A stretch of DNA of 64,000 bases from Bolinopsis microptera (Eukaryota > Ctenophora > Tentaculata > Lobata > Bolinopsidae): positions 17,354,945-17,418,944 of the forward strand of contig NC_087079.1 in NCBI RefSeq assembly GCF_026151205.1, given 5' to 3'. Of this stretch, positions 1 through 64,000 are shown in pieces; the stretch's first letter is position 1; every line of letters begins with the position of its first letter. The position numbers were made by a program, and so were the translations under genes. Under the pieces are notes generated by a model that was not told where the DNA came from, did not search any database, and worked only from the letters and a program-made list of their open reading frames with translations.

Positions 1-1022
1 TGGAAGGTATATCTCGATACACCCCCACTACATTATAACTACCTGAGTAACTATTCCTGGAAGGTATATCTCGATACACCCCCACTACATTATAACTACC
101 TGAGTAACTATTCCTGGAAGGTATATCTCGATACACCCCCACTACATTATAACTACCTGAGTAACTATTCCTGGAAGGTATATCTCGATACACCCCCACT
201 ACATTATAACTACCTGAGTAACTATTCCTGGAAGGTATATCTCGATACACCCTCACTACATTATAACTACCTGAGTAACTATTCCTGGAAGGTATATCTC
301 GATACACCCCCACTACATTATAACTACCTGAGTAACTATTCCTGGAAGTTATATCTCGATACACCCCCACTACATTATAACTACCTGAGTAACTATTCCT
401 GGAAGGTATATCTCGATACACCCCCACTACATTATAACTACCTGAGTAACTATTCCTGGAAGGTATATCTCGATACACCCCCACTACATTATAACTACCT
501 GAGTAACTATTCCTGGAAGGTATATCTCGATACACCCCCACTACATTATAACTACCTGAGTAACTATTCCTGGAAGGTATATCTCGATACACCCCCACTA
601 CATTATAACTACCTGAGTAACTATTCCTGGAAGGTATATCTCGATACACCCCCACTACATTATAACTACCTGAGTAACTATTCCTGGAAGGTATATCTCG
701 ATACACCCCCACTACATTATAACTACCTGAGTAACTATTCCTGGAAGGTATATCTCGATAGCATCCCCACTACATTATAACTACCTGAGTAACTATTCCT
801 GGAAGGTATATCTCGATAGCATCCCCACTACATTATTTAACTACCTGAGTAACTATTCCTGGAAGGTATATCTCGATAGCATCCCCACTACATTATAACT
901 ACCTGAGTAACTATTCCTGGAAGGTATATCTCGATACACCCTCACTACATTATAACTACCTGAGTAACTATTCCTGGAAAGTATATCTCGATACACCCCC
1001 ACTACATTATAACTACCTGAGT
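1..1022. repeat. 57-bp tandem satellite, about 18 copies
   Basis: Near-perfect tandem array with a 57-bp period; it begins at or before the window edge. Variants carry ctcgatagcatcccc instead of ctcgatacaccccc. Read on the minus strand, each unit contains the last codons of the neighbouring minus-strand ORF (EIYLPGIVTQ) followed by a donor-like CAG/GTAGTT and a stop. The satellite is therefore an amplification of the end of that exon. Haplotype B has one such unit (around 25107-25160). After a MITE interruption the array resumes at 1530-1625. Confidence 0.95.
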
Positions 1023-1023
1023 A

Positions 1024-1529
1024 CCTTACAAGACATATTTATAACGTACGAAATGTGGCGGTTTTCCGAAAATTTCGCCATATTTTCGGACCGCCAAAAT
1101 TTCGGTCGTCGTAATAGAATCCGTCGCATTATCTTTTAGCTTATTTCAATGACTGTGCCTTCACTGCTTTATTTTGTTTCTAAAAAGTAATATCAAGTAA
1201 AATAAATAAATAAATTCTGGCATCTTGGGACAAATTATCACCACACCAATGACGAATTGAATGTCAAGCAATACAGTTTAAATTTGCATTAAAATACATG
1301 TATGTGCTAACATGAAAGTCTTACAGTCTTAATACAGACTAAGTTTGAACATGATTTTACCGAATTTCAGAAATTTCCTTACTGCTTACTGTCACAAAAA
1401 ATGATGAAAAATACCCTTATTTTCTGTGACGTCCGAAATTTGACGGTTTTTGTTCAATTTCGCCATATTTTCGGACCGCCAAAATTTCGGTCGTCGCAAA
1501 TTAGGCCGCCATAAATATGTCTTGTAAGG
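1024..1529. mobile_element. 506-bp Tc1/mariner-type MITE inside the 57-bp satellite
   Basis: The ends are perfect inverted repeats: ccttacaagacatatttat on the left and its complement on the right. It splits a satellite unit at gagTAactatt with the TA duplicated (1022-1023 and 1530-1531). Both subterminal regions carry the same direct motif, cgccatattttcggaccgc (about 1076 and 1461). No coding capacity is seen. The TA TSD suggests mobilisation by a Tc1/mariner-type transposase; that family assignment is inference. Confidence 0.9.
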
Positions 1530-1567
1530 TAACTATTCCTGGAAGGTATATCTCGATAGCATCCCCA

Positions 1568-4500
1568 CTACATTATAACTACCTGAGTAACTATTCCTGG
1601 AAGGTATATCTCGATAGCATCCCCGACCTTCATGAACAGGTTCATGAACATGATCATCTTATCTTTCCTGGTCCAGATGTTTAAACCTATCAGATTACTC
1701 TTCTCCTCGCTATCATCCTCAGCTTGTTTCGAGCTCTTGCGGGAACTGAAACCTGCTGACTGAGTGACGGGTTTCTCTAGCGTGCGGGAACTGAAACCTG
1801 CTGACTGAGTGACGGGTTCCTCTAGCGTGCGGGAACTGAAACCTGCTGACTGAGTGACGGGTTTCTCTAACGTGCGGGAACTGAAACCTGCTGACTGAGT
1901 GACGGGTTTCTCTAACGTGCGGGAACTGAAACCTGCTGACTGAGTGACGGGTTTCTCTAGCGTGCGGGAACTGAAACCTGCTGACTGAGTGACGGGTTCC
2001 TCTAGCGTGCGGGAACTGAAACCTGCTGACTGAGTGACGGGTTTCTCTAACGTGCGGGAACTGAAACCTGCTGACTGAGTGACGGGTTTCTCTAGCGTGC
2101 GGGAACTGAAACCTGCTGACTGAGTGACGGGTTCCTCTAGCGTGCGGGAACTGAAACCTGCTGACTGAGTGACGGGTTTCTCTAACGTGCGGGAACTGAA
2201 ACCTGCTGACTGAGTGACGGGTTCCTCTAACGTGCGGGAACTGAAACCTGCTGACTGAGTGACGGGTTTCTCTAACGTGCGGGAACTGAAACCTGCTGAC
2301 TGAGTGACGGGTTCCTCTAGCGTGCGGGAACTGAAACCTGCTGACTGAGTGACGGGTTCCTCTAACGTGCAGGAACTGAAACCTGCTGACTGAGTGACGG
2401 GTTCCTCTAACGTGCGGGAACTGAAACCTGCTGACTGAGTGACGGGTTCCTCTAACGTGCGGGAACTGAAACCTGCTGACTGAGTGACGGGTTCCTCTAG
2501 CGTGCGGGAACTGAAACCTGCTGACTGAGTGACGGGTTCCTCTAACGTGCGGGAACTGAAACCTGCTGACTGAGTGACGGGTTCCTCTAACGTGCGGGAA
2601 CTGAAACCTGCTGACTGAGTGACGGGTTCCTCTAACGTGCGGGAACTGAAACCTGCTGACTGAGTGACGGGTTCCTCTAACGTGCGGGAACTGAAACCTG
2701 CTGACTGAGTGACGGGTTCCTCTAACGTGCGGGAACTGAAACCTGCTGACTGAGTGACGGGTTCCTCTAACGTGCGGGAACTGAAACCTGCTGACTGAGT
2801 GACGGGTTCCTCTAACGTGCGGGAACTGAAACCTGCTGACTGAGTGACGGGTTTCTCTAACGTGCGGGAACTGAAACCTGCTGACTGAGTGACGGGTTCC
2901 TCTAGCGTGCGGGAACTGAAACCTGCTGACTGAGTGACGGGTTCCTCTAGCGTGCGGGAACTGAAACCTGCTGACTGAGTGACGGGTTCCTCTAGCGTGC
3001 GGGAACTGAAACCTGCTGACTGAGTGACGGGTTTCTCTAACGTGCGGGAACTGAAACCTGCTGACTGAGTGACGGGTTCCTCTAACGTGCGGGAACTGAA
3101 ACCTGCTGACTGAGTGACGGGTTTCTCTAACGTGCGGGAACTGAAACCTGCTGACTGAGTGACGGGTTCCTCTAACGTGCGGGAACTGAAACCTGCTGAC
3201 TGAGTGACGGGTTCCTCTAACGTGCGGGAACTGAAACCTGCTGACTGAGTGACGGGTTCCTCTAACGTGCGGGAACTGAAACCTGCTGACTGAGTGACGG
3301 GTTCCTCTAACTTGCGGGAACTGAAACCTGCTGACTGAGTGACGGGTTCCTCTAGCGTGCGGGAACTGAAACCTGCTGACTGAGTGACGGGTTCCTCTAA
3401 CGTGCGGGAACTGAAACCTGCTGACTGAGTGACGGGTTCCTCTAACGTGCGGGAACTGAAACCTGCTGACTGAGTGACGGGTTCCTCTAGCGTGCGGGAA
3501 CTGAAACCTGCTGACTGAGTGACGGGTTTCTCTAACGTGCGGGAACTGAAACCTGCTGACTGAGTGACGGGTTCCTCTAACGTGCGGGAACTGAAACCTG
3601 CTGACTGAGTGACGGGTTTCTCTAACGTGCGGGAACTGAAACCTGCTGACTGAGTGACGGGTTCCTCTAACGTGCGGGAACTGAAACCTGCTGACTGAGT
3701 GACGGGTTCCTCTAACGTGCGGGAACTGAAACCTGCTGACTGAGTGACGGGTTCCTCTAACGTGCGGGAACTGAAACCTGCTGACTGAGTGACGGGTTCC
3801 TCTAACGTGCGGGAACTGAAACCTGCTGACTGAGTGACGGGTTCCTCTAACTTGCGGGAACTGAAACCTGCTGACTGAGTGACGGGTTCCTCTAGCGTGC
3901 GGGAACTGAAACCTGCTGACTGAGTGACGGGTTCCTCTAACGTGCGGGAACTGAAACCTGCTGACTGAGTGACGGGTTCCTCTAGCGTGCGGGAACTGAA
4001 ACCTGCTGACTGAGTGACGGGTTTCTCTAACGTGCGGGAACTGAAACCTGCTGACTGAGTGACGGGTTCCTCTAACGTGCGGGAACTGAAACCTGCTGAC
4101 TGAGTGACGGGTTTCTCTAACGTGCGGGAACTGAAACCTGCTGACTGAGTGACGGGTTCCTCTAACGTGCGGGAACTGAAACCTGCTGACTGAGTGACGG
4201 GTTCCTCTAACGTGCGGGAACTGAAACCTGCTGACTGAGTGACGGGTTCCTCTAACGTGCGGGAACTGAAACCTGCTGACTGAGTGACGGGTTCCTCTAA
4301 CGTGCGGGAACTGAAACCTGCTGACTGAGTGACGGGTTTCTCTAACGTGCGGGAACTGAAACCTGCTGACTGAGTGACGGGTTCCTCTAACGTGCGGGAA
4401 CTGAAACCTGCTGACTGAGTGACGGGTTTCTCTAACGTGCGGGAACTGAAACCTGCTGACTGAGTGACGGGTTCCTCTAACGTGCGGGAACTGAAACCTG

Positions 4501-5350
4501 CTGACTGAGTGACGGGTTCCTCTAACGTGCGGGAACTGAAACCTGCTGACTGAGTGACGGGTTCCTCTAACTTGCGGGAACTGAAACCTGCTGACTGAGT
4601 GACGGGTTCCTCTAACGTGCGGGAACTGAAACCTGCTGACTGAGTGACGGGTTCCTCTAACTTGCGGGAACTGAAACCTGCTGACTGAGTGACGGGTTCC
4701 TCTAACGTGCGGGAACTGAAACCTGCTGACTGAGTGACGGGTTCCTCTAACTTGCGGGAACTGAAACCTGCTGACTGAGTGACGGGTTCCTCTAACGTGC
4801 GGGAACTGAAACCTGCTGACTGAGTGACGGGTTCCTCTAACGTGCGGGAACTGAAACCTGCTGACTGAGTGACGGGTTCCTCTAGCGTGCGGGAACTGAA
4901 ACCTGCTGACTGAGTGACGGGTTCCTCTAACGTGCGGGAACTGAAACCTGCTGACTGAGTGACGGGTTCCTCTAACGTGCGGGAACTGAAACCTGCTGAC
5001 TGAGTGACGGGTTCCTCTAGCGTGCGGGAACTGAAACCTGCTGACTGAGTGACGGGTTCCTCTAACGTGCGGGAACTGAAACCTGCTGACTGAGTGACGG
5101 GTTTCTCTAACGTGCGGGAACTGAAACCTGCTGACTGAGTGACGGGTTCCTCTAGCGTGCGGGAACTGAAACCTGCTGACTGAGTGACGGGTTTCTCTAG
5201 CGTGCGGGAACTGAAACCTGCTGACTGAGTGACGGGTTCCTCTAGCGTGCGGGAACTGAAACCTGCTGACTGAGTGACGGGTTCCTCTAACGTGCGGGAA
5301 CTGAAACCTGCTGACTGAGTGACGGGTTCCTCTAACGTACCCTGCGCCAT
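1568..5350 (-). CDS. Unknown protein with about 80 tandem 15-residue repeats (haplotype A allele)
   Basis: Open frame of 1260 codons starting MAQG. It then runs about 80 copies of TLEEPVTQSAGFSSR and a unique tail of about 58 residues (RKSSKQAEDDSEE... to ...IVTQVVIM). I do not recognise the protein. The haplotype B allele (25120-25332) has the same start and tail but only one repeat, so the ancestral product is short. The exon probably ends at CAG/GTAGTT, with its last base near 1583, so the final VVIM-stop is likely intronic. Repeat differences (E/K, T/K, one R/C) are at least as often replacement as silent, which gives no sign of purifying selection. The 45-bp period keeps the frame open by itself. 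It is divergent from HUWE1, whose first visible exon lies about 2 kb away on the plus strand. Expression is uncertain. Confidence 0.55.
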   Translation of the reverse strand: MAQGTLEEPVTQSAGFSSRTLEEPVTQSAGFSSRTLEEPVTQSAGFSSRTLEKPVTQSAGFSSRTLEEPVTQSAGFSSRTLEKPVTQSAGFSSRTLEEPVTQSAGFSSRTLEEPVTQSAGFSSRTLEEPVTQSAGFSSRTLEEPVTQSAGFSSRTLEEPVTQSAGFSSRTLEEPVTQSAGFSSRTLEEPVTQSAGFSSRKLEEPVTQSAGFSSRTLEEPVTQSAGFSSRKLEEPVTQSAGFSSRTLEEPVTQSAGFSSRKLEEPVTQSAGFSSRTLEEPVTQSAGFSSRTLEEPVTQSAGFSSRTLEKPVTQSAGFSSRTLEEPVTQSAGFSSRTLEKPVTQSAGFSSRTLEEPVTQSAGFSSRTLEEPVTQSAGFSSRTLEEPVTQSAGFSSRTLEEPVTQSAGFSSRTLEKPVTQSAGFSSRTLEEPVTQSAGFSSRTLEKPVTQSAGFSSRTLEEPVTQSAGFSSRTLEEPVTQSAGFSSRTLEEPVTQSAGFSSRKLEEPVTQSAGFSSRTLEEPVTQSAGFSSRTLEEPVTQSAGFSSRTLEEPVTQSAGFSSRTLEEPVTQSAGFSSRTLEKPVTQSAGFSSRTLEEPVTQSAGFSSRTLEKPVTQSAGFSSRTLEEPVTQSAGFSSRTLEEPVTQSAGFSSRTLEEPVTQSAGFSSRTLEEPVTQSAGFSSRKLEEPVTQSAGFSSRTLEEPVTQSAGFSSRTLEEPVTQSAGFSSRTLEEPVTQSAGFSSRTLEKPVTQSAGFSSRTLEEPVTQSAGFSSRTLEKPVTQSAGFSSRTLEEPVTQSAGFSSRTLEEPVTQSAGFSSRTLEEPVTQSAGFSSRTLEKPVTQSAGFSSRTLEEPVTQSAGFSSRTLEEPVTQSAGFSSRTLEEPVTQSAGFSSRTLEEPVTQSAGFSSRTLEEPVTQSAGFSSRTLEEPVTQSAGFSSRTLEEPVTQSAGFSSRTLEEPVTQSAGFSSRTLEEPVTQSAGFSSRTLEEPVTQSAGFSSCTLEEPVTQSAGFSSRTLEEPVTQSAGFSSRTLEKPVTQSAGFSSRTLEEPVTQSAGFSSRTLEKPVTQSAGFSSRTLEEPVTQSAGFSSRTLEKPVTQSAGFSSRTLEKPVTQSAGFSSRTLEEPVTQSAGFSSRTLEKPVTQSAGFSSRTLEKPVTQSAGFSSRTLEKPVTQSAGFSSRTLEEPVTQSAGFSSRTLEKPVTQSAGFSSRKSSKQAEDDSEEKSNLIGLNIWTRKDKMIMFMNLFMKVGDAIEIYLPGIVTQVVIM
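1737..5336 (-). repeat. 45-bp coding minisatellite, about 80 copies
   Basis: Uninterrupted 45-bp tandem array with only a few variable positions per unit (ttcctc/tttctc, taacgtgc/tagcgtgc/taacttgc). Variant types recur in blocks (for example around 2281-2400 versus 2820-3000, and the clustered cttgc units at 3301, 3841 and 4561-4741). This points to segmental amplification of multi-unit blocks. Haplotype B has a single unit at about 25276-25320. Confidence 0.95.
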
Positions 5351-7330
5351 CTTAGGGTGATTTAATGTCTAACCAAGTATAGCAGTGAACAACTCTTATC
5401 TCATTAATTAAATTGTATGATTTTTCGTTGGTTACAAGGTAACTAAATTGAATGTGGTAACCTTGCCTCGCCTGGTCACTTGGTTGATCACTACACAACA
5501 CAATACGACAACAAAAAACACACCAACGATATTCATTCTTTTTTCTGTAACTAGGCATAGGCCAAGACTTATCATACTGATAAGGCCCAAGATAAGGGCA
5601 ATTCTGATTTAGTGCATATTTTAACAAATAGCCGATTTTAATTTATAATTTAAGACTCAGATCACAATTCTGTAGTATACGGTACTCAGATCGCAATTCT
5701 GTAGTATACGGTAGGGTACCTAGGGTACCCATACGGTACCTCCGGTTCTCATAAAAGGATCTGATTTGAACTATAGTTAGATTATAACGTTTATATTTTC
5801 TCTACTTTTACTTTTTTGGTTACAACTTCACAACAAGATCAAAGTATTTAAATATTCAACAAAGATTTTTAAAGTGAAAACAACTGAACTGGAAGGGTTT
5901 AAAATGTCCAGTTTTAGCAATATTATATATAGTATATAAGACAATATATTGAGTTATTATCCGCCGAATAAACCTTTTCAAGTCGATAAATTACTAAACT
6001 TACTTAACTACCCTGTCACTTGAATGATCGATGAAAATTATAAAATTACAACATAGCACGAATTATCACGTATACTGGTAGGATCTGTAGAAACTAGAGA
6101 GGTATTTATTAGCCCTTTATACTATACTATACTACTCTTGTAACACCCTGCGCCCTAGTAATCTTAACTAAAAATGAAATAAACTAAGATAACAAACTAC
6201 AACACTAGAATAATAGGCACGAAGTAGTCAGTAGTACACAAGTTTAGTATAACAACAACACTAGAGTGAGCAGAGTACTCATAACAAGGTGACACTACCT
6301 ACATTACCATACTGTACATCTTACTGTAACAAGGTGACACTACCTACATTACTGTTAAAATACTGTGGGAGAGAGTCTCACTGTAACCAGCTGTGTGTTA
6401 AAGAACATGATATTAAGTAATATACTCTGCTACTGCTCAATTGGTGTACAATCAAAGTAAAGTGGGCCAGTAGCTACATATTATAATCATCTAGTTCTCT
6501 ACGCTCTCAATGTGTAGTACTGTGTCTATTGTCCATAGTTAATACTTATCTTCAGTAATTCCATGTTGTTGTAATCCATATAATTAGGTTTAACTAAATT
6601 TTTTTTTTGGGTTCAACTGAAAAATATATTAATTAGTTGAACTACCAAATACGATATTTTCTACTTTTTGGGGAAATGAGAGAAACTGAGAAAGTTAACG
6701 ACTCAAATATAAAGATTGTAATGTAAATGTTCGAGTATTGACAATCTAACTTGTTCCTTTAATCTCATGAGCTTTTTTAAGATCGTTTGAGAACATGAAT
6801 ACGACTACTCTATAATCTATATAATAATATGTACACTGTACTGTTAGACACCTGTATACACGAGAACTGTTATTAAGTTTAAATTAGTATGAAACTATTC
6901 TTAGACACTGCCTACACCGCCTAACGGCCTCATCTAATGCTTGTAGTAAAAACGGTCGATGGAGATTGTTGTTTAAATTTCATACGGAAATGTAGTACAA
7001 CTTTTCAACGAGTATAACTAAAGCTAAAATCAGCTTTTTTGTGAAATTGTAAAGAAAATAGTAGTTTATTAATTACCAGTATTCTCTCCCCTACGCGTAC
7101 ACTGGCTTTCGTTATACAATATACATAGAAGGTTTTTGTATATTATGTCCCCTTAAGTGTAGGTACAAGACTTCAGTCTAGTGTTTGAGTGGCATAACAG
7201 GGACTTATCGTTAGAAAGTTCTAACTCTTTAAAGATACTGTGAATTCCTTTTAAATAGTTGCAATAAAATATAATCAAATATCCACTTAAAATAATTTAA
7301 ACACGTGTTAAACCTCCTTGTCCCTGTCAG
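5351..7330. other. Intergenic region between the minus-strand gene and the HUWE1 exons
   Basis: AT-rich, with no convincing coding exon. It aligns with 25333-27046 of haplotype B apart from blocks present on one side only. About 6083-6445 is A-only, and the 32-bp array at 26222-26632 is B-only. As this is the head-to-head gap between two genes it should hold the minus-strand gene's promoter, but I see no distinctive promoter element. The roughly 3400 upstream residues expected of HUWE1 are not here. Confidence 0.6.
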
Positions 7331-10300
7331 GAAGTGATAAAGATCCACCCTCAAGCTAGCACGGTGGTTTGCAGGCGGGTACTGGACCTCTTAGTGGCAC
7401 TTGGCCGGTACTTCCCCAACCACTTCCTAAGCAGGAGTGTTACAGACTCCGGCCTCAAATACGGTGGAAACAAACTTCCTGATGACAAGAAGGTAAAGAG
7501 TTCTTTACTTTTCTTCAAATTATATTTTTCTGTAGTAATCTTAGAAATTAACTGGTACTCTCGAGTCTCGAGCATCAAAATATTGGCTACTTTTTTATAA
7601 TACTAAAAGTGATGTATTAAATACACTTATTAGGCTACTTTTTTATAATACTATTACTAAAAGTGATGTATTAAATACACTTATCAGGCTACTTTTTAAT
7701 AATACTAAAAGTGATGTATTAAATACACTTATTAGGCTACTTTTTTATAATACTATTACTAAAAGTGATGTATTAAATACACTTATCAGGCTACTTTTTT
7801 ATAATACTAAAAGTGATGTATTAAATACACTTATTAGGCCCCACAAGCAGAGCTTCTCAACACTGGATTAGCTCTTACTGACTTCTGGGACTTCCTACTC
7901 AGCTCAGATCATGGTTAGTTATCAGACATACGTAGTAAGTTGTGTAATAAATATGTAATGAATAATAAATATGTAATGAATAATACATATGTAATGAATA
8001 ATAAATATGTAATGAATAATAAATATGTAATGAATAATAAATATGTAATGAATAATAAATATGTAATAAATAATAAATATGTAATGAATAATAAATATGT
8101 AATGAATAATAAATATGTATACTAATTATATTAGAAATTATGCATTATCTTTGGTTACCGTATTCAATTTCATTGTTTATTGCCTTCTGCTTAAACTTTG
8201 ACATTGACTTAAAAATAATGAATAATAAATATGTAATAAATAATAAATAATATGAAATGAAATGAAAATTAAAGTAGAAATCTACCAAGGGAAATTTGAT
8301 CTAGTTATATTAAGTTAATTAACATATAATCAGTAATTAGAAACCACAAAACATGCCCGATATTTTCAGTAAAAGGAAAGACTCCGTCAGGAAAGTCTAC
8401 CAAGATGGGGACCTCGTCCCACTTCTTATCGTGCCCCATGGGACAGCTAATGGTTCTACTAGATCACCCCGTCATTAAAAACAACCAGAACCTCATAGAT
8501 AGGTAAGACTTAGCACTAACACAGTGTATAACCTTACTTACACTATTCCTTTGTGATATGGGTGCAAATTCTTGTGAATGACGTTAAATAACGCAAGTCC
8601 CTTATAATCTACAACACTAACCACACTAACCACACTTATAACACACTAACCACACTCCTCTATAATTTCCACTTCTAGGTTACTGAGACTGCTGTCCTCT
8701 ATAGCACATGCTCTAGCCGAACAGACTTCCGACAAGAAAGAGGACAAGAAAAACAAGAATGTGGAACCCTTACCAGAGGACTGTCCAGAGAACAGCATTG
8801 AGAAACAACATCTCCAACTGGTTACTAGCATCCTCACCACTGGAGCCTGTAGTGAGGTAATAACTAGATTATTTTATATATAATTATAAAGTTAGAATTA
8901 AAAGTCTATTCCCATGAAAGTCATGTCATCCTACTTTGCCATCCGTACATTTCAAAAAACTTTTGTCATAAGATTCAAAGTAAACGACGAACTACAATTT
9001 TTACAATAAAATGTATCATCTTAAAAGAGTGATTTAAGAGTTTTTTTTTTAAATGAGCACAAACCTCTGTCTCTATATGGGTCATGGTGAGAGTTGGTTG
9101 CATTCCACATGTTGCTCTCACTCAGCAGCCCAGGATACGGTGTTCCGCCAAACCTCTAGCTCTCATCTCGGGGGGGGGGGGGGGGGGGACCAACGGGCAT
9201 TAATGGCAGTATTTTAAAATTTTGCTCAGACTGCCATTGCCATTAATGCCCATTAATTCCCATTAATGCCCGTTGGTTCCCCCTCCCCCCCCTCCCCCCC
9301 TCCCTTAGAACTCGCTTATATATTTGCTCCTGATGTTTGATTTGCATATTAGTTTGATTTACATATTAACTAATTAACTAATTAACTAATTAACTAATGG
9401 ACTATCTAATTACAGGAGGGATTGGAGGACGGTACTTCACTATTACTCCAGCTGTCCAAAGTAAACTCCAGGCTTAGAGACATGACGCTGTCTCTAATGT
9501 TGTCCGGACTGCAATCAGTCGCTGCTGACCTTCAGCAACAGGTAATTTAATGCATTGATTAAATAACTTATTGGTTAATCAATTGAGGAATAAGTAAATT
9601 TAAATAAGTAAGTTCCTGAGGAGGTTAAGTTTTCTTCAATTCCTTAGTTTTATCTGTAACCTTGAATACTTTGTCAAATAAGAGACGTCATATCAAAAAA
9701 AATATTGGGAACGCAACCGTAACTAAAATCTGACAAATAATTTCAGATAAAGCAACTGTTGGAAGAGCTAAAAGAAGAGCACCGAAGGAACCCACAGAAG
9801 AAACAAAAAGAGAAGGATGTGACAAAGAGCAAAGCCCTGACCTTGCAGCCCAACAAGGGTTCTCTCAAGACTCCACACAGGGATCTCCATCTTCCTGCCA
9901 TGTCTAATCTGACCAAGAAAAACAGCAGCCAGGCTTACTTCCTACGTATACTCAAGGTACGTATTTCTTTCTAATTAACGCCGGTCTCGGCATTACTTCT
10001 CAGTATTAATGGTTATACCGATCGAGCATTTTGCTATAGCCCTCCAAATAAGAATTAGCTAAATGTAAGGGTTTAACAATTTCCCATCAACGTATCGAAC
10101 TTAAGTCTTTAACATAATAATTGAAAAAGGCTTATCTCATTATGTTTACATAGTACTATTAACTATTAACTATTTGTAGGTGGTAATAGCTGTCAGGGAC
10201 GTCACGATTAAAAGCATTGAGGCCGAGAAAGAAAAGAAGAAGAAAGAGCGTGAAGCTAAGGTGAAGGAAGAGAAAGAGAAGAAGAGGAAGGAGAGAGAAG

Positions 10301-12182
10301 AACAGAGGAAGGAGGGCGAAGAGACGGAGAGTGACGATGAGGATGACGAGGAGGAAACTAAGAGTGAAGAGGAAGAGGACAGTAAGTCTTCCTTTTTATT
10401 TTTTAAATAATCGCATTTTTGTTAGGAATCAATTAAGTGTTACAGTTACATCTCAATATTGATATGTTGTGAGGGATATCTTTAACATGTCAGTAGATTA
10501 CAAGTAATTAGCAAGATGGTAACAATTAAAGTGGTATATACATGCCTCATTAACTCTTGTTTCTCTCAGAAACGGGAGGTCTGGGTCCACTATCAGAACA
10601 ACTCAAAGTCTCTCAACTGTGGACGACTCTGGGAGAATGTCTGACTGAGCTTGGTTCCAGCTCCGATACTCACGCCGTCCTGGTTCTTCAACCCGCCGTT
10701 GAGGCTTTCTTCCACGTTCACGGTATTGACAGTACCGCAGAGAAGACCTCTTCTGCTTCAAGACGAGGCCGCAACACATCGGGATCTCTGGATCTGTTGA
10801 GCGAGAGTCCTGCTCCGCTGAGTGTGGAACCTGTGGATAGTGTGAGCTCTCTGAGTTCAGGGGGTCAATGCTCCTTACCTATCTTTACTTCCGACATGTG
10901 TCCTGATACTCGCAAGTTCATCACATTCGCTGAGCAGCACCGTATCGTGCTGAACCAAATATTGAGACAGAGCACTACACCGCTCAGTGACGGTCCCTTC
11001 CAGGTTCTAGTCAACCACACTCGTGTCCTGGACTTTGACGTGAAGAGAAGGTACTTCAGACAAGAGCTGGATAAGATAGAAGAAACTAACAGAAGAGAGG
11101 ACATCGCTATCAGGGTCCGACGTGAGCACGTGTTTGAGGAGAGCTTCAGAGAGCTGCACAGGAGATCCCCTGAAGAGTTGAAGAGCAGATTGTACGTGAT
11201 ATTCGAGGGAGAAGAGGGGCAGGACGCTGGTGGTTTGTTGAGGGAGTGGTACCAGATTATCGCTAGAGAGATTTTCAATCCTCACTACGCTCTCTTCACT
11301 ACTACCCCCGGGGACAAGGTCACGTACGTGTGCAACAGTTTCAGTCATTACAATCCAAATCACTTGGACTACTTCAAGTTTGTGGGCCGAGTCATCGCCA
11401 AAGCTATCTACGATAACAAACACCTGGACTGCTACTTTTCCCGGTCATTCTACAAACACATTCTCGGACAGCCAATTAGTTTCAAGGACATGGAACACGA
11501 AGACTATGCTTTTTACAAGAGCATGATGTTCCTTCTGGAGCACGATCTGGTCGAGGCTGGGCTAGACAACCTCGACTTTACTATGGAGATAGAAGAGTTC
11601 GGAGTATCAGAGACCAGGGAGTTAAAACCTAACGGTGACAACATTGCCGTCACGAACTCCAATAAGAAGGAGTATGTGAAACTCATCTCCCAAATGAAGA
11701 TGACCGGCAGTATAAGGTCCCAGATAAAAGCTTTCCTTGACGGTTTCTACGATATAATCCCCAAACACCTCATCTCGATATTCAGCGACAACGAGCTTGA
11801 ACTTCTGATATCTGGTCTCCCAACCATTGATATCGAGGATCTGAAAGCGAACACCGAGTATCACAAATTCAGCGTCACCTCCCTCCAGATCCAGTGGTTC
11901 TGGCGAGCGCTGCGCTCCTTTTCGCAAGCGGAACGCGCCAACTTCCTTCAGTTCGTCACCGGCACCTCCAAAGTTCCTCTACAGGGCTTCTCTTCTCTCG
12001 AGGGTATGAATGGCGTGCAGAAGTTTCAGATTCACAGAGACGACAGGTCTACGGACAGACTGCCTTCCGCTCATACCTGCTTCAACCAGCTTGATCTTCC
12101 AGTTTACGAGACCTACGATAAACTGAGGAGGAACCTCCTTCTCGCCATCAATGAGTGCCCTGAAGGATTTGGCTTGGCTTGA
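7331..12182 (+). CDS. HUWE1: HUWE1 E3 ubiquitin ligase, C-terminal exons (haplotype A)
   Basis: Eight exons with GT-AG borders and consistent phase: 7331-7492, 7838-7913, 8370-8502, 8679-8856, 9416-9541, 9747-9956, 10180-10381, 10570-12182 (TGA). They encode about 900 residues that follow the order of the HUWE1 C-terminus: a region starting EVIKIHPQ, the SEEGLEDG block, a lysine/glutamate-rich acidic linker in exon 7, then [11 protein letters not shown] and the complete HECT domain in exon 8. The HECT catalytic cysteine is in [12 protein letters not shown] (TGC 12078-12080), and the protein ends EGFGLA as in the family. HUWE1 is a giant (over 4000 residues) HECT ligase that transfers ubiquitin to many nuclear and cytosolic substrates. 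The first exon here starts with a splice acceptor, so upstream exons must lie elsewhere or be missing. The haplotype B copy differs by only about three residues (C/G, E/D, D/E). Confidence 0.95.
7609..7837 (+). repeat. Five-fold tandem duplication carrying the HUWE1 intron 1 splice acceptor
   Basis: Five copies of a 49- to 59-bp unit (core aaaagtgatgtattaaatac), each ending acttat(t/c)ag. The last of these is the true acceptor of the exon at 7838. Haplotype B has one copy only (27340-27367). Haplotype A therefore offers several near-identical acceptors in series. Confidence 0.9.
7946..8119 (+). repeat. 18-bp AT-rich minisatellite in a HUWE1 intron
   Basis: About ten copies of an 18-bp unit (atgtaatgaataataaat). 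Haplotype B has fewer at 27478-27612. It lies between exons 2 and 3. The open frame across it (MNNKYV repeats) is a by-product of an 18-bp period without stop codons. Confidence 0.9.
8951..9348. mobile_element. Haplotype A-only intron insertion containing a G-run hairpin MITE
   Basis: Absent from the equivalent intron of haplotype B, which joins directly around 28655-28660. At 9170-9304 there is a compact foldback: about 19 G, then accaacgggcattaatg, a short loop, and the inverted partner cattaatgcccgttggt followed by C-rich sequence. The right arm contains a triplicated cattaat.cc motif. No TSD could be fixed. Confidence 0.7.
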
Positions 12183-12963
12183 AGTTTGAACTGCAAAAGC
12201 TTAACATGTTGCCGAGCAATTATTATGATACGTGACCTAACTTTTGGTTGCCGAGCGAATATATTCATCGGCTTTTTGGGAACCGCTGTAAATTATTTTC
12301 AAGTTGGATACGTTGAACTTATTGCAGATTCATTGGTTTTTTAGTTTTTGGAATATGTTTTCACATTGAAAGGGGTATACGGGGATAAAAGAGAAGATAT
12401 AAAATGTATCGGCTTGTTATTTATAATGTTGTTGTTTACAACACGACCTATATATCGGGGTAATAGTTGTGACAGGTCGTGTTTCAGATCATTATATTAG
12501 ATGAGTAGTGAGTTTAGGGGCCATCTACATTTACTAACCTCACTCCGCTATAACTTCGTTCATGAAAATGACTGTCGTTTTTAGGCATCTGTGTGGCACG
12601 TGCACGCGGTGCCATTTAACTTCGTTTTAGCTTACACTTCCAAGGAAGAATTTCATATACACGGATTAACCTCTAGATTGTGTACCTGTTCCTCAAAAAT
12701 CTTAATAGTTTTCAAATAAATTTAACTCAATAATCGCATATCATTTCTTCAAATGTGGCTTCAAGCGAAATTTTACCTCTGAAAACATTTCCTTGTGTTT
12801 AGAAAAACATATCTTTCGATCACTAACTGAATATGCCACATTATTCTCATTCAAGTTGGCATTAAATTCAAATATAATGACATTGAACTGTCGTGGCAAA
12901 GCAGAATTTGTTCGAAATCACGAATGAGCAAAATTCTCATCTTTCGCACGTACAAACTTTGAG
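12183..12963 (+). other. HUWE1 3' UTR and downstream flank (haplotype A)
   Basis: Non-coding sequence after the HUWE1 stop. A canonical AATAAA at 12715-12720, about 530 bases past the stop, is the best polyadenylation signal. The same signal occurs in haplotype B near 32030. Haplotype B carries an extra 733 bp at the site equivalent to 12767/12768. Confidence 0.6.
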
Positions 12964-13016
12964 TTACCTGGGGACCTCGGCCTCGGCGGAATGACAGGCT
13001 GAGCGCGGCCCAGTAA
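12964..13016. mobile_element. Mini-MITE family 1, copy 1 (53 bp, internally deleted)
   Basis: Ends ttacctgggg and gcccagtaa, flanked by the 8-bp direct repeat actttgag (12956-12963 and 13017-13024). Shortest family member; the central AT stretch is missing. The haplotype B equivalent is at 33162-33214. Confidence 0.85.
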
Positions 13017-13093
13017 ACTTTGAGCGGACGTTGCGTGCGCATTTGACGTATGTCGCGCCGGGCCAGATCATTAAAAATGGTCAAGTGCGCATC

Positions 13094-13216
13094 TTGTAGC
13101 GCGATGCACTACTGGGTCGCGCCGCGCATCAAATAATTCTTCTCGCAACCACGGTAGATCGGCGAAATGCACCACTGTGCCTCACCGAGCTGCGAAGGAT
13201 TGACATCGTGAATAAA
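13094..13216. mobile_element. Mini-MITE family 2, copy 1 (123 bp)
   Basis: Begins ttgtagcgcgatgcacta and ends near gacatcgtgaataaa. It is flanked by the 9-bp direct repeat gtgcgcatc (13085-13093 and 13217-13225). Also present in haplotype B at 33292-33414. Confidence 0.85.
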
Positions 13217-13512
13217 GTGCGCATCCAATATTGAATCACCTTTTTGCATATTCGTTATTTTTTCATTCCCCTAACGAGGAATTGGACTTACTTCCTTATA
13301 CGGTCATATCACGTGATCGAAACAGTTTTTCACCAATATCTCGTCAGGGGAGCATTCGGAATCAGCGTCCCAAAATACATCGCGATCGATTGAAGTTTGC
13401 TTTTAACTGTTGGGGGCCTTTTAGAACAATTTCGAAGATCGACTGTAAAATGATTTAGCACGCTTGTGCCAAACCGGAACCATAAAAACCAAACACCAAA
13501 GTCACTTGACGG

Positions 13513-13623
13513 TTGTAGCGCAATGCACTACTGGGTCGCGCGCGCGCATCCAATAATGCTTCTCGCAACCACTTATGCACTATGCAGATCGGCGAGATGC
13601 GAAGGATTGACATCGTGAATCAA
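13513..13623. mobile_element. Mini-MITE family 2, copy 2 (111 bp)
   Basis: Begins ttgtagcgcaatgcacta and ends gacatcgtgaatcaa. Flanked by the 9-bp direct repeat acttgacgg (13504-13512 and 13624-13632). The haplotype B equivalent is at 33711-33828, with one TSD base changed. Confidence 0.85.
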
Positions 13624-13633
13624 ACTTGACGGA

Positions 13634-13642
13634 TGTTACTCG
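13634..13642. other. Empty target site of the 7.7-kb haplotype B element
   Basis: Single copy of tgttactcg in haplotype A. In haplotype B the same nonamer is duplicated at 33839-33847 and 41547-41555 around the 7.7-kb insertion. Confidence 0.85.
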
Positions 13643-13896
13643 TCTAAATTTCTTCGAAGTAGCGCGCGTTGCTTTCTTCTTGGCCCGATGGCAAGTGCTA
13701 CGAAGTAGCGCGCGCCGGACCTGATCATTAACAATGGTCAACAAAGTCACGTAATAATTTCTGGGCGAGCGAATTAGTAAGAACCGCCTAGGGTTTTCCA
13801 GGTATGAGGTAACAAGTAAACGGCGGGCGCACGCCACTGCAAGTGCAAGGGCCTTGTTTAAAGACAAGTTAATTTTTTATATTGCTCGCTTTTCGT

Positions 13897-13973
13897 TTAC
13901 TGGGCCGCGCTCAGCCTGTCATTCCGCCTAATCTTTATGTTTATAAACATGATAGCCTGAGGTCTTCAGGTAA
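13897..13973. mobile_element. Mini-MITE family 1, copy 2 (77 bp)
   Basis: Begins ttactgggccgcgctcag and ends cttcaggtaa. Flanked by the 8-bp direct repeat gcttttcg (13888-13895 and 13974-13981; one extra t on the left). The haplotype B equivalent is at 41810-41886. Confidence 0.85.
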
Positions 13974-14080
13974 GCTTTTCGAATGTGCAAGTAACTTGAA
14001 AATAACGCTGCGCACAGGGATTGACGTTCCAGGTAAACTAGCTGGAGCTCTTCCATTTTCAAATCGAAAACGTTCGGGTG

Positions 14081-14169
14081 TTAATTGATGATGTCAATTC
14101 TTCGCTGCTCGGCGAGGCCCAGTAGCGCATCCAACATTTCGCTGATCTAACGAAAGCATCGCGCTACAA
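14081..14169. mobile_element. Mini-MITE family 2, copy 3 (89 bp)
   Basis: Inverted orientation relative to copies 1 and 2: begins ttaattgatgatgtcaat and ends tcgcgctacaa. Flanked by a perfect 9-bp direct repeat gttcgggtg (14072-14080 and 14170-14178). The haplotype B equivalent is at 41994-42082. Confidence 0.85.
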
Positions 14170-14194
14170 GTTCGGGTGCTACGATAACTTAATT

Positions 14195-16833
14195 AGGATG
14201 CTTAAAGCCATCATTAAAGCTGCCAAACGTTCGCATTACTGCAACGAAATCCTCAACAACTGTGAAAACAGCAAGAAAACTTGGCAAATTATCAATGAAC
14301 TTAGAGGCAAGAAGAAGAGACAAACCAAACCCCCGTTTATCATTGATAATCAAAGAATAGTTGATAGAAGGACAATCGCTAATGGATTCAATGCTTGGTT
14401 TGTCTCTATTGCACCCAAGCTGAATGAGACGCTTAATGACCTATCTCATGGCATGCCTATATTACCCATGAAAACTTTTTATGACTTCCTGAATAAAAGA
14501 AATGAAAAAACTATTATGCTAGAAGATTGCTCCCCGACCGAAATATTGAAAATTATAAATCAGTTTGAAAACGGCAAAGCTAGTGACATTCCAATAAGTG
14601 TAATAAAAAAGTCATCTCATATAATTGCACCTGTCTTATCAAATTACTTCAATATCCTTATGGCCGAAGGTATATTTCCAGATGTCCTGAAAACTGGTAA
14701 GATAACACCTGTATATAAGAAAGGTAACCCTGAAGAAATTGAGAACTACCGTCCTATATCCACACTGTCTGTCTTCGGTAAAATCTTCGAAAAGCTCATT
14801 TACTCAAGAATATACGGATTTGTTAGCTCTCAAGGAGCCATATCGGAGACACAGTTTGGATTTAGGCAATCCCATTCTACATCTCATGCAGTCAATTACT
14901 CTGTAGATTTAATTACAAAATCTCTTAAACTCAAGAATCATGTTCTAGGAATATTCATTGACTTAAGCAAAGCTTTTGACACTATCGACCATTCAACACT
15001 ACTTATAAAATTAGAGGGCTGTGGAATTAGAGGAGTAGCAAATAACCTTATAAAAAGCTACTTAACAAATAGACTACAATACACCGAAGTTGTGGGAGAA
15101 AAATCAGACACCCTATCTATTCAATTTGGTGTCCCGCAGGGTTCAATACTTGGACCTCTCCTATTTCTCCTCTACATGAACGACATCTCAAACAGTTCTA
15201 AACTAGGATCATTTGTTACATTTGCTGATGATACCAATATATTTGTTGTAGGAAAAACAAAACGTGAGGCCTATGAACGTGGAAATAAGCTTCTTTCATC
15301 ATTGCAGTCTTACATGCGAGCAAATAAGTTACATATAAATATGTCCAAGTGCTGCTACATACACTTCAAGCCTCCCATGAAAGGTTCTAAGTCAGAGACT
15401 CTATCAGATGATGAAGTAGGACTTACTATAGACAACTTTCCGATAAAAAAAGTTTCATCCACTAAATTCCTTGGAGTTATAATTGATGAAAACCTTTCAT
15501 GGGAAGAACACATTAAAGCCCTTAAGCGAAATCTAAATCATTCCACTTCCACCTTATGTCGACTTCGCTGCTCCCTTCCAGAATTTCTACATCAACAACT
15601 ATACTATACTTTGTTTGAATCCCATCTCTCTTACTGTATATCTGTCTGGGGTGGGGCAGCGAAGCATCGTATAAGCTCTCTGTTTACCGCCCAGAAGTAC
15701 TGTCTTAGGGTTATGTTCGGTGATAGGGAGGCTTACCTTGATAAGTTTAAGACCTGTGCACGTACCAGACCAATAGGGCACCAAAGACTTAACAACAAGT
15801 TTTTCATAAAAGAACATACTAAACCGCTATTCAAACATAATAATATCCTAGCTATCCAAAATCTCTATACATACCACTGTTACCTCGAGCTCTACAAGAT
15901 AATGAAATTTCGTGCTCCAATATCCTTACATGAAGGCTACACATGCTCGACAAGGAAGCCGACCCTACTTATTTGTCAGGCTGACCCACCTGATAACCAT
16001 AATACAAGATCAACCAAAATTTTTAACATGATTACTCCAAAAATTAGAATGGATGACTTTACCATGAGTGTGATGTGTTTGCGGGGAAAGCTTAAACGTG
16101 CACTATTAAATAATCAACACAGCCACGCCCCGCTTGATTGGACAATCAAAGATTTTGACTGCAACAATATTGTCTTCGAAAGATCACTACTTGCTGGTCA
16201 CACACATGTCAGCGAAATTCCCCTAGTCTAGTGTTTTCCAAGTCTTGTTCTGTGAGAAAAGTATGTGTGAGAAAGTCTTTAATAAAATAAAATGAATGTA
16301 TATTTTTGAATTTTTAACATTTAATTTGATAATGCAGTATAAAGAAATTTTTAATTAGCACTGTATAGTTTAAGATATTTATATTAGCTTATTATAACCA
16401 TTGATACAACGAACATAATTTTTCAACAGCTCTCCAATATCCATCTTAAAGTTGCATCTTATATCCTCAAACTACACAATTTAAACTTAGGCATATATAT
16501 AGTGTAGACTTTCTGTCACAACAAGACTGTAACCCATAGTAACAAACACAAACAGAACCCCTAACGTCTGCTAACAATTTTCTTCTGATCCTCATATGAG
16601 CCCTGTCTCTAAAAACTCAACTGAACTAGCGTTTTGGTGTGTGCAAAAGCTTTCAGGCACGCACATTCCCTGCCCCGTTAGTTGCCTGTCCCTTCAAAAT
16701 CAAACTAACAGTCAAGGACAAAAAGTCATACACCAAATGAGCATTATATTTTTATAAATTGTTTTACATCTCTTTACTCTGTAAAATGTGCTAAAAATTA
16801 AATTTCTTGTTTCATAAATTTCTTGTTTCATTG
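14195..16833 (+). mobile_element. 5'-truncated non-LTR retrotransposon, haplotype A only
   Basis: The insertion is exact against the empty site in haplotype B (42104-42107), with aatt duplicated at 14191-14194 and 16834-16837. It contains one reverse-transcriptase ORF, a 3' UTR of about 600 bp with an AATAAA-type signal near 16280, and a 3' tail of two 16-bp repeats (aaatttcttgtttcat type) instead of poly(A). The upstream endonuclease region is missing, as expected for incomplete target-primed reverse transcription. Confidence 0.9.
14198..16231 (+). CDS. Reverse transcriptase of a Jockey/CR1-type LINE (truncated ORF2)
   Basis: 677-codon ORF beginning in the linker before the RT domain (KKTWQIINELRGKKK). 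RT motifs follow in order: VYKKGNPEEIENYRPIS, then the FGFRQSHST block, motif A (FIDLSKAFDTIDH, about residues 250-262), motif B (GVPQGSILGPLLFLLY), and the catalytic FADD in VTFADDTNIF. The C-terminal part with the LPEFLHQQLYYTLFESHLSY segment is intact. The FADD signature and domain order fit the Jockey/CR1 group of non-LTR elements, which reverse-transcribe their RNA at a nicked chromosomal target. The apurinic endonuclease domain is absent because of 5' truncation, so the first ATG is probably fortuitous. The copy is young: no internal stops, and absent from the other haplotype. Confidence 0.9.
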   Translation: MLKAIIKAAKRSHYCNEILNNCENSKKTWQIINELRGKKKRQTKPPFIIDNQRIVDRRTIANGFNAWFVSIAPKLNETLNDLSHGMPILPMKTFYDFLNKRNEKTIMLEDCSPTEILKIINQFENGKASDIPISVIKKSSHIIAPVLSNYFNILMAEGIFPDVLKTGKITPVYKKGNPEEIENYRPISTLSVFGKIFEKLIYSRIYGFVSSQGAISETQFGFRQSHSTSHAVNYSVDLITKSLKLKNHVLGIFIDLSKAFDTIDHSTLLIKLEGCGIRGVANNLIKSYLTNRLQYTEVVGEKSDTLSIQFGVPQGSILGPLLFLLYMNDISNSSKLGSFVTFADDTNIFVVGKTKREAYERGNKLLSSLQSYMRANKLHINMSKCCYIHFKPPMKGSKSETLSDDEVGLTIDNFPIKKVSSTKFLGVIIDENLSWEEHIKALKRNLNHSTSTLCRLRCSLPEFLHQQLYYTLFESHLSYCISVWGGAAKHRISSLFTAQKYCLRVMFGDREAYLDKFKTCARTRPIGHQRLNNKFFIKEHTKPLFKHNNILAIQNLYTYHCYLELYKIMKFRAPISLHEGYTCSTRKPTLLICQADPPDNHNTRSTKIFNMITPKIRMDDFTMSVMCLRGKLKRALLNNQHSHAPLDWTIKDFDCNNIVFERSLLAGHTHVSEIPLV

Positions 16834-16837
16834 AATT

Positions 16838-17367
16838 GGCTTTAACTAATTCGCTCGCCCAAACATTTCACGTGACTTTGGTTTTTATGGTTTTGCAGCC
16901 GTACAAAACGGTTTTACATAAACCCTAATCCCAACCCTAACCTTTACCATAACCCCGAAGCTATTCATAACGTCCTTACCACAACCTTAACTCTAACCCG
17001 AGCCCTAAACAATCGAATTCATGTTTTACTAGCCTGTCACGTGACCATTGATTCACGATGTCAATCCTTCGCATCTCACCGATCTGTTGCGAGAACAGAG
17101 AAGCATTATTGGATGCGCGGCCCAGTAGTGCATCGCGCTATACAACGTGACCATAACGGTTTTTTGCCCATAACTCTCCAGGGAAGCATTTTTACCCTAC
17201 GTCATGGGGTTGATTCAGAATCAGCGTCCAAAAATACACCGATTGAGATCAACCAAAAAGCCTTTTTTACAAGAATTTTCTTAAAATTTGGGCGAGCGAT
17301 TTAGTAGGAGCGAACTTTTATTAATCTTGTAGGGTTACAACCTACCAGAACGCGCGCCGAGTTGGAC
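16838..17367. other. MITE-rich spacer without genes
   Basis: Continues the spacer that the LINE interrupted; it aligns with 42108-42507 of haplotype B. Contains ccctaa-like degenerate telomere-type motifs (16920-16945) and the recurrent gggcgagcga(a/t)ttagta motif, also seen near 13765 and 41680. No coding potential. Confidence 0.6.
17048..17145. mobile_element. Mini-MITE family 2, copy 4 (98 bp), haplotype A only
   Basis: Begins ttgattcacgatgtcaat and ends gcgctatacaa. Flanked by the direct repeat cgtgacca (17040-17047 and 17146-17153). Haplotype B has the empty site at about 42310-42320, which confirms the ends. Confidence 0.9.
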
Positions 17368-17472
17368 TTACCTGGGGACCCCAGGCTATTATGTTCATAA
17401 ACATACCGAATAAACCGAATAAACCGCCGAATAAAGATTTGGCGGAATGACTGGCTGAGCGCCGCCCAGTAA
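17368..17472. mobile_element. Mini-MITE family 1, copy 3 (105 bp)
   Basis: Begins ttacctggggaccccagg and ends ccgcccagtaa. It has a longer middle with repeated aataaaccg units. The flanks agttggac and agttgaat are a decayed 8-bp TSD (6 of 8). The haplotype B equivalent is at 42508-42612. Confidence 0.75.
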
Positions 17473-18002
17473 AGTTGAATTGGTCGACGGTCCTAATATA
17501 TGGAACAAATATTTTATGAGTATCACCCGTTAATTTTGCTAGTACTTTAGTTAAGTTTTCGAAATTGTCCCACATTCAAACGACGATTTGGCGCCTCCCT
17601 AAGACGGCGCGCCCCCGCACAGCGGGGTCAGCGGGGCCCTTCGTTACACCACTGGTTTGTCGTCTATCCTTGGAATTATTAAAGGCTACAAATTAGAGTG
17701 GCTTTCTTGTCCCCTTCCATGTTCTCCAGAAACCTCTCACTGATAGCAGGACTCTCCTTGTTCTTAGGTAACTTCTCTCAGCCGCGCTCTCATGCTATCC
17801 TTTTTAAGGCCACCTAGAACCAGCGTCTGTAAAAAGGATAAAAAGTCTCCTTAGGACCTTCAGGATGTCAACAATTGCATCCCTCATTATGTTATGTCGT
17901 GATGAAAACTGGCCACGGGCCTAAATATTACATATCAATCAATTAAAATTCATTAATATTACCAATATTAAAAACTATCGAAAATATTCAAGAAAGTATT
18001 CT

Positions 18003-18218
18003 CTAGCCAAAGGGCTCAATATTTAAATCTAAATCTTCAATATTGTCTGGTTTATATCGCAACTTGGGCCCTCTGTCCCCCCTTATCGAAATAACCGTTG
18101 TCTTTAATACCTCAAAGCGCAAGCGCTTTCTAAGATATGTAACTGAGTCTGAATAACGCTGACCCGTTGGAGATTCCATCTTTTGTGCAAGCTTTTTAAT
18201 CATTATGTTATAAAGCAA
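18003..18218 (-). pseudogene. C-terminal fragment of a retroelement-associated nuclease-like protein
   Basis: 71 codons containing YLRKRLRFEVLKTTVISIRG, clearly similar to LRRRLRFELLKTVLIAVRG in the remnant at 22168-22659. From memory of the family this is the tail of a protein found with retroelement proteins in invertebrates and believed to have a restriction-endonuclease-like fold. Only the C-terminal helix region remains. Confidence 0.5.
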
Positions 18219-18249
18219 TGAAAGGCATTAGTTTGGTCAAATCAAACGG

Positions 18250-19517
18250 AACATATAGTAAGGGGAAAAGTGGTCGATTTAAGGGTTCCGTTGGATTTGA
18301 ATGTTCACAAGGATTTCTCAACGGAATATGGTAGTTAGGACCCCTACGAACATAATTAGACTTGTTGCCAATTTTGTATCTCAACAGAAACACCACTTTT
18401 ACCACTTTTTACCACCTCTGTACCACCTTTCTGGTTTGCCAAATATCTTTAGTTGTGAACATCGTAGAAGGCTGCAAATTAACCTAGAATGTTTATCTTA
18501 TCAAGGAGTAAAACTTTTGTATCAAAAAATTTTTACATTGGACAATCAGCTAATTGGATAATTACCAATTAGTTAATCACCAAAAAAAGTGAAAATTTTT
18601 TATTGGCTCAAAATGATTGAAATCGTTTGAAACACGGAGAAATGTAGTTTTTAAAAATGCTTTGCAGTAAAACTTCGAAGATTTTTAGATTGGGGAATTC
18701 TAAAATCATCAATATTTGAAGTTGGAGTTCAGTAAATCTCGACATATTTTAGTAATTAGGAATAGCTTAGCGGAAAGGGCTGAACCTGAAAAAGGTTAAC
18801 CACACAATATTAGAGTTTCATAACTAATTACAATACAGCTTTATCAAATTCCACATAAAGAAACAGCACAAAAGGACCATTTAAGATCGAACCGATTTTA
18901 CCTGCTGTTCTATCATTTTATTGATTTCAATGATCAAAACCTCTGTACTGTCAATCTTGCCAATCTATACCGGGTATCTGAATGTACCGGACCTTTTTAT
19001 TTACCTCTATAATTAGACCCAGTTGTGCAAGAAATCCGATTTCTCACAGGGGTTTCTTTTAACTGTGCACTTTTTGTCACTCTCGCAAGAGGCCCGGTAT
19101 TATAGGGGGGTATAGGAAGCGTAAATATACCTTCCATCATCCACTGTGGCTTTTTTGTATTGTGAATGCGCATGCCGCTTCGTTTGCTATGCCAGATACC
19201 TCAAATAACCCCCATATCTCATTACCAGGGTCGGGATAGAGCTGGAGATAGCATCGAGAGGTTGCTAGAAATAGCTAGATTTAGAGTAAACTGGTGGTAG
19301 CTGGGTGGTGCTAGCATGGATGTAGCAGAACGTAGCTACACGGGGTTTCATTGGAGTTGGTTATTTTAATGGCCAAAGAGTGCCGGAACTAAAGTTACTT
19401 AAGATTGCAGTTGAGGGGCAGTGTGAACCACGGTGTAGTCACGGACACAGAGCTACAGTGCAGGAGTACTGCAAAAGAACAGTGCAAGTGATACAGTCTG
19501 CAACAGTAAAACGCCGA
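18250..19517 (+). repeat. Left arm of the 1.26-kb inverted repeat
   Basis: Pairs with 20088-21344 almost base for base over its length. The arm ends at agtaaaacgccga next to the loop. A small length difference lies near 18273-18290, where the left arm has extra gtcgatttaagg. Open frames in the arms occur mirror-image in both copies and have no recognisable similarity. Confidence 0.9.
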
Positions 19518-19644
19518 AGAAGGAGATAAGATTGTGGCTGCAGAGGAGGAGAGGAGCTGGAACCTGATTGTGTTTGGGTTGAAAGAAGAGGAGGAAGAAG
19601 AGTTTCCTGCTCTGGTAACTGCATTTTTGGAAGAGGTGGGGTGA
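19510..19644 (+). pseudogene. Possible LINE ORF1-like remnant in the foldback loop
   Basis: Short open stretch between stops encoding ERSWNLIVFGLKEEEEEEF. The NLIVFGL-E motif is typical of the coiled-coil or early region of invertebrate non-LTR retroelement proteins. No further similarity is visible on either side. Confidence 0.35.
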
Positions 19645-20087
19645 GAACTTATTTTCAAGCGACAAGGGTGGGCTGGAAGCAACCAGGTATAGCTATCCAA
19701 CCTATTAAGATCACCGTCCTGAGATTAACAGCCTTTTATCAGAATCTGATGAAAACAGAGAGACTGACCCACCCCTTTTAGATCCAACGAAACCGTTTAT
19801 ATAAATCGACTTTTCCGCATGAATTACTTCATGGTATCTTCTTATCAAGGCTACAGACCTTGCCGTACCTAAGCGAGTCTCTTTAGCCCTTTTCTTCTTT
19901 AGAGCTTTAGGTTAATGATCAAACTCTTCGCTACTCGCTCTTCACTGGATCTATCAGGAAAGATTACATCTTTTTAGGTCTCAACCAGCCTTAGTTTTCC
20001 TGTTTTCATCATGTAGTACTAGTACGTTCTGCCACCTCCATTTTAGCACCACCCAGCTTTCATCAGTTCACTCTAAGTCTAGCTTTG

Positions 20088-21344
20088 TCGGCGTTTTACT
20101 GTTGCAGACTGTATCACTTGCACTGTTCTTTTGCAGTACTCCTGCACTGTAGCTCTGTGTCCGTGACTACACCGTGGTTTACACTGCCCCTCAACTGCAA
20201 TCTTAAGTAACTTTAGTTCCGGCACTCTTTGGCCATTAAAATAACCAACTCCAATGAAACCCCGTGTAGCTACGTTCTGCTACATCCATGCTAGCACCAC
20301 CCAGCTACCACCAGTTTACTCTAAATCTAGCTATTTCTAGCAACCTCTCGATGCTATCTCCAGCTCTATCCCGACCCTGGTAATGAGATATGGGGGTTAT
20401 TTGAGGTATCTGGCATAGCAAACGAAGCGGCATGCGCATTCACAATACAAAAAAGCCACAGTGGATGATGGAAGGTATATTTACGCTTCCTATACCCCCC
20501 TATAATACCGGGCCTCTTGCGAGAGTGACAAAAAGTGCACAGTTAAAAGAAACCCCTGTGAGAAATCGGATTTCTTGCACAACTGGGTCTAATTATAGAG
20601 GTAAATAAAAAGGTCCGGTACATTCAGATACCCGGTATAGATTGGCAAGATTGACAGTACAGAGGTTTTGATCATTGAAATCAATAAAATGATAGAACAG
20701 CAGGTAAAATCGGTTCGATCTTAAATGGTCCTTTTGTGCTGTTTCTTTATGTGGAATTTGATAAAGCTGTATTGTAATTAGTTATGAATCTCTAATATTG
20801 TGTGGTTAACCTTTTTCAGGTTCAGCCCTTTCCGCTAAGCTATTCCTAATTACTAAAATATGTCGAGATTTACTGAACTCCAACTTCAAATATTGATGAT
20901 TTTAGAATTCCCCAATCTAAAAATCTTCGAAGTTTTACTGCAAAGCATTTTTAAAAACTACATTTCTCCGTGTTTCAAACGATTTCAATCATTTTGAGCC
21001 AATAAAAAATTTTCACTTTTTTTGGTGATTAACTAATTGGTAATTATCCAATTAGCTGATTGTCCAATGTAAAAATTTTTGATACAAAAGTTTTACTCCT
21101 TGATAAGATAAACATTCTAGGTTAATTTGCAGCCTTCTACGATGTTCACAACTAAAGATATTTGGCAAACCAGAAAGGTGGTACAGAGGTGGTAAAAAGT
21201 GGTAAAAGTGGTGTTTCTGTTGAGATACAAAATTGGCAACAAGTCTAATTATGTTCGTAGGGGTCCTAACTACCATATTCCGTTGAGAAATCCTTGTGAA
21301 CATTCAAATCCAACGGAATGCCACTTTTCCCCTTACTAATATGC
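20088..21344 (-). repeat. Right arm of the 1.26-kb inverted repeat
   Basis: Reverse complement of 18250-19517. A diverged direct copy of part of the arm (tagcaccacccagct... about 20045-20085) sits just inside the loop, so the arm junction has been partly re-duplicated. Confidence 0.9.
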
Positions 21345-21650
21345 TATCAGACTTTCAACTGACTATGGCAGGGTTAAAACAGTTTTAACGCTATGTCTGA
21401 ATATATATATTTTTTTTTGCGAAAAAGAAAAGTGTGTCAAACAGTATATATACATTCAATTAAATCAAGTGATGCAATTGGCAGATCACAATCAAATTTT
21501 TAGTGTTGCAATTGGCAGAGCACAATTCATTGCTACCAATAATATTTTTTAAACATTTTAACAAAACACATGATCTACTCCATTATAGGGGCAGGGATGA
21601 GGTTGTATGAGATATAGTGCAAGATTGATAGTAAGGAAAATTATATTTTT

Positions 21651-22757
21651 CTTAGCAATTAGTAGATTCCTAAAAATGCTTGATTCTTAAAAATATTAGT
21701 TACACTTAACTTTTGGTTTTTGCATAATAATCTATTACTGCATCTAATATGATGCCTTGTGGTGGGCGTTTAAAGGCATATAGTGGCACATATAGTGGCA
21801 TATATAGTGGCATGGCTCATAAGTAGCTCAACCTAATCTCCCAATTTTCCAATTATTATGGGATTGATAATAATATTCATTATCATTTTTAAAACATTAT
21901 GAGAGACGGATTTGAAGTGACAAAGTTTTAAGCATTTGGTTAGAAAAGTTGATTGGGTAGTTATTAAATCAATTGATACAACACAGCAATCAAGCATGAC
22001 AGTTGATTAGCCCTTTCCCTGTCTGCATCTTGTGATCTTTTTGCCCCCATACCATAATGCCCATAACATATATCCTGTCATCACTCCTGGAGTAATGGAT
22101 ATTATATGTTTATTTCAATAAATATAATAATCAATAAATTAGAATAGAATCTTGTCTTCTTTTCAGCTCACTCTTCTGAAACCTCTTCCTCTACATTCTC
22201 CACCTCATCATCAACTTCCTCATCTTCATCATCAACATCATCACCCCTGTCTTCATCGCTGGTGGTGTGTGCGAGGTTTAGGTCCAGTTTGTCAACAGGT
22301 ATTGCTTTCTCATAATACCGTCCTCTGTGTCCTCTCACTGCAATCAAAACTGTTTTGAGTAGCTCAAATCGCAAACGACGTCTAAGATTTGCCATGATGA
22401 GGCTTTTGTCCTGGCTGGTCTTGGCTGCCAGAAGTGTTGCCACTCGTTTAAGGAACATGGTAGCCTGTGGGCCCATACCTCCGGTGGTCGAGAATACAAG
22501 GCCATTGCAGGTTCCTTTTTCGATCTGTACACAGCGGTCTCCATATTTCCTTTCTTTCTCTCTCTCATGCTTATTGTACATCTTTGCTGGGGTGTTGTGA
22601 TTAGCGTTGGATTTGGCTCCGGGGTGTAAAACCCTGATATCAAAAAATGCCCATAACATGAACCAAATGCTCCCCTTGTTTATCAGAAATCTTGGCTGCT
22701 ACCCGCTTTATGACTTTGGTATAGCTTGATGAAGAGGACAAGTGGTTTAAATATTAT
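21651..22757. mobile_element. 1.1-kb insertion, haplotype A only
   Basis: Haplotype B runs straight from ...ttatattttt to agtatagtac at about 43290, so this block is an insertion in A or a deletion in B. It carries the nuclease-like remnant on the minus strand and an (a)taaat-rich end near 22110. No clear TSD. Confidence 0.65.
22168..22659 (-). pseudogene. Retroelement-associated nuclease-like protein, C-terminal part
   Basis: 163 codons: FFDIRVLHPGAKSN, NKHEREKERKYGDR, LVFSTTGGMGPQAT, LRRRLRFELLKTVLIAVRG, then an acidic tail (DDVDDEDEEVDD...). The block order matches a conserved tail found in retroelement-like ORFs of cnidarians and other invertebrates, thought to be a PD-(D/E)XK nuclease fold. 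The FD of FFDIRV and the E/K of HEREKERKYG are the plausible catalytic acids; this is inference. Upstream in-frame sequence ends in a stop, so the gene is 5' truncated. It is not a host gene as far as I can tell. Confidence 0.55.
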
Positions 22758-23100
22758 AGTATAGTACAGGGTTGGCCAAAAGTCAGTACCCATACGTTGG
22801 GTCTTATACCTCCGCCGTGTTTTATATTTGAGAGTTGTTTCTTTGCAGATGGCATACTGTACCTACTTGTTCGAGGATTCCGTCGCCAAAATTTGAAAAT
22901 TCGAATATTATAGACCATGCCCATTCAATATTAAAACACCTATATTGTTCTCTCTGAACATGCTGGACGCCTAAGGTTTTCCAAGATGGTAGATTATTAG
23001 ATGTTGCATCTGATCTGAAAAAATTATGTGAAACGGATTAGGAATGACAAAATTATTAGTAAAGCCTTGATACACTAAGTTACAAGGTAAAGGGTATGAC
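22758..23100. other. Non-coding spacer upstream of the zinc-finger gene
   Basis: Aligns with 43292-43635 of haplotype B. No gene, repeat array or motif recognised. Confidence 0.5.
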
Positions 23101-23104
23101 TTAA

Positions 23105-23650
23105 GGGAGCCGGGGGTCTTCATCAAAATTCTCTCGAAATTGACTTTATAGTGGTTTCTAATAAAGGTGAGTGATATCTACCAGCTGCTTTTGGTCCTAT
23201 GGAAAAATATTGTTTCTCGCCGAAATAATTTCCGGTCTAATGTCAGTGTTTATGTGTAATAGTATTGTGCAAGCAATTTTCAATCGCGCGACCTGAAAAT
23301 CGAGTCAAAAATCTATCTTCTCCTACATTTTTGAGCAACATTCATAGGCCTTTTTAGACTAGATTTTCAAGCCTAAACATTTTTTATTCGATTTTGAAAA
23401 TCTAGGACCTTGTTTTTGACGATTTTTTGGGATCCAAGATTTTTAGACTCGATTTTCAGGACACACGATTGAAAATCACTCGCGCAATACAATTACACAT
23501 TTAAAGCGCTGACCTTAGACCGGCGATAATTTCAGCTAGGAACAATATTTTTCCATGGGACCAAAAGCAGCTGGTAGATATCACTACCAGCTGCTACCCC
23601 TCTATCAGAAACAGCTATAAAGTCAATTTTGAGAGAATTTTTATGCCCCC
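23105..23650. mobile_element. 546-bp MITE with TTAA target duplication
   Basis: Flanked by ttaa (23101-23104 and 23651-23654). The outer ends are gggagccggggg and tatgccccc, and the arms are inverted over roughly 130 bp (caaaattctctcgaaattg against caattttgagagaattttt, and gatatctaccagctgctttt against its complement). Inner segments with tagactagattttcaa are also inverted. TTAA duplication fits piggyBac- or Kolobok-type mobilisation. Haplotype B copy at 43640-44174; A has an extra 11-bp repeat near 23583. Confidence 0.85.
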
Positions 23651-23998
23651 TTAACAGTAGAAACATTGAAAAAATTCTAGATTAATTAATATCATAAGCA
23701 TGTTTAAAAAGAAATTTCAGATACACTTTAAAAGAGTCCAATGACATGCAATTCTTAATTTCAAGAGGCAGCTCATTTCATAATTGAGGGCCAACTTTCT
23801 GAAACGATATTTCTCCATACTGTGTATATATGCTCTAGGTTCAGTCAAATAGATAAGATGATTATTATATACACATACATCCATCTAAATTCAAATTTAA
23901 ATTTGCATTAAGGTGCAGTGGTTAGTCAATCTTATGTTGATTGTTGTGATCATGATAAGTTTTTTGTATCTAATAAAATTGTTTCAGCATTTCAGCTT

Positions 23999-24270
23999 AT
24001 GGCTTCTGATAGTTTTACAGAAGAGCTCGATTTTGAAGATGACACTCAGAATGAACCTCAAAATGATGATGAATTCTATTGTGCCATTTGTTCTGACTGC
24101 TATGACGAGGCAAAAGAATTTATTGACCACATTCACTCCCCAGATCATGTGAAACTTTGTAATGAAAAACTTTCATTACTTCAGGAAGGTGATAATTACT
24201 GTAGCATATGTCTAGTAAAAGCTGAACCAACTTTTGAAGATCATTGTTCAATTGATCATTTCGTTTTTTG
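23999..24270 (+). CDS. Zinc-finger protein, start of coding exon 1 (haplotype A, cut by gap)
   Basis: Starts MASDSFTEELDFED and follows the full gene at 44510 with one residue change (V-K-L-C instead of V-T-L-C) through two C2H2-type fingers. The last few bases before the Ns diverge and produce a false stop, probably a contig-end error. The ATG follows an acceptor-like tttcag, so a 5' UTR intron is likely. Confidence 0.8.
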
Positions 24271-24275
24271 ATCAA

Positions 24276-24375
24276 NNNNNNNNNNNNNNNNNNNNNNNNN
24301 NNNNNNNNNNNNNNNNNNNNNNNNNNNNNNNNNNNNNNNNNNNNNNNNNNNNNNNNNNNNNNNNNNNNNNNNNNN
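24276..24375. other. 100-N assembly gap
   Basis: Exactly 100 Ns, a usual placeholder for a scaffold join of unknown size. It lies where haplotype A ends inside the zinc-finger exon and a second copy of the locus begins. Confidence 0.99.
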
Positions 24376-24536
24376 TTCAAAGTAACTATGAACTTTTAAA
24401 CGAGCCCCATATTTACAACTATATGTAACATAACTTTTTGTTGTTGGACCTGACCTGTTAGAGATAGGAGCAGTAACGACAGTGGATACAGTCAGGGCGA
24501 TATATAACGCTATCCCTAGCCATCCCTCCTGGGCCT

Positions 24537-24966
24537 TAGTGGCCCCCATCTCGCAAGATATTATCTGAGGGGAGGGAATTAGTGGCCCCCATCTCGCAAG
24601 ATATTATCTGAGGGGAGGGAATTAGTGGCCCCCATCTCGCAAGATATTATCTGAGGGGAGGGAATTAGTGGCCCCCATCTCGCAAGATATTATCTGAGGG
24701 GAGGGAATTAGTGGCCCCCATCTCGCAAGATATTATCTGAGGGGAGGGAATTAGTGGCCCCCATCTCGCAAGATATTATCTGAGGGGAGGGAATTAGTGG
24801 CCCCCATCTCGCAAGATATTATCTGAGGGGAGGGAATTAGTGGCCCCCATCTCGCAAGATATTATCTGAGGGGAGGGAATTAGTGGCCCCCATCTCGCAC
24901 GATATTATCTGAGGGGAGGGAATTAGTGGCCCCCATCTCGCAAGATATTATCTGAAGGGAGGGAAT
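24537..24966. repeat. 43-bp tandem satellite, 10 copies
   Basis: Ten near-identical 43-bp units (core ttagtggcccccatctcg). One unit has cgcac for cgcaa and the last has tgaaggga. It lies downstream of the minus-strand gene in haplotype B. No counterpart is visible on the A side within the window. Confidence 0.95.
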
Positions 24967-25119
24967 GAAAAGGTCGTGATACGATAAGAAACATATTTCA
25001 ATCTGCATACTGGTTATGGTTAATGAATAATGGTATCTCTAATCTCCAATTTATGTCATATTTATGTAGATCGTGAATTTGTTAGATGATTGAAGAGGTA
25101 AACTATGCATTATAACTAC

Positions 25120-25332
25120 CTGAGTAACTATTCCTGGAAGGTATATCTCGATAGCATCCCCGACCTTCATGAACAGGTTCATGAACATGATCATCTTATC
25201 TTTCCTGGTCCAGGTGTTTAAACCTATCAGATTACTCCTCTCCTCGCTATCATCCTCAGCTTGTTTCGAGCTCTTGCGGGAACTGAAACCTGCTGACTGA
25301 GTGACGGGTTCCTCTAACGTACCCTGCGCCAT
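25120..25332 (-). CDS. Unknown short protein with a single 15-residue unit (haplotype B allele)
   Basis: Starts MAQGTLEEPVTQSAGFSS, followed by the RKSSKQAEDDSEE-type acidic stretch and the tail RKDKMIMFMNLFMKVGDAIEIYLPGIVTQ. It ends at a good donor (CAG/GTAGTT, last exon base 25119/25120); the unspliced frame runs to 25051. This is the unexpanded counterpart of the ORF at 1568-5350, differing at two residues of the tail (K/R, I/T). It looks like a 5' coding exon whose next exon lies left of this contig. I do not recognise the family. Confidence 0.6.
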
Positions 25333-27046
25333 CTTAGGGTGATTTAATGTCTAACTAAGTATAGCAGTGAACAACTCTTACCTCATTAATTAAATTGTAT
25401 GATTTTTCGTTCGTTACAAGGTAACTAAATTGAATGTGGTAACCTTGCCTGGTCACTTGGTTGATCACTACACAACACAATACGACAACAAAAAAACACA
25501 CCAACGATATTCATTCTTTTTCTGTAACTAGGCCTAGGCCAAGACTTATCATACTGATAAGGCCCAAGATAAGGGCAATTGATTTTAACGTCTGATTTAG
25601 TGCATGTTTTAACAAATAGCCGATTTTAATTTATAATTTAAGACTCAGATCGCAATTCTGTAGTATACGGTATAATATATATATAGGTACCCTATACGGT
25701 ACCACCGGTTCTCGTGAAAGGATCTAATTTGAACTGTAGTTAGATTATAAGGTTTATATTTTCTCTACTTTTATTGTTACTCTTTTGGTTACAACTTCAC
25801 AACAAGATCAAAGTATTTAGATTTGCCCGGTTTAAATATTCAACAAAGATTTTTTAAGTGAAAACAACTGAACTGGAACGGTTTAAAATGTCCAGTTTTA
25901 GCAAGACAATATATTGAGTTATTATCCACCAAATAAACCTAATTACTAAACTTACTTAACTACCCTGTCACTTGAATGATCGATGAAAATTATAAAATTA
26001 CAACATAGCACGAATTATCACGTATACATGTATACTGGTAGGATCTGCTGTACAATCAAAGTAAAGTGGGCCAGTAGCTACATATTATAATCATCTAATT
26101 CTCTACGCTCTGCGATGTGTAGTACTGTGTCCAGTGTCTATTGTCCATAGTTAATACTTATCTTCAGTAATTCCATGTTGTTGTAATCCATATAATTAGG
26201 TTTAACTAAATTTTTTAAAAGTTATATATCTCATAGCAAAGTAACTCTGTACGGGACATATCTCATAGCAAAGTAACTCTGTACGGGACATAATATGTAC
26301 AGAGTTACTTTGCTATGAGATATTATCTCATAGCAAAGTAACTCTGTACGGAACATATCTCATAGCAAAGTAACTCTGTACGGGACATATCTCATAGCAA
26401 AGTAACTCTGTACGGGACATATCTCATAGCAAAGTAACTCTGTACGGGACATATCTCATAGCAAAGTAACGCTGTACGGGACATATCTCATAGCAAAGTA
26501 ACTCTGTACGGGACATATATCATAGCAAAGTAACTCTGTACGGGACATATCTCATAGCAAAGTAACTCTGTACGGGACATATCTCATAGCAAAGTAACGC
26601 TGTACGGGACATATCTCATAGCAAAGGAACAGTTGAACTGCTAGCTGCTCACCAAAATGGAAACCACTTACAATATACAATACGCGTAAAGTACAATGGG
26701 GATCGTTTACATGCTGAGTAGCCAGATTTTTACCATTTCGACCCCCCCCCCCCCCCCCCTACCTCCATGAGCAACAGAAAGCTATTGTGTTCAAGTTAGA
26801 GTGAGCTTATGGAGATTCCCTCTCCCCTACGCTGGCTTTCGTTATACAATATACATAGAAGGTTCCCCTTAAGTGTAGGTACAAGACTTCAGCCTAGTAT
26901 TTGAGTGGCTTAACAGGGACTTATCTTTAGAAAGTTCTAACTCTTTAAAGATACTGTGAATTCCTTTTAAATAGTTGCAATAAAAGATAATCAAATATTC
27001 ACTTAAAATAATTTAAACACGTGTTAAACCTCCTTGTCCCTGTCAG
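25333..27046. other. Intergenic region, haplotype B
   Basis: Counterpart of 5351-7330. Includes a 32-bp minisatellite (26222-26632) and a run of 18 C near 26742. No coding exon recognised. Confidence 0.6.
26222..26632. repeat. 32-bp minisatellite with one inverted unit, haplotype B only
   Basis: About twelve units of atctcatagcaaagtaactc plus tgtacgggacat. One unit is inverted at about 26296-26320, creating a head-to-head palindrome of 25-bp arms. Absent from haplotype A at the equivalent place (about 6600). Confidence 0.9.
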
Positions 27047-30000
27047 GAAGTGATAAAGATCCACCCTCAAGCTAGCACGGTGGTTTGCAGGCGGGTACTG
27101 GACCTCTTAGTGGCACTTGGCCGGTACTTCCCCAACCACTTCCTTAGCAGGAGTGTTACAGACTCCGGCCTCAAATACGGTGGAAACAAACTTCCTGATG
27201 ACAAGAAGGTAAAGAATTCTTTACTTTTCTTCAAATTATATGTTTCTGTAGTAATCTTAGAAATTAACTGGTACTCTCGAGTCTCGAGCATCAAAATTTC
27301 AAATGAATATAAAATATTGGCTACTTTTTTATAATACTAAAAGTGATGTATTAAATACACTTATTAGGCCCCACAAGCTGAGCTTCTCAACACTGGATTA
27401 GCTCTTACTGACTTCTGGGACTTCCTACTCAGCTCAGATCATGGTTAGTTATCAGAAATACGTAGTAAGTTGTGTAATAAATATGTAATGAATAATAAAT
27501 ATGTAATGAATAATAAATATGTAATGAGTAATAAATATGTAATGAATAATAAATATGTAATGAATAATAAATATGTAATGAATAATAAATATGTAATGAA
27601 TAATAAATATGTATACTAATTATATTAGAAATTATGCATTATCTTTAGTTACCATATTCAATTTCATTGTTTATTGCATTCTGTTTAAACTTTGACATTA
27701 AATTAAAAATATGTAGTATGTGCCCGTTTCTATAAGATGTAATTAGAAAATTTTATGCTGAATGAGTTAGGTCAAATTAATTTGATCTAAGATATTTGGT
27801 TGGGGAGGCGGATTATTGTTGTAAAGTACTGTACTACTCACGAAGTACTGTACACGATGTTTTCAAGCAAGCAGATATTTAAATTGACTAGATTTCCACT
27901 GGTAAGCAATTCGGAAAATCATGGGCCGGCATAGTGTCGGGGCGGGTATGATCCGCCAACCTCCGAGTTACATGCCTGGTACTCTACCAAGGCAAATTTG
28001 ATCTAGTTATATTAAGTTACCTACCTACCTATTTTATATTAAGTTTATTTTTAGTGAATTAACATATCAGTAATTAGAAACCACAAAACATGCCCGATAT
28101 TTTCAGTAAAAGGAAAGACTCCGTCAGGAAAGTCTACCAAGATGGGGACCTCGTCCCACTTCTTATCGTGCCCCATGGGACAGCTAATGGTTCTACTAGA
28201 TCACCCCGTCATTAAAAACAACCAGAACCTCATAGATAGGTAAGACTTAGCACTAACACAGTGTATAACCTTACTTACACTATTCCTTTGTGATATGGGT
28301 GGAAATTCTTGTGAATGACGTTAAATAACGCAAGTCCCTTATAATCTACAACACTAACACACTCCCCTATAATTTCCACTTCTAGGTTACTGAGACTGCT
28401 GTCCTCTATAGCGCATGCTCTAGCCGAACAGACTTCCGACAAGAAAGAGGACAAGAAAAACAAGAATGTGGAACCCTTACCAGAGGACTGTCCAGAGAAC
28501 AGCATTGAGAAACAACATCTCCAACTGGTTACTAGCATCCTCACCACTGGAGCCTGTAGTGAGGTAATAACTAGATTATTTTATATATAATTATAAAGTT
28601 AGAATTAAAAGTCTATTCCCATGAAAGTCATGTCATCCTACTTTGCCATCCGTACATTATTTTGATTTACATATTAACTAATTAACTAATTAACTAATGG
28701 ACTATCTAATTACAGGAGGGATTGGAGGACGGTACTTCACTATTACTCCAGCTGTCCAAAGTAAACTCCAGGCTTAGAGACATGACGCTGTCTCTAATGT
28801 TGTCCGGACTGCAATCAGTCGCTGCTGACCTTCAGCAACAGGTAATTTAATGCATTGATTAAATAACTTATTGGTTAATCAATTGAGGAATAAGTAAATT
28901 TAAATAAGTAAGTTCCTGAGGAGGTTAAGTTTTCTTCAATTCCTTAGTTTTATCAGTAACCTTGAATACTTTGTCAAATAAGAGACGTCATATCAAAAAA
29001 ATATTGGGAACGCAACCGTAACTTTAATCTGACAAACAATTTCAGATAAAGCAACTGTTGGAAGAGCTAAAAGAAGAGCACCGAAGGAACCCACAGAAGA
29101 AACAAAAAGAGAAGGATGTGACAAAGAGCAAAGCCCTGACCTTGCAGCCCAACAAGGGTTCTCTCAAGACTCCACACAGGGATCTCCATCTTCCTGCCAT
29201 GTCTAATCTGACCAAGAAAAACAGCAGCCAGGCTTACTTCCTACGTATACTCAAGGTACGTATTTCATTCTAATTAACACCGGTCTCGGCATTACTTCTC
29301 AGTATTAATGGTTATACCGACCGAGCATTTTGCTATAGCCCTCCAAATAAGAATTAGCTAAATGTAAGGGTTTAACAATTTCCCATCAACGTATCGAACT
29401 TAAGTCTTTATCTCATTATGTTTACATAGTACTATTAACTATTAACTATTTGTAGGTGGTTATAGCTGTCAGGGACGTCACGATTAAAAGCATTGAGGCC
29501 GAGAAAGATAAGAAGAAGAAAGAGCGTGAAGCTAAGGTGAAGGAAGAGAAAGAGAAGAAGAGGAAGGAGAGAGAAGAACAGAGGAAGGAGGGCGAAGAGA
29601 CGGAGAGTGACGATGAGGAGGACGAGGAGGAAACTAAGAGTGAAGAGGAAGAGGACAGTAAGTCTTCCTTTTTATTTTTTAAATAATCGCATTTTTGTTA
29701 GGAATCAATTAAGTGTAACACTTAAATATTTATATGTTGTGAGGGATATCTTTAACATGTCAGTAGATTACAAGTAATTAGCAAGATGATTAAGTAATTA
29801 GCAAGATGGTAACAATTAAAGTGGTATATACTTGCCTCATTAACTCTTGTTTCTCTCAGAAACGGGAGGTCTGGGTCCACTATCAGAACAACTCAAAGTC
29901 TCTCAACTGTGGACCACTCTGGGAGAATGTCTGACTGAGCTTGGTTCCAGCTCCGATACTCACGCCGTCCTGGTTCTTCAACCCGCCGTTGAGGCTTTCT

Positions 30001-31472
30001 TCCACGTTCACGGTATTGACAGTACCGCAGAGAAGACCTCTTCTGCTTCAAGACGAGGCCGCAACACATCGGGATCTCTGGATCTGTTGAGCGAGAGTCC
30101 TGCTCCGCTGAGTGTGGAACCTGTGGATAGTGTGAGCTCTCTGAGTTCAGGGGGTCAAGGCTCCTTACCTATCTTTACTTCCGACATGTGTCCTGATACT
30201 CGCAAGTTCATCACATTCGCCGAGCAGCACCGTATCGTGCTGAACCAAATATTGAGACAGAGCACTACACCGCTCAGTGACGGTCCCTTCCAGGTTCTAG
30301 TCAATCACACTCGTGTCCTGGACTTTGACGTGAAGAGAAGGTACTTCCGACAAGAGCTGGATAAGATAGAAGAAACTAACAGAAGAGAGGACATCGCTAT
30401 CAGGGTCCGACGAGAGCACGTGTTTGAGGAGAGCTTCAGAGAGCTGCACAGGAGATCCCCTGAAGAGTTGAAGAGCAGATTGTACGTGATATTCGAGGGA
30501 GAAGAGGGGCAGGACGCTGGTGGTTTGTTGAGGGAGTGGTACCAGATTATCGCTAGAGAGATTTTCAATCCTCACTACGCTCTCTTCACTACTACCCCCG
30601 GGGACAAGGTCACGTACGTGTGCAACAGTTTCAGTCATTACAATCCAAATCACTTGGACTACTTCAAGTTTGTAGGCCGAGTCATCGCCAAAGCTATCTA
30701 CGATAACAAACACCTGGACTGCTACTTTTCCCGGTCATTCTACAAACACATTCTCGGACAGCCAATTAGTTTCAAGGACATGGAACACGAAGACTATGCT
30801 TTTTACAAGAGCATGATGTTCCTTCTGGAGCACGATCTGGTCGAGGCTGGGCTAGACAACCTGGACTTTACTATGGAGATAGAAGAGTTCGGAGTATCAG
30901 AGACCAGGGAGTTAAAACCTAACGGTGACAACATTGCCGTCACGAACTCCAATAAGAAGGAGTATGTGAAACTCATCTCCCAAATGAAGATGACCGGCAG
31001 TATAAGGTCCCAGATAAAAGCTTTCCTTGACGGTTTCTACGATATAATCCCCAAACACCTCATCTCGATATTCAGCGACAACGAGCTTGAACTTCTGATA
31101 TCTGGTCTCCCAACCATTGATATCGAGGATCTGAAAGCGAACACCGAGTATCACAAATTCAGCGTCACCTCCCTCCAGATCCAGTGGTTCTGGCGAGCGC
31201 TGCGCTCCTTTTCGCAAGCGGAACGCGCCAACTTCCTTCAGTTCGTCACCGGCACCTCCAAAGTTCCTCTACAGGGCTTCTCTTCTCTCGAGGGTATGAA
31301 TGGCGTGCAGAAGTTTCAGATTCACAGAGACGACAGGTCTACGGACAGACTGCCTTCCGCTCATACCTGCTTCAACCAGCTTGATCTTCCAGTTTACGAG
31401 ACCTACGATAAACTGAGGAGGAACCTCCTTCTCGCCATCAATGAGTGCCCTGAAGGATTTGGCTTGGCTTGA
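27047..31472 (+). CDS. HUWE1: HUWE1 E3 ubiquitin ligase, C-terminal exons (haplotype B)
   Basis: Exons 27047-27208, 27368-27443, 28107-28239, 28386-28563, 28716-28841, 29046-29255, 29456-29657 and 29860-31472. Sizes and phases are identical to haplotype A. The last exon holds the full HECT domain with its catalytic cysteine codon at 31368-31370 and the C-terminal FGLA. Differences from A are mostly silent (for example GCT for GCA in exon 2); I see three replacements. As in A, the 5' exons of this normally very large gene are missing from the window. The same truncation at the same acceptor in both copies means the 5' limit is a property of the locus or of a very long upstream intron. The two copies should not be counted as paralogues without checking (see findings). 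Confidence 0.95.
27478..27612 (+). repeat. 18-bp AT-rich minisatellite in a HUWE1 intron (haplotype B)
   Basis: About seven copies of the same 18-bp unit as at 7946-8119. Confidence 0.9.
27925..27992 (-). repeat. tRNA-like SINE fragment in a HUWE1 intron, mainly haplotype B
   Basis: Read on the minus strand it gives cttggtagagtaccaggc, then atgtaactcggaggttggcg. These resemble the D-arm to variable-loop part of a tRNA with a TGT (Thr-like) loop. It is degenerate, and the B-box region is poor. Haplotype A keeps only the ctaccaag edge. Confidence 0.4.
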
Positions 31473-32226
31473 AGTTTGAACTGCAAAAGCTTAACATGTT
31501 GCCGAGCAATTATTATGATACGTGACCTAACTTTTGGTTGCCGAGCGAATATATTCATCGGCTTTTTGGGAACCGCTGTAAATTATTTTCAAGTTGGATA
31601 CGTTGAACTTATTGCAGATTCATTGGTTTTTTAGTTTTTGGAATATGTTTTCACATTGAAAGGGGTATACGGGGATAAAAGAGAAGATATAAAATGTATC
31701 GGCTTGTTATTTATAATGTTGTTGTTTACAACACGACTTAATATATCGGGGTAATAGTTGTGACAGGTCGTGTTTCAGATCATTATATTAGATGATCGTT
31801 GAATGCGTGGGTAGTGAGTTTAGGGGCCATCTACATTTACTAACCTCACTCCTCCGCTATAACTTCGTTCATGAAAATGACTGTCGTTTTTAGGCATCTG
31901 TGTGGCACGTGCACGCGGTGCCATTTAACTTCGTTTTTAGCTTACATTTCCAAGGAAGAATTTCATATACACGGATTAACCTCTAGATTGTGTACCTGTT
32001 CCTCAAAAATCTTAATAGTTTTCAAATAAATTTAACTCAATAATCGCATATCATTTCTTCAAATGTGGCTTCAAGCGTACCCCCCCCCCCCCCCCCCCCC
32101 TTCAAGCTTGTTGCTTGCATGTTAATGACCTACCAAGACACGCGCCGAGATGGACTCGTCGACGGTCTTGGAACAATTGTTTTACGAGTATCGCCCAACT
32201 TCAACATTCAAGCTTGCCTCTTGATG

Positions 32227-32309
32227 TTACCTGGGGGCCTCAGGCTTTTCTGTTCACATATTAAAGATGCGGCGGAATGACAGGCTGATGAATGAGCGCC
32301 GCTCAGTAA
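32227..32309. mobile_element. Mini-MITE family 1, copy 4 (83 bp)
   Basis: Begins ttacctgggggcctcagg and ends gctcagtaa. The right flank gcttgcc recurs a few bases upstream of the left end, so the TSD is imperfect. Inside the B-only block. Confidence 0.65.
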
Positions 32310-32545
32310 GCTTGCCGGTTTATGCGGCTTACCTAACTAATTTATTGCTTGCTTCTCTTTCTCTCATAGAAAGATCTTTCCCAAACAAAAGGAAATGATA
32401 TTAATTTGAATCACCTAAAAATGCTATTTTCACAATTTTCTGTCAACTTTGGAGTCCCGTTGTGATGGGAAAAGCGAGCGACCGATTTCATTCTCGGTAT
32501 CATTTTGCATTTGCGGACGGTTATTCAAATTAAAATCTTTTCCTT

Positions 32546-32623
32546 TTACCTGGGGACCTCAGGCTATTATGTTCATACAGAATAGAGATTCGGCGGAATG
32601 ACAGGCTGAGCGCGGCTCAGTAA
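32546..32623. mobile_element. Mini-MITE family 1, copy 5 (78 bp)
   Basis: Begins ttacctggggacctcagg and ends ggctcagtaa. Flanked by the 8-bp direct repeat cttttcct (32537-32544 and 32624-32631; one extra t on the left). Confidence 0.85.
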
Positions 32624-33004
32624 CTTTTCCTTTAGTTTGGGAAAGAGAGACATTGCACATTGGCAGCGGTCCACTCGACCCATGATAATGGGTTTTGGTC
32701 AAATATCATCTCTTTTTGATTATAATCATAATGTCAGGGTACTTTTCAAAGTCGAAATGTAAATTCATAATTTTATTAGCAATAAGTAAAGAGGTAATTT
32801 CAACGATTTCGAAATTTTACCTCTGAAAACATTTCCTTGTGTTTAGAAAAACATATCTTTCGATCACTAACTGAATATGCCACATAATTCTCATTCAAGT
32901 TGGCATTAAATTCAAACATAATGACATTGAACTGTCGTGGCAAAGCAGAATTTGTTCGAAATCACGAATGAGCAAAATTCTCATCTTTCGCACGTACAAA
33001 CTTT

Positions 33005-33150
33005 TTGTCATACGTTGTATGACCCGCCGCGCACTTCGTGCGCGGCTCCCCCTGTAGCGTCGAAGACGCTACTATAGCGTCGAAGACGCTACTATAGCGT
33101 CGAAGACGCTACTATAGTGAAGCGACCGTGGGGGTCACCACGTGATACAA
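33005..33150. mobile_element. 146-bp hairpin-rich MITE, haplotype B only
   Basis: Inserted into caaacttt (duplicated at 32997-33004 and 33151-33158), next to mini-MITE copy 6; haplotype A has the empty site. The imperfect ends are ttgtcatacg and cgtgatacaa. The interior is a chain of hairpins: ccgcgcac-ttc-gtgcgcgg, then three tandem 20-bp units each holding agcgtc-ga-agacgct. Confidence 0.85.
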
Positions 33151-33161
33151 CAAACTTTGAG

Positions 33162-33214
33162 TTACCTGGGGACCTCGGCCTCGGCGGAATGACAGGCTGA
33201 GCGCGGACCAGTAA
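33162..33214. mobile_element. Mini-MITE family 1, copy 6 (53 bp)
   Basis: Haplotype B counterpart of 12964-13016, with one change (gcggaccagtaa). Its left TSD has been split by the 146-bp MITE. Confidence 0.85.
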
Positions 33215-33291
33215 ACTTTGAGCGGACGTTGCGTGCGCATTTGACGGATGTCGCGCCGGGCCAGATCATTAAAAATGGTCAAGTGCGCATC

Positions 33292-33414
33292 TTGTAGCGC
33301 GATGCACTACTGGGTCGCGCCGCGCATCAAATAATTCTTCTCGAAACCACGGTAGATCGGCGAGATGCACCACTGTGCCTCACCGAGCTGCGAAGGATTT
33401 ACATCGTGAATCAA
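33292..33414. mobile_element. Mini-MITE family 2 (123 bp), haplotype B
   Basis: Counterpart of 13094-13216. Here the end reads gtgaatcaa, followed by gtgcgcatc, so the 9-bp TSD is intact. Confidence 0.85.
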
Positions 33415-33710
33415 GTGCGCATCCAATATTGAATCACCTTTTTGCATATTCGTTATTTTTTCATTCCCCTAACGAAGAATTGGACTTACTTCCTTATACG
33501 GTCATATCACGTGATCGAAACAGTTTTTCGCCAATATCTCGTCAGGGGAGCATTCGGAATCAGCGTCCCAAAATACATCGCGATCGATTGAAGTTGGTTT
33601 TAACTGTTGGGGGCCCTTTTAGAACAATTTCGAAGATCGACTGTAAAATGATTTAGCACGCTTGTGCCAAACCGGAACCATAAAAACCAAACACCAAAGT
33701 CACTTGACGG

Positions 33711-33828
33711 TTGTAGCGCAATGCACTACTGGGTCGCGCGCGTGCATCCAATAATGCTTCTCCATTCTCGCAACCACTTATGCACTATGCAGATCGGCAA
33801 AATGCGAAGGATTGACATCGTGAATCAG
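33711..33828. mobile_element. Mini-MITE family 2 (118 bp), haplotype B
   Basis: Counterpart of 13513-13623, with a 7-bp internal repeat (ttctcca) and TSDs acttgacgg / atttgacgg. Confidence 0.8.
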
Positions 33829-34805
33829 ATTTGACGGATGTTACTCGCGGTCGCGCTAAATCACTCTACAGTCGATTCTTCCATTTTCACCACTTTTAGT
33901 TTCGCATTGGATAAGCACATGTTATACGCGCGCGTTACGTGTCAATCATATTTGATCCCGATTTCTTACTTTGGGTTTCAAACTTGCTTGTCGAGTTTTC
34001 GTCAATAATCAATTATCATCCATGATTCATCATTGCCACTTGTGTAATACCTTGAAATCCTATAAGTTGAATGAATAGGTTTTAAAATTGTTGACATAGC
34101 ATAGAAGGACTGTTGTCAGAATGTAGAATGATACAGAGCCGCCTTCAGAAGTTAAAATTGTTGAGCCTTATTTTCTAGTGTACTGTTTCGTATGACATAT
34201 GAGTCGAGGTACAAATAGAATTTATCGCTGGATCAAAATGCTGAGATTTTAATATAAAGCAAAGCCAAGTATCAATAAACTAGTTTAGATTACGCCTGAT
34301 TGCTTGAGTCCTATTTAAAAATATTTTTGATATGTGATCCTAGAAGTAGAATCACAAATTTTGCATTCGTTTTAATTGTGTTTTTTTTATGCGAAGAGCA
34401 TAATATATTGTTTTTCCTTAAGCCAGCTGATCCAGCTATTGTAAAAGTCTACGGTCTAAAATGCTGCTTACTTTAGAAACACTGCGCTTCTTATTTGAAT
34501 CATTAAATCTAGGCTGCATAAAATGATAGGTTTTCGGATTTTGACCTAAGCAGCCGAAACTGATATTATTATTATTGTTATCCATATAATATACTATTAT
34601 CGATGTAGTTTAATAGACTATAAATTTATTATATAACCTGGTTTTATTTCCATAGAAGTGTTTTTACCAGTTACTTTAGTAAATTAACAAAATGTACGTC
34701 TCCACTCTGCAGTTCCGACTGCAATTCGAACTTTGCCGTCTAGAATCTAGTGTGAATATTATAGATATTTACAACAAATATTTTAATTGGTAATCTTGTT
34801 TTGCT

Positions 34806-34872
34806 TTACTGGGCCGCGCCAAATCTTTATTCAATATGTTAATGAACATAATAGCCTGGGGTCCTCAGGTAA
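34806..34872. mobile_element. Mini-MITE family 1, copy 7 (67 bp), inside the MULE
   Basis: Begins ttactgggccgcgccaaa and ends cctcaggtaa. Flanked by a perfect 8-bp direct repeat gttttgct (34798-34805 and 34873-34880). It is nested within the 7.7-kb element, so this family was active after that element formed. Confidence 0.9.
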
Positions 34873-35469
34873 GTTTTGCTCTTATGAGTGGGTCAATCAT
34901 TTATTTTTAATTGTAGTTGACGAAATCGTAGTATTAATAGATTATTTTAACATTGTATCTTTGCAGCTATGTAAGTTTTCAGTACGTCCTGTTTATGACA
35001 AAGGCATGTAGCCGAAACGTCGACAAAGAATTATGTTTTAACACACTGAGTGGAGACTCTCATTTCGTCAACTACAATTAAAATATTTTAATTATCAGGT
35101 TCATCAGCATGGGACAAGTTGCAGATCAACCGCCATATAGGTACGTACTACAAGGTTTTCATTTATGACTCAGTAATACAATTAAACAACAAGTTAATTT
35201 AAGAGTTGCAATTTGATTGATATACAATATCATGCGATAGTTTATCAAAATACTTCGAAGGCTTTTAACTTGAATAACAATATCATTTTTAAAGCAAGGT
35301 TTGTAATTGAAGGCAAGCATATCGGTCTGGGTAACACGACTCCTGTCCGACAGCGACAGCTGTCCGACAGCGACATCTGTCCGAATCAGGGTACCAGAAA
35401 AAAACGACATCTGTCCGAAATTGTGACCTGATTTGAGATATGATCTGAGCCATAGTTTACTACCACAGT

Positions 35470-35775
35470 TTATTTTTCGATAGCTTTGAGGAAATCCATA
35501 GGGTTGCTGTAGTTGTCGTAACCATCTACAATTCTCTGAAGTTGTCCATCATAACGGATCCATTTGGGTGCACGTGGCTCAGGTAGTTCCCGCCAGTCTC
35601 TTTTGGTTTTCTTCACGTCTGTAACAGGAGAGTTTGGAGTCAGGTACTCCTCCCAGATGTTGGTCTGCTTAACATGCTTCAGGAGGGCTTTCTTGTAGTG
35701 GAAGTTACATCCTCGTCTGGTAGTGGAGGGCCACACGGAAGCAACTTGCTCGAGATTCGTAACCCAATCCACCGA
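35470..35775 (-). pseudogene. MULE-type transposase fragment
   Basis: About 100 codons: LEQVASVWPSTTRRGCNFHY, then KKALLKHV, ending ...NPMDFLKAIEK. The WPS-x4-GC-FH-x2-AL pattern is the hallmark of the MULE transposase core, where a C-x-FH motif follows the second catalytic aspartate region. Upstream, the frame runs straight into the (TCAGGG)n tract, giving an SG repeat, so the N-terminal catalytic part is lost. I infer a dead remnant. Confidence 0.6.
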
Positions 35776-36114
35776 CCCTGACCCTGACCCTGACCCTGAC
35801 CCTGACCCTGACCCTGACCCTGACCCTGACCCTGACCCTGACCCTGACCCTGACCCTGACCCTGACCCTGACCCTGACCCTGACCCTGACCCTGACCCTG
35901 ACCCTGACCCTGACCCTGACCCTGACCCTGACCCTGACCCTGACCCTGACCCTGACCCTGACCCTGACCCTGACCCTGACCCTGACCCTGACCCTGACCC
36001 TGACCCTGACCCTGACCCTGACCCTGACCCTGACCCTGACCCTGACCCTGACCCTGACCCTGACCCTGACCCTGACCCTGACCCTGATCCTGATCCTGAT
36101 CCTGATCCTGACCC
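35776..36114. repeat. (CCCTGA)n hexamer tract, about 56 copies
   Basis: Near-perfect hexamer array; the last units read ccctgat or cctgat. It is one base away from the animal telomere hexamer CCCTAA. It gives open frames on both strands (DP and SG dipeptides) that are artefacts of the period. Confidence 0.95.
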
Positions 36115-36132
36115 TGACTTTAAACTTTCCAG

Positions 36133-37700
36133 ATAGTTACATGGCTATAAGACGGATAATCTGAGCAAGTTTGGGCAAATTTCTATGTGCAAAACTTGAG
36201 ATATGACTTCAAACACATTAAAATATCTCAAATTGGCGGTTTTGGTACGATATTTGACGAAAGTCGATTATCTCAAGATCTAACTGATAGAATTTCTTTA
36301 AACTTTCCAGAAAGGGGGGGAGCCAAGTAGATTTTTGTAGATATTTGGATACGTTAATTCACCACTTGTTTCGTGAATTATCCATTACAATAATCTACAA
36401 ATATCTACATTTATCTACAAAAAATGTATATCTCAAATATGTGCCCAGAAATTCTACTGAATTTTTGGAGATAAATGTATAAATTTGTAGAATTTGTAGA
36501 ATTTTCGTGAATTATCCATTGACAATAATCTACAAATATCTACATTTATCTACAAAAAATGTAATCTCAAATATGTGCCCAGAAATTCTACTGAATTTTT
36601 GGAGATAAATGTATAAATTTGTAGAATGTCAACCACTTTTTTCGTGGATTATCCATTCTACATTAATCTACAAATATCTACAAATATCTACTTGGCTCCC
36701 CCCCCCCCCCCCCCCCCAAATAGTTACATGGCTATAAGACGATTAATCTGAGCAAGTTTGGGCGAATTTATATGTGCCAAACTTGAGATATGACTTCAAA
36801 CACATTAAAATATCTCAAATTGGCAGTTTTGGTACGATATTTGACGAAAGTCGATTATCTCAAGATCTTACTGATAGAATTTCTTAAAATGTTTCCAAAT
36901 AGTTACATGGCTATAAGACAGACAATATGAGCAAGTTTGAGCGAATTTCTATATGCCAAATTTGAGATATAACTTCAAACACAAGAAAATATCTCAAATT
37001 GGTGCGTTCTAGCGGAACGCGGGCATATATTTTGAGATCTAACTGATAGAATTTTTTAAACTTTCCAGATAGTTACATGGCTATAAGACAGATAATCTGA
37101 GCAAGTTTGGGCGAATTTTTATGAGCCAAACTTGAAATATGACTTCAAACACATTAAAATATCTCAAATTGGCGGTTTCGGTACGATATTTGACGAAAGT
37201 CGAGTATCTCAAGATCTAACTGATAGAATTTTTTAAAACTTTCAAAATAGTTACATGGCTGTAAGACGGATAATCTGAGCAAGTTTGGGCGAATTTCTAT
37301 GTGCCACACTTGAGATATGACTTCAAACACAAGGAAATATTACAAATTGGTACGGTACGCAGGCATATATTTTGAGATCTGACTGATAGAATTTCTTTAA
37401 ACTTTCCAGATAGTTACATGGCTATAAGACGGATAATCTGAGCAAGTTTGGGCAAATTTGAAATTTCTATGTGCCAAACTTGAGATATGACTTCAAACAC
37501 ATTAAAATATCTCAAATTGGCGGTTTTGGTACGATATTTGACGAAAGTCGATTATCTCAAGATCTAACTGATAGAATTTCTTTAAACTTTCCAGATAGTC
37601 ACATGTCTATAAGACGGATAATCTGAGCAAGTTTGCGCGAATTTCTATGTGCCAAACGTGAGATATGACTTCAAACACAAGGAAATATTTCAAATTCTAT
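36133..37700. repeat. ~175-bp tandem repeat, about 7 diverged copies
   Basis: Units begin atagttacatggctataag (about 36133, 36720, 36898, 37071, 37249, 37410 and 37594). They contain the short motif pair gatatgacttcaaacaca and atctaactgatagaat. Spacing is 160-185 bp. The first unit is split by a MITE at 36314-36717. Confidence 0.9.
36314..36717. mobile_element. 404-bp foldback MITE with G/C-run ends
   Basis: Ends gggggggagccaagtagat and atctacttggctcccccc (inverted), finishing in a run of about 20 C. The interior has two tandem ~120-bp copies rich in tctacaaatatctaca. It interrupts a unit of the ~175-bp tandem repeat. Confidence 0.8.
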
Positions 37701-39420
37701 CAGTTAGATCTTGAGAAAATCGAAAATAACCGCCAGCTTATGTAATGTAATCACAACTTGTTTAAGTTGACTATGAAAACCTTCCCCAGTTTGGCTATGA
37801 TATAATTGATATCTCTAAATAAAATTGGCCTACGTTAAGATTCACCATTGAGCGAGCTACAAAAAATACACAGTACACACTCACATTCCTACCCAGTGCA
37901 CACTATAACTGTTGCCAGATAAAACATTCAATGACTTGCTTTAATTACAATTAATAAACGATGTGCAGACACGTCATGCTAAAATACATATTCCGAAGTA
38001 AGATTAATCCCAGAATAATTTTTAGCAACTTTCAGACACGTTTTCAAACATAATCCAACAGCTACAGACAACTGCTGCAAGGAACTATTTCTTCCAGATG
38101 TAATGAATCGAAATTTAATAGGGTCCTTGTGCATTTTTGTCGTACCATACAGATATGGAAGCTTTCTATTCTCAGACTTGATTTTAATTCCATGAGACTT
38201 GAGGAAGTCTGCATGTCTGAGAATGATTTCAGGATCTTGTTAAGGTTGATATCCTCAACATATTTATTAGTGTACTGAACTACCATGTAATTGTTACTTT
38301 CAGGTTGACTCTTCTTTGACCAAACGTATTTACATCGATACAATTAGTATAATGTAAACAAACAAAACCCCGATTTACCACGAACCCCGATTTACCGCGG
38401 ATGTTTCCTTTCCCCCAAACTCCGCGGTAAATCGGGGTTTTACTGTATTTAAAAAGTTTCGATTCCGCAATAATTTCCGTTCACAAATTAGGTGGGATCA
38501 TGATTCATACATATCAAATTCTGCATACATGTATATATTGATATTGTATAACTCAATCTATAGCATATAATAAGACGGGTGTACTCATCAATTAATTTAG
38601 TTTAAACACTACTTTATTTAGCTCCTTATTATATTTGAAATCCGAATTGAATATTATTTATGAGAGTCAAATTTTTGTTGATCCCACGTTTGATTACGAT
38701 GTTGTCACATTGAAACGTTGAATAATTCCTTTCCTCCTTATTTTATTTTTCATAAATATCTTATCATAAATATCTTATCAGGAGCAAAGAAAAACAGTCC
38801 TGGCTGTCCAAGAACCCTAACAGGGCCGGAACACACAACCAGTGATAGCAGGAAATACAATAAGCAGTGGCGTAACAACAAAAAGAACTAGAGGGATAGA
38901 ACAGGTTACCACTTCCTGTAAAGAAGAAGAATAAAAAACATTCCCCCCATCTCACGTGCAGGCAGATTAAAAATCTTACTGTTATCTATATTTTGAGACC
39001 TCATGTGGCGTGTTTTTCTGCTTTTTATACTTATAATACTAAAGATTCTGCAGTCTTAACTCTTATACTTTTCAAGTAAAAATAATTGACTTCGGTAAAA
39101 TTGTAATATGCCGACTCGCTATAAAGGTTTAAAACATGAGTGATTGTTGGTTGTAAAGTGCTAAGTATTTTTCCTTCTTAAATGGCTATATAAAAAGGCT
39201 TGTTATATTAGCCGGAGTTTAGCAGCTCTGAAACAACCTTATGATAGAGCGCACAAATATAGAGCAGCTGTTATGAACAGTCAACTAATAGCCATTTAAC
39301 GGCCGTGATCATGTCGTTACGATAATACATAATAGCCGTCTCAGCTTTTTTAGCCGGTTAATTAGTTTACCGGCTTACGCAGTGGGAGATTTATAATTCG
39401 CATCGTTTTGTCGTTTTAGA
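37701..39420. other. Interior of the 7.7-kb element without recognised genes
   Basis: AT-rich. A 93-codon minus-strand frame at 38062-38343 (MYRCKYVWSKKSQPE...) has no similarity I can name. A perfect 18-bp inverted repeat (aaccccgatttaccgcgg) sits at 38383-38400 / 38422-38439. Confidence 0.5.
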
Positions 39421-39421
39421 A

Positions 39422-41140
39422 CCTAGAAATAGTGCTCAAAGCTGGCTTTGTGGTTAAGTTTTGTAGTTGGAAAGTGTTTTTAATGTAGAGTACTGGGAGC
39501 TCTGAGGATTTATTATTCGCATCATTTAGCCGTCTCATAACCTAGAAATAGTGCTCAGAGCTGGTTTTGTGGTTGAGTTTTGTAGTTGGAAAGTGTTTTT
39601 AATGTAGAGTACTGGGAGCTCTGAGGATTTATAATTGGCATCATTTAGCCGTCTCATAACCTAGAAATAGTGCTCAGAACTGGTTTTGTGGTTAAGTTTT
39701 GTAGTTGGAAAGTGTTTTTAATGTAGAGTACTGGGAGATCTGAGGATTTATTATTCGCATCATTTAGCCGTCTCATAACCTAGAAATAGTGCTCAGAGCT
39801 GGTTTTGTGGTTAAGTTTTGTAGTTGGAAAGTGTTTTTAATGTAGAGTACTGGGAGCTCTGAGGATTTATTATTCGCATCATTTAGCCGTCTCATAACCT
39901 AGAAATAGTGCTCAGAGCTGGTTTTGTGGTTGAGTTTTGTAGTTGGAAAGTGTTTTAAATGTAGAGTACTGGGAGATCTGAGGATTTATTATTCGCATCA
40001 TTTAGCCGTCTCATAACCTAGAAATAGTGCTCAGAGCTGGTTTTGTGGTTAAGTTTTGTAGTTGGAAAGTGTTTTAAATGTAGAGTACTGGGAGCTCTGA
40101 GGATTTATTATTCGCATCATTTAGCCGTCTCATAACCTAGAAATAGTGCTCAGAGCTGGTTTTGTGGTTAAGTTTTGTAGTTGGAAAGTGTTTTAAATGT
40201 AGAGTACTGGGAGATCTGAGGATTTATTATTCGCATCATTTAGCCGTCTCATAACCTAGAAATAGTGCTCAGAGCTGGTTTTGTGGTTGAGTTTTGTAGT
40301 TGGAAAGTGTTTTTAATGTAGAGTACTGGGAGCTCTGAGGATTTATAATTGGCATCATTTAGCCGTCTCATAACCTAGACATAGTGCTCAGAGCTGGTTT
40401 TGTGGTTAAGTTTTGTAGTTGGAAAGTGTTTTTAATGTAGAGTACTGGGAGATCTGAGGATTTATTATTCGCATCATTTAGCCGTCTCATAACCTAGAAA
40501 TAGTGCTCAGAGCTGGTTTTGTGGTTAAGTTTTGTAGTTGGAAAGTGTTTTTAATGTAGAGTACTGGGAGCTCTGAGGATTTATTATTCGCATCATTTAG
40601 CCGTCTCATAACCTAGAAATAGTGCTCAGAGCTGGTTTTGTGGTTAAGTTTTGTAGTTGGAAAGTGTTTTAAATGTAGAGTACTGGGAGATCTGAGGATT
40701 TATTATTCGCATCATTTAGCCGTCTCATAACCTAGAAATAGTGCTCAGAGCTGGTTTTGTGGTTAAGTTTTGTAGTTGGAAAGTGTTTTTAATGTAGAGT
40801 ACTGGGAGCTCTGAGGATTTATAATTGGCATCATTTAGCCGTCTCATAACCTAGAAATAGTGCTCAGAGCTGGTTTTGTGGTTGAGTTTTGTAGTTGGAA
40901 AGTGTTTTTAATGTAGAGTACTGGGAGCTCTGAGGATTTATAATTGGCATCATTTAGCCGTCTCATAACCTAGAAATAGTGCTCAGAGCTGGTTTTGTGG
41001 TTAAGTTTTGTAGTTGGAAAGTGTTTTTAATGTAGAGTACTGGGAGCTCTGAGGATTTATTATTCGCATCATTTAGCCGTCTCATAACCTAGAAATGGTG
41101 CTCAAAGCTGGTTTAGTGGTTAATTTTTGTAGTTGGAAAG
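39422..41140. repeat. 119-bp tandem satellite, about 14.5 copies
   Basis: Highly uniform 119-bp units (core cctagaaatagtgctcagag). Alternating variants (ggagctctg / ggagatctg; tattattcgc / tataattggc) suggest higher-order duplication. Located near the right end of the 7.7-kb element. Confidence 0.95.
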
Positions 41141-41809
41141 TGTTTTTAATGTCCATGTCGTGTTCGGTGTTTTATAACTCCCGACATGGCTGCACAACAG
41201 TCTCCCTTAAGAACACTTTCCACTGTTAATGCAAATTATCATTTACGATCGTTGTTCTACCAATCTGCCTTAATAAATTTGTTCATGAATTCATACACTG
41301 TAAGTGTAGACTGTATTATTAGTGCCGTACATTTGATTAGCAATTTACTGGGCATGCGACTTAATTGTGTCATGATGTTGATAGTTGCCAAATTTCGGTA
41401 ACAAATTAGGACTTAATTTGAGTTTACTGCACGCGCGATGAATAATTTGTGTTTATAGAGATCTGCGGCGCGTTATGAGGTTAACCAGTGAAATCACGGC
41501 GTTTTCGTCACGTGACAGTCGAGTGTAGAGTGATTAATTATCATCCTGTTACTCGTCTAAATTTCTTCGAAGTAGCGCGCGTTGCTTTCTTCTTGGCCCG
41601 ATGGCAAGTGCTACGAAGTAGCGCGCGCCGGGCCTGATCATTAACAATGGTCATCAAAGTCACGTAATAATTTTTGGGCGAGCGAATTAGTAAGAACCGC
41701 CTGGGGTTTTCCAGTTATGAGGTAACAGGTAAACGGCGGGCGCACGCCACTGCAAGTGCAAGGGCCTTGTTTAAAGACAAGTTTATTTTTTACATTGCTT
41801 GCTTTTCGT

Positions 41810-41886
41810 TTACTGGGCCGCGCTCAGCCTGTCATTCCGCCTAATCTTTATGTTTATAAACATGATAGCCTGAGGTCCTCAGGTAA
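41810..41886. mobile_element. Mini-MITE family 1 (77 bp), haplotype B
   Basis: Counterpart of 13897-13973, TSD gcttttcg. Confidence 0.85.
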
Positions 41887-41993
41887 GCTTTTCGAATGTG
41901 CAAGTAACTTGAAAATAGCGCTGCGCACAGGGATTGACGTTCCAGGTAAACTAGCTGGAGCTCTTCCATTTTCAAATCGAAAACGTTCGGGTG

Positions 41994-42082
41994 TTAATTG
42001 ATGATGTCAATTCTTCGCTGCTCGGCGAGGCCCAGTAGCGCATCCAACATTTTGCTGATCTAACGAAAGCATCGCGCTACAA
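41994..42082. mobile_element. Mini-MITE family 2 (89 bp), haplotype B
   Basis: Counterpart of 14081-14169, TSD gttcgggtg. Confidence 0.85.
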
Positions 42083-42507
42083 GTTCGGGTGCTACAATAA
42101 CTTAATTGGCTTTAACTAATTCGCTCGCCCAAAAATTTCACGTGACTTTGGTTTTTATGGTTTTGCAGCCGTACAAAACGGTTTTACATAAACCCTAATC
42201 CCAACCCTAACCCTTACCATAACCCCGAAGCTATTCATAACGTCCTTACCACAACCTTTATAACTCTAACCCGAGCCCTAAACAATCGAATTCATGTTTT
42301 ACTAGCCTGTCACGTGACCAAAACGGTTTTTTGCCTATAACTCTCCAGGGAAGCATTTTTACCCTACGTCATGGGGGTGATTCGGAATCAGCGTCCAAAA
42401 ATACACCGATTTAGATCAATTTCATACCCAAAGGGCCTTTTCACAAGAATTTTCTTAAAATTTGGGCGAGCGATTTAGTAGGAGCGAACTTATATTAATC
42501 TTTGGAC

Positions 42508-42612
42508 TTACCTGGGGACCCCAGGCTATTATGTTCATAAACATACCGAATAAACCGAATAAACCGCCGAATAAAGATTCGGCGGAATGACAGACTGAGC
42601 GCCGCCCAGTAA
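42508..42612. mobile_element. Mini-MITE family 1 (105 bp), haplotype B
   Basis: Counterpart of 17368-17472. The left flank differs from haplotype A because of a small deletion just outside the element. Confidence 0.8.
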
Positions 42613-43639
42613 AGTTGAATTGGTCGACGGTCCTAATATATGGAACAAATATTTTATGAGTATCACCCGTTAATTTTGCTAGTACTTTAGTTAAGTTTTC
42701 GAAATTGTCCCACATTCAAACGACGATTTGGCGCCTCCCTAAGACGGCGCGCACCCGCACAGCGGGGTCAGCGGGGCCCTTCGTTACGCCACTGGTTTGT
42801 CGTCTATCCTTGGAATTATTAAAGGCTACAAATTAGAGTGGCTTTCTTGTCCCCTTCCATGTCCTCCAGAAACCTCTCACTGATAGCAGGACTCTCCTTG
42901 TTCTTAGGTAACTTCTCTCAGCCGCGCTCTCATGCTATCCTTTTTAAGGCCACCTAGAACCAGCGTCTGTAAAAAGGATAAAAAGTCTCCTTAGGACCTT
43001 CAGGATGTCAACAATTGCATCCCTCATTATGTTATGTCTGAATATATATATATTTTTTTGCGAAAAAGAAAAATGTGTCAAACAGTATATATACATTCAA
43101 TTAAATCAAGTGATGCAATTGGCAGATCACAATCAAATTTTTAGTGTTGCAATTGGCAGAGCACAATTCATTGCTACCAATAATATTTTTTTAAACATTT
43201 TAACAAAACACATGATCTACTCCATTATAGGGGCAGGGATGAGGTTGTATGAGATATAGTGCAAGATTGATAGTAAGGAAAATTATATTTTTAGTATAGT
43301 ACAGGGTTGGCCAAAAGTCAGTACCCATACGTTGGGTCTTATACCTCCGCCGTGTTTTATATTTGAGAGTTGTTTCTTTGCAGATGGCATACTGTACCTA
43401 CTTGTTCGAGGATTCCGTCGCCAAAATTTGAAAATTCGAATATTATAGACCACGCCCATTCAATATTAAAACACCTATATTGTTCTCTCTGAACATGCTG
43501 GACGCCTAAGGTTTTCCAAGATGGTAGATTATTAGATGTTGCATCTGATCTGAAAAAATTATGTGAAATGGATTAGGAATGACAAAATTATTAATAAAGC
43601 CTTGATACACTAAGTTACAAGGTAAAGGGTATGACTTAA

Positions 43640-44174
43640 GGGAGCCGGGGGTCTTCATCAAAATTCTCTCGAAATTGACTTTATAGTGGTTTCTAATAAA
43701 GGGGAGTGATATCTACCAGCTGCTTTTGGTCCTATGGAAAAATATTGTTTCTCGCCGAAATAATTTCCGGTCTAATGTCAGTGTTTATGTGTAATAGTAT
43801 TGTGCAAGCAATTTTCAATCGCGCGACCTGAAAATCGAGTCAAAAATCTATCTTCTCCTACATTTTTGAGCAACATTCATAGGCCTTTTTAGACTAGATT
43901 TTCAAGCCTAAACATTTTTTATACGATTTTGAAAATCTAGGACCTTGTTTTTGACGATTTTTTGGGGTCCAAGATTTTTAGACTCGATTTTCAGGACGCA
44001 CGATTAAAAATCACTCGCGCAATACAATTACACATTTAAAGCGCTGACCTTAGACCGGCGATAATTTTAGCTAGGAACAATATTTTTCCATGGGACCAAA
44101 AGCAGCTGGTAGATATCACTCCCCTCTATCAGAAACAACTATAAAGTCAATTTTGAGAGAATTTTTATGCCCCC
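43640..44174. mobile_element. TTAA-flanked MITE (535 bp), haplotype B
   Basis: Counterpart of 23105-23650. Flanks ttaa at 43636-43639 and 44175-44178. Confidence 0.85.
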
Positions 44175-44509
44175 TTAACAGTAGAAACATTGAAAAAATT
44201 TTAGATTAATTAATATCATAAGCATGTTTAAAAAGAAATTTCAGATACACTTTAAAAGAGTCCAATGACATGCAATTCTTAATTTCAAGAGGCAGCTCAT
44301 TTCATAATTGAGGGCCAACTTTCTGAAACGATCTTTCTCCATACTGTGTATATGCTCTAGGTTCAGTCAAATAGATAAGATGATTATTATATACACATAC
44401 ATCCATCTAAATTCAAATTTAAGGTGCAGTGGTTAGTCAATCTTTTGTTGATTGTTGTGATCATGATAAGTTTTTTGTATCTAATAAAATTGTTTCAGCA
44501 TTTTAGCTT

Positions 44510-47500
44510 ATGGCTTCTGATAGTTTTACAGAAGAGCTCGATTTTGAAGATGACACTCAGAATGAACCTCAAAATGATGATGAATTCTATTGTGCCATTT
44601 GTTCTGACTGCTATGACGAGGCAAAAGAATTTATTGACCACATTCACTCCCCAGATCATGTGACACTTTGTAATGAAAAACTTTCATTACTTCAGGAAGG
44701 TGATAATTACTGTAGCATATGTCTAGTAAAAGCTGAACCAACTTTTGAAGATCATTGTTCTAATTCTGATCATTGTCAGTTTTTTGACTCAATGCGTAGA
44801 AGTACGCTTGAAACACCCTCACCCTCACTGAAAGTTGTTGAAGTTAGACTTCCACCTACGACATCAGATGTTCAACCCCTGCCTGTTAACAAACAACCTT
44901 CTAAAACTACCCCATTGCGGAAGAAAGACATTGCCATCAAAATGATTGGCTTGAATTACATTAAAAGGAAAGATAATGAATGGTTTTGTAATATTTGCCT
45001 TGAAAAGTTCAAGTCAGTTGAGACACATTGCAGCAAGGCAATGCATGCAATTCAATGTATAAAACTTTGTGATCCTGACCTGGCATATGAAATCAAAGTG
45101 TCTGCGACACAGAAAGGAAAAAAGAAAATAGTGTCTTCTATAATATCATCAAAGGTAGAAGAAATTTATGAGAAAGAGAAAGACACTCCAGAATACATAA
45201 AAACAATGATGGAGCTTGAAGGTGTCAAGCAAACAGATGCTGTAGTTAAAGATGGTGAAGAGGACCTTGATAGTAGCCCTCATGTTAATGCATCAAATGA
45301 AGAAGAGGATAAAAGCATAATTCAGCCCGAAATCATAAAAGAAGAACCTGGCCCTGTTGATCAAATTGATGACACATCAACTCCGAGTAATTCTCAGGAC
45401 ATTGGAGAAATGGTGTCCCTTTTTGAAGAAGAGGATCGCTCATTTATCCCAATGAATGATGAAATCACTGAAAATGATTCAAAGTCGCTGGAAGATGTTA
45501 AATCAGAGGAAAATAACCGTGCTCCAAGTAGAGAAGCCACAATGATTGTTGGGGCTACTCATCTGAAACTTAAGGGCCGCTCCTACTACTGTGGATTATG
45601 TGATATTATGTGTAAGACTTCTCTTGAATCCTGCAAGCTTCACATTACAAGCAGTCTTCATAGAAGAAGAATGATTAACAAATTTTCTTCCCACCCTATT
45701 CCCAATTACTTAGAGAAATTAAGAACCAGGGATGCAGCATTGTACAACAAATTGATCAGGAGTGAAGCCATGAAGATAGAAGTAGAAGAAAGGAAAACTG
45801 AAAGTTCAGATGATCAACTCACACGTGCAGGTAATTTACTTATTGTACAAAAATGGTTATCGTATAATTCCTGTTTAAAATACAATCTTTCTCACATTAT
45901 TTTATAATATGCCCGAATATACTGAAAAGCTAGTGACTTCACAACATTTATTCAGATCATGTTATGACGTTATTTTAATTAAGCCGCTCGGAAATTTCCC
46001 GCACATACACACACACACAAATTTATTGAGATTATAGTTTAAGATAGTAATTTGTTATAATACATAAATAATGCAAGGTAATTTTTCAGGAATATTGGGT
46101 ATTAAGAAAGTTGAGATGTTACCTGAGCCTCTTTTAAACGTCTGGGAAACTCCTTCTTGTGATAAATCTCTCAACCTTATGGAACTGGCCAAAAAGTGGG
46201 ACATAGAGAGTAATGCAAACATATTCCAGAAGCCTGCCAGGGAAGCTCCCGTTACAGGTATGCATATTTAAATGTATATTCAGATACTAACGTTAAATGA
46301 AATGTTGATGAAATATTGGTCAATTTGGTATTCTTCAGCTCATCATATTATAGATGAGTATTCTCATTAAGTGGGATCAGAAAATTCCATATTTACCACC
46401 ATTTAAAAATTATTACTGGCTGCTTGTGTTTCTGGGATTTGTTAATTTTTGATTGTTTCAGGTTCGAATAAGTCCACCATCAGTCCAATTCAGCCTCAGA
46501 TCGAAAATATTCTAGTCGGAGTAAAAACCGTGACTCACGTTAAAAACACAAACTTCCACTGTGGGTTATGTAACATCAAGTTTGATGTGAAGAACAAAAG
46601 GAACGAAAAACATCATGTCAATGGCAGACTCCATAAGAAGAAGGCCCTGGTAGCAGCCTATGGTCAAGATGTTGACCTTTATCTTCAACATCGTTCAAAG
46701 AAAGATGGCTATGATGCCTTGAATAGGATTATTAATCAGGCTTGTGTGCCATTGGAAAAAGAGGAAGTAGAAACAGAGCTTCCCTCTTCAAGGGAAATCA
46801 GAGCTCGACTTTTAGGTAAGTTCCATTGTTCTAATTCCAAAAGAACTGAAAATGAATAAGTGAAACAAGTTTTAATGCAGTGCACAATAATGGTATCCAC
46901 TCGGAGGACGATTGGTCCTTGTCTGCATGAAAAACTGATCTTATTAAAAACTAAAAGAAATATAACTCATAATTTGGGGTAGATTTTGTCAGACGAAGTT
47001 TGACCTTGTGCTGTCAAAATTTTGTACTGAATACTAAGAAGTATTTTGTTGTTGTGAATTTTAAATGTAAGAACACGACTTAATTAATCTATCCTTATAT
47101 TTAATTATGATTAATGACATTTAATTTATAATGCACTTGCCCCTGTCAATTCAATATCCCGAACAATATGAAATAGAATTAGATTCCATGAATTCTGAAT
47201 CCTATCACAAATGGTTAAGTTTTGTCAGTGACATAATATATTTTCAGGTGTTAAAGTTGAACAACTCCCTCTGCCAATGATAATTATGTTCAGTAACACA
47301 GAGGCTTTTGACATAAAGATGGCAATAAGTGAATGGAAGGGTGGTAAGAAAAATTCCGGAATTTCTTCTAAAGCTGAAGGTCCAACAGTATCTTCCATGG
47401 TCAAACAATCTAATAAAGACAATAAGCCAAAAGCTACTGTATCAGTAACAAAGTCAGAACCTGCTGTACCTGTTGTAGCATCTGATCAAGGTATCTTGAA

Positions 47501-49205
47501 AAGTCACATAGACCCTCAGGCATTTGTTCAAAAAGAAGTCCCTTCGCAACTTCCAACGGAGACTGGCAAAAGTCCTGGTGCAAGGAATATCTTCGACCTC
47601 TGCAAACCAATGGCGGACATTTCGCCTGATACGCCAGTTTTCAAAACTCCCAACTCGTCCACGCTGATAAAGAATATCGACATCGATGGACTCAGAAAAT
47701 CACTAGTTGACGCAGAGTTGGGTGAGTTTGTTCCTGTTGCTAAATCTATTCCAGAGAAAGATGCTGCCCCTAAAAACAAACGTAAACCATCTTCAGAAGA
47801 ACAAACCCCTAAATCGAGTATGTCTGCAGAAGAGAGAAAAAGACGCAAATCAGGTGACAATGTGTCAATTGAAAAGAGGCCAGCTGAAAATATTAAAGGT
47901 GACATAAATGAAAGCACCCAGAAACAATCCAACACACTTATTAATAAAGTTAGTTCGATTGCACCGATTGCAAAACAGGCCAGTAATGGTGCAAGAAGGA
48001 CTTACGATCAAGTTAGCAAGGTTAAGAGCAGTTATCAAAGTCCAAAGCCGACTATTATTAGAGCAAAGCCTCAGACACAGCAGACCAATGCCACCTCTTC
48101 TGATCGTCAAAATCATATTCCTCAAGCTCAGAGCAGTCAGAGTAACCCTGGCAGTAGTCGGCCACATCAACAAGGTAGCACTTGGAATGGGCCACCTAGT
48201 AAAGGTGATCACAGAAACCAGGCAAGAGGCAATTCCAGCAACAACCAGTTCAGTCGTAATGAGAGGAACAATAATGCAGTCAGAGACAATAGTGCAGACA
48301 GAGGTAGCAATAACTTGGGCAGAAATAATAATTTCTCTAATAACCGTGGCCGCAGTAACAATTCTCGTCCTCAATCCCAAGCAGGTGGAATCCCAAATAC
48401 TGATTACTCCAACAGAGGGAATAGTGGAAACAGGGGTAATAGCAGAGAGAATTACTCACCACAGAAAAACCAGAGTGATCCTGGATCAAGATTAGCAAAA
48501 ACATTTGATATTGACGTTGGATCCATGAGAAATACGAATTTGTCCTCTGCACTTGCCAAAGTCACCAACATCACTCCAATTAGCCAGGCATGTTCTGCTA
48601 AAATAAACGAAGCTGCTCAGAACATTCGTTCAAACAGCCAGAGTATAAATTATGCCATTACAAATGGTTTTCAAAACAACCCAACTCAGGGTGGGCCCAA
48701 TATGACCCAGCAGAATTTCCATGGAAATCAGTTTCAAGGTACTAACACCAGGCAGAGTAGTAACCAAGGTTTTGGTAACCAAGGTTTTGGTCAGGGGTCC
48801 AATCAGTCAAATGATTTTGTGAATCAAGGACACTCTCACAATCAAGCTGGTGGCTTGGGGAGCCAACAAACCAACTGGAACAACAACAACAACAACCAGT
48901 ACGGTGGTTTTGGAGGTAACCGAGGCGGTGGAAACAATAGCTTTAGAGGTAATCGAGGTGGTGGAAATAACGATTTTGGAAGAGGCAATGGAAGTGGGAG
49001 GGGTCACTTCAATCAATCCAACGTAGTGACCGGCTCTGACAGAAGAAACGATGTCCAGAACAATAATCCTGGTGGGGGATTTAACTTTGCCAACAACCGC
49101 GGCGGTTTTAACAACAGTGGGAAAAGAAGCAACAACACTGTACAAGACTCCTTCGGCTATGATGACAGGCAGAAGCGACAGCGAAATGATCACTTTAACA
49201 GGTGA
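44510..49205 (+). CDS. Multi-C2H2 (U1/matrin-like) zinc-finger protein with RGG/Asn-Gln-rich tail
   Basis: Four coding exons in phase: 44510-45830, 46090-46257, 46462-46815, 47248-49205 (TGA); predicted protein 1266 residues. Five C2H2-type fingers are visible: FYCAIC (about residue 26), YCSIC (about 67), WFCNIC (about 160), YYCGLC-x-LHITSSLH (about 360) and FHCGLC-x-HHVNGRLH (exon 3). The last two have the long Cys-His spacing of U1/matrin fingers that bind double-stranded or structured RNA. Acidic linkers separate the fingers. Exon 4 has a basic stretch (EERKRRKSGD) and then a long low-complexity tail rich in N, Q, S, G and R with GGNRGGGNN-type RGG repeats, ending RQKRQRNDHFNR. A nuclear RNA-associated role is likely but is inference. 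I cannot assign a named orthologue. The ATG follows a 5' UTR acceptor (tttag). A truncated haplotype A copy is at 23999-24270. Confidence 0.85.
45955..46040 (+). repeat. 3' end of a dispersed retroposon in a zinc-finger gene intron
   Basis: ttaagccgctcggaaatt followed by an (ac)n tail and ttattgagattatag. The same 3' sequence occurs at 55697-55770 with an (acag)n tail, so this is a truncated copy of that dispersed element. Confidence 0.6.
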
Positions 49206-49891
49206 TAGCACTTTAGGACCATGTCATATCTCATGTAGACATTTCATTTTGTGAATCAGATTAATGAACAAAATGTTTCATTATTTTAGATTGTTTTAAT
49301 TGATTCGGGTACGGTGGATGCTGAACACATAGATTTTATTGTAAAGATTTTTAACTCTTATTGAACAGATTCAACCTGAAATTCAATTTACAGTTTGCTG
49401 AGACCATATGGATTATATTTTTGTGTGCAATTATGACCGATATCGTCAACATCTTAATGATCGTGTCTGTATTCGTTAGTGATTAGTGATTAGTGATTAG
49501 TGATTAGCGATTGCTGTATTATGGAAGCGACAAGACTTGTATTTAAACTAACTATTTAAACCATTTAATAATCTTTGCTGTTTGGCACCCGCTAGTGACC
49601 TAGTGTACGACTTATCTACTTTATTTTTTAGACTTTGTTATAAAATTATTTATCTTTTGGTTTCACTGAGCTTCTAAATTATAACTTTGTAGGTGATCCG
49701 TGATTCTTATTACATATTATCTTAACCGTTTGTTAAACGGATTAAGAGTGGCCAAAGCTCATTATCATCTGCTGCACCTCATTTGGATTTATTCCAGAAT
49801 GCAGCCATTGGGAGGACCAAATCACTGAAAACAGTCAAATGGCACAATATCATATAACAACTTACAAGTAAACATAATTTCAAATAGGATA
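49206..49891 (+). other. 3' flank of the zinc-finger gene and 5' flank of GID8
   Basis: No coding sequence. A short gattagtgattagtgatta repeat lies at about 49480-49510. GID8 has the same orientation and its ATG is about 690 bp past the stop. Confidence 0.6.
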
Positions 49892-51240
49892 ATGGATGAG
49901 AGCAGTAATTGTGCAGTGTGGATGTCTAGGTTGGAGACCCTCCCTCTCTCCCGCAGTGACATGAACACTCTCGTTATGGACTATCTTGTGACAGAAGGCT
50001 ACAAGGACGCAGCTCAGGTCTTCATGTGAGTCACAATAATAATGCTCTTCTTCCAGAATAACTGTTATCTTATTCCAGAGGGGAGCTGATTGCTGTAATT
50101 AGTTCAATCTTAATGTTTTAATGTTTTAAAATTTCCGATCATAAAATGGGTGTGTTGCTAATGATTCCATGTAAATGATATTTGATACTGACACTACATG
50201 TGGAATACTTATTGTTTCCGGGTTTCAATATTTTCAACTCAGGGACGAAGCAGGAGTACAAAGTCCTATAAACCTGGAGAGCATGTCTGATCGTATCAAG
50301 ATACGGGAAGCTATGGACCTGGGCAACATCGACCTAGTTACTCAGATGATCAATGATTTTGATCCAGAGCTCCTTGACATGAAGCCCACTTTGTATTTCC
50401 ACCTTCAACAACAGAAGCTGATCGAACTTATCAGATCCAGTTAGTTCCTGTCTCTCAGAGTCTGCTTCGGATAGTGTCACTGCGTCAATATTAAGAACAA
50501 GTTATAAATTGTTCTTGTATAAATACAGAAACCACATAATTTGTAAACTCATGACAGTCATATTCTCCAGAAAACATTGAAGAAGCACTGTTGTTCGCCC
50601 AGACCGAGTTAGCGCCACATGGAGAGGACCATCCTGAAGTTTTAGCTGAGCTGGAGAAGACCATGTCCCTCTTTGCTTTCTCAGAACCTGAAAACTGCCC
50701 TTTCGGTGACCTCTTGAAACCTTCCCAAAAACACAAAGTTAGTATAATACTTACTTTGACTCTTATTTACAGTTTATTGATATTTTAAACATTTTTTTGA
50801 TTCCCATCTCCCGACTGTCTGTAATGTTATTTCCATGGTTTTAACTAAATAACTTAATACCGTTTGAGTGTAATAAAAAGATAAGTTAAATTAGAGTGAT
50901 ATAAATGTCTAAATTCTCAGGTAGCAGGTGAATTGAACTCTGCAGTATTGGAATCACAAAATCAGCAAACCACCACCAACCTTCACACCTTGTTAAAGAT
51001 ACTCCATTGGTCCCAAGACATGCTTACTCAGCAAAAGGTGATATTTCATATGTAACTGCCCATTTTCATGTTGAAATTAAATGCAGACCGCAGGGTTCCA
51101 AGTATTCGATAATGTTATAGATCCAATATGAATACTCTTGTCTCAATCAAATGTAATAAATGAACTTACCGATATATTTTCAGGTGTCTTATCCCAAAAT
51201 GGAAGACATTTCATCAGGAATAATCAGCAATTCAACTTGA
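49892..51240 (+). CDS. GID8: GID8 / TWA1, subunit of the CTLH (GID) E3 ubiquitin ligase complex
   Basis: Five exons: 49892-50025, 50243-50439, 50571-50737, 50921-51037, 51184-51240 (TGA). The product is 223 residues, close to the human 228. The N-terminus carries the LisH motif (LSRSDMNTLVMDYLVTEGYK, about residues 19-38). The CTLH segment follows (SDRIKIREAMDLGNIDLVTQ), then the family-typical LYFHLQQQKLIELIR and CPFGDLLKPSQ of the CRA region. GID8 is a scaffold that bridges the RING subunits and the RanBPM-type arm of the CTLH ligase, in nucleus and cytoplasm. All splice junctions restore frame. The gene is ordinary, with short introns of about 130-220 bp. Confidence 0.95.
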
Positions 51241-51798
51241 CAGTGCCTAACCATTGACTATTTGTTTGATAGGCCGTTTATATCCAACGCAACCAATTCT
51301 AGTCGAACACAGAAAATATTGTATCAGTTGTTGAATTGTGAAATGTAGCATCAAGTATAGTAAGGGAATCTAGAAGTACTTACTTTGATAATTTGATAAT
51401 CTGATGAGGTGTGTAGCCGGATGATGAGCTACTGCACTTGATAGAGCTGGAATGGAACAGAATATATTATGAGATGAGTTTGTATCGAGAAGTTTTAACT
51501 GGTAAAGATATCTTGCCAGCTATGAAATTATGAAAGACATGGGTGTTTGTATAGTTGCTCAATTTGTTGTCATTGCTATTGTACGCTGTTATTGTTAAAT
51601 TTTTGACTATTTTTTGAGAGTTACGATTTTGAATGATTATTGACTAAAAATACCTACTAATGGTACATCATATCTGAAGTCTGGACGATTAAACTGATTT
51701 ATCGGAAGTTACGGGCCGATTTAATAGAATCTAGCTCATATTGGTGGTTTCGCGATATCAGACTGATTAATTTTTAGTCGAACCTTATCCCATACATA
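51241..51798. other. GID8 3' UTR and flank
   Basis: AT-rich, no ORF or repeat of note. It ends at the left TSD of the palindromic element. Confidence 0.5.
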
Positions 51799-51859
51799 AC
51801 TTTAAGTAGAAGGGAATGTATGAAGGCCCGCCATCAAGTGACTCCCAGCCACTCACAGC

Positions 51860-52140
51860 ACGCCCCCAGGTCACGTGACAGCACGTCACGTGACGGATCA
51901 CATGTCATGTAACCACGTGACAAGCTCGTCAATCAAATGTCAAGGTCACGTGACATTTGATTGACCAATGAGGAGCCAGAACGTCATGACGAATCAATCA
52001 ATAATCCCGACTAAAGGATCTAAAGTCTGATTAAACGGTTGCCAAGCAGGTTCCTGTTATTTGATTACCGGGCACGTGTTTAGCTTAAGCATCATGTGAC
52101 ATGAATGTTATTGAACCTCGAGATCACGTGACAGGAGTCA
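51860..52140. promoter_or_regulatory. Cluster of TCACGTGA E-box palindromes in the left arm
   Basis: ggtcacgtgaca, cgtcacgtgacg, accacgtgac, ggtcacgtgaca and gatcacgtgaca lie within about 280 bp, with a ccaat motif at about 51965. They are mirrored at about 58920-59200 in the right arm. CACGTG is the bHLH core, and TCACGTGA is the extended TFE/MITF-type site. Function is inference. Confidence 0.5.
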
Positions 52141-52445
52141 CTTGATTACCCGTCAGAACGTCATGATGAATAATTCAATAATCCTGTCTAAAGGATCTAA
52201 AGTCAGATTAAACGGTTGCCAAGCAGGTTCCTGTTATTTGATTACTGGTCAAATGATTCTTCACGATTTACCCCGGTCCAGTCACCACTCCAAATAAGCA
52301 GAGGGTGACATAACGAAATGTGGTGTAGGGTTACCATCGCTCGACCTCCTGGAAATTACAAGTCTTATCATCAATTTTCTGACATTTAAGCAATAGCTAC
52401 AGTATCTGAACCACATTTTCACCCTTTAAGATATAACAACTGTTA

Positions 52446-52513
52446 GGTAGCCTAGTGGTTAGAACATCCGTCTTCTGCACAAAAGGTTCAGGGTTCAAAG
52501 TCGAGTCTAGGGA
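52446..52513 (+). repeat. tRNA-like sequence in the left arm
   Basis: A-box-like tagcctagtggttagaac and B-box-like ggttcagggttcaaagtc at tRNA spacing. The arms do not fold well and the acceptor ends do not pair, so this is a tRNA-derived SINE head or pseudo-tRNA. Inverted copy at 58543-58610. Confidence 0.55.
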
Positions 52514-52737
52514 GTAGCTAAGGCTCCATACCATTCACTATTATTAACTATTAAATTTGCTTGTTATAAATTTGATAAATTTCGAGAGACAAATAAAACT
52601 ACCGTTTAATTGATAATTTGTTGTTGTCAACATTATAATCATAAATTGAAATCATCAAGAGTAAGATTGGGTACATGAATCATTGTATAACAGTTGCACG
52701 TTAATGGTGTTCTAGTACAGGTAGTTAGTTCCACCAA

Positions 52738-53452
52738 CTACTTATTCAGATAAAGTTTGAGAATCTTATCGACAATAGTTGTGTTTTCGTTCATCAGTTT
52801 GTTTACATCAGATAGACTTGTAGTGGTGATAACTGCATCCAATAGAGATCGTTCTTCCAAACTTAAAATATCTGTTAGGTCTTCTCCGCTGTCAATTAAA
52901 CGCTGCTTCAAGACAACAAACAATTCGGTTTTCATCATGTATGAGAATAAAATGTCAAAACATTTATTTTGCTCTTTACACAATTTACTTTGTAACAGGA
53001 CGTCTAGAGATTTAAGTAAACTCGATATCTTTTTACTGTTTGGTTGTTTGATTGGTACTCCTTTCCGCTTGCCTACGTGTTGCCAGTCAGTATCAGATTC
53101 TAACTCTTTAGCATTATATTCTTTGTTGGACTCATCATCGCTACTTGTTACACCACTAAATTCATCATCACCACTACCTGGTACATCAGAGTTAGAACCA
53201 CCTTGCTGAGATTCTTCAGAAACTATTGTATCAGCATCTGAACATACAGAATCAGGACCCTCCATTTTGACATCAGTCACATCTGAGTTAGCTTTTGACA
53301 GCGGCAGTAAAATTGCAGAACTTTCATCTGACTCTCGCGAGAGTCAGATGAAAGTTCTCTCGGTTCTCTCGATGATACCTACTAATGTGTGAGGACAGAC
53401 TATATTTATTGGCAAAAGACTTGTCACAGAATGAGCAGGTTACAGAATTCAT
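52738..53452 (-). pseudogene. C2H2 zinc-finger gene of the palindromic element, left copy (frameshifted)
   Basis: Same gene as 57628-58317 on the opposite strand. Its start (MNSVTCSFCDKSFANKY) lies at 53452 leftwards and the 3' part (from MTDVKMEGPD, 53280 to 52738) is open. Between them a 25-bp insertion near 53318-53360 forms a perfect local palindrome (agaactttcatctgactctcg and its complement), shifts the frame and creates an early stop. The change looks like a local foldback replication slip. Confidence 0.85.
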
Positions 53453-53504
53453 AACTGCAGTACAAACGTTTTATAATGCTATGCAACAACCATTATATAG
53501 CAAT

Positions 53505-53790
53505 AATCGCATAAAATCGCAAATAATCGCAAATAATCGCATATAATCGCATATAATAGCATATAATAGCATATAATGGCATAAAATTGCAAATAATCGC
53601 ATATAATTGCAAAATAATTCCACAAAATAGCATATAATAGCATATAATCGCATATAATCGCATATAATAGCATATAATAGCATATAATCACATTTAATCA
53701 CATATATAATCACGTATATTATCTCTTAAAATCACATTTTATTATTTATACTCGCAAATAATTGCATATAATTGCAAATAATCGCATATA
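53505..53790. repeat. 10-bp helically phased AT repeats, left arm block 1
   Basis: Units of the type atataatcgc / atataatagc at about 10-bp spacing. Similar blocks are at 54337-54445, 55800-56180, 56640-56762 and 57320-57590. The frames YAIICDYMLL read through them are an artefact of the period. Confidence 0.85.
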
Positions 53791-54152
53791 GTAGCAGGGT
53801 GAATATGATCCAACTTACGCATTCAACCTATTAAAGATCTTTTCAAAGATTTATTTTCATGCTGATTGCCAAGCATCATCCTGGAGATGGAACTGTAACT
53901 CTTGAGTCTACCAAAGACTGCACCCAACATGTAGGAATACTTCCTAGTGGGGACATTAAAGGACCACACCAGACAGGACAAGGAGATCATGGTAAATTCT
54001 ACGTCAACTAGTCAGACGGAGATCATCTTCGAGATCTATCACTTTCTGGATTATCATTCATAACCAGTAGTCAGCGCACCATTGATTTCTGCTTTCAAAT
54101 GATAACTGCTAATACTCTTGTCGATTTTATTGCACAGAAACCAGCATTTGAC

Positions 54153-54212
54153 CGGGACCGGGACCGGGAATAGCTCAAAATTGTCAATCCCGGTACCGGG
54201 AATCCCGGTCGA
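54153..54212. repeat. GGGACC / CCGGTACCGGG short palindromic repeats
   Basis: Three cgggac units, then after a short spacer tcccggtaccgggaatcccgg, giving a strong stem. Mirrored at 56888-56962 in the right arm. Confidence 0.7.
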
Positions 54213-54699
54213 TTACTGGTGCATGCAGCTGGCCAGGTTTAGGTATCAGGTGATTTTTCCTGCAATTTGGTAGTTGTGAAACATCACCTTGGATTTCTGT
54301 TGTCACAAAACGTACCTTTTTAGACCTTTTCTCAAAGCATATAATAGCATATAATAGCATATAATCGCATATAATAGCATATAATAGCATATAATAGCAT
54401 ATAATAGCATATAATAGCATATAATCGCATATAATCGCATGTAATATCATTCGAGATCACATATATAATCCATTGGGTGGGCGAAAATTGTCCCCCGACA
54501 ATTGACCCCCCGATAATTGACCCCTCGACAATTGACCCCTCGACAATTGACCCCCCCGACAATGTAACTCAATACAACATCACCTCATACCATACTCCTC
54601 ACGGTTCTCTTGATATAGGAAGAATGCACCTTTGTTGTGGTGTGCCACACTCCACATGAATAGATTCTTGGAAAATTCAGATGCTCTCCCCATAGCTAG

Positions 54700-54777
54700 T
54701 GGCACAGACGGGAATCGAACCCGGGACCCTGTGAATGCGAGACATTTCACAAGCAGGCAGACTAAAGAACTGTGCCA
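54700..54777 (-). repeat. tRNA-like sequence in the loop
   Basis: On the minus strand a 7-bp acceptor stem pairs perfectly (tggcaca / tgtgcca), and a T-arm with loop ttcgatt sits in gggttcgattccc. The anticodon region is an abnormal long hairpin (tgtga..tcaca), so it is a tRNA-derived SINE or pseudo-tRNA, not a functional tRNA. Confidence 0.55.
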
Positions 54778-54949
54778 CATAGCCATTTATAACTATAATG
54801 TATTATTTTAAACTGACAAGCTCGTAAATGAAATGTCAAGGTTACGTGACAAGTTAATTGACCAATAAGAAGCAAGTACGTTATAATAGCAACCGTCACG
54901 TGATATTCGTAACGATCTTGTTAAACATGTTCATATTTTCATTTTAACA

Positions 54950-55050
54950 GCGGTCCATCTGGAGCCTCAGGTTAGTGAGTTAACGGCAACTTTCCTATGC
55001 AGGACAATGCGGGTTCAAATCCCGCCTAGCCTACTTCTCCAGATGGATCG
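54950..55050 (+). repeat. Hairpin with tRNA-type T-arm in the loop
   Basis: A perfect T-arm gcggg-ttcaaat-cccgc lies inside a larger stem formed by agcggtccatctgga and tccagatggatcgct. The rest does not fold as a tRNA. Confidence 0.45.
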
Positions 55051-55154
55051 CTCTTTTAAAACATTTAATTTTATCTATTTAAACGTAACGACCATTGGTA
55101 TTCATTTAAATGCGATTATAAAATATTATATGCTATTATATGCGATTATATGAA

Positions 55155-55770
55155 TATACTAGTGTAACCCGGCCTTCGGCCGGGATTTCACTGCCGCAGT
55201 TAAAAAGGGTAGGATAATTCACCCGTTGAGTCAAAACCTGCATTAGGTGAGCAATTCTATTCGGAGTGCCCTCACGTATCCAATGGTATCTTAAACAATA
55301 GTAATAGTATCTTAAACAATAATCAATAGAAATCAACCCTTAACACCACACCCGCCTATCATATTTGTGAACACGCATAACATTGTCGTATGAAAGTATG
55401 AACTCTCTCTCTGCAGTCCAAACAGTGCCCCCTCCCCTAATAAGATTATAAGATTATAGTATAGACAGCGAATCTTACACGGGTAACTCAATTACACTAA
55501 TTATGCAGCTACATATGCGAGCCCCGTAACTCTTACCGTTGTGCTCAAGCCATTTTATGTAACATTTATGGTACAAAATCATCAATTAAACCACTTACCA
55601 ACGACCGATTTAAAAAACCTTTATCATTTAACTTCGTCAGAGTTTTGTCGGCACTTTACCGAAAAAATCAGTCCCGCAACTCTTACCGTTTTCTTGATTA
55701 AGCCGCTCGGAAATTACAAACAGACAGACAGACAGACAGAAAACACACATTCTGGGATTATTAGTTAGAT
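55155..55770 (+). mobile_element. Dispersed retroposon (about 0.6 kb) in the loop
   Basis: Starts near tactagtgtaacccggc with the hairpin cccggcc-ttc-ggccggg. It ends with ttaagccgctcggaaatt, an (acag)n tail and ggattattag. The 3' end recurs in the zinc-finger gene intron (45955-46040), which supports a SINE or truncated LINE family. Internal repeat of ccgtaactcttaccgtt / cccgcaactcttaccgtt. Confidence 0.6.
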
Positions 55771-55799
55771 GTTGGAGATGGAACTATAACTCTTGAGTC

Positions 55800-56180
55800 T
55801 ACCGAATGCGATTATATATGCTATTATATGCTATTATAAGCTATCATATGCGATTATATGATATTATATAATGCTATTATATGCGATTATATGATATTAT
55901 ATGCTATTATATGCAATTATATGCTGGCGATTGAACTGTAATTCTTGAGTCTCTCTATATGATATTATATAATGCTATTATATGCGATTATATGATATTA
56001 TATGCTATTATATGTGCAATTATATGCTGGCGATTGAACTGTAATTCTTGAGTCTCCGAATGCGATTGTATGTTATTATTATATGCTATTATATGCAATT
56101 ATATGCTATTATATGCTATTATATGCTATTATATGCTATTATATGATATTATATGATATTATATGCTATTATTTGCGATT
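55800..56180. repeat. 10-bp AT repeats in the loop
   Basis: tatatgctat / tatatgcgat units, including two copies of a larger ~90-bp segment with ctggcgattgaactgtaa. Confidence 0.85.
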
Positions 56181-56185
56181 ATTTT

Positions 56186-56350
56186 CAGTATTCATTCAGT
56201 ATTCATTCAGTATTCATTCAGTATTCATTCAGTATTCATTCAGTATTCATTCAGTATTCATTCAGTATTCATTCAGTATTCATTCAGTATTCATTCAGTA
56301 TCCATTCAGTATTCATTTAGTATTCATTCAGTATTCATTCAGTATTCGGC
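56186..56350. repeat. 11-bp tandem repeat (tattcattcag), about 15 copies
   Basis: Near-perfect 11-bp units bordering the right arm. Confidence 0.9.
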
Positions 56351-57627
56351 ATTTATTCAGTATTTAGCGGATTTGTTCATGTGGAGTGTGGCACATCACA
56401 ACAAAAGTACCTCCTTTCTAGATAAAGAGTATCGTGAGATTTGTCCATGTGGAGTGCGGCACACCACAACAAAGGTGCATTCTTCCTAGATCAAGAGAAC
56501 CGTGAGGAGTATGGTATGAGGTGATGTTGTATTGAGTTACATTGTCGGGGGGGGGGGGGGGGTCAATTGTCGAGGGGTCAATTATCGAGGGGTCAATTAT
56601 CGGGGGACAATTTTCGCCCACCCAATGGATTATATATGTGATCGAATGATATTACATGCGATTATATGCGATTATATGCTATTATATGCTATTATATGCT
56701 ATTATATGCTATTATATGCTATTATATGCGATTATATGCTATTATATGCTATTATATGCTTTGAGAAAAGGTCTAAAAAGGTACGTTTTGTGACAACAGA
56801 AATCCAAGGTGATGTTTCACAACTACCAAATTGCAGGAAAAATCACCTGATACCTAAACCTGGCCAGCTGCATGCACCAGTAATCGACCGGGATTCCCGG
56901 TACCGGGGATCCCGGTACCGGGATTGACAATTTTGAGCTATTCCCGGTCCCGGTCCCGGTCAAATGCTGGTTTCTGTGCAATAAAATCGACAAGAGTATT
57001 AGCAGTTATCATTTGAAAGCAGAAATCAATGGTGCGCTGACTACTGGTTATGAATGATAATCCAGAAAGTGATAGATCTCGAAGATGATCTCCGTCTGAC
57101 TAGTTGACGTAGAATTTACCATGATCTCCTTGTCCTGTCTGGTGTGGTCCTTTAATGTCCCCACTAGGAAGTATTCCTACATGTTGGGTGCAGTCTTTGG
57201 TAGACTCAAGAGTTACAGTTCCATCTCCAGGATGATGCTTGGCAATCAGCATGAAAATAAATCTTTGAAAAGATCTTTAATAGGTTGAATGCGTAAGTTG
57301 GATCATATTCACCCTGCTACTATATGCGATTATTTGCAATTATATGCAATTATTTGCGAGTATAAATAATAAAATGTGATTTTAAGAGATAATATACGTG
57401 ATTATATATGTGATTAAATATATATAATTATATTATTATCGATTATATGCGATTATATGCTATTATATGCTATTTTGTGGAATTATTTTGCAATTATATG
57501 CGATTATTTGCAATTTTATGCCATTATATGCTATTATATGCGATTATATGCGATTATTTGCGATTTTATGCGATTATTGCTATATAATGGTTGTTGCATA
57601 GCATTATAAAACGTTTGTACTGCAGTT

Positions 57628-58317
57628 ATGAATTCTGTAACCTGCTCATTCTGTGACAAGTCTTTTGCCAATAAATATAGTCTGTCCTCACACATTAGTA
57701 GGTATCATCGAGAGAACCGAGAGTCAGATGAAAGTTCTGCAATTTTACTGCCGCTGTCAAAAGCTAACTCAGATGTGACTGATGTCAAAATGGAGGGTCC
57801 TGATTCTGTATGTTCAGATGCTGATACAATAGTTTCTGAAGAATCTCAGCAAGGTGGTTCTAACTCTGATGTACCAGGTAGTGGTGATGATGAATTTAGT
57901 GGTGTAACAAGTAGCGATGATGAGTCCAACAAAGAATATAATGCTAAAGAGTTAGAATCTGATACTGACTGGCAACACGTAGGCAAGCGGAAAGGAGTAC
58001 CAATCAAACAACCAAACAGTAAAAAGATATCGAGTTTACTTAAATCTCTAGACGTCCTGTTACAAAGTAAATTGTGTAAAGAGCAAAATAAATGTTTTGA
58101 CATTTTATTCTCATACATGATGAAAACCGAATTGTTTGTTGTCTTGAAGCAGCGTTTAATTGACAGCGGAGAAGACCTAACAGATATTTTAAGTTTGGAA
58201 GAACGATCTCTATTGGATGCAGTTATCACCACTACAAGTCTATCTGATGTAAACAAACTGATGAACGAAAACACAACTATTGTCGATAAGATTCTCAAAC
58301 TTTATCTGAATAAGTAG
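57628..58317 (+). CDS. C2H2 zinc-finger protein of the palindromic element (right copy, intact)
   Basis: 229-residue ORF. The N-terminal C2H2 finger is CSFCDKSFANKYSLSSHISRYH (residues about 6-27), with C2, a hydrophobic core and H-x4-H. A serine- and acid-rich linker follows (about 45-115), then a short basic segment (GKRKGVPIKQPNSKK), and a predicted all-helical C-terminal domain of about 95 residues (LLKSLDVLLQSKLCKE ... VDKILKLYLNK). A TATA-like ctatataatgg lies about 37 bp upstream of the ATG, and an acceptor-like ctgcag is immediately before it. I do not recognise the family. It could be an element-encoded DNA-binding protein or a captured host gene. The left-arm copy is broken. Confidence 0.75.
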   Translation: MNSVTCSFCDKSFANKYSLSSHISRYHRENRESDESSAILLPLSKANSDVTDVKMEGPDSVCSDADTIVSEESQQGGSNSDVPGSGDDEFSGVTSSDDESNKEYNAKELESDTDWQHVGKRKGVPIKQPNSKKISSLLKSLDVLLQSKLCKEQNKCFDILFSYMMKTELFVVLKQRLIDSGEDLTDILSLEERSLLDAVITTTSLSDVNKLMNENTTIVDKILKLYLNK

Positions 58318-58542
58318 TTGGTGGAACTAACTACCTGTACTAGAACACCATTAACGTGCAACTGTTATACAATGATTCATGTACCCAATCTTACTCTTGA
58401 TGATTTCAATTTATGATTATAATGTTGACAACAACAAATTATCAATTAAACGGTAGTTTTATTTGTCTCTCGAAATTTATCAAATTTATAACAAGCAAAT
58501 TTAATAGTTAATAATAGTGAATGGTATGGAGCCTTAGCTACT

Positions 58543-58610
58543 CCCTAGACTCGACTTTGAACCCTGAACCTTTTGTGCAGAAGACGGATGTTCTAACCAC
58601 TAGGCTACCT
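58543..58610 (-). repeat. tRNA-like sequence in the right arm
   Basis: Inverted copy of 52446-52513. Confidence 0.55.
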
Positions 58611-59354
58611 AACAGTTGTTATATCTTAAAGGGTGAAAATGTGGTTCAGATACTGTAGCTATTGCTTAAATGTCAGAAAATTGATGATAAGACTTGTAAT
58701 TTCCAGGAGGTCGAGCGATGGTAACCCTACACCACATTTCGTTATGTCACCCTCTGCTTATTTGGAGTGGTGACTGGACCGGGGTAAATCGTGAAGAATC
58801 ATTTGACCAGTAATCAAATAACAGGAACCTGCTTGGCAACCGTTTAATCTGACTTTAGATCCTTTAGACAGGATTATTGAATTATTCATCATGACGTTCT
58901 GACGGGTAATCAAGTGACTCCTGTCACGTGATCTCGAGGTTCAATAACATTCATGTCACATGATGCTTAAGCTAAACACGTGCCCGGTAATCAAATAACA
59001 GGAACCTGCTTGGCAACCGTTTAATCAGACTTTAGATCCTTTAGTCGGGATTATTGATTGATTCGTCATGACGTTCTGGCTCCTCATTGGTCAATCAAAT
59101 GTCACGTGACCTTGACATTTGATTGACGAGCTTGTCACGTGGTTACATGACATGTGATCTGTCACGTGACGTGCTGTCACGTGACCTGGGGGCGTGCTGT
59201 GAGTGGCTGGGAGTCACTTGATGGCGGGCCTTCATACATTCCCTTCTACTACTTTATTTGACAGAATATTCCGTAGCAGGATGTGACTAGCCTAACAAAT
59301 ATCAAATCTCGAGTATAATATCTACAAGCGATGCTAAGAGTGTGAAGTGCAGAT

Positions 59355-61465
59355 ATGTGGTCAATGCTGAGTAACGCGGCGTACAGTACGCTAAACAACA
59401 CAGTACTGTACACCACCCTTACTTACAATGTGGGTGCTTGGGCGCTCACTAGTCGGAATTGGTACGTTACCTTGGTTATCTTAGTTACCTTAGTTACCTT
59501 GGTAATCTTGGTTACCTTGGTTACCTTGGTAATCTTGGTTACCTTGGTAATCTTGGTTACCTTGGTAATCTTGGTTACCTTGGTTACATTGGTTACCTTG
59601 GTAATCTTAGTTACCTTAGTTACCTTAGTTACCTTGGTTACCTTGGTTACCTTGGTTACCTTTACACAACACTGTGTATTGATCATCATTACTGATCTTA
59701 TTACGGTGATATTTTGTCGATCAAATAGTTCCTCGAATATTTTCCTGGCAATTATTTGTTATTAAATAACTGTAGTCAATAAATTAATCAATCAATCCTA
59801 AAGTTATCTCTCAGGTACAATTACATAGACAGTCACGTGATTTTGGGTGCTCTTCCTTTCTCATTTCTAAAAGAGAAGCTTGTACAGGAGGAAAATGTCG
59901 GGGCGATTATTTCTCTCAATATGCCGTGAGTTTTTATTGAAATTAAATGGTACGACACAATTGACATCATTACCAGTATAAAAAAACTTGATCAAACGGT
60001 CTGACGATTTTAAGAGTCCGTATCTTTTGTGTCAAGAAGAGAACAGTTCATAGATATTGAAGATTTAACTATTTTTATATTTTTTTGACAGATGTGAATT
60101 TTCCATTTGAGCCTCTTTGCTATTTGCTCACCAATTCTTTAGAAATTTGCTGACACCTGTACTTCCCTTCCAATAGTCATGAATTCTGACTTTGATCTGT
60201 CAGGGTTCGCATCATGTTAGGTACCCTCTCTGGAGGTACCCTCTCTGGAGGTACCCTCTCTGGAGGTACCCTCTCTGGAGGTACCCTCTCTGGAGGAACC
60301 CTCTCTGGAGGTACCCTCTCTGGAGGTACCCTCTCTGGAGGTACCCTCTCTGGAGGTACCCTCTCTGGAGGAACCCTCTCTGGAGGTACCCTCTCTGGAG
60401 GTACCCTCTCTGGAGGTACCCTCTCTGGAGGTACCCTCTCTGGAGGTACCCTCTCTGGAGGTACCCTCTCTGGAGGTACCCTCTCTGGAGGTACCCTCTC
60501 TGGAGGTACCCTCTCTGGAGGTACCCTCTCTGGAGGTACCCTCTCTGGAGGTACCCTCTCTGGAGGTACCCTCTCTGGAGGTACCCTCTCTGGAGGTACC
60601 CTCTCTGGAGGTACCCTCTCTGGAGGTACCCTCTCTGGAGGTACCCTCTCTGGAGGTACCCTCTCTGGAGGTACCCTCTCTGGAGGTACCCTCTCTGGAG
60701 GTACTGTTATATGTTTTATTCAACCAGATCATTAAGTTAATTAACAATAAACTAAATGTAGGTACGAGCGTCAGTACGTGACTACACCGACAGAAGAATG
60801 GCAGGAACTGGGCGTGGAGCACTTTAAAATAGATATCCCCGATTTCATATCAACTCCCACTGTCAGTCAAATGTGGGAGGTAAATGGCTGAATGGTACTA
60901 CTTCTTTAATTATTTTACTCCCGCACAGTGTGCCTGTCCGTCAATTGGCAGAGATTTTTATTATTTCTCACTGATATGTGTTTCTGCAAATCGAAATCGG
61001 AATGCAAATGTATACGAAATCAATCAGCTGACTGTTTGTTAGCGGCTAACATTCTATCAAGAGAATTATTGCAGGGAATTGAGCTGATAAAAGCTAAGGC
61101 GGAGCTAGGACAGAGAACATATGTTCATTGTAAAGCAGGGAGGAGCAGAAGTGCTACAATGGTTACAGCCTACGTCATGCAGAAGTAAGTCGCCGGTGAA
61201 TATCTCCGGATATGGGGGCCCACTGTCTGTGGTTCTGCAGTCTCATTACAAACACTCAGTGTAACAGGAAATGTAATTGATATCCCTCTTTGTGATATGA
61301 CACTATCTCCTAACATTGTATCCCAGGTATGGTAAGACAGTGGAGGAGGGAGTTAAGTTTGTCACTGAGAAACGACCTCACGTTAAGTACACTGAGCTAC
61401 AGTTGCAAACATTACACGACTTTGCGAACACTTTATCACCGCCACCAAACGGTGACCCTCAGTGA
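59355..61465 (+). CDS. PTPMT1: PTPMT1-like mitochondrial protein-tyrosine phosphatase
   Basis: Five exons in phase: 59355-59461, 59815-59925, 60762-60879, 61075-61184, 61327-61465 (TGA); 194 residues, against 201 in human. The hydrophobic, hydroxyl-rich N-terminus fits a mitochondrial targeting region. The family landmarks follow: SRNWYNYI, VILGALPF, NVGAIISLNMPYE, EEWQELGVEHF, and the catalytic P-loop VHCKAGRSRSATMV (Cys and Arg of CX5R in exon 4). PTPMT1 dephosphorylates phosphatidylglycerophosphate to phosphatidylglycerol in cardiolipin synthesis at the inner mitochondrial membrane. The start is the first ATG of exon 1, just right of the palindromic element (about 100 bp away), so any promoter must be close to or overlap that insertion. 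Introns 1 and 2 are filled with short satellites. Confidence 0.93.
59465..59662. repeat. 9-bp satellite (ttaccttgg) in PTPMT1 intron 1
   Basis: About 22 units of ttaccttgg / taatcttgg / ttaccttag starting at the splice donor itself (59462). It gives reading-frame artefacts on both strands. Confidence 0.95.
60220..60703. repeat. 15-bp satellite (ggtaccctctctgga) in PTPMT1 intron 2, about 32 copies
   Basis: Very uniform; two units read ggaaccc. Each unit has a KpnI site (ggtacc). All frames are open because 15 is a multiple of three, but the array lies between exons 2 and 3. Confidence 0.95.
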
Positions 61466-62723
61466 CAATTTGAGGGATTTGTAACTAAATTATTTGTATG
61501 ATCCGAGATTTTTTTCTTTTTCTCATAGCCGTGTTTGTGAAAGCGAATTTTATAAGAGATATTGCTCACACTAATAGGACTGTGTTGATCTTTAAGTCGT
61601 GTCTCTGCACTGCGCATAATCTTTTTTCCTTAGTCTCTTGCTGGACAAAAATAAAACTCTGCTCTAGTTGGTAAACATTAAAACCTACAATTTGCTTAAA
61701 ATTAACGGGAGCTAATATTCTTCATTTTTAGTTTCATATCTGCTTTTTTAAATCACTAGTTTAATAGATGCGGATTCTCGTGGGGAGGTGATTTGTTTAC
61801 TTTTACATGGAGGCTCTGCTCAGCAGGATACAGAGGTGATACATATTTTGTATTATGGAACGCTTATGTAATTCCTTCTTGTTACCCCCTTTGAAGGTCC
61901 CGAATTATTTTCTGAACGAAAGCTTACAAATAACCGAGAAATCGACCTTCTTATTAACTCATTTTTATGACTGTTCTTGACCTAAAATTGCACGAGAAAT
62001 CGATTTAACTAGGTTTCATATAAACACCTAGTCCTGAAACCCAGCTAAATCGATTTCTCGTGCAACAAGAAGGAGTTATAAGCGTTCCATAATACAAAAT
62101 GTGAATCACCTCTTTCTCCTGCTGAGCAGAGCCTCCATGTAAAAGTAAACAAATCACCTCCCCACAAGAATCCACATCTATAGATGGACAATATTTGTAA
62201 TTCGAAATATTTTGATTGTTAGGTCATTTTTTTCTGTATTTTGCTAATAAATTCACGATATCAATTGAATTGTATTCTGGAGAATTCCTGCCATGCTATT
62301 ATGCACTATTCAGTTTTCTAACACTGTTTTCCATAACTTAAATATTTTGTTGTAGCTAAGGCACTATGTAAGGAGAAACGCACCAGGAATCTATGTTAAT
62401 CAGATAAACTGCCCAAGGATGTGATTTAGACGTTTTGCAACACGGTTAGTCGTATTTCGAAAGTTTTTCATTTCGTCCAGTAAAAAACTTGAATAACAAT
62501 TTCAGAATGTGCCATAGGGAAATCGGTCGCACGACTTTGTTTGGTTTTTGTAAGGCGCCGCGACATTTACCTAGCAGAAGGAGAATAAGTCCACTATTAT
62601 CTAAATTCTTACCATAGAATATATGCGCGCAAAGTCCGTAACGTAGTTTTCTTCTCGATTTCGTACACTTAAATCAAAATATTCGATATTATTAAAGTAC
62701 TGAAGACAGCTTTCAGGGTGACC
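61466..62723. other. Intergenic region between PTPMT1 and IBTK
   Basis: Holds the foldback MITE 61767-62178. The rest is AT-rich and uninformative. The acceptor-like ttcag at 62711-62715 just before the IBTK ATG suggests an IBTK 5' UTR exon lies here, but I cannot place it. Confidence 0.5.
61767..62178. mobile_element. 412-bp foldback MITE, TA-flanked
   Basis: Long inverted arms (about 130 bp): gatgcggattctcgtgggg against its near-complement at the right end, with catggaggctctgctcagca in both arms. An inner inverted pair (tgcacgagaaatcgattta) forms the core. A TA dinucleotide on each side suggests Tc1/mariner-type insertion. Confidence 0.75.
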
Positions 62724-64000
62724 ATGGGACGTCGGAAGAAGACATCGTCGCGCAGTTTATCCGAAACGGAACCGAGAAGTGTCAAGATTTTGCCAGAAGG
62801 TTCGATCGATGTGATAGAAGATCTTTCAGTCCTAACTGCGGAACAAGCAAGATACTTGCTCAGTCACTCCCATGTTCTGTCGGAAATATTCCAAGACAAC
62901 ACTCCAGGTTACATACAGGATTGTATTAATTTACTCAGTGGCGTGCTATCACTTGATTATACATTTTTAAAAATATATACGTGGCTTCTCCAAAAACTAA
63001 GTCGATGGGGACGCTTTTAATATGGTTTGGTTAACTTTCATCGTCTAAGAAGTCACCAGTTTCCATAAGCTTAAATTAATTTTGTAAATTACATAGACAA
63101 TAACTGGGCGGTTGAGTAAACGTTTGCGCAGGTTTCAACATAGTACATCAAATCTGCAAAGAGGGGCACGCCGCCCTGCTGTGCGACATTCTGAAACTGA
63201 TGAACCTGAATCTAGATACCCTTTACACGCTGGAGGCACAAGATCTAGAGTCTAAGTACACTGCGTTACACGATGCTATTTCTTATGGGAACATAAATTG
63301 TGCTGTGAAGTTGCTACAGTATGGTGCCTCTTTGTCAACTCCCGCTATAGATGGTTTTACTCCTCTTGATATCGCTGTTTGGAATCAATTTAAAAACGGA
63401 TTTGTCCCCGAGAGCAAGAGCCTAAACGTTCTTACGTGGGGTACGAATTGTAATTACAATTTGGGACACAACCATGACGGTAATTTGAAGGTACCTGAAA
63501 AAGTTAAACGTTTCAACCGTGATAAATTCTCATCGTCGATCTGCAATGTGAACTTTGGGAAGTATCACACGCTTTTTTTAGATAAGGCAGGGAATGTTTA
63601 TTCCTGTGGGTATGGTCAAGGAGGTAGACTCGGTTTGGGTTCTGAGCAAACATTCCTCGAGCCAACGTTAATTCCCGGCCTTAAAAATATTGTGAAGATA
63701 TCATGCTCCAACGACCACTCTCTGGCCTTGTCTTCGGATGGTAAGGTTTATAGCTGGGGCATAAACACCCACCGGGTTCTTGGAATTCCCGAAGTTAAAA
63801 ACCTTCTTAGACCTCAAATCGTCAGAGCTTCCTTCACTTTCGATAAAATTATCACAGTTAAAGCTGCCAAATATCACAGCATTCTAGTAGCAGCAGATCA
63901 GATTTACACTTTTGGTTTTAACGGAGGTCAGATCGGGCACATGTTTTCAGAGGAAGAGTACCAGATAGTCCCTAGAACAGTGACGAGATTACGTCACAAG
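62724..64000 (+). CDS. IBTK: IBTK (inhibitor of Bruton tyrosine kinase) homologue, 5' exons, continues past the window
   Basis: Exon 1 62724-62907 (ATG in the good context accATGg, after an acceptor at 62715) and exon 2 63132 to beyond 64000; about 350 residues visible. After a basic start (MGRRKKTSSRS), ankyrin-like repeats occupy about residues 60-135 (YTALHDAISYGNINCAVKLL, DGFTPLDIAV). RCC1 repeats follow: VLTWGTNCNYNLGHN, YSCGYGQGGRLGLG, YSWGINTHRVLG and YTFGFNGGQIGH. The arrangement matches IBTK, which later has two BTB domains and acts as a CUL3 substrate adaptor. The donor choice CAG/GTTACA at 62907 is inferred from phase and from alignment length; the unspliced frame continues to 63020. 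Confidence 0.9.

Follow-up and report, generated by a model that had tools for sequence, protein, structure and literature searches.

A mirror-image zinc-finger element in the genome of Bolinopsis microptera, probably a non-autonomous derivative of Polintons/Mavericks

Drosophila FB is a foldback-like transposon with very long, internally repeated inverted repeats, and the target site duplications (TSDs) of the FB and Galileo superfamilies have a length other than 6 bp. Vertebrate Mavericks are described as having the termini 5'-(AGT)2//(ACT)2-3' and, where intact, terminal inverted repeats (TIRs) of 46-1447 bp (PMC8097293). Snapback genomes of AAV are treated as snapback or copy-back defective genomes (PMC8235507), and a deletion derivative of the kalilo plasmid forms hairpin DNA according to a title cited in PMC11071308. 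Here we present an inserted 7.4-kb mirror-image element (positions 51805-59250) whose 2.8-kb inverted arms enclose a 1.8-kb loop and which is flanked by a perfect 6-bp TSD, located in a stretch of 64,000 nucleotides of the ctenophore Bolinopsis microptera (NC_087079.1, 17,354,945 to 17,418,944; hereafter the window), together with the family to which it belongs (F1), defined by paired end patterns.

F1 resembles Polintons/Mavericks, self-synthesising transposons akin to viruses, in its 6-bp TSD, its AGT../..ACT ends and a TIR common to a core-bearing element of this genome, but its ends read AGTAGA../..TCTACT, one base off (AGT)2 (other families here have AGTAGT../..ACTACT), its arms of 2.8 kb exceed the TIR range given in PMC8097293 for intact vertebrate Mavericks, a protein gene lies inside the inverted repeat, and core genes were unmatched in the window element. 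With snapback genomes, as described in PMC8235507, the elements share one terminus at both ends around a fold and, presumably, dependence on a helper; they differ in being integrated, multicopy and inherited, and copy-back is deduced here from anatomy. Very long inverted repeats and internal repetition recall Foldback-like transposons (Galileo, Tm1; Drosophila FB), whereas the TIR and TSD of F1 belong to Polintons.

The sequence ACTTTA was read on both the left (51799..51804) and the right side (59251..59256) of the element, and the terminal sequence on either side is AGTAGAAGGGAATG. Inverted self-alignment delimited a left arm (51805..54658, + strand) and a right arm (56446..59250, - strand), with an identity of 96.9% over 2869 columns (9 mismatches, 13 gap openings). 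The mobile element with near-identical arms and a TSD of acttta that the first-pass annotation had proposed from this sequence is confirmed. The first ~500 nt of the central loop (54659..56445) were matched in 14 of 16 other F1 copies compared, and the match of L022 and L023 to this loop is limited to its repeat-rich second half. A tRNA-like sequence lies in the loop (54969..55033, + strand; Rfam RF00005, 37.2 bits, gathering threshold 29). Upstream of the zinc-finger (ZF) gene of the right arm, a 98-bp block (57089..57186, + strand) shows 79.8% identity to L036 2167-2255, the block upstream of a distant ZF relative in a PolB element, and no match at E 1e-3 among 14 other loci compared. Between this block and the ORF lies a 10-bp ATATAATNGC-type microsatellite (57300..57590, boundaries approximate, by eye), which has a mirror copy in the left arm.

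Searched in the genome with up to 3 mismatches, the F1 end pattern yielded 26+26 matches, versus 3+3 for a reversed-pattern control; ends 5.6-9.6 kb apart made up 20 pairs, two further pairs were longer, and 8 ends stayed single. F1 is mobile, with about 20 copies by paired ends, and because the structure recurs in the genome, that of the window element is not due to chance. A perfect 6-bp TSD was present in 16 of the 17 copies read at both ends, and 5 of 6 bp agreed in the remaining one; the count leaves aside L021, L025 and L027 (an end outside the fetched piece or unmatched within 5 mismatches) and L028 (one end seen only). Empty sites were located for 4 of the 17, so that both the second copies and the empty sites sought after the first reading were found.

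The outer part of the left arm (51805..52245, + strand; element 1-441) is homologous to the TIR of a Polinton at 90.3% identity (L029 201-651), and that of the right arm (58810..59250, - strand) at 90.5%. The Polinton in question, L029/L030 (C1:8045654-8064101), is an 18.4-kb pair with F1 ends, the TSD ATGGGT and a 540-bp TIR at 99.6%. Its ORFs gave Pfam matches to rve (3.5e-5), an AAA_14/FtsK/Pox_A32-type ATPase (0.0013-0.034), C48 protease (0.016) and DNA_pol_B_2 (3e-4), which are weak though consistent, all being under the curated cut-offs. In all five F1 copies compared, the outer arms aligned with this TIR at 88.7-96% over 453-533 columns. A second long pair with F1 ends measures 12 kb and has Polinton-type core ORFs in the 9 kb read. 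The first-pass annotation had noted the likeness to Polinton/Maverick in TSD and termini and had proposed looking for longer relatives that encode polymerase B, integrase or ATPase. A core-bearing Polinton within the window element itself was considered and rejected, as 0 core genes were matched: tblastn of the window with 19 L029/L030 ORFs and the ZF protein at E 1e-3 returned the ZF protein as the sole match, with nothing in the element matching integrase, ATPase, protease, capsid or PolB, in agreement with the earlier statement that no core gene is present. Since its outer arms share homology with the TIR of the core-bearing L029/L030 and no core gene was matched, the element is filed as a non-autonomous derivative and not as a Polinton proper. 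The Polinton origin of F1 is well supported, and the 'new system' of the first reading was too strong a term for a derivative of a known kind.

The ZF ORF of the right arm is intact (57628..58317, + strand, 229 codons). The copy in the left arm (52738..53452, - strand) has a broken frame because of a 25-nt insertion, the product of which is a perfect 42-bp palindrome (53317..53358) seen in only one of 34 F1 arms searched, the left arm of the window. The 229-residue C2H2 protein formerly read in both arms of the window element is therefore intact in the right arm only; across F1 the ORF is intact in 30 of 34 arms. The protein has one C2H2 finger (aa 5-27), an acidic linker and a conserved C-terminal region without recognised domain. 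Regarding the comparison between families, dN/dS was 0.35-0.47, with Fisher p values of 7.9e-4 to 5.8e-8 for nine between-family pairs (the right arm of L013, with 11 stops, was left out), which indicates at the sequence level that the gene is under selection. Within F1, the 24 nonsynonymous versus 3 synonymous differences between subfamilies gave no significant sign of positive selection (Fisher p 0.23). A PDB profile search with the protein listed 8 sequences (E 0.08 to 0.93), fingers first, and nothing convincing for the C-terminal region. The single match in PHROGs was to a model called endonuclease (E 0.033, aa 2-41 only), and 158 pattern matches in viral contigs yielded 0 confirmed relatives.

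Three kinds of element elsewhere in the genome go beyond the first reading: more palindromes with the ZF gene, a PolB element that also has a distant relative of the ZF protein, and an apparent inverted dimer with PolB. Another three sets of palindromic elements, ending in AGTAGT..ACTACT, have conserved the ZF protein; in the L035 family the gene is oriented inward, not outward. Two long end pairs of the L033/L034 end type (C4:8557351-8578534 and C11:10825957-10838131) contained no integrase or ATPase match of the genome search, which thus gave no core-bearing partner for this end type. An 8.6-kb Polinton-type element (C9:2276551-2285161) with a 6-bp TSD and Polinton ends carries a distant ZF relative (~31%) adjoining PolB, with an apparent intron (by eye), and has in common with the F1 right arm the order centre, microsatellite, upstream block, ZF outward, end. 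A 15.3-kb palindrome (C7:6690411-6705670; L044) has the TSD TACTTG, the ends AGTAGTATGT.. and PolB pieces mirrored on both sides; aligned with its own reverse it shows 99.0% over 7499 columns and no loop, its axis being a C/G-rich inverted repeat (by eye). Where pieces match, it is colinear with the PolB element over a stretch that starts 511 nt inward of the latter's left end and runs through the PolB C-terminus, and it resembles an inverted dimer of an element of that type. The long PolB ORF was matched at 5.8e-11 in the genome-wide DNA_pol_B_2 search and at 28-37% to the PolB pieces of L030 (tblastn); a Pfam scan at E 0.05 listed Endonuclease_7 and a C2HC finger, and not DNA_pol_B_2.

The partner arm was the nearest neighbour in 28 of 30 F1 arms tested (of 34, L012_R and L013_R were dropped and their partners unscored). 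Arms differed by a median of 0.12% within copies versus 2.85% between copies, where the minimum was 0.71%, and partner arms were at most 0.53% apart in 14 of 15 pairs. Because partners are nearest neighbours, the arms are homogenised within most F1 copies; a conserved gene and arm-to-arm homogenisation had both been foreseen. Equal arms are not universal, since the arms of L024 come from two subfamilies (4.9% apart) and L012 and L013 have one damaged arm each. We consider it probable that the element is a non-autonomous palindromic Polinton/Maverick derivative for which the following steps would hold. F1 would be copied as extrachromosomal linear DNA by a Polinton PolB, and each round, via a fold-back or panhandle of the displaced strand, would rewrite one arm from the other, so that the arms would be reset at transposition and then drift. 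The shared ends suggest that a Polinton integrase would act on F1 in trans. The palindrome may have arisen by copy-back (snapback) synthesis, in which an asymmetric parent contributes the same end to both termini, much as other linear DNA replicons yield snapback defective genomes; under this best mechanism the F1 elements would be copy-back products of protein-primed replication. Such duplication of one parental terminus is supported by sequence for the C7 palindrome. For F1 we infer it by analogy with that palindrome, because the search turned up no single-copy parent in which the F1 TIR and the ZF gene are joined; the 18.4-kb Polinton had no ZF match at E 1, and F1 and the PolB+ZF element agree in order and orientation only. 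The inward ZF gene of the L035 family, the two copies in which the non-repetitive part of this loop is missing, the unequal arms of L024, L012 and L013, and the weak Pfam matches of the Polinton ORFs also speak against the account given here. The ZF gene would be an element gene rather than host cargo, with end binding, replication, integration, or transcription/anti-silencing as candidate roles of a protein serving the element.

The arms could also be made alike by host gene conversion once the element has inserted. A long-TIR element kept alike in place, its palindrome stemming from recombination (an inverted duplication at a break) and not from replication, would have precedents in the Foldback-type elements of other superfamilies (Galileo, Tm1), and would accommodate both the unlike arms of L024 and the 25-nt insertion that the right arm of the window lacks. 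We nevertheless regard it as rather unlikely, given that F1 has the TIR of a PolB-bearing Polinton, that partner arms are closer (at most 0.53% in 14 of 15 pairs) than any arms of different copies (at least 0.71%), and that a recurrent outcome of replication is suggested by a loopless two-sided PolB palindrome and by the palindromic shape of elements in several families. False inverted repeats from hairpin or chimeric long reads are barely credible: the 81 gap openings of the L013 right arm against its partner resemble a low-quality stretch and 2675 N lie inside L028, but this reading is largely contradicted: 17 copies have a TSD at either outer end, most copies have a non-palindromic loop in common, the arms show differences from each other, and there are empty sites at other places.

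As to the ZF gene, capture from the host as cargo seems improbable. Host proteins often carry C2H2 fingers, and the relative beside PolB has its apparent intron; yet among the 133 matches reported by the genome search with the ZF protein, the readable host-gene candidates are the weakest, finger-only ones (e.g., C6:18863391; surroundings inspected for part), and a ZF relative adjoins PolB in an element with a 6-bp TSD and Polinton ends. That the protein primes PolB as a terminal protein would fit its company with PolB in a two-gene element and its retention in elements without core genes, but is very improbable, the terminal protein of Polintons being assigned to the N-terminal part of pPolB in the account of PMC11071308.

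Under the favoured reading as a Polinton derivative, mirror-image relatives with a gene retained in each half hint at how the DNA of these elements is copied, and the small ZF protein, which several families conserve and of which a distant relative adjoins PolB, is a candidate accessory factor. To our knowledge, it is mostly the genes of Polintons from which their protein-primed replication has been deduced; fold-back errors would be expected to leave palindromic inverted dimers and end-duplicated satellites, which may thus give a genomic record, and a dating, of such replication. More tentatively, and with considerable doubt, Polintons here might repeatedly shed copy-back palindromes, from loopless PolB inverted dimers to ZF-only satellites, the ZF protein being the minimal element factor for both satellite replication and integration and the PolB+ZF elements and ZF-only palindromes forming a nuclear helper/satellite system. 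If this were true, arm divergence would date the most recent round of replication, in the way that LTR divergence is used for retrotransposons.

The inverted-arm element proposed at 51805-59250 of the window was borne out by its arms, which are 96.9% identical over 2869 columns (9 mismatches, 13 gap openings). Its ends, read from the sequence, are AGTAGAAGGGAATG and its complement, flanked on each side by ACTTTA. The right arm contains an ORF (57628-58317) for a zinc-finger (ZF) protein of 229 aa, in which aa 5-27 form a single C2H2 finger (PF00096, E 1e-4, under the curated cut-off). In the left arm the gene is disrupted by a 25-nt insertion, resulting in a perfect 42-bp palindrome that is present in only one of 34 arms of the family (F1); the ZF protein that the first-pass annotation placed in both arms is therefore there as sequence, but not as an intact frame in the left arm of the window copy. 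Two tRNA-like sequences occur in the loop, at 54969-55033 (+), passing the Rfam gathering score, and at 54697-54776 (-), below it; ARAGORN reported no tRNA. Large minisatellite arrays are located in the host sequence of the window at 1738-5338, 39388-41152 and 60219-60704 (periods 45, 119 and 15, respectively).

Querying the genome (264.65 Mb in 232 contigs) with 2.3 kb of the right arm yielded 184 DNA matches; among the matches listed, the long ones lie chiefly as inverted pairs. When up to 3 mismatches were allowed, the end pattern was matched 26+26 times vs 3+3 for the control; we sorted these matches into 20 pairs with a spacing of 5.6-9.6 kb, a further two longer pairs and 8 singles. Both ends were read for 17 of the 20 pairs; the 6-bp target-site duplication (TSD) is perfect in 16 and agrees at 5/6 positions in the other, and no target consensus was seen at these insertion sites. 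In addition to the further copies, the empty sites that had been sought were found for 4 of the 17, by comparing joined flanks with the genome and scoring the best candidates. For copy L010, 20 listed places (98-99%) run across the junction with no insert, and for L016 8 places (99-100%) do so; L009 and L014 lie inside tandem arrays of which the other units represent the empty site. The remaining 13 had no empty site among the best candidates scored.

The arms differ by a median of 0.12% within copies, as compared with 2.85% between copies (between-copy minimum 0.71%). With L012 and L013 (one damaged arm each) left out, which reduced the 17 copies to 15, the nearest neighbor was the partner arm for 28 of 30 arms. 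Both misses belong to L024 (C4:2663809-2671144), the arms of which come from two subfamilies 4.9% apart and may be the trace of inter-copy recombination or template switching. Of 16 other copies, 14 match the first ~500 nt of the window loop, L022 and L023 matching the repeat-rich second half only. Because this loop is common to most copies, most should derive from one palindromic ancestor, and since partner arms are nevertheless alike, the arms must have been equalized after the copies had diverged. Conversion in place is a possible cause of such equality; the simplest account is that the arms are reset at each replication. In the right arm of L013, the ZF copy shows 50% identity and 11 stops, and the arm aligns with 81 gap openings, reflecting either decay or a low-quality assembly stretch.

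Longer, core-bearing relatives had also been looked for, and F1-type ends were indeed found on two longer pairs, C1:8045654-8064101 and C7:16159956-16172003. The former, an 18.4-kb Polinton with a 540-bp terminal inverted repeat (TIR) at 99.6% and the TSD ATGGGT, has weak core matches, all under the curated cut-offs: rve integrase (3.5e-5), DNA_pol_B_2 (3e-4), ATPase models (0.0013-0.034) and C48 protease (0.016). Additional ORFs of this Polinton may be capsid-like. The C7 element is 98.8-99.7% identical to it over the 9 kb read. In 5/5 copies compared, the outer F1 arms match the Polinton TIR at 88.7-96% over 453-533 columns; 19 ORFs of this Polinton had no match in the window. The integrase and ATPase pieces of the Polinton gave 32 and 37 genome match rows (some being pieces of one gene), so that Polinton-type elements bearing these genes are numerous in the genome. 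Two paralogous ORFs (23% identity), at 1393-2052 (-) of its piece L029 and 7758-8303 (+) of its piece L030, lie near opposite ends, read outward and resemble a diverged inverted duplication.

The ZF gene is also carried by other palindromic elements. L033 (C21:62595-68713, TSD AATTTG) and L034 (TSD CGTAGG) have the ends AGTAGTGTAAGAGG in common. L035 (C9:11008525-11017595, TSD CATCTC) has arms at 99.7% and an inward-reading ZF gene; an ORF located between the arms shares 38% identity with a Polinton ORF, and a relative of the paralogous end ORFs of the 18.4-kb Polinton is situated in its center. An L035-type end with 2 mismatches lies at C11:10504900, ~6-7 kb from integrase (C11:10497524) and ATPase (C11:10498062) matches, in a neighborhood known from match positions alone. 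Among the best five DNA matches per pair (at least 60 nt) between F1 and these three elements, all fall within the ZF ORF. The 229-codon frame is free of stops in 30/34 F1 arms, and its dN/dS relative to three other element sets is 0.35-0.47 (Fisher p 7.9e-4 to 5.8e-8 across nine between-family pairs); judged by these sequence comparisons, selection acts on the gene. The search for protein relatives listed 133 places, counting fragments. Between the window copy and L020, members of different F1 subfamilies, 24 nonsynonymous and 3 synonymous ZF differences (Fisher p 0.23, not significant) cluster by eye in the C-terminal half.

An 8.6-kb element at C9:2276551-2285161 (TSD GTAGAC, 162-bp TIR at 100%) combines a long PolB frame with one distant ZF relative, which lies near the right end, reads outward and has an apparent intron. 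Going by match positions, three further loci (C7:1344454-1353446, C3:11680502-11688675 and C3:8636913-8645649) have these ends and, close to one end, a ZF relative; a PF03175 match is listed for two of the four elements. Since the tblastn matches of the Polinton ORFs in the C9 element were confined to PolB pieces and the ZF relative, this element, too, may need a helper. PF03175 had 20 matches in total, of which three pairs are open, inverted, outward-reading frames of 1261 aa and a fourth, on C8, is broken and inward-reading. One pair, C7:6690411-6705670 (TSD TACTTG), was read in pieces with two ~2.6-kb stretches left between them: the outer arms are 99.8% identical over the 1291 columns read, and the center, which lacks a loop, matches itself in reverse over 7499 columns (99.0%). 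Its matching pieces are colinear with the C9 element from 511 nt inside the left end to the PolB C-terminus, and the ends of both are alike by eye. An inverted dimer produced by copy-back (snapback) near one terminus would look like this palindrome. Its axis region (~2967-4502 of L044) shares a ~730-bp module, 96-98% identical, with the arms of the L033 element (L033/L040).

Excerpts of published work report for vertebrate Mavericks a 6-bp TSD, (AGT)2//(ACT)2 ends and, in intact elements, TIRs of 46-1447 bp (PMC8097293), place the Polinton terminal protein within pPolB (PMC11071308) and describe AAV snapback genomes (PMC8235507); Polintons are described in the excerpts of PMC6431247 and PMC2836005 without palindromic derivatives. 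Titles and abstract openings in the open-licence PMC literature, which is not known to include Repbase reports, revealed no paper on non-autonomous, foldback or palindromic Polintons; a prior description of palindromic derivatives is possible. A single-copy parent of F1 was not found. F1 is a multicopy family with Polinton ends, a TSD, empty sites, homogenized arms in most copies and an ORF under selection. Its palindromic form would have arisen by copy-back, Polinton PolB would replicate it and the Polinton integrase would act on it in trans, with a putative role for the ZF protein.
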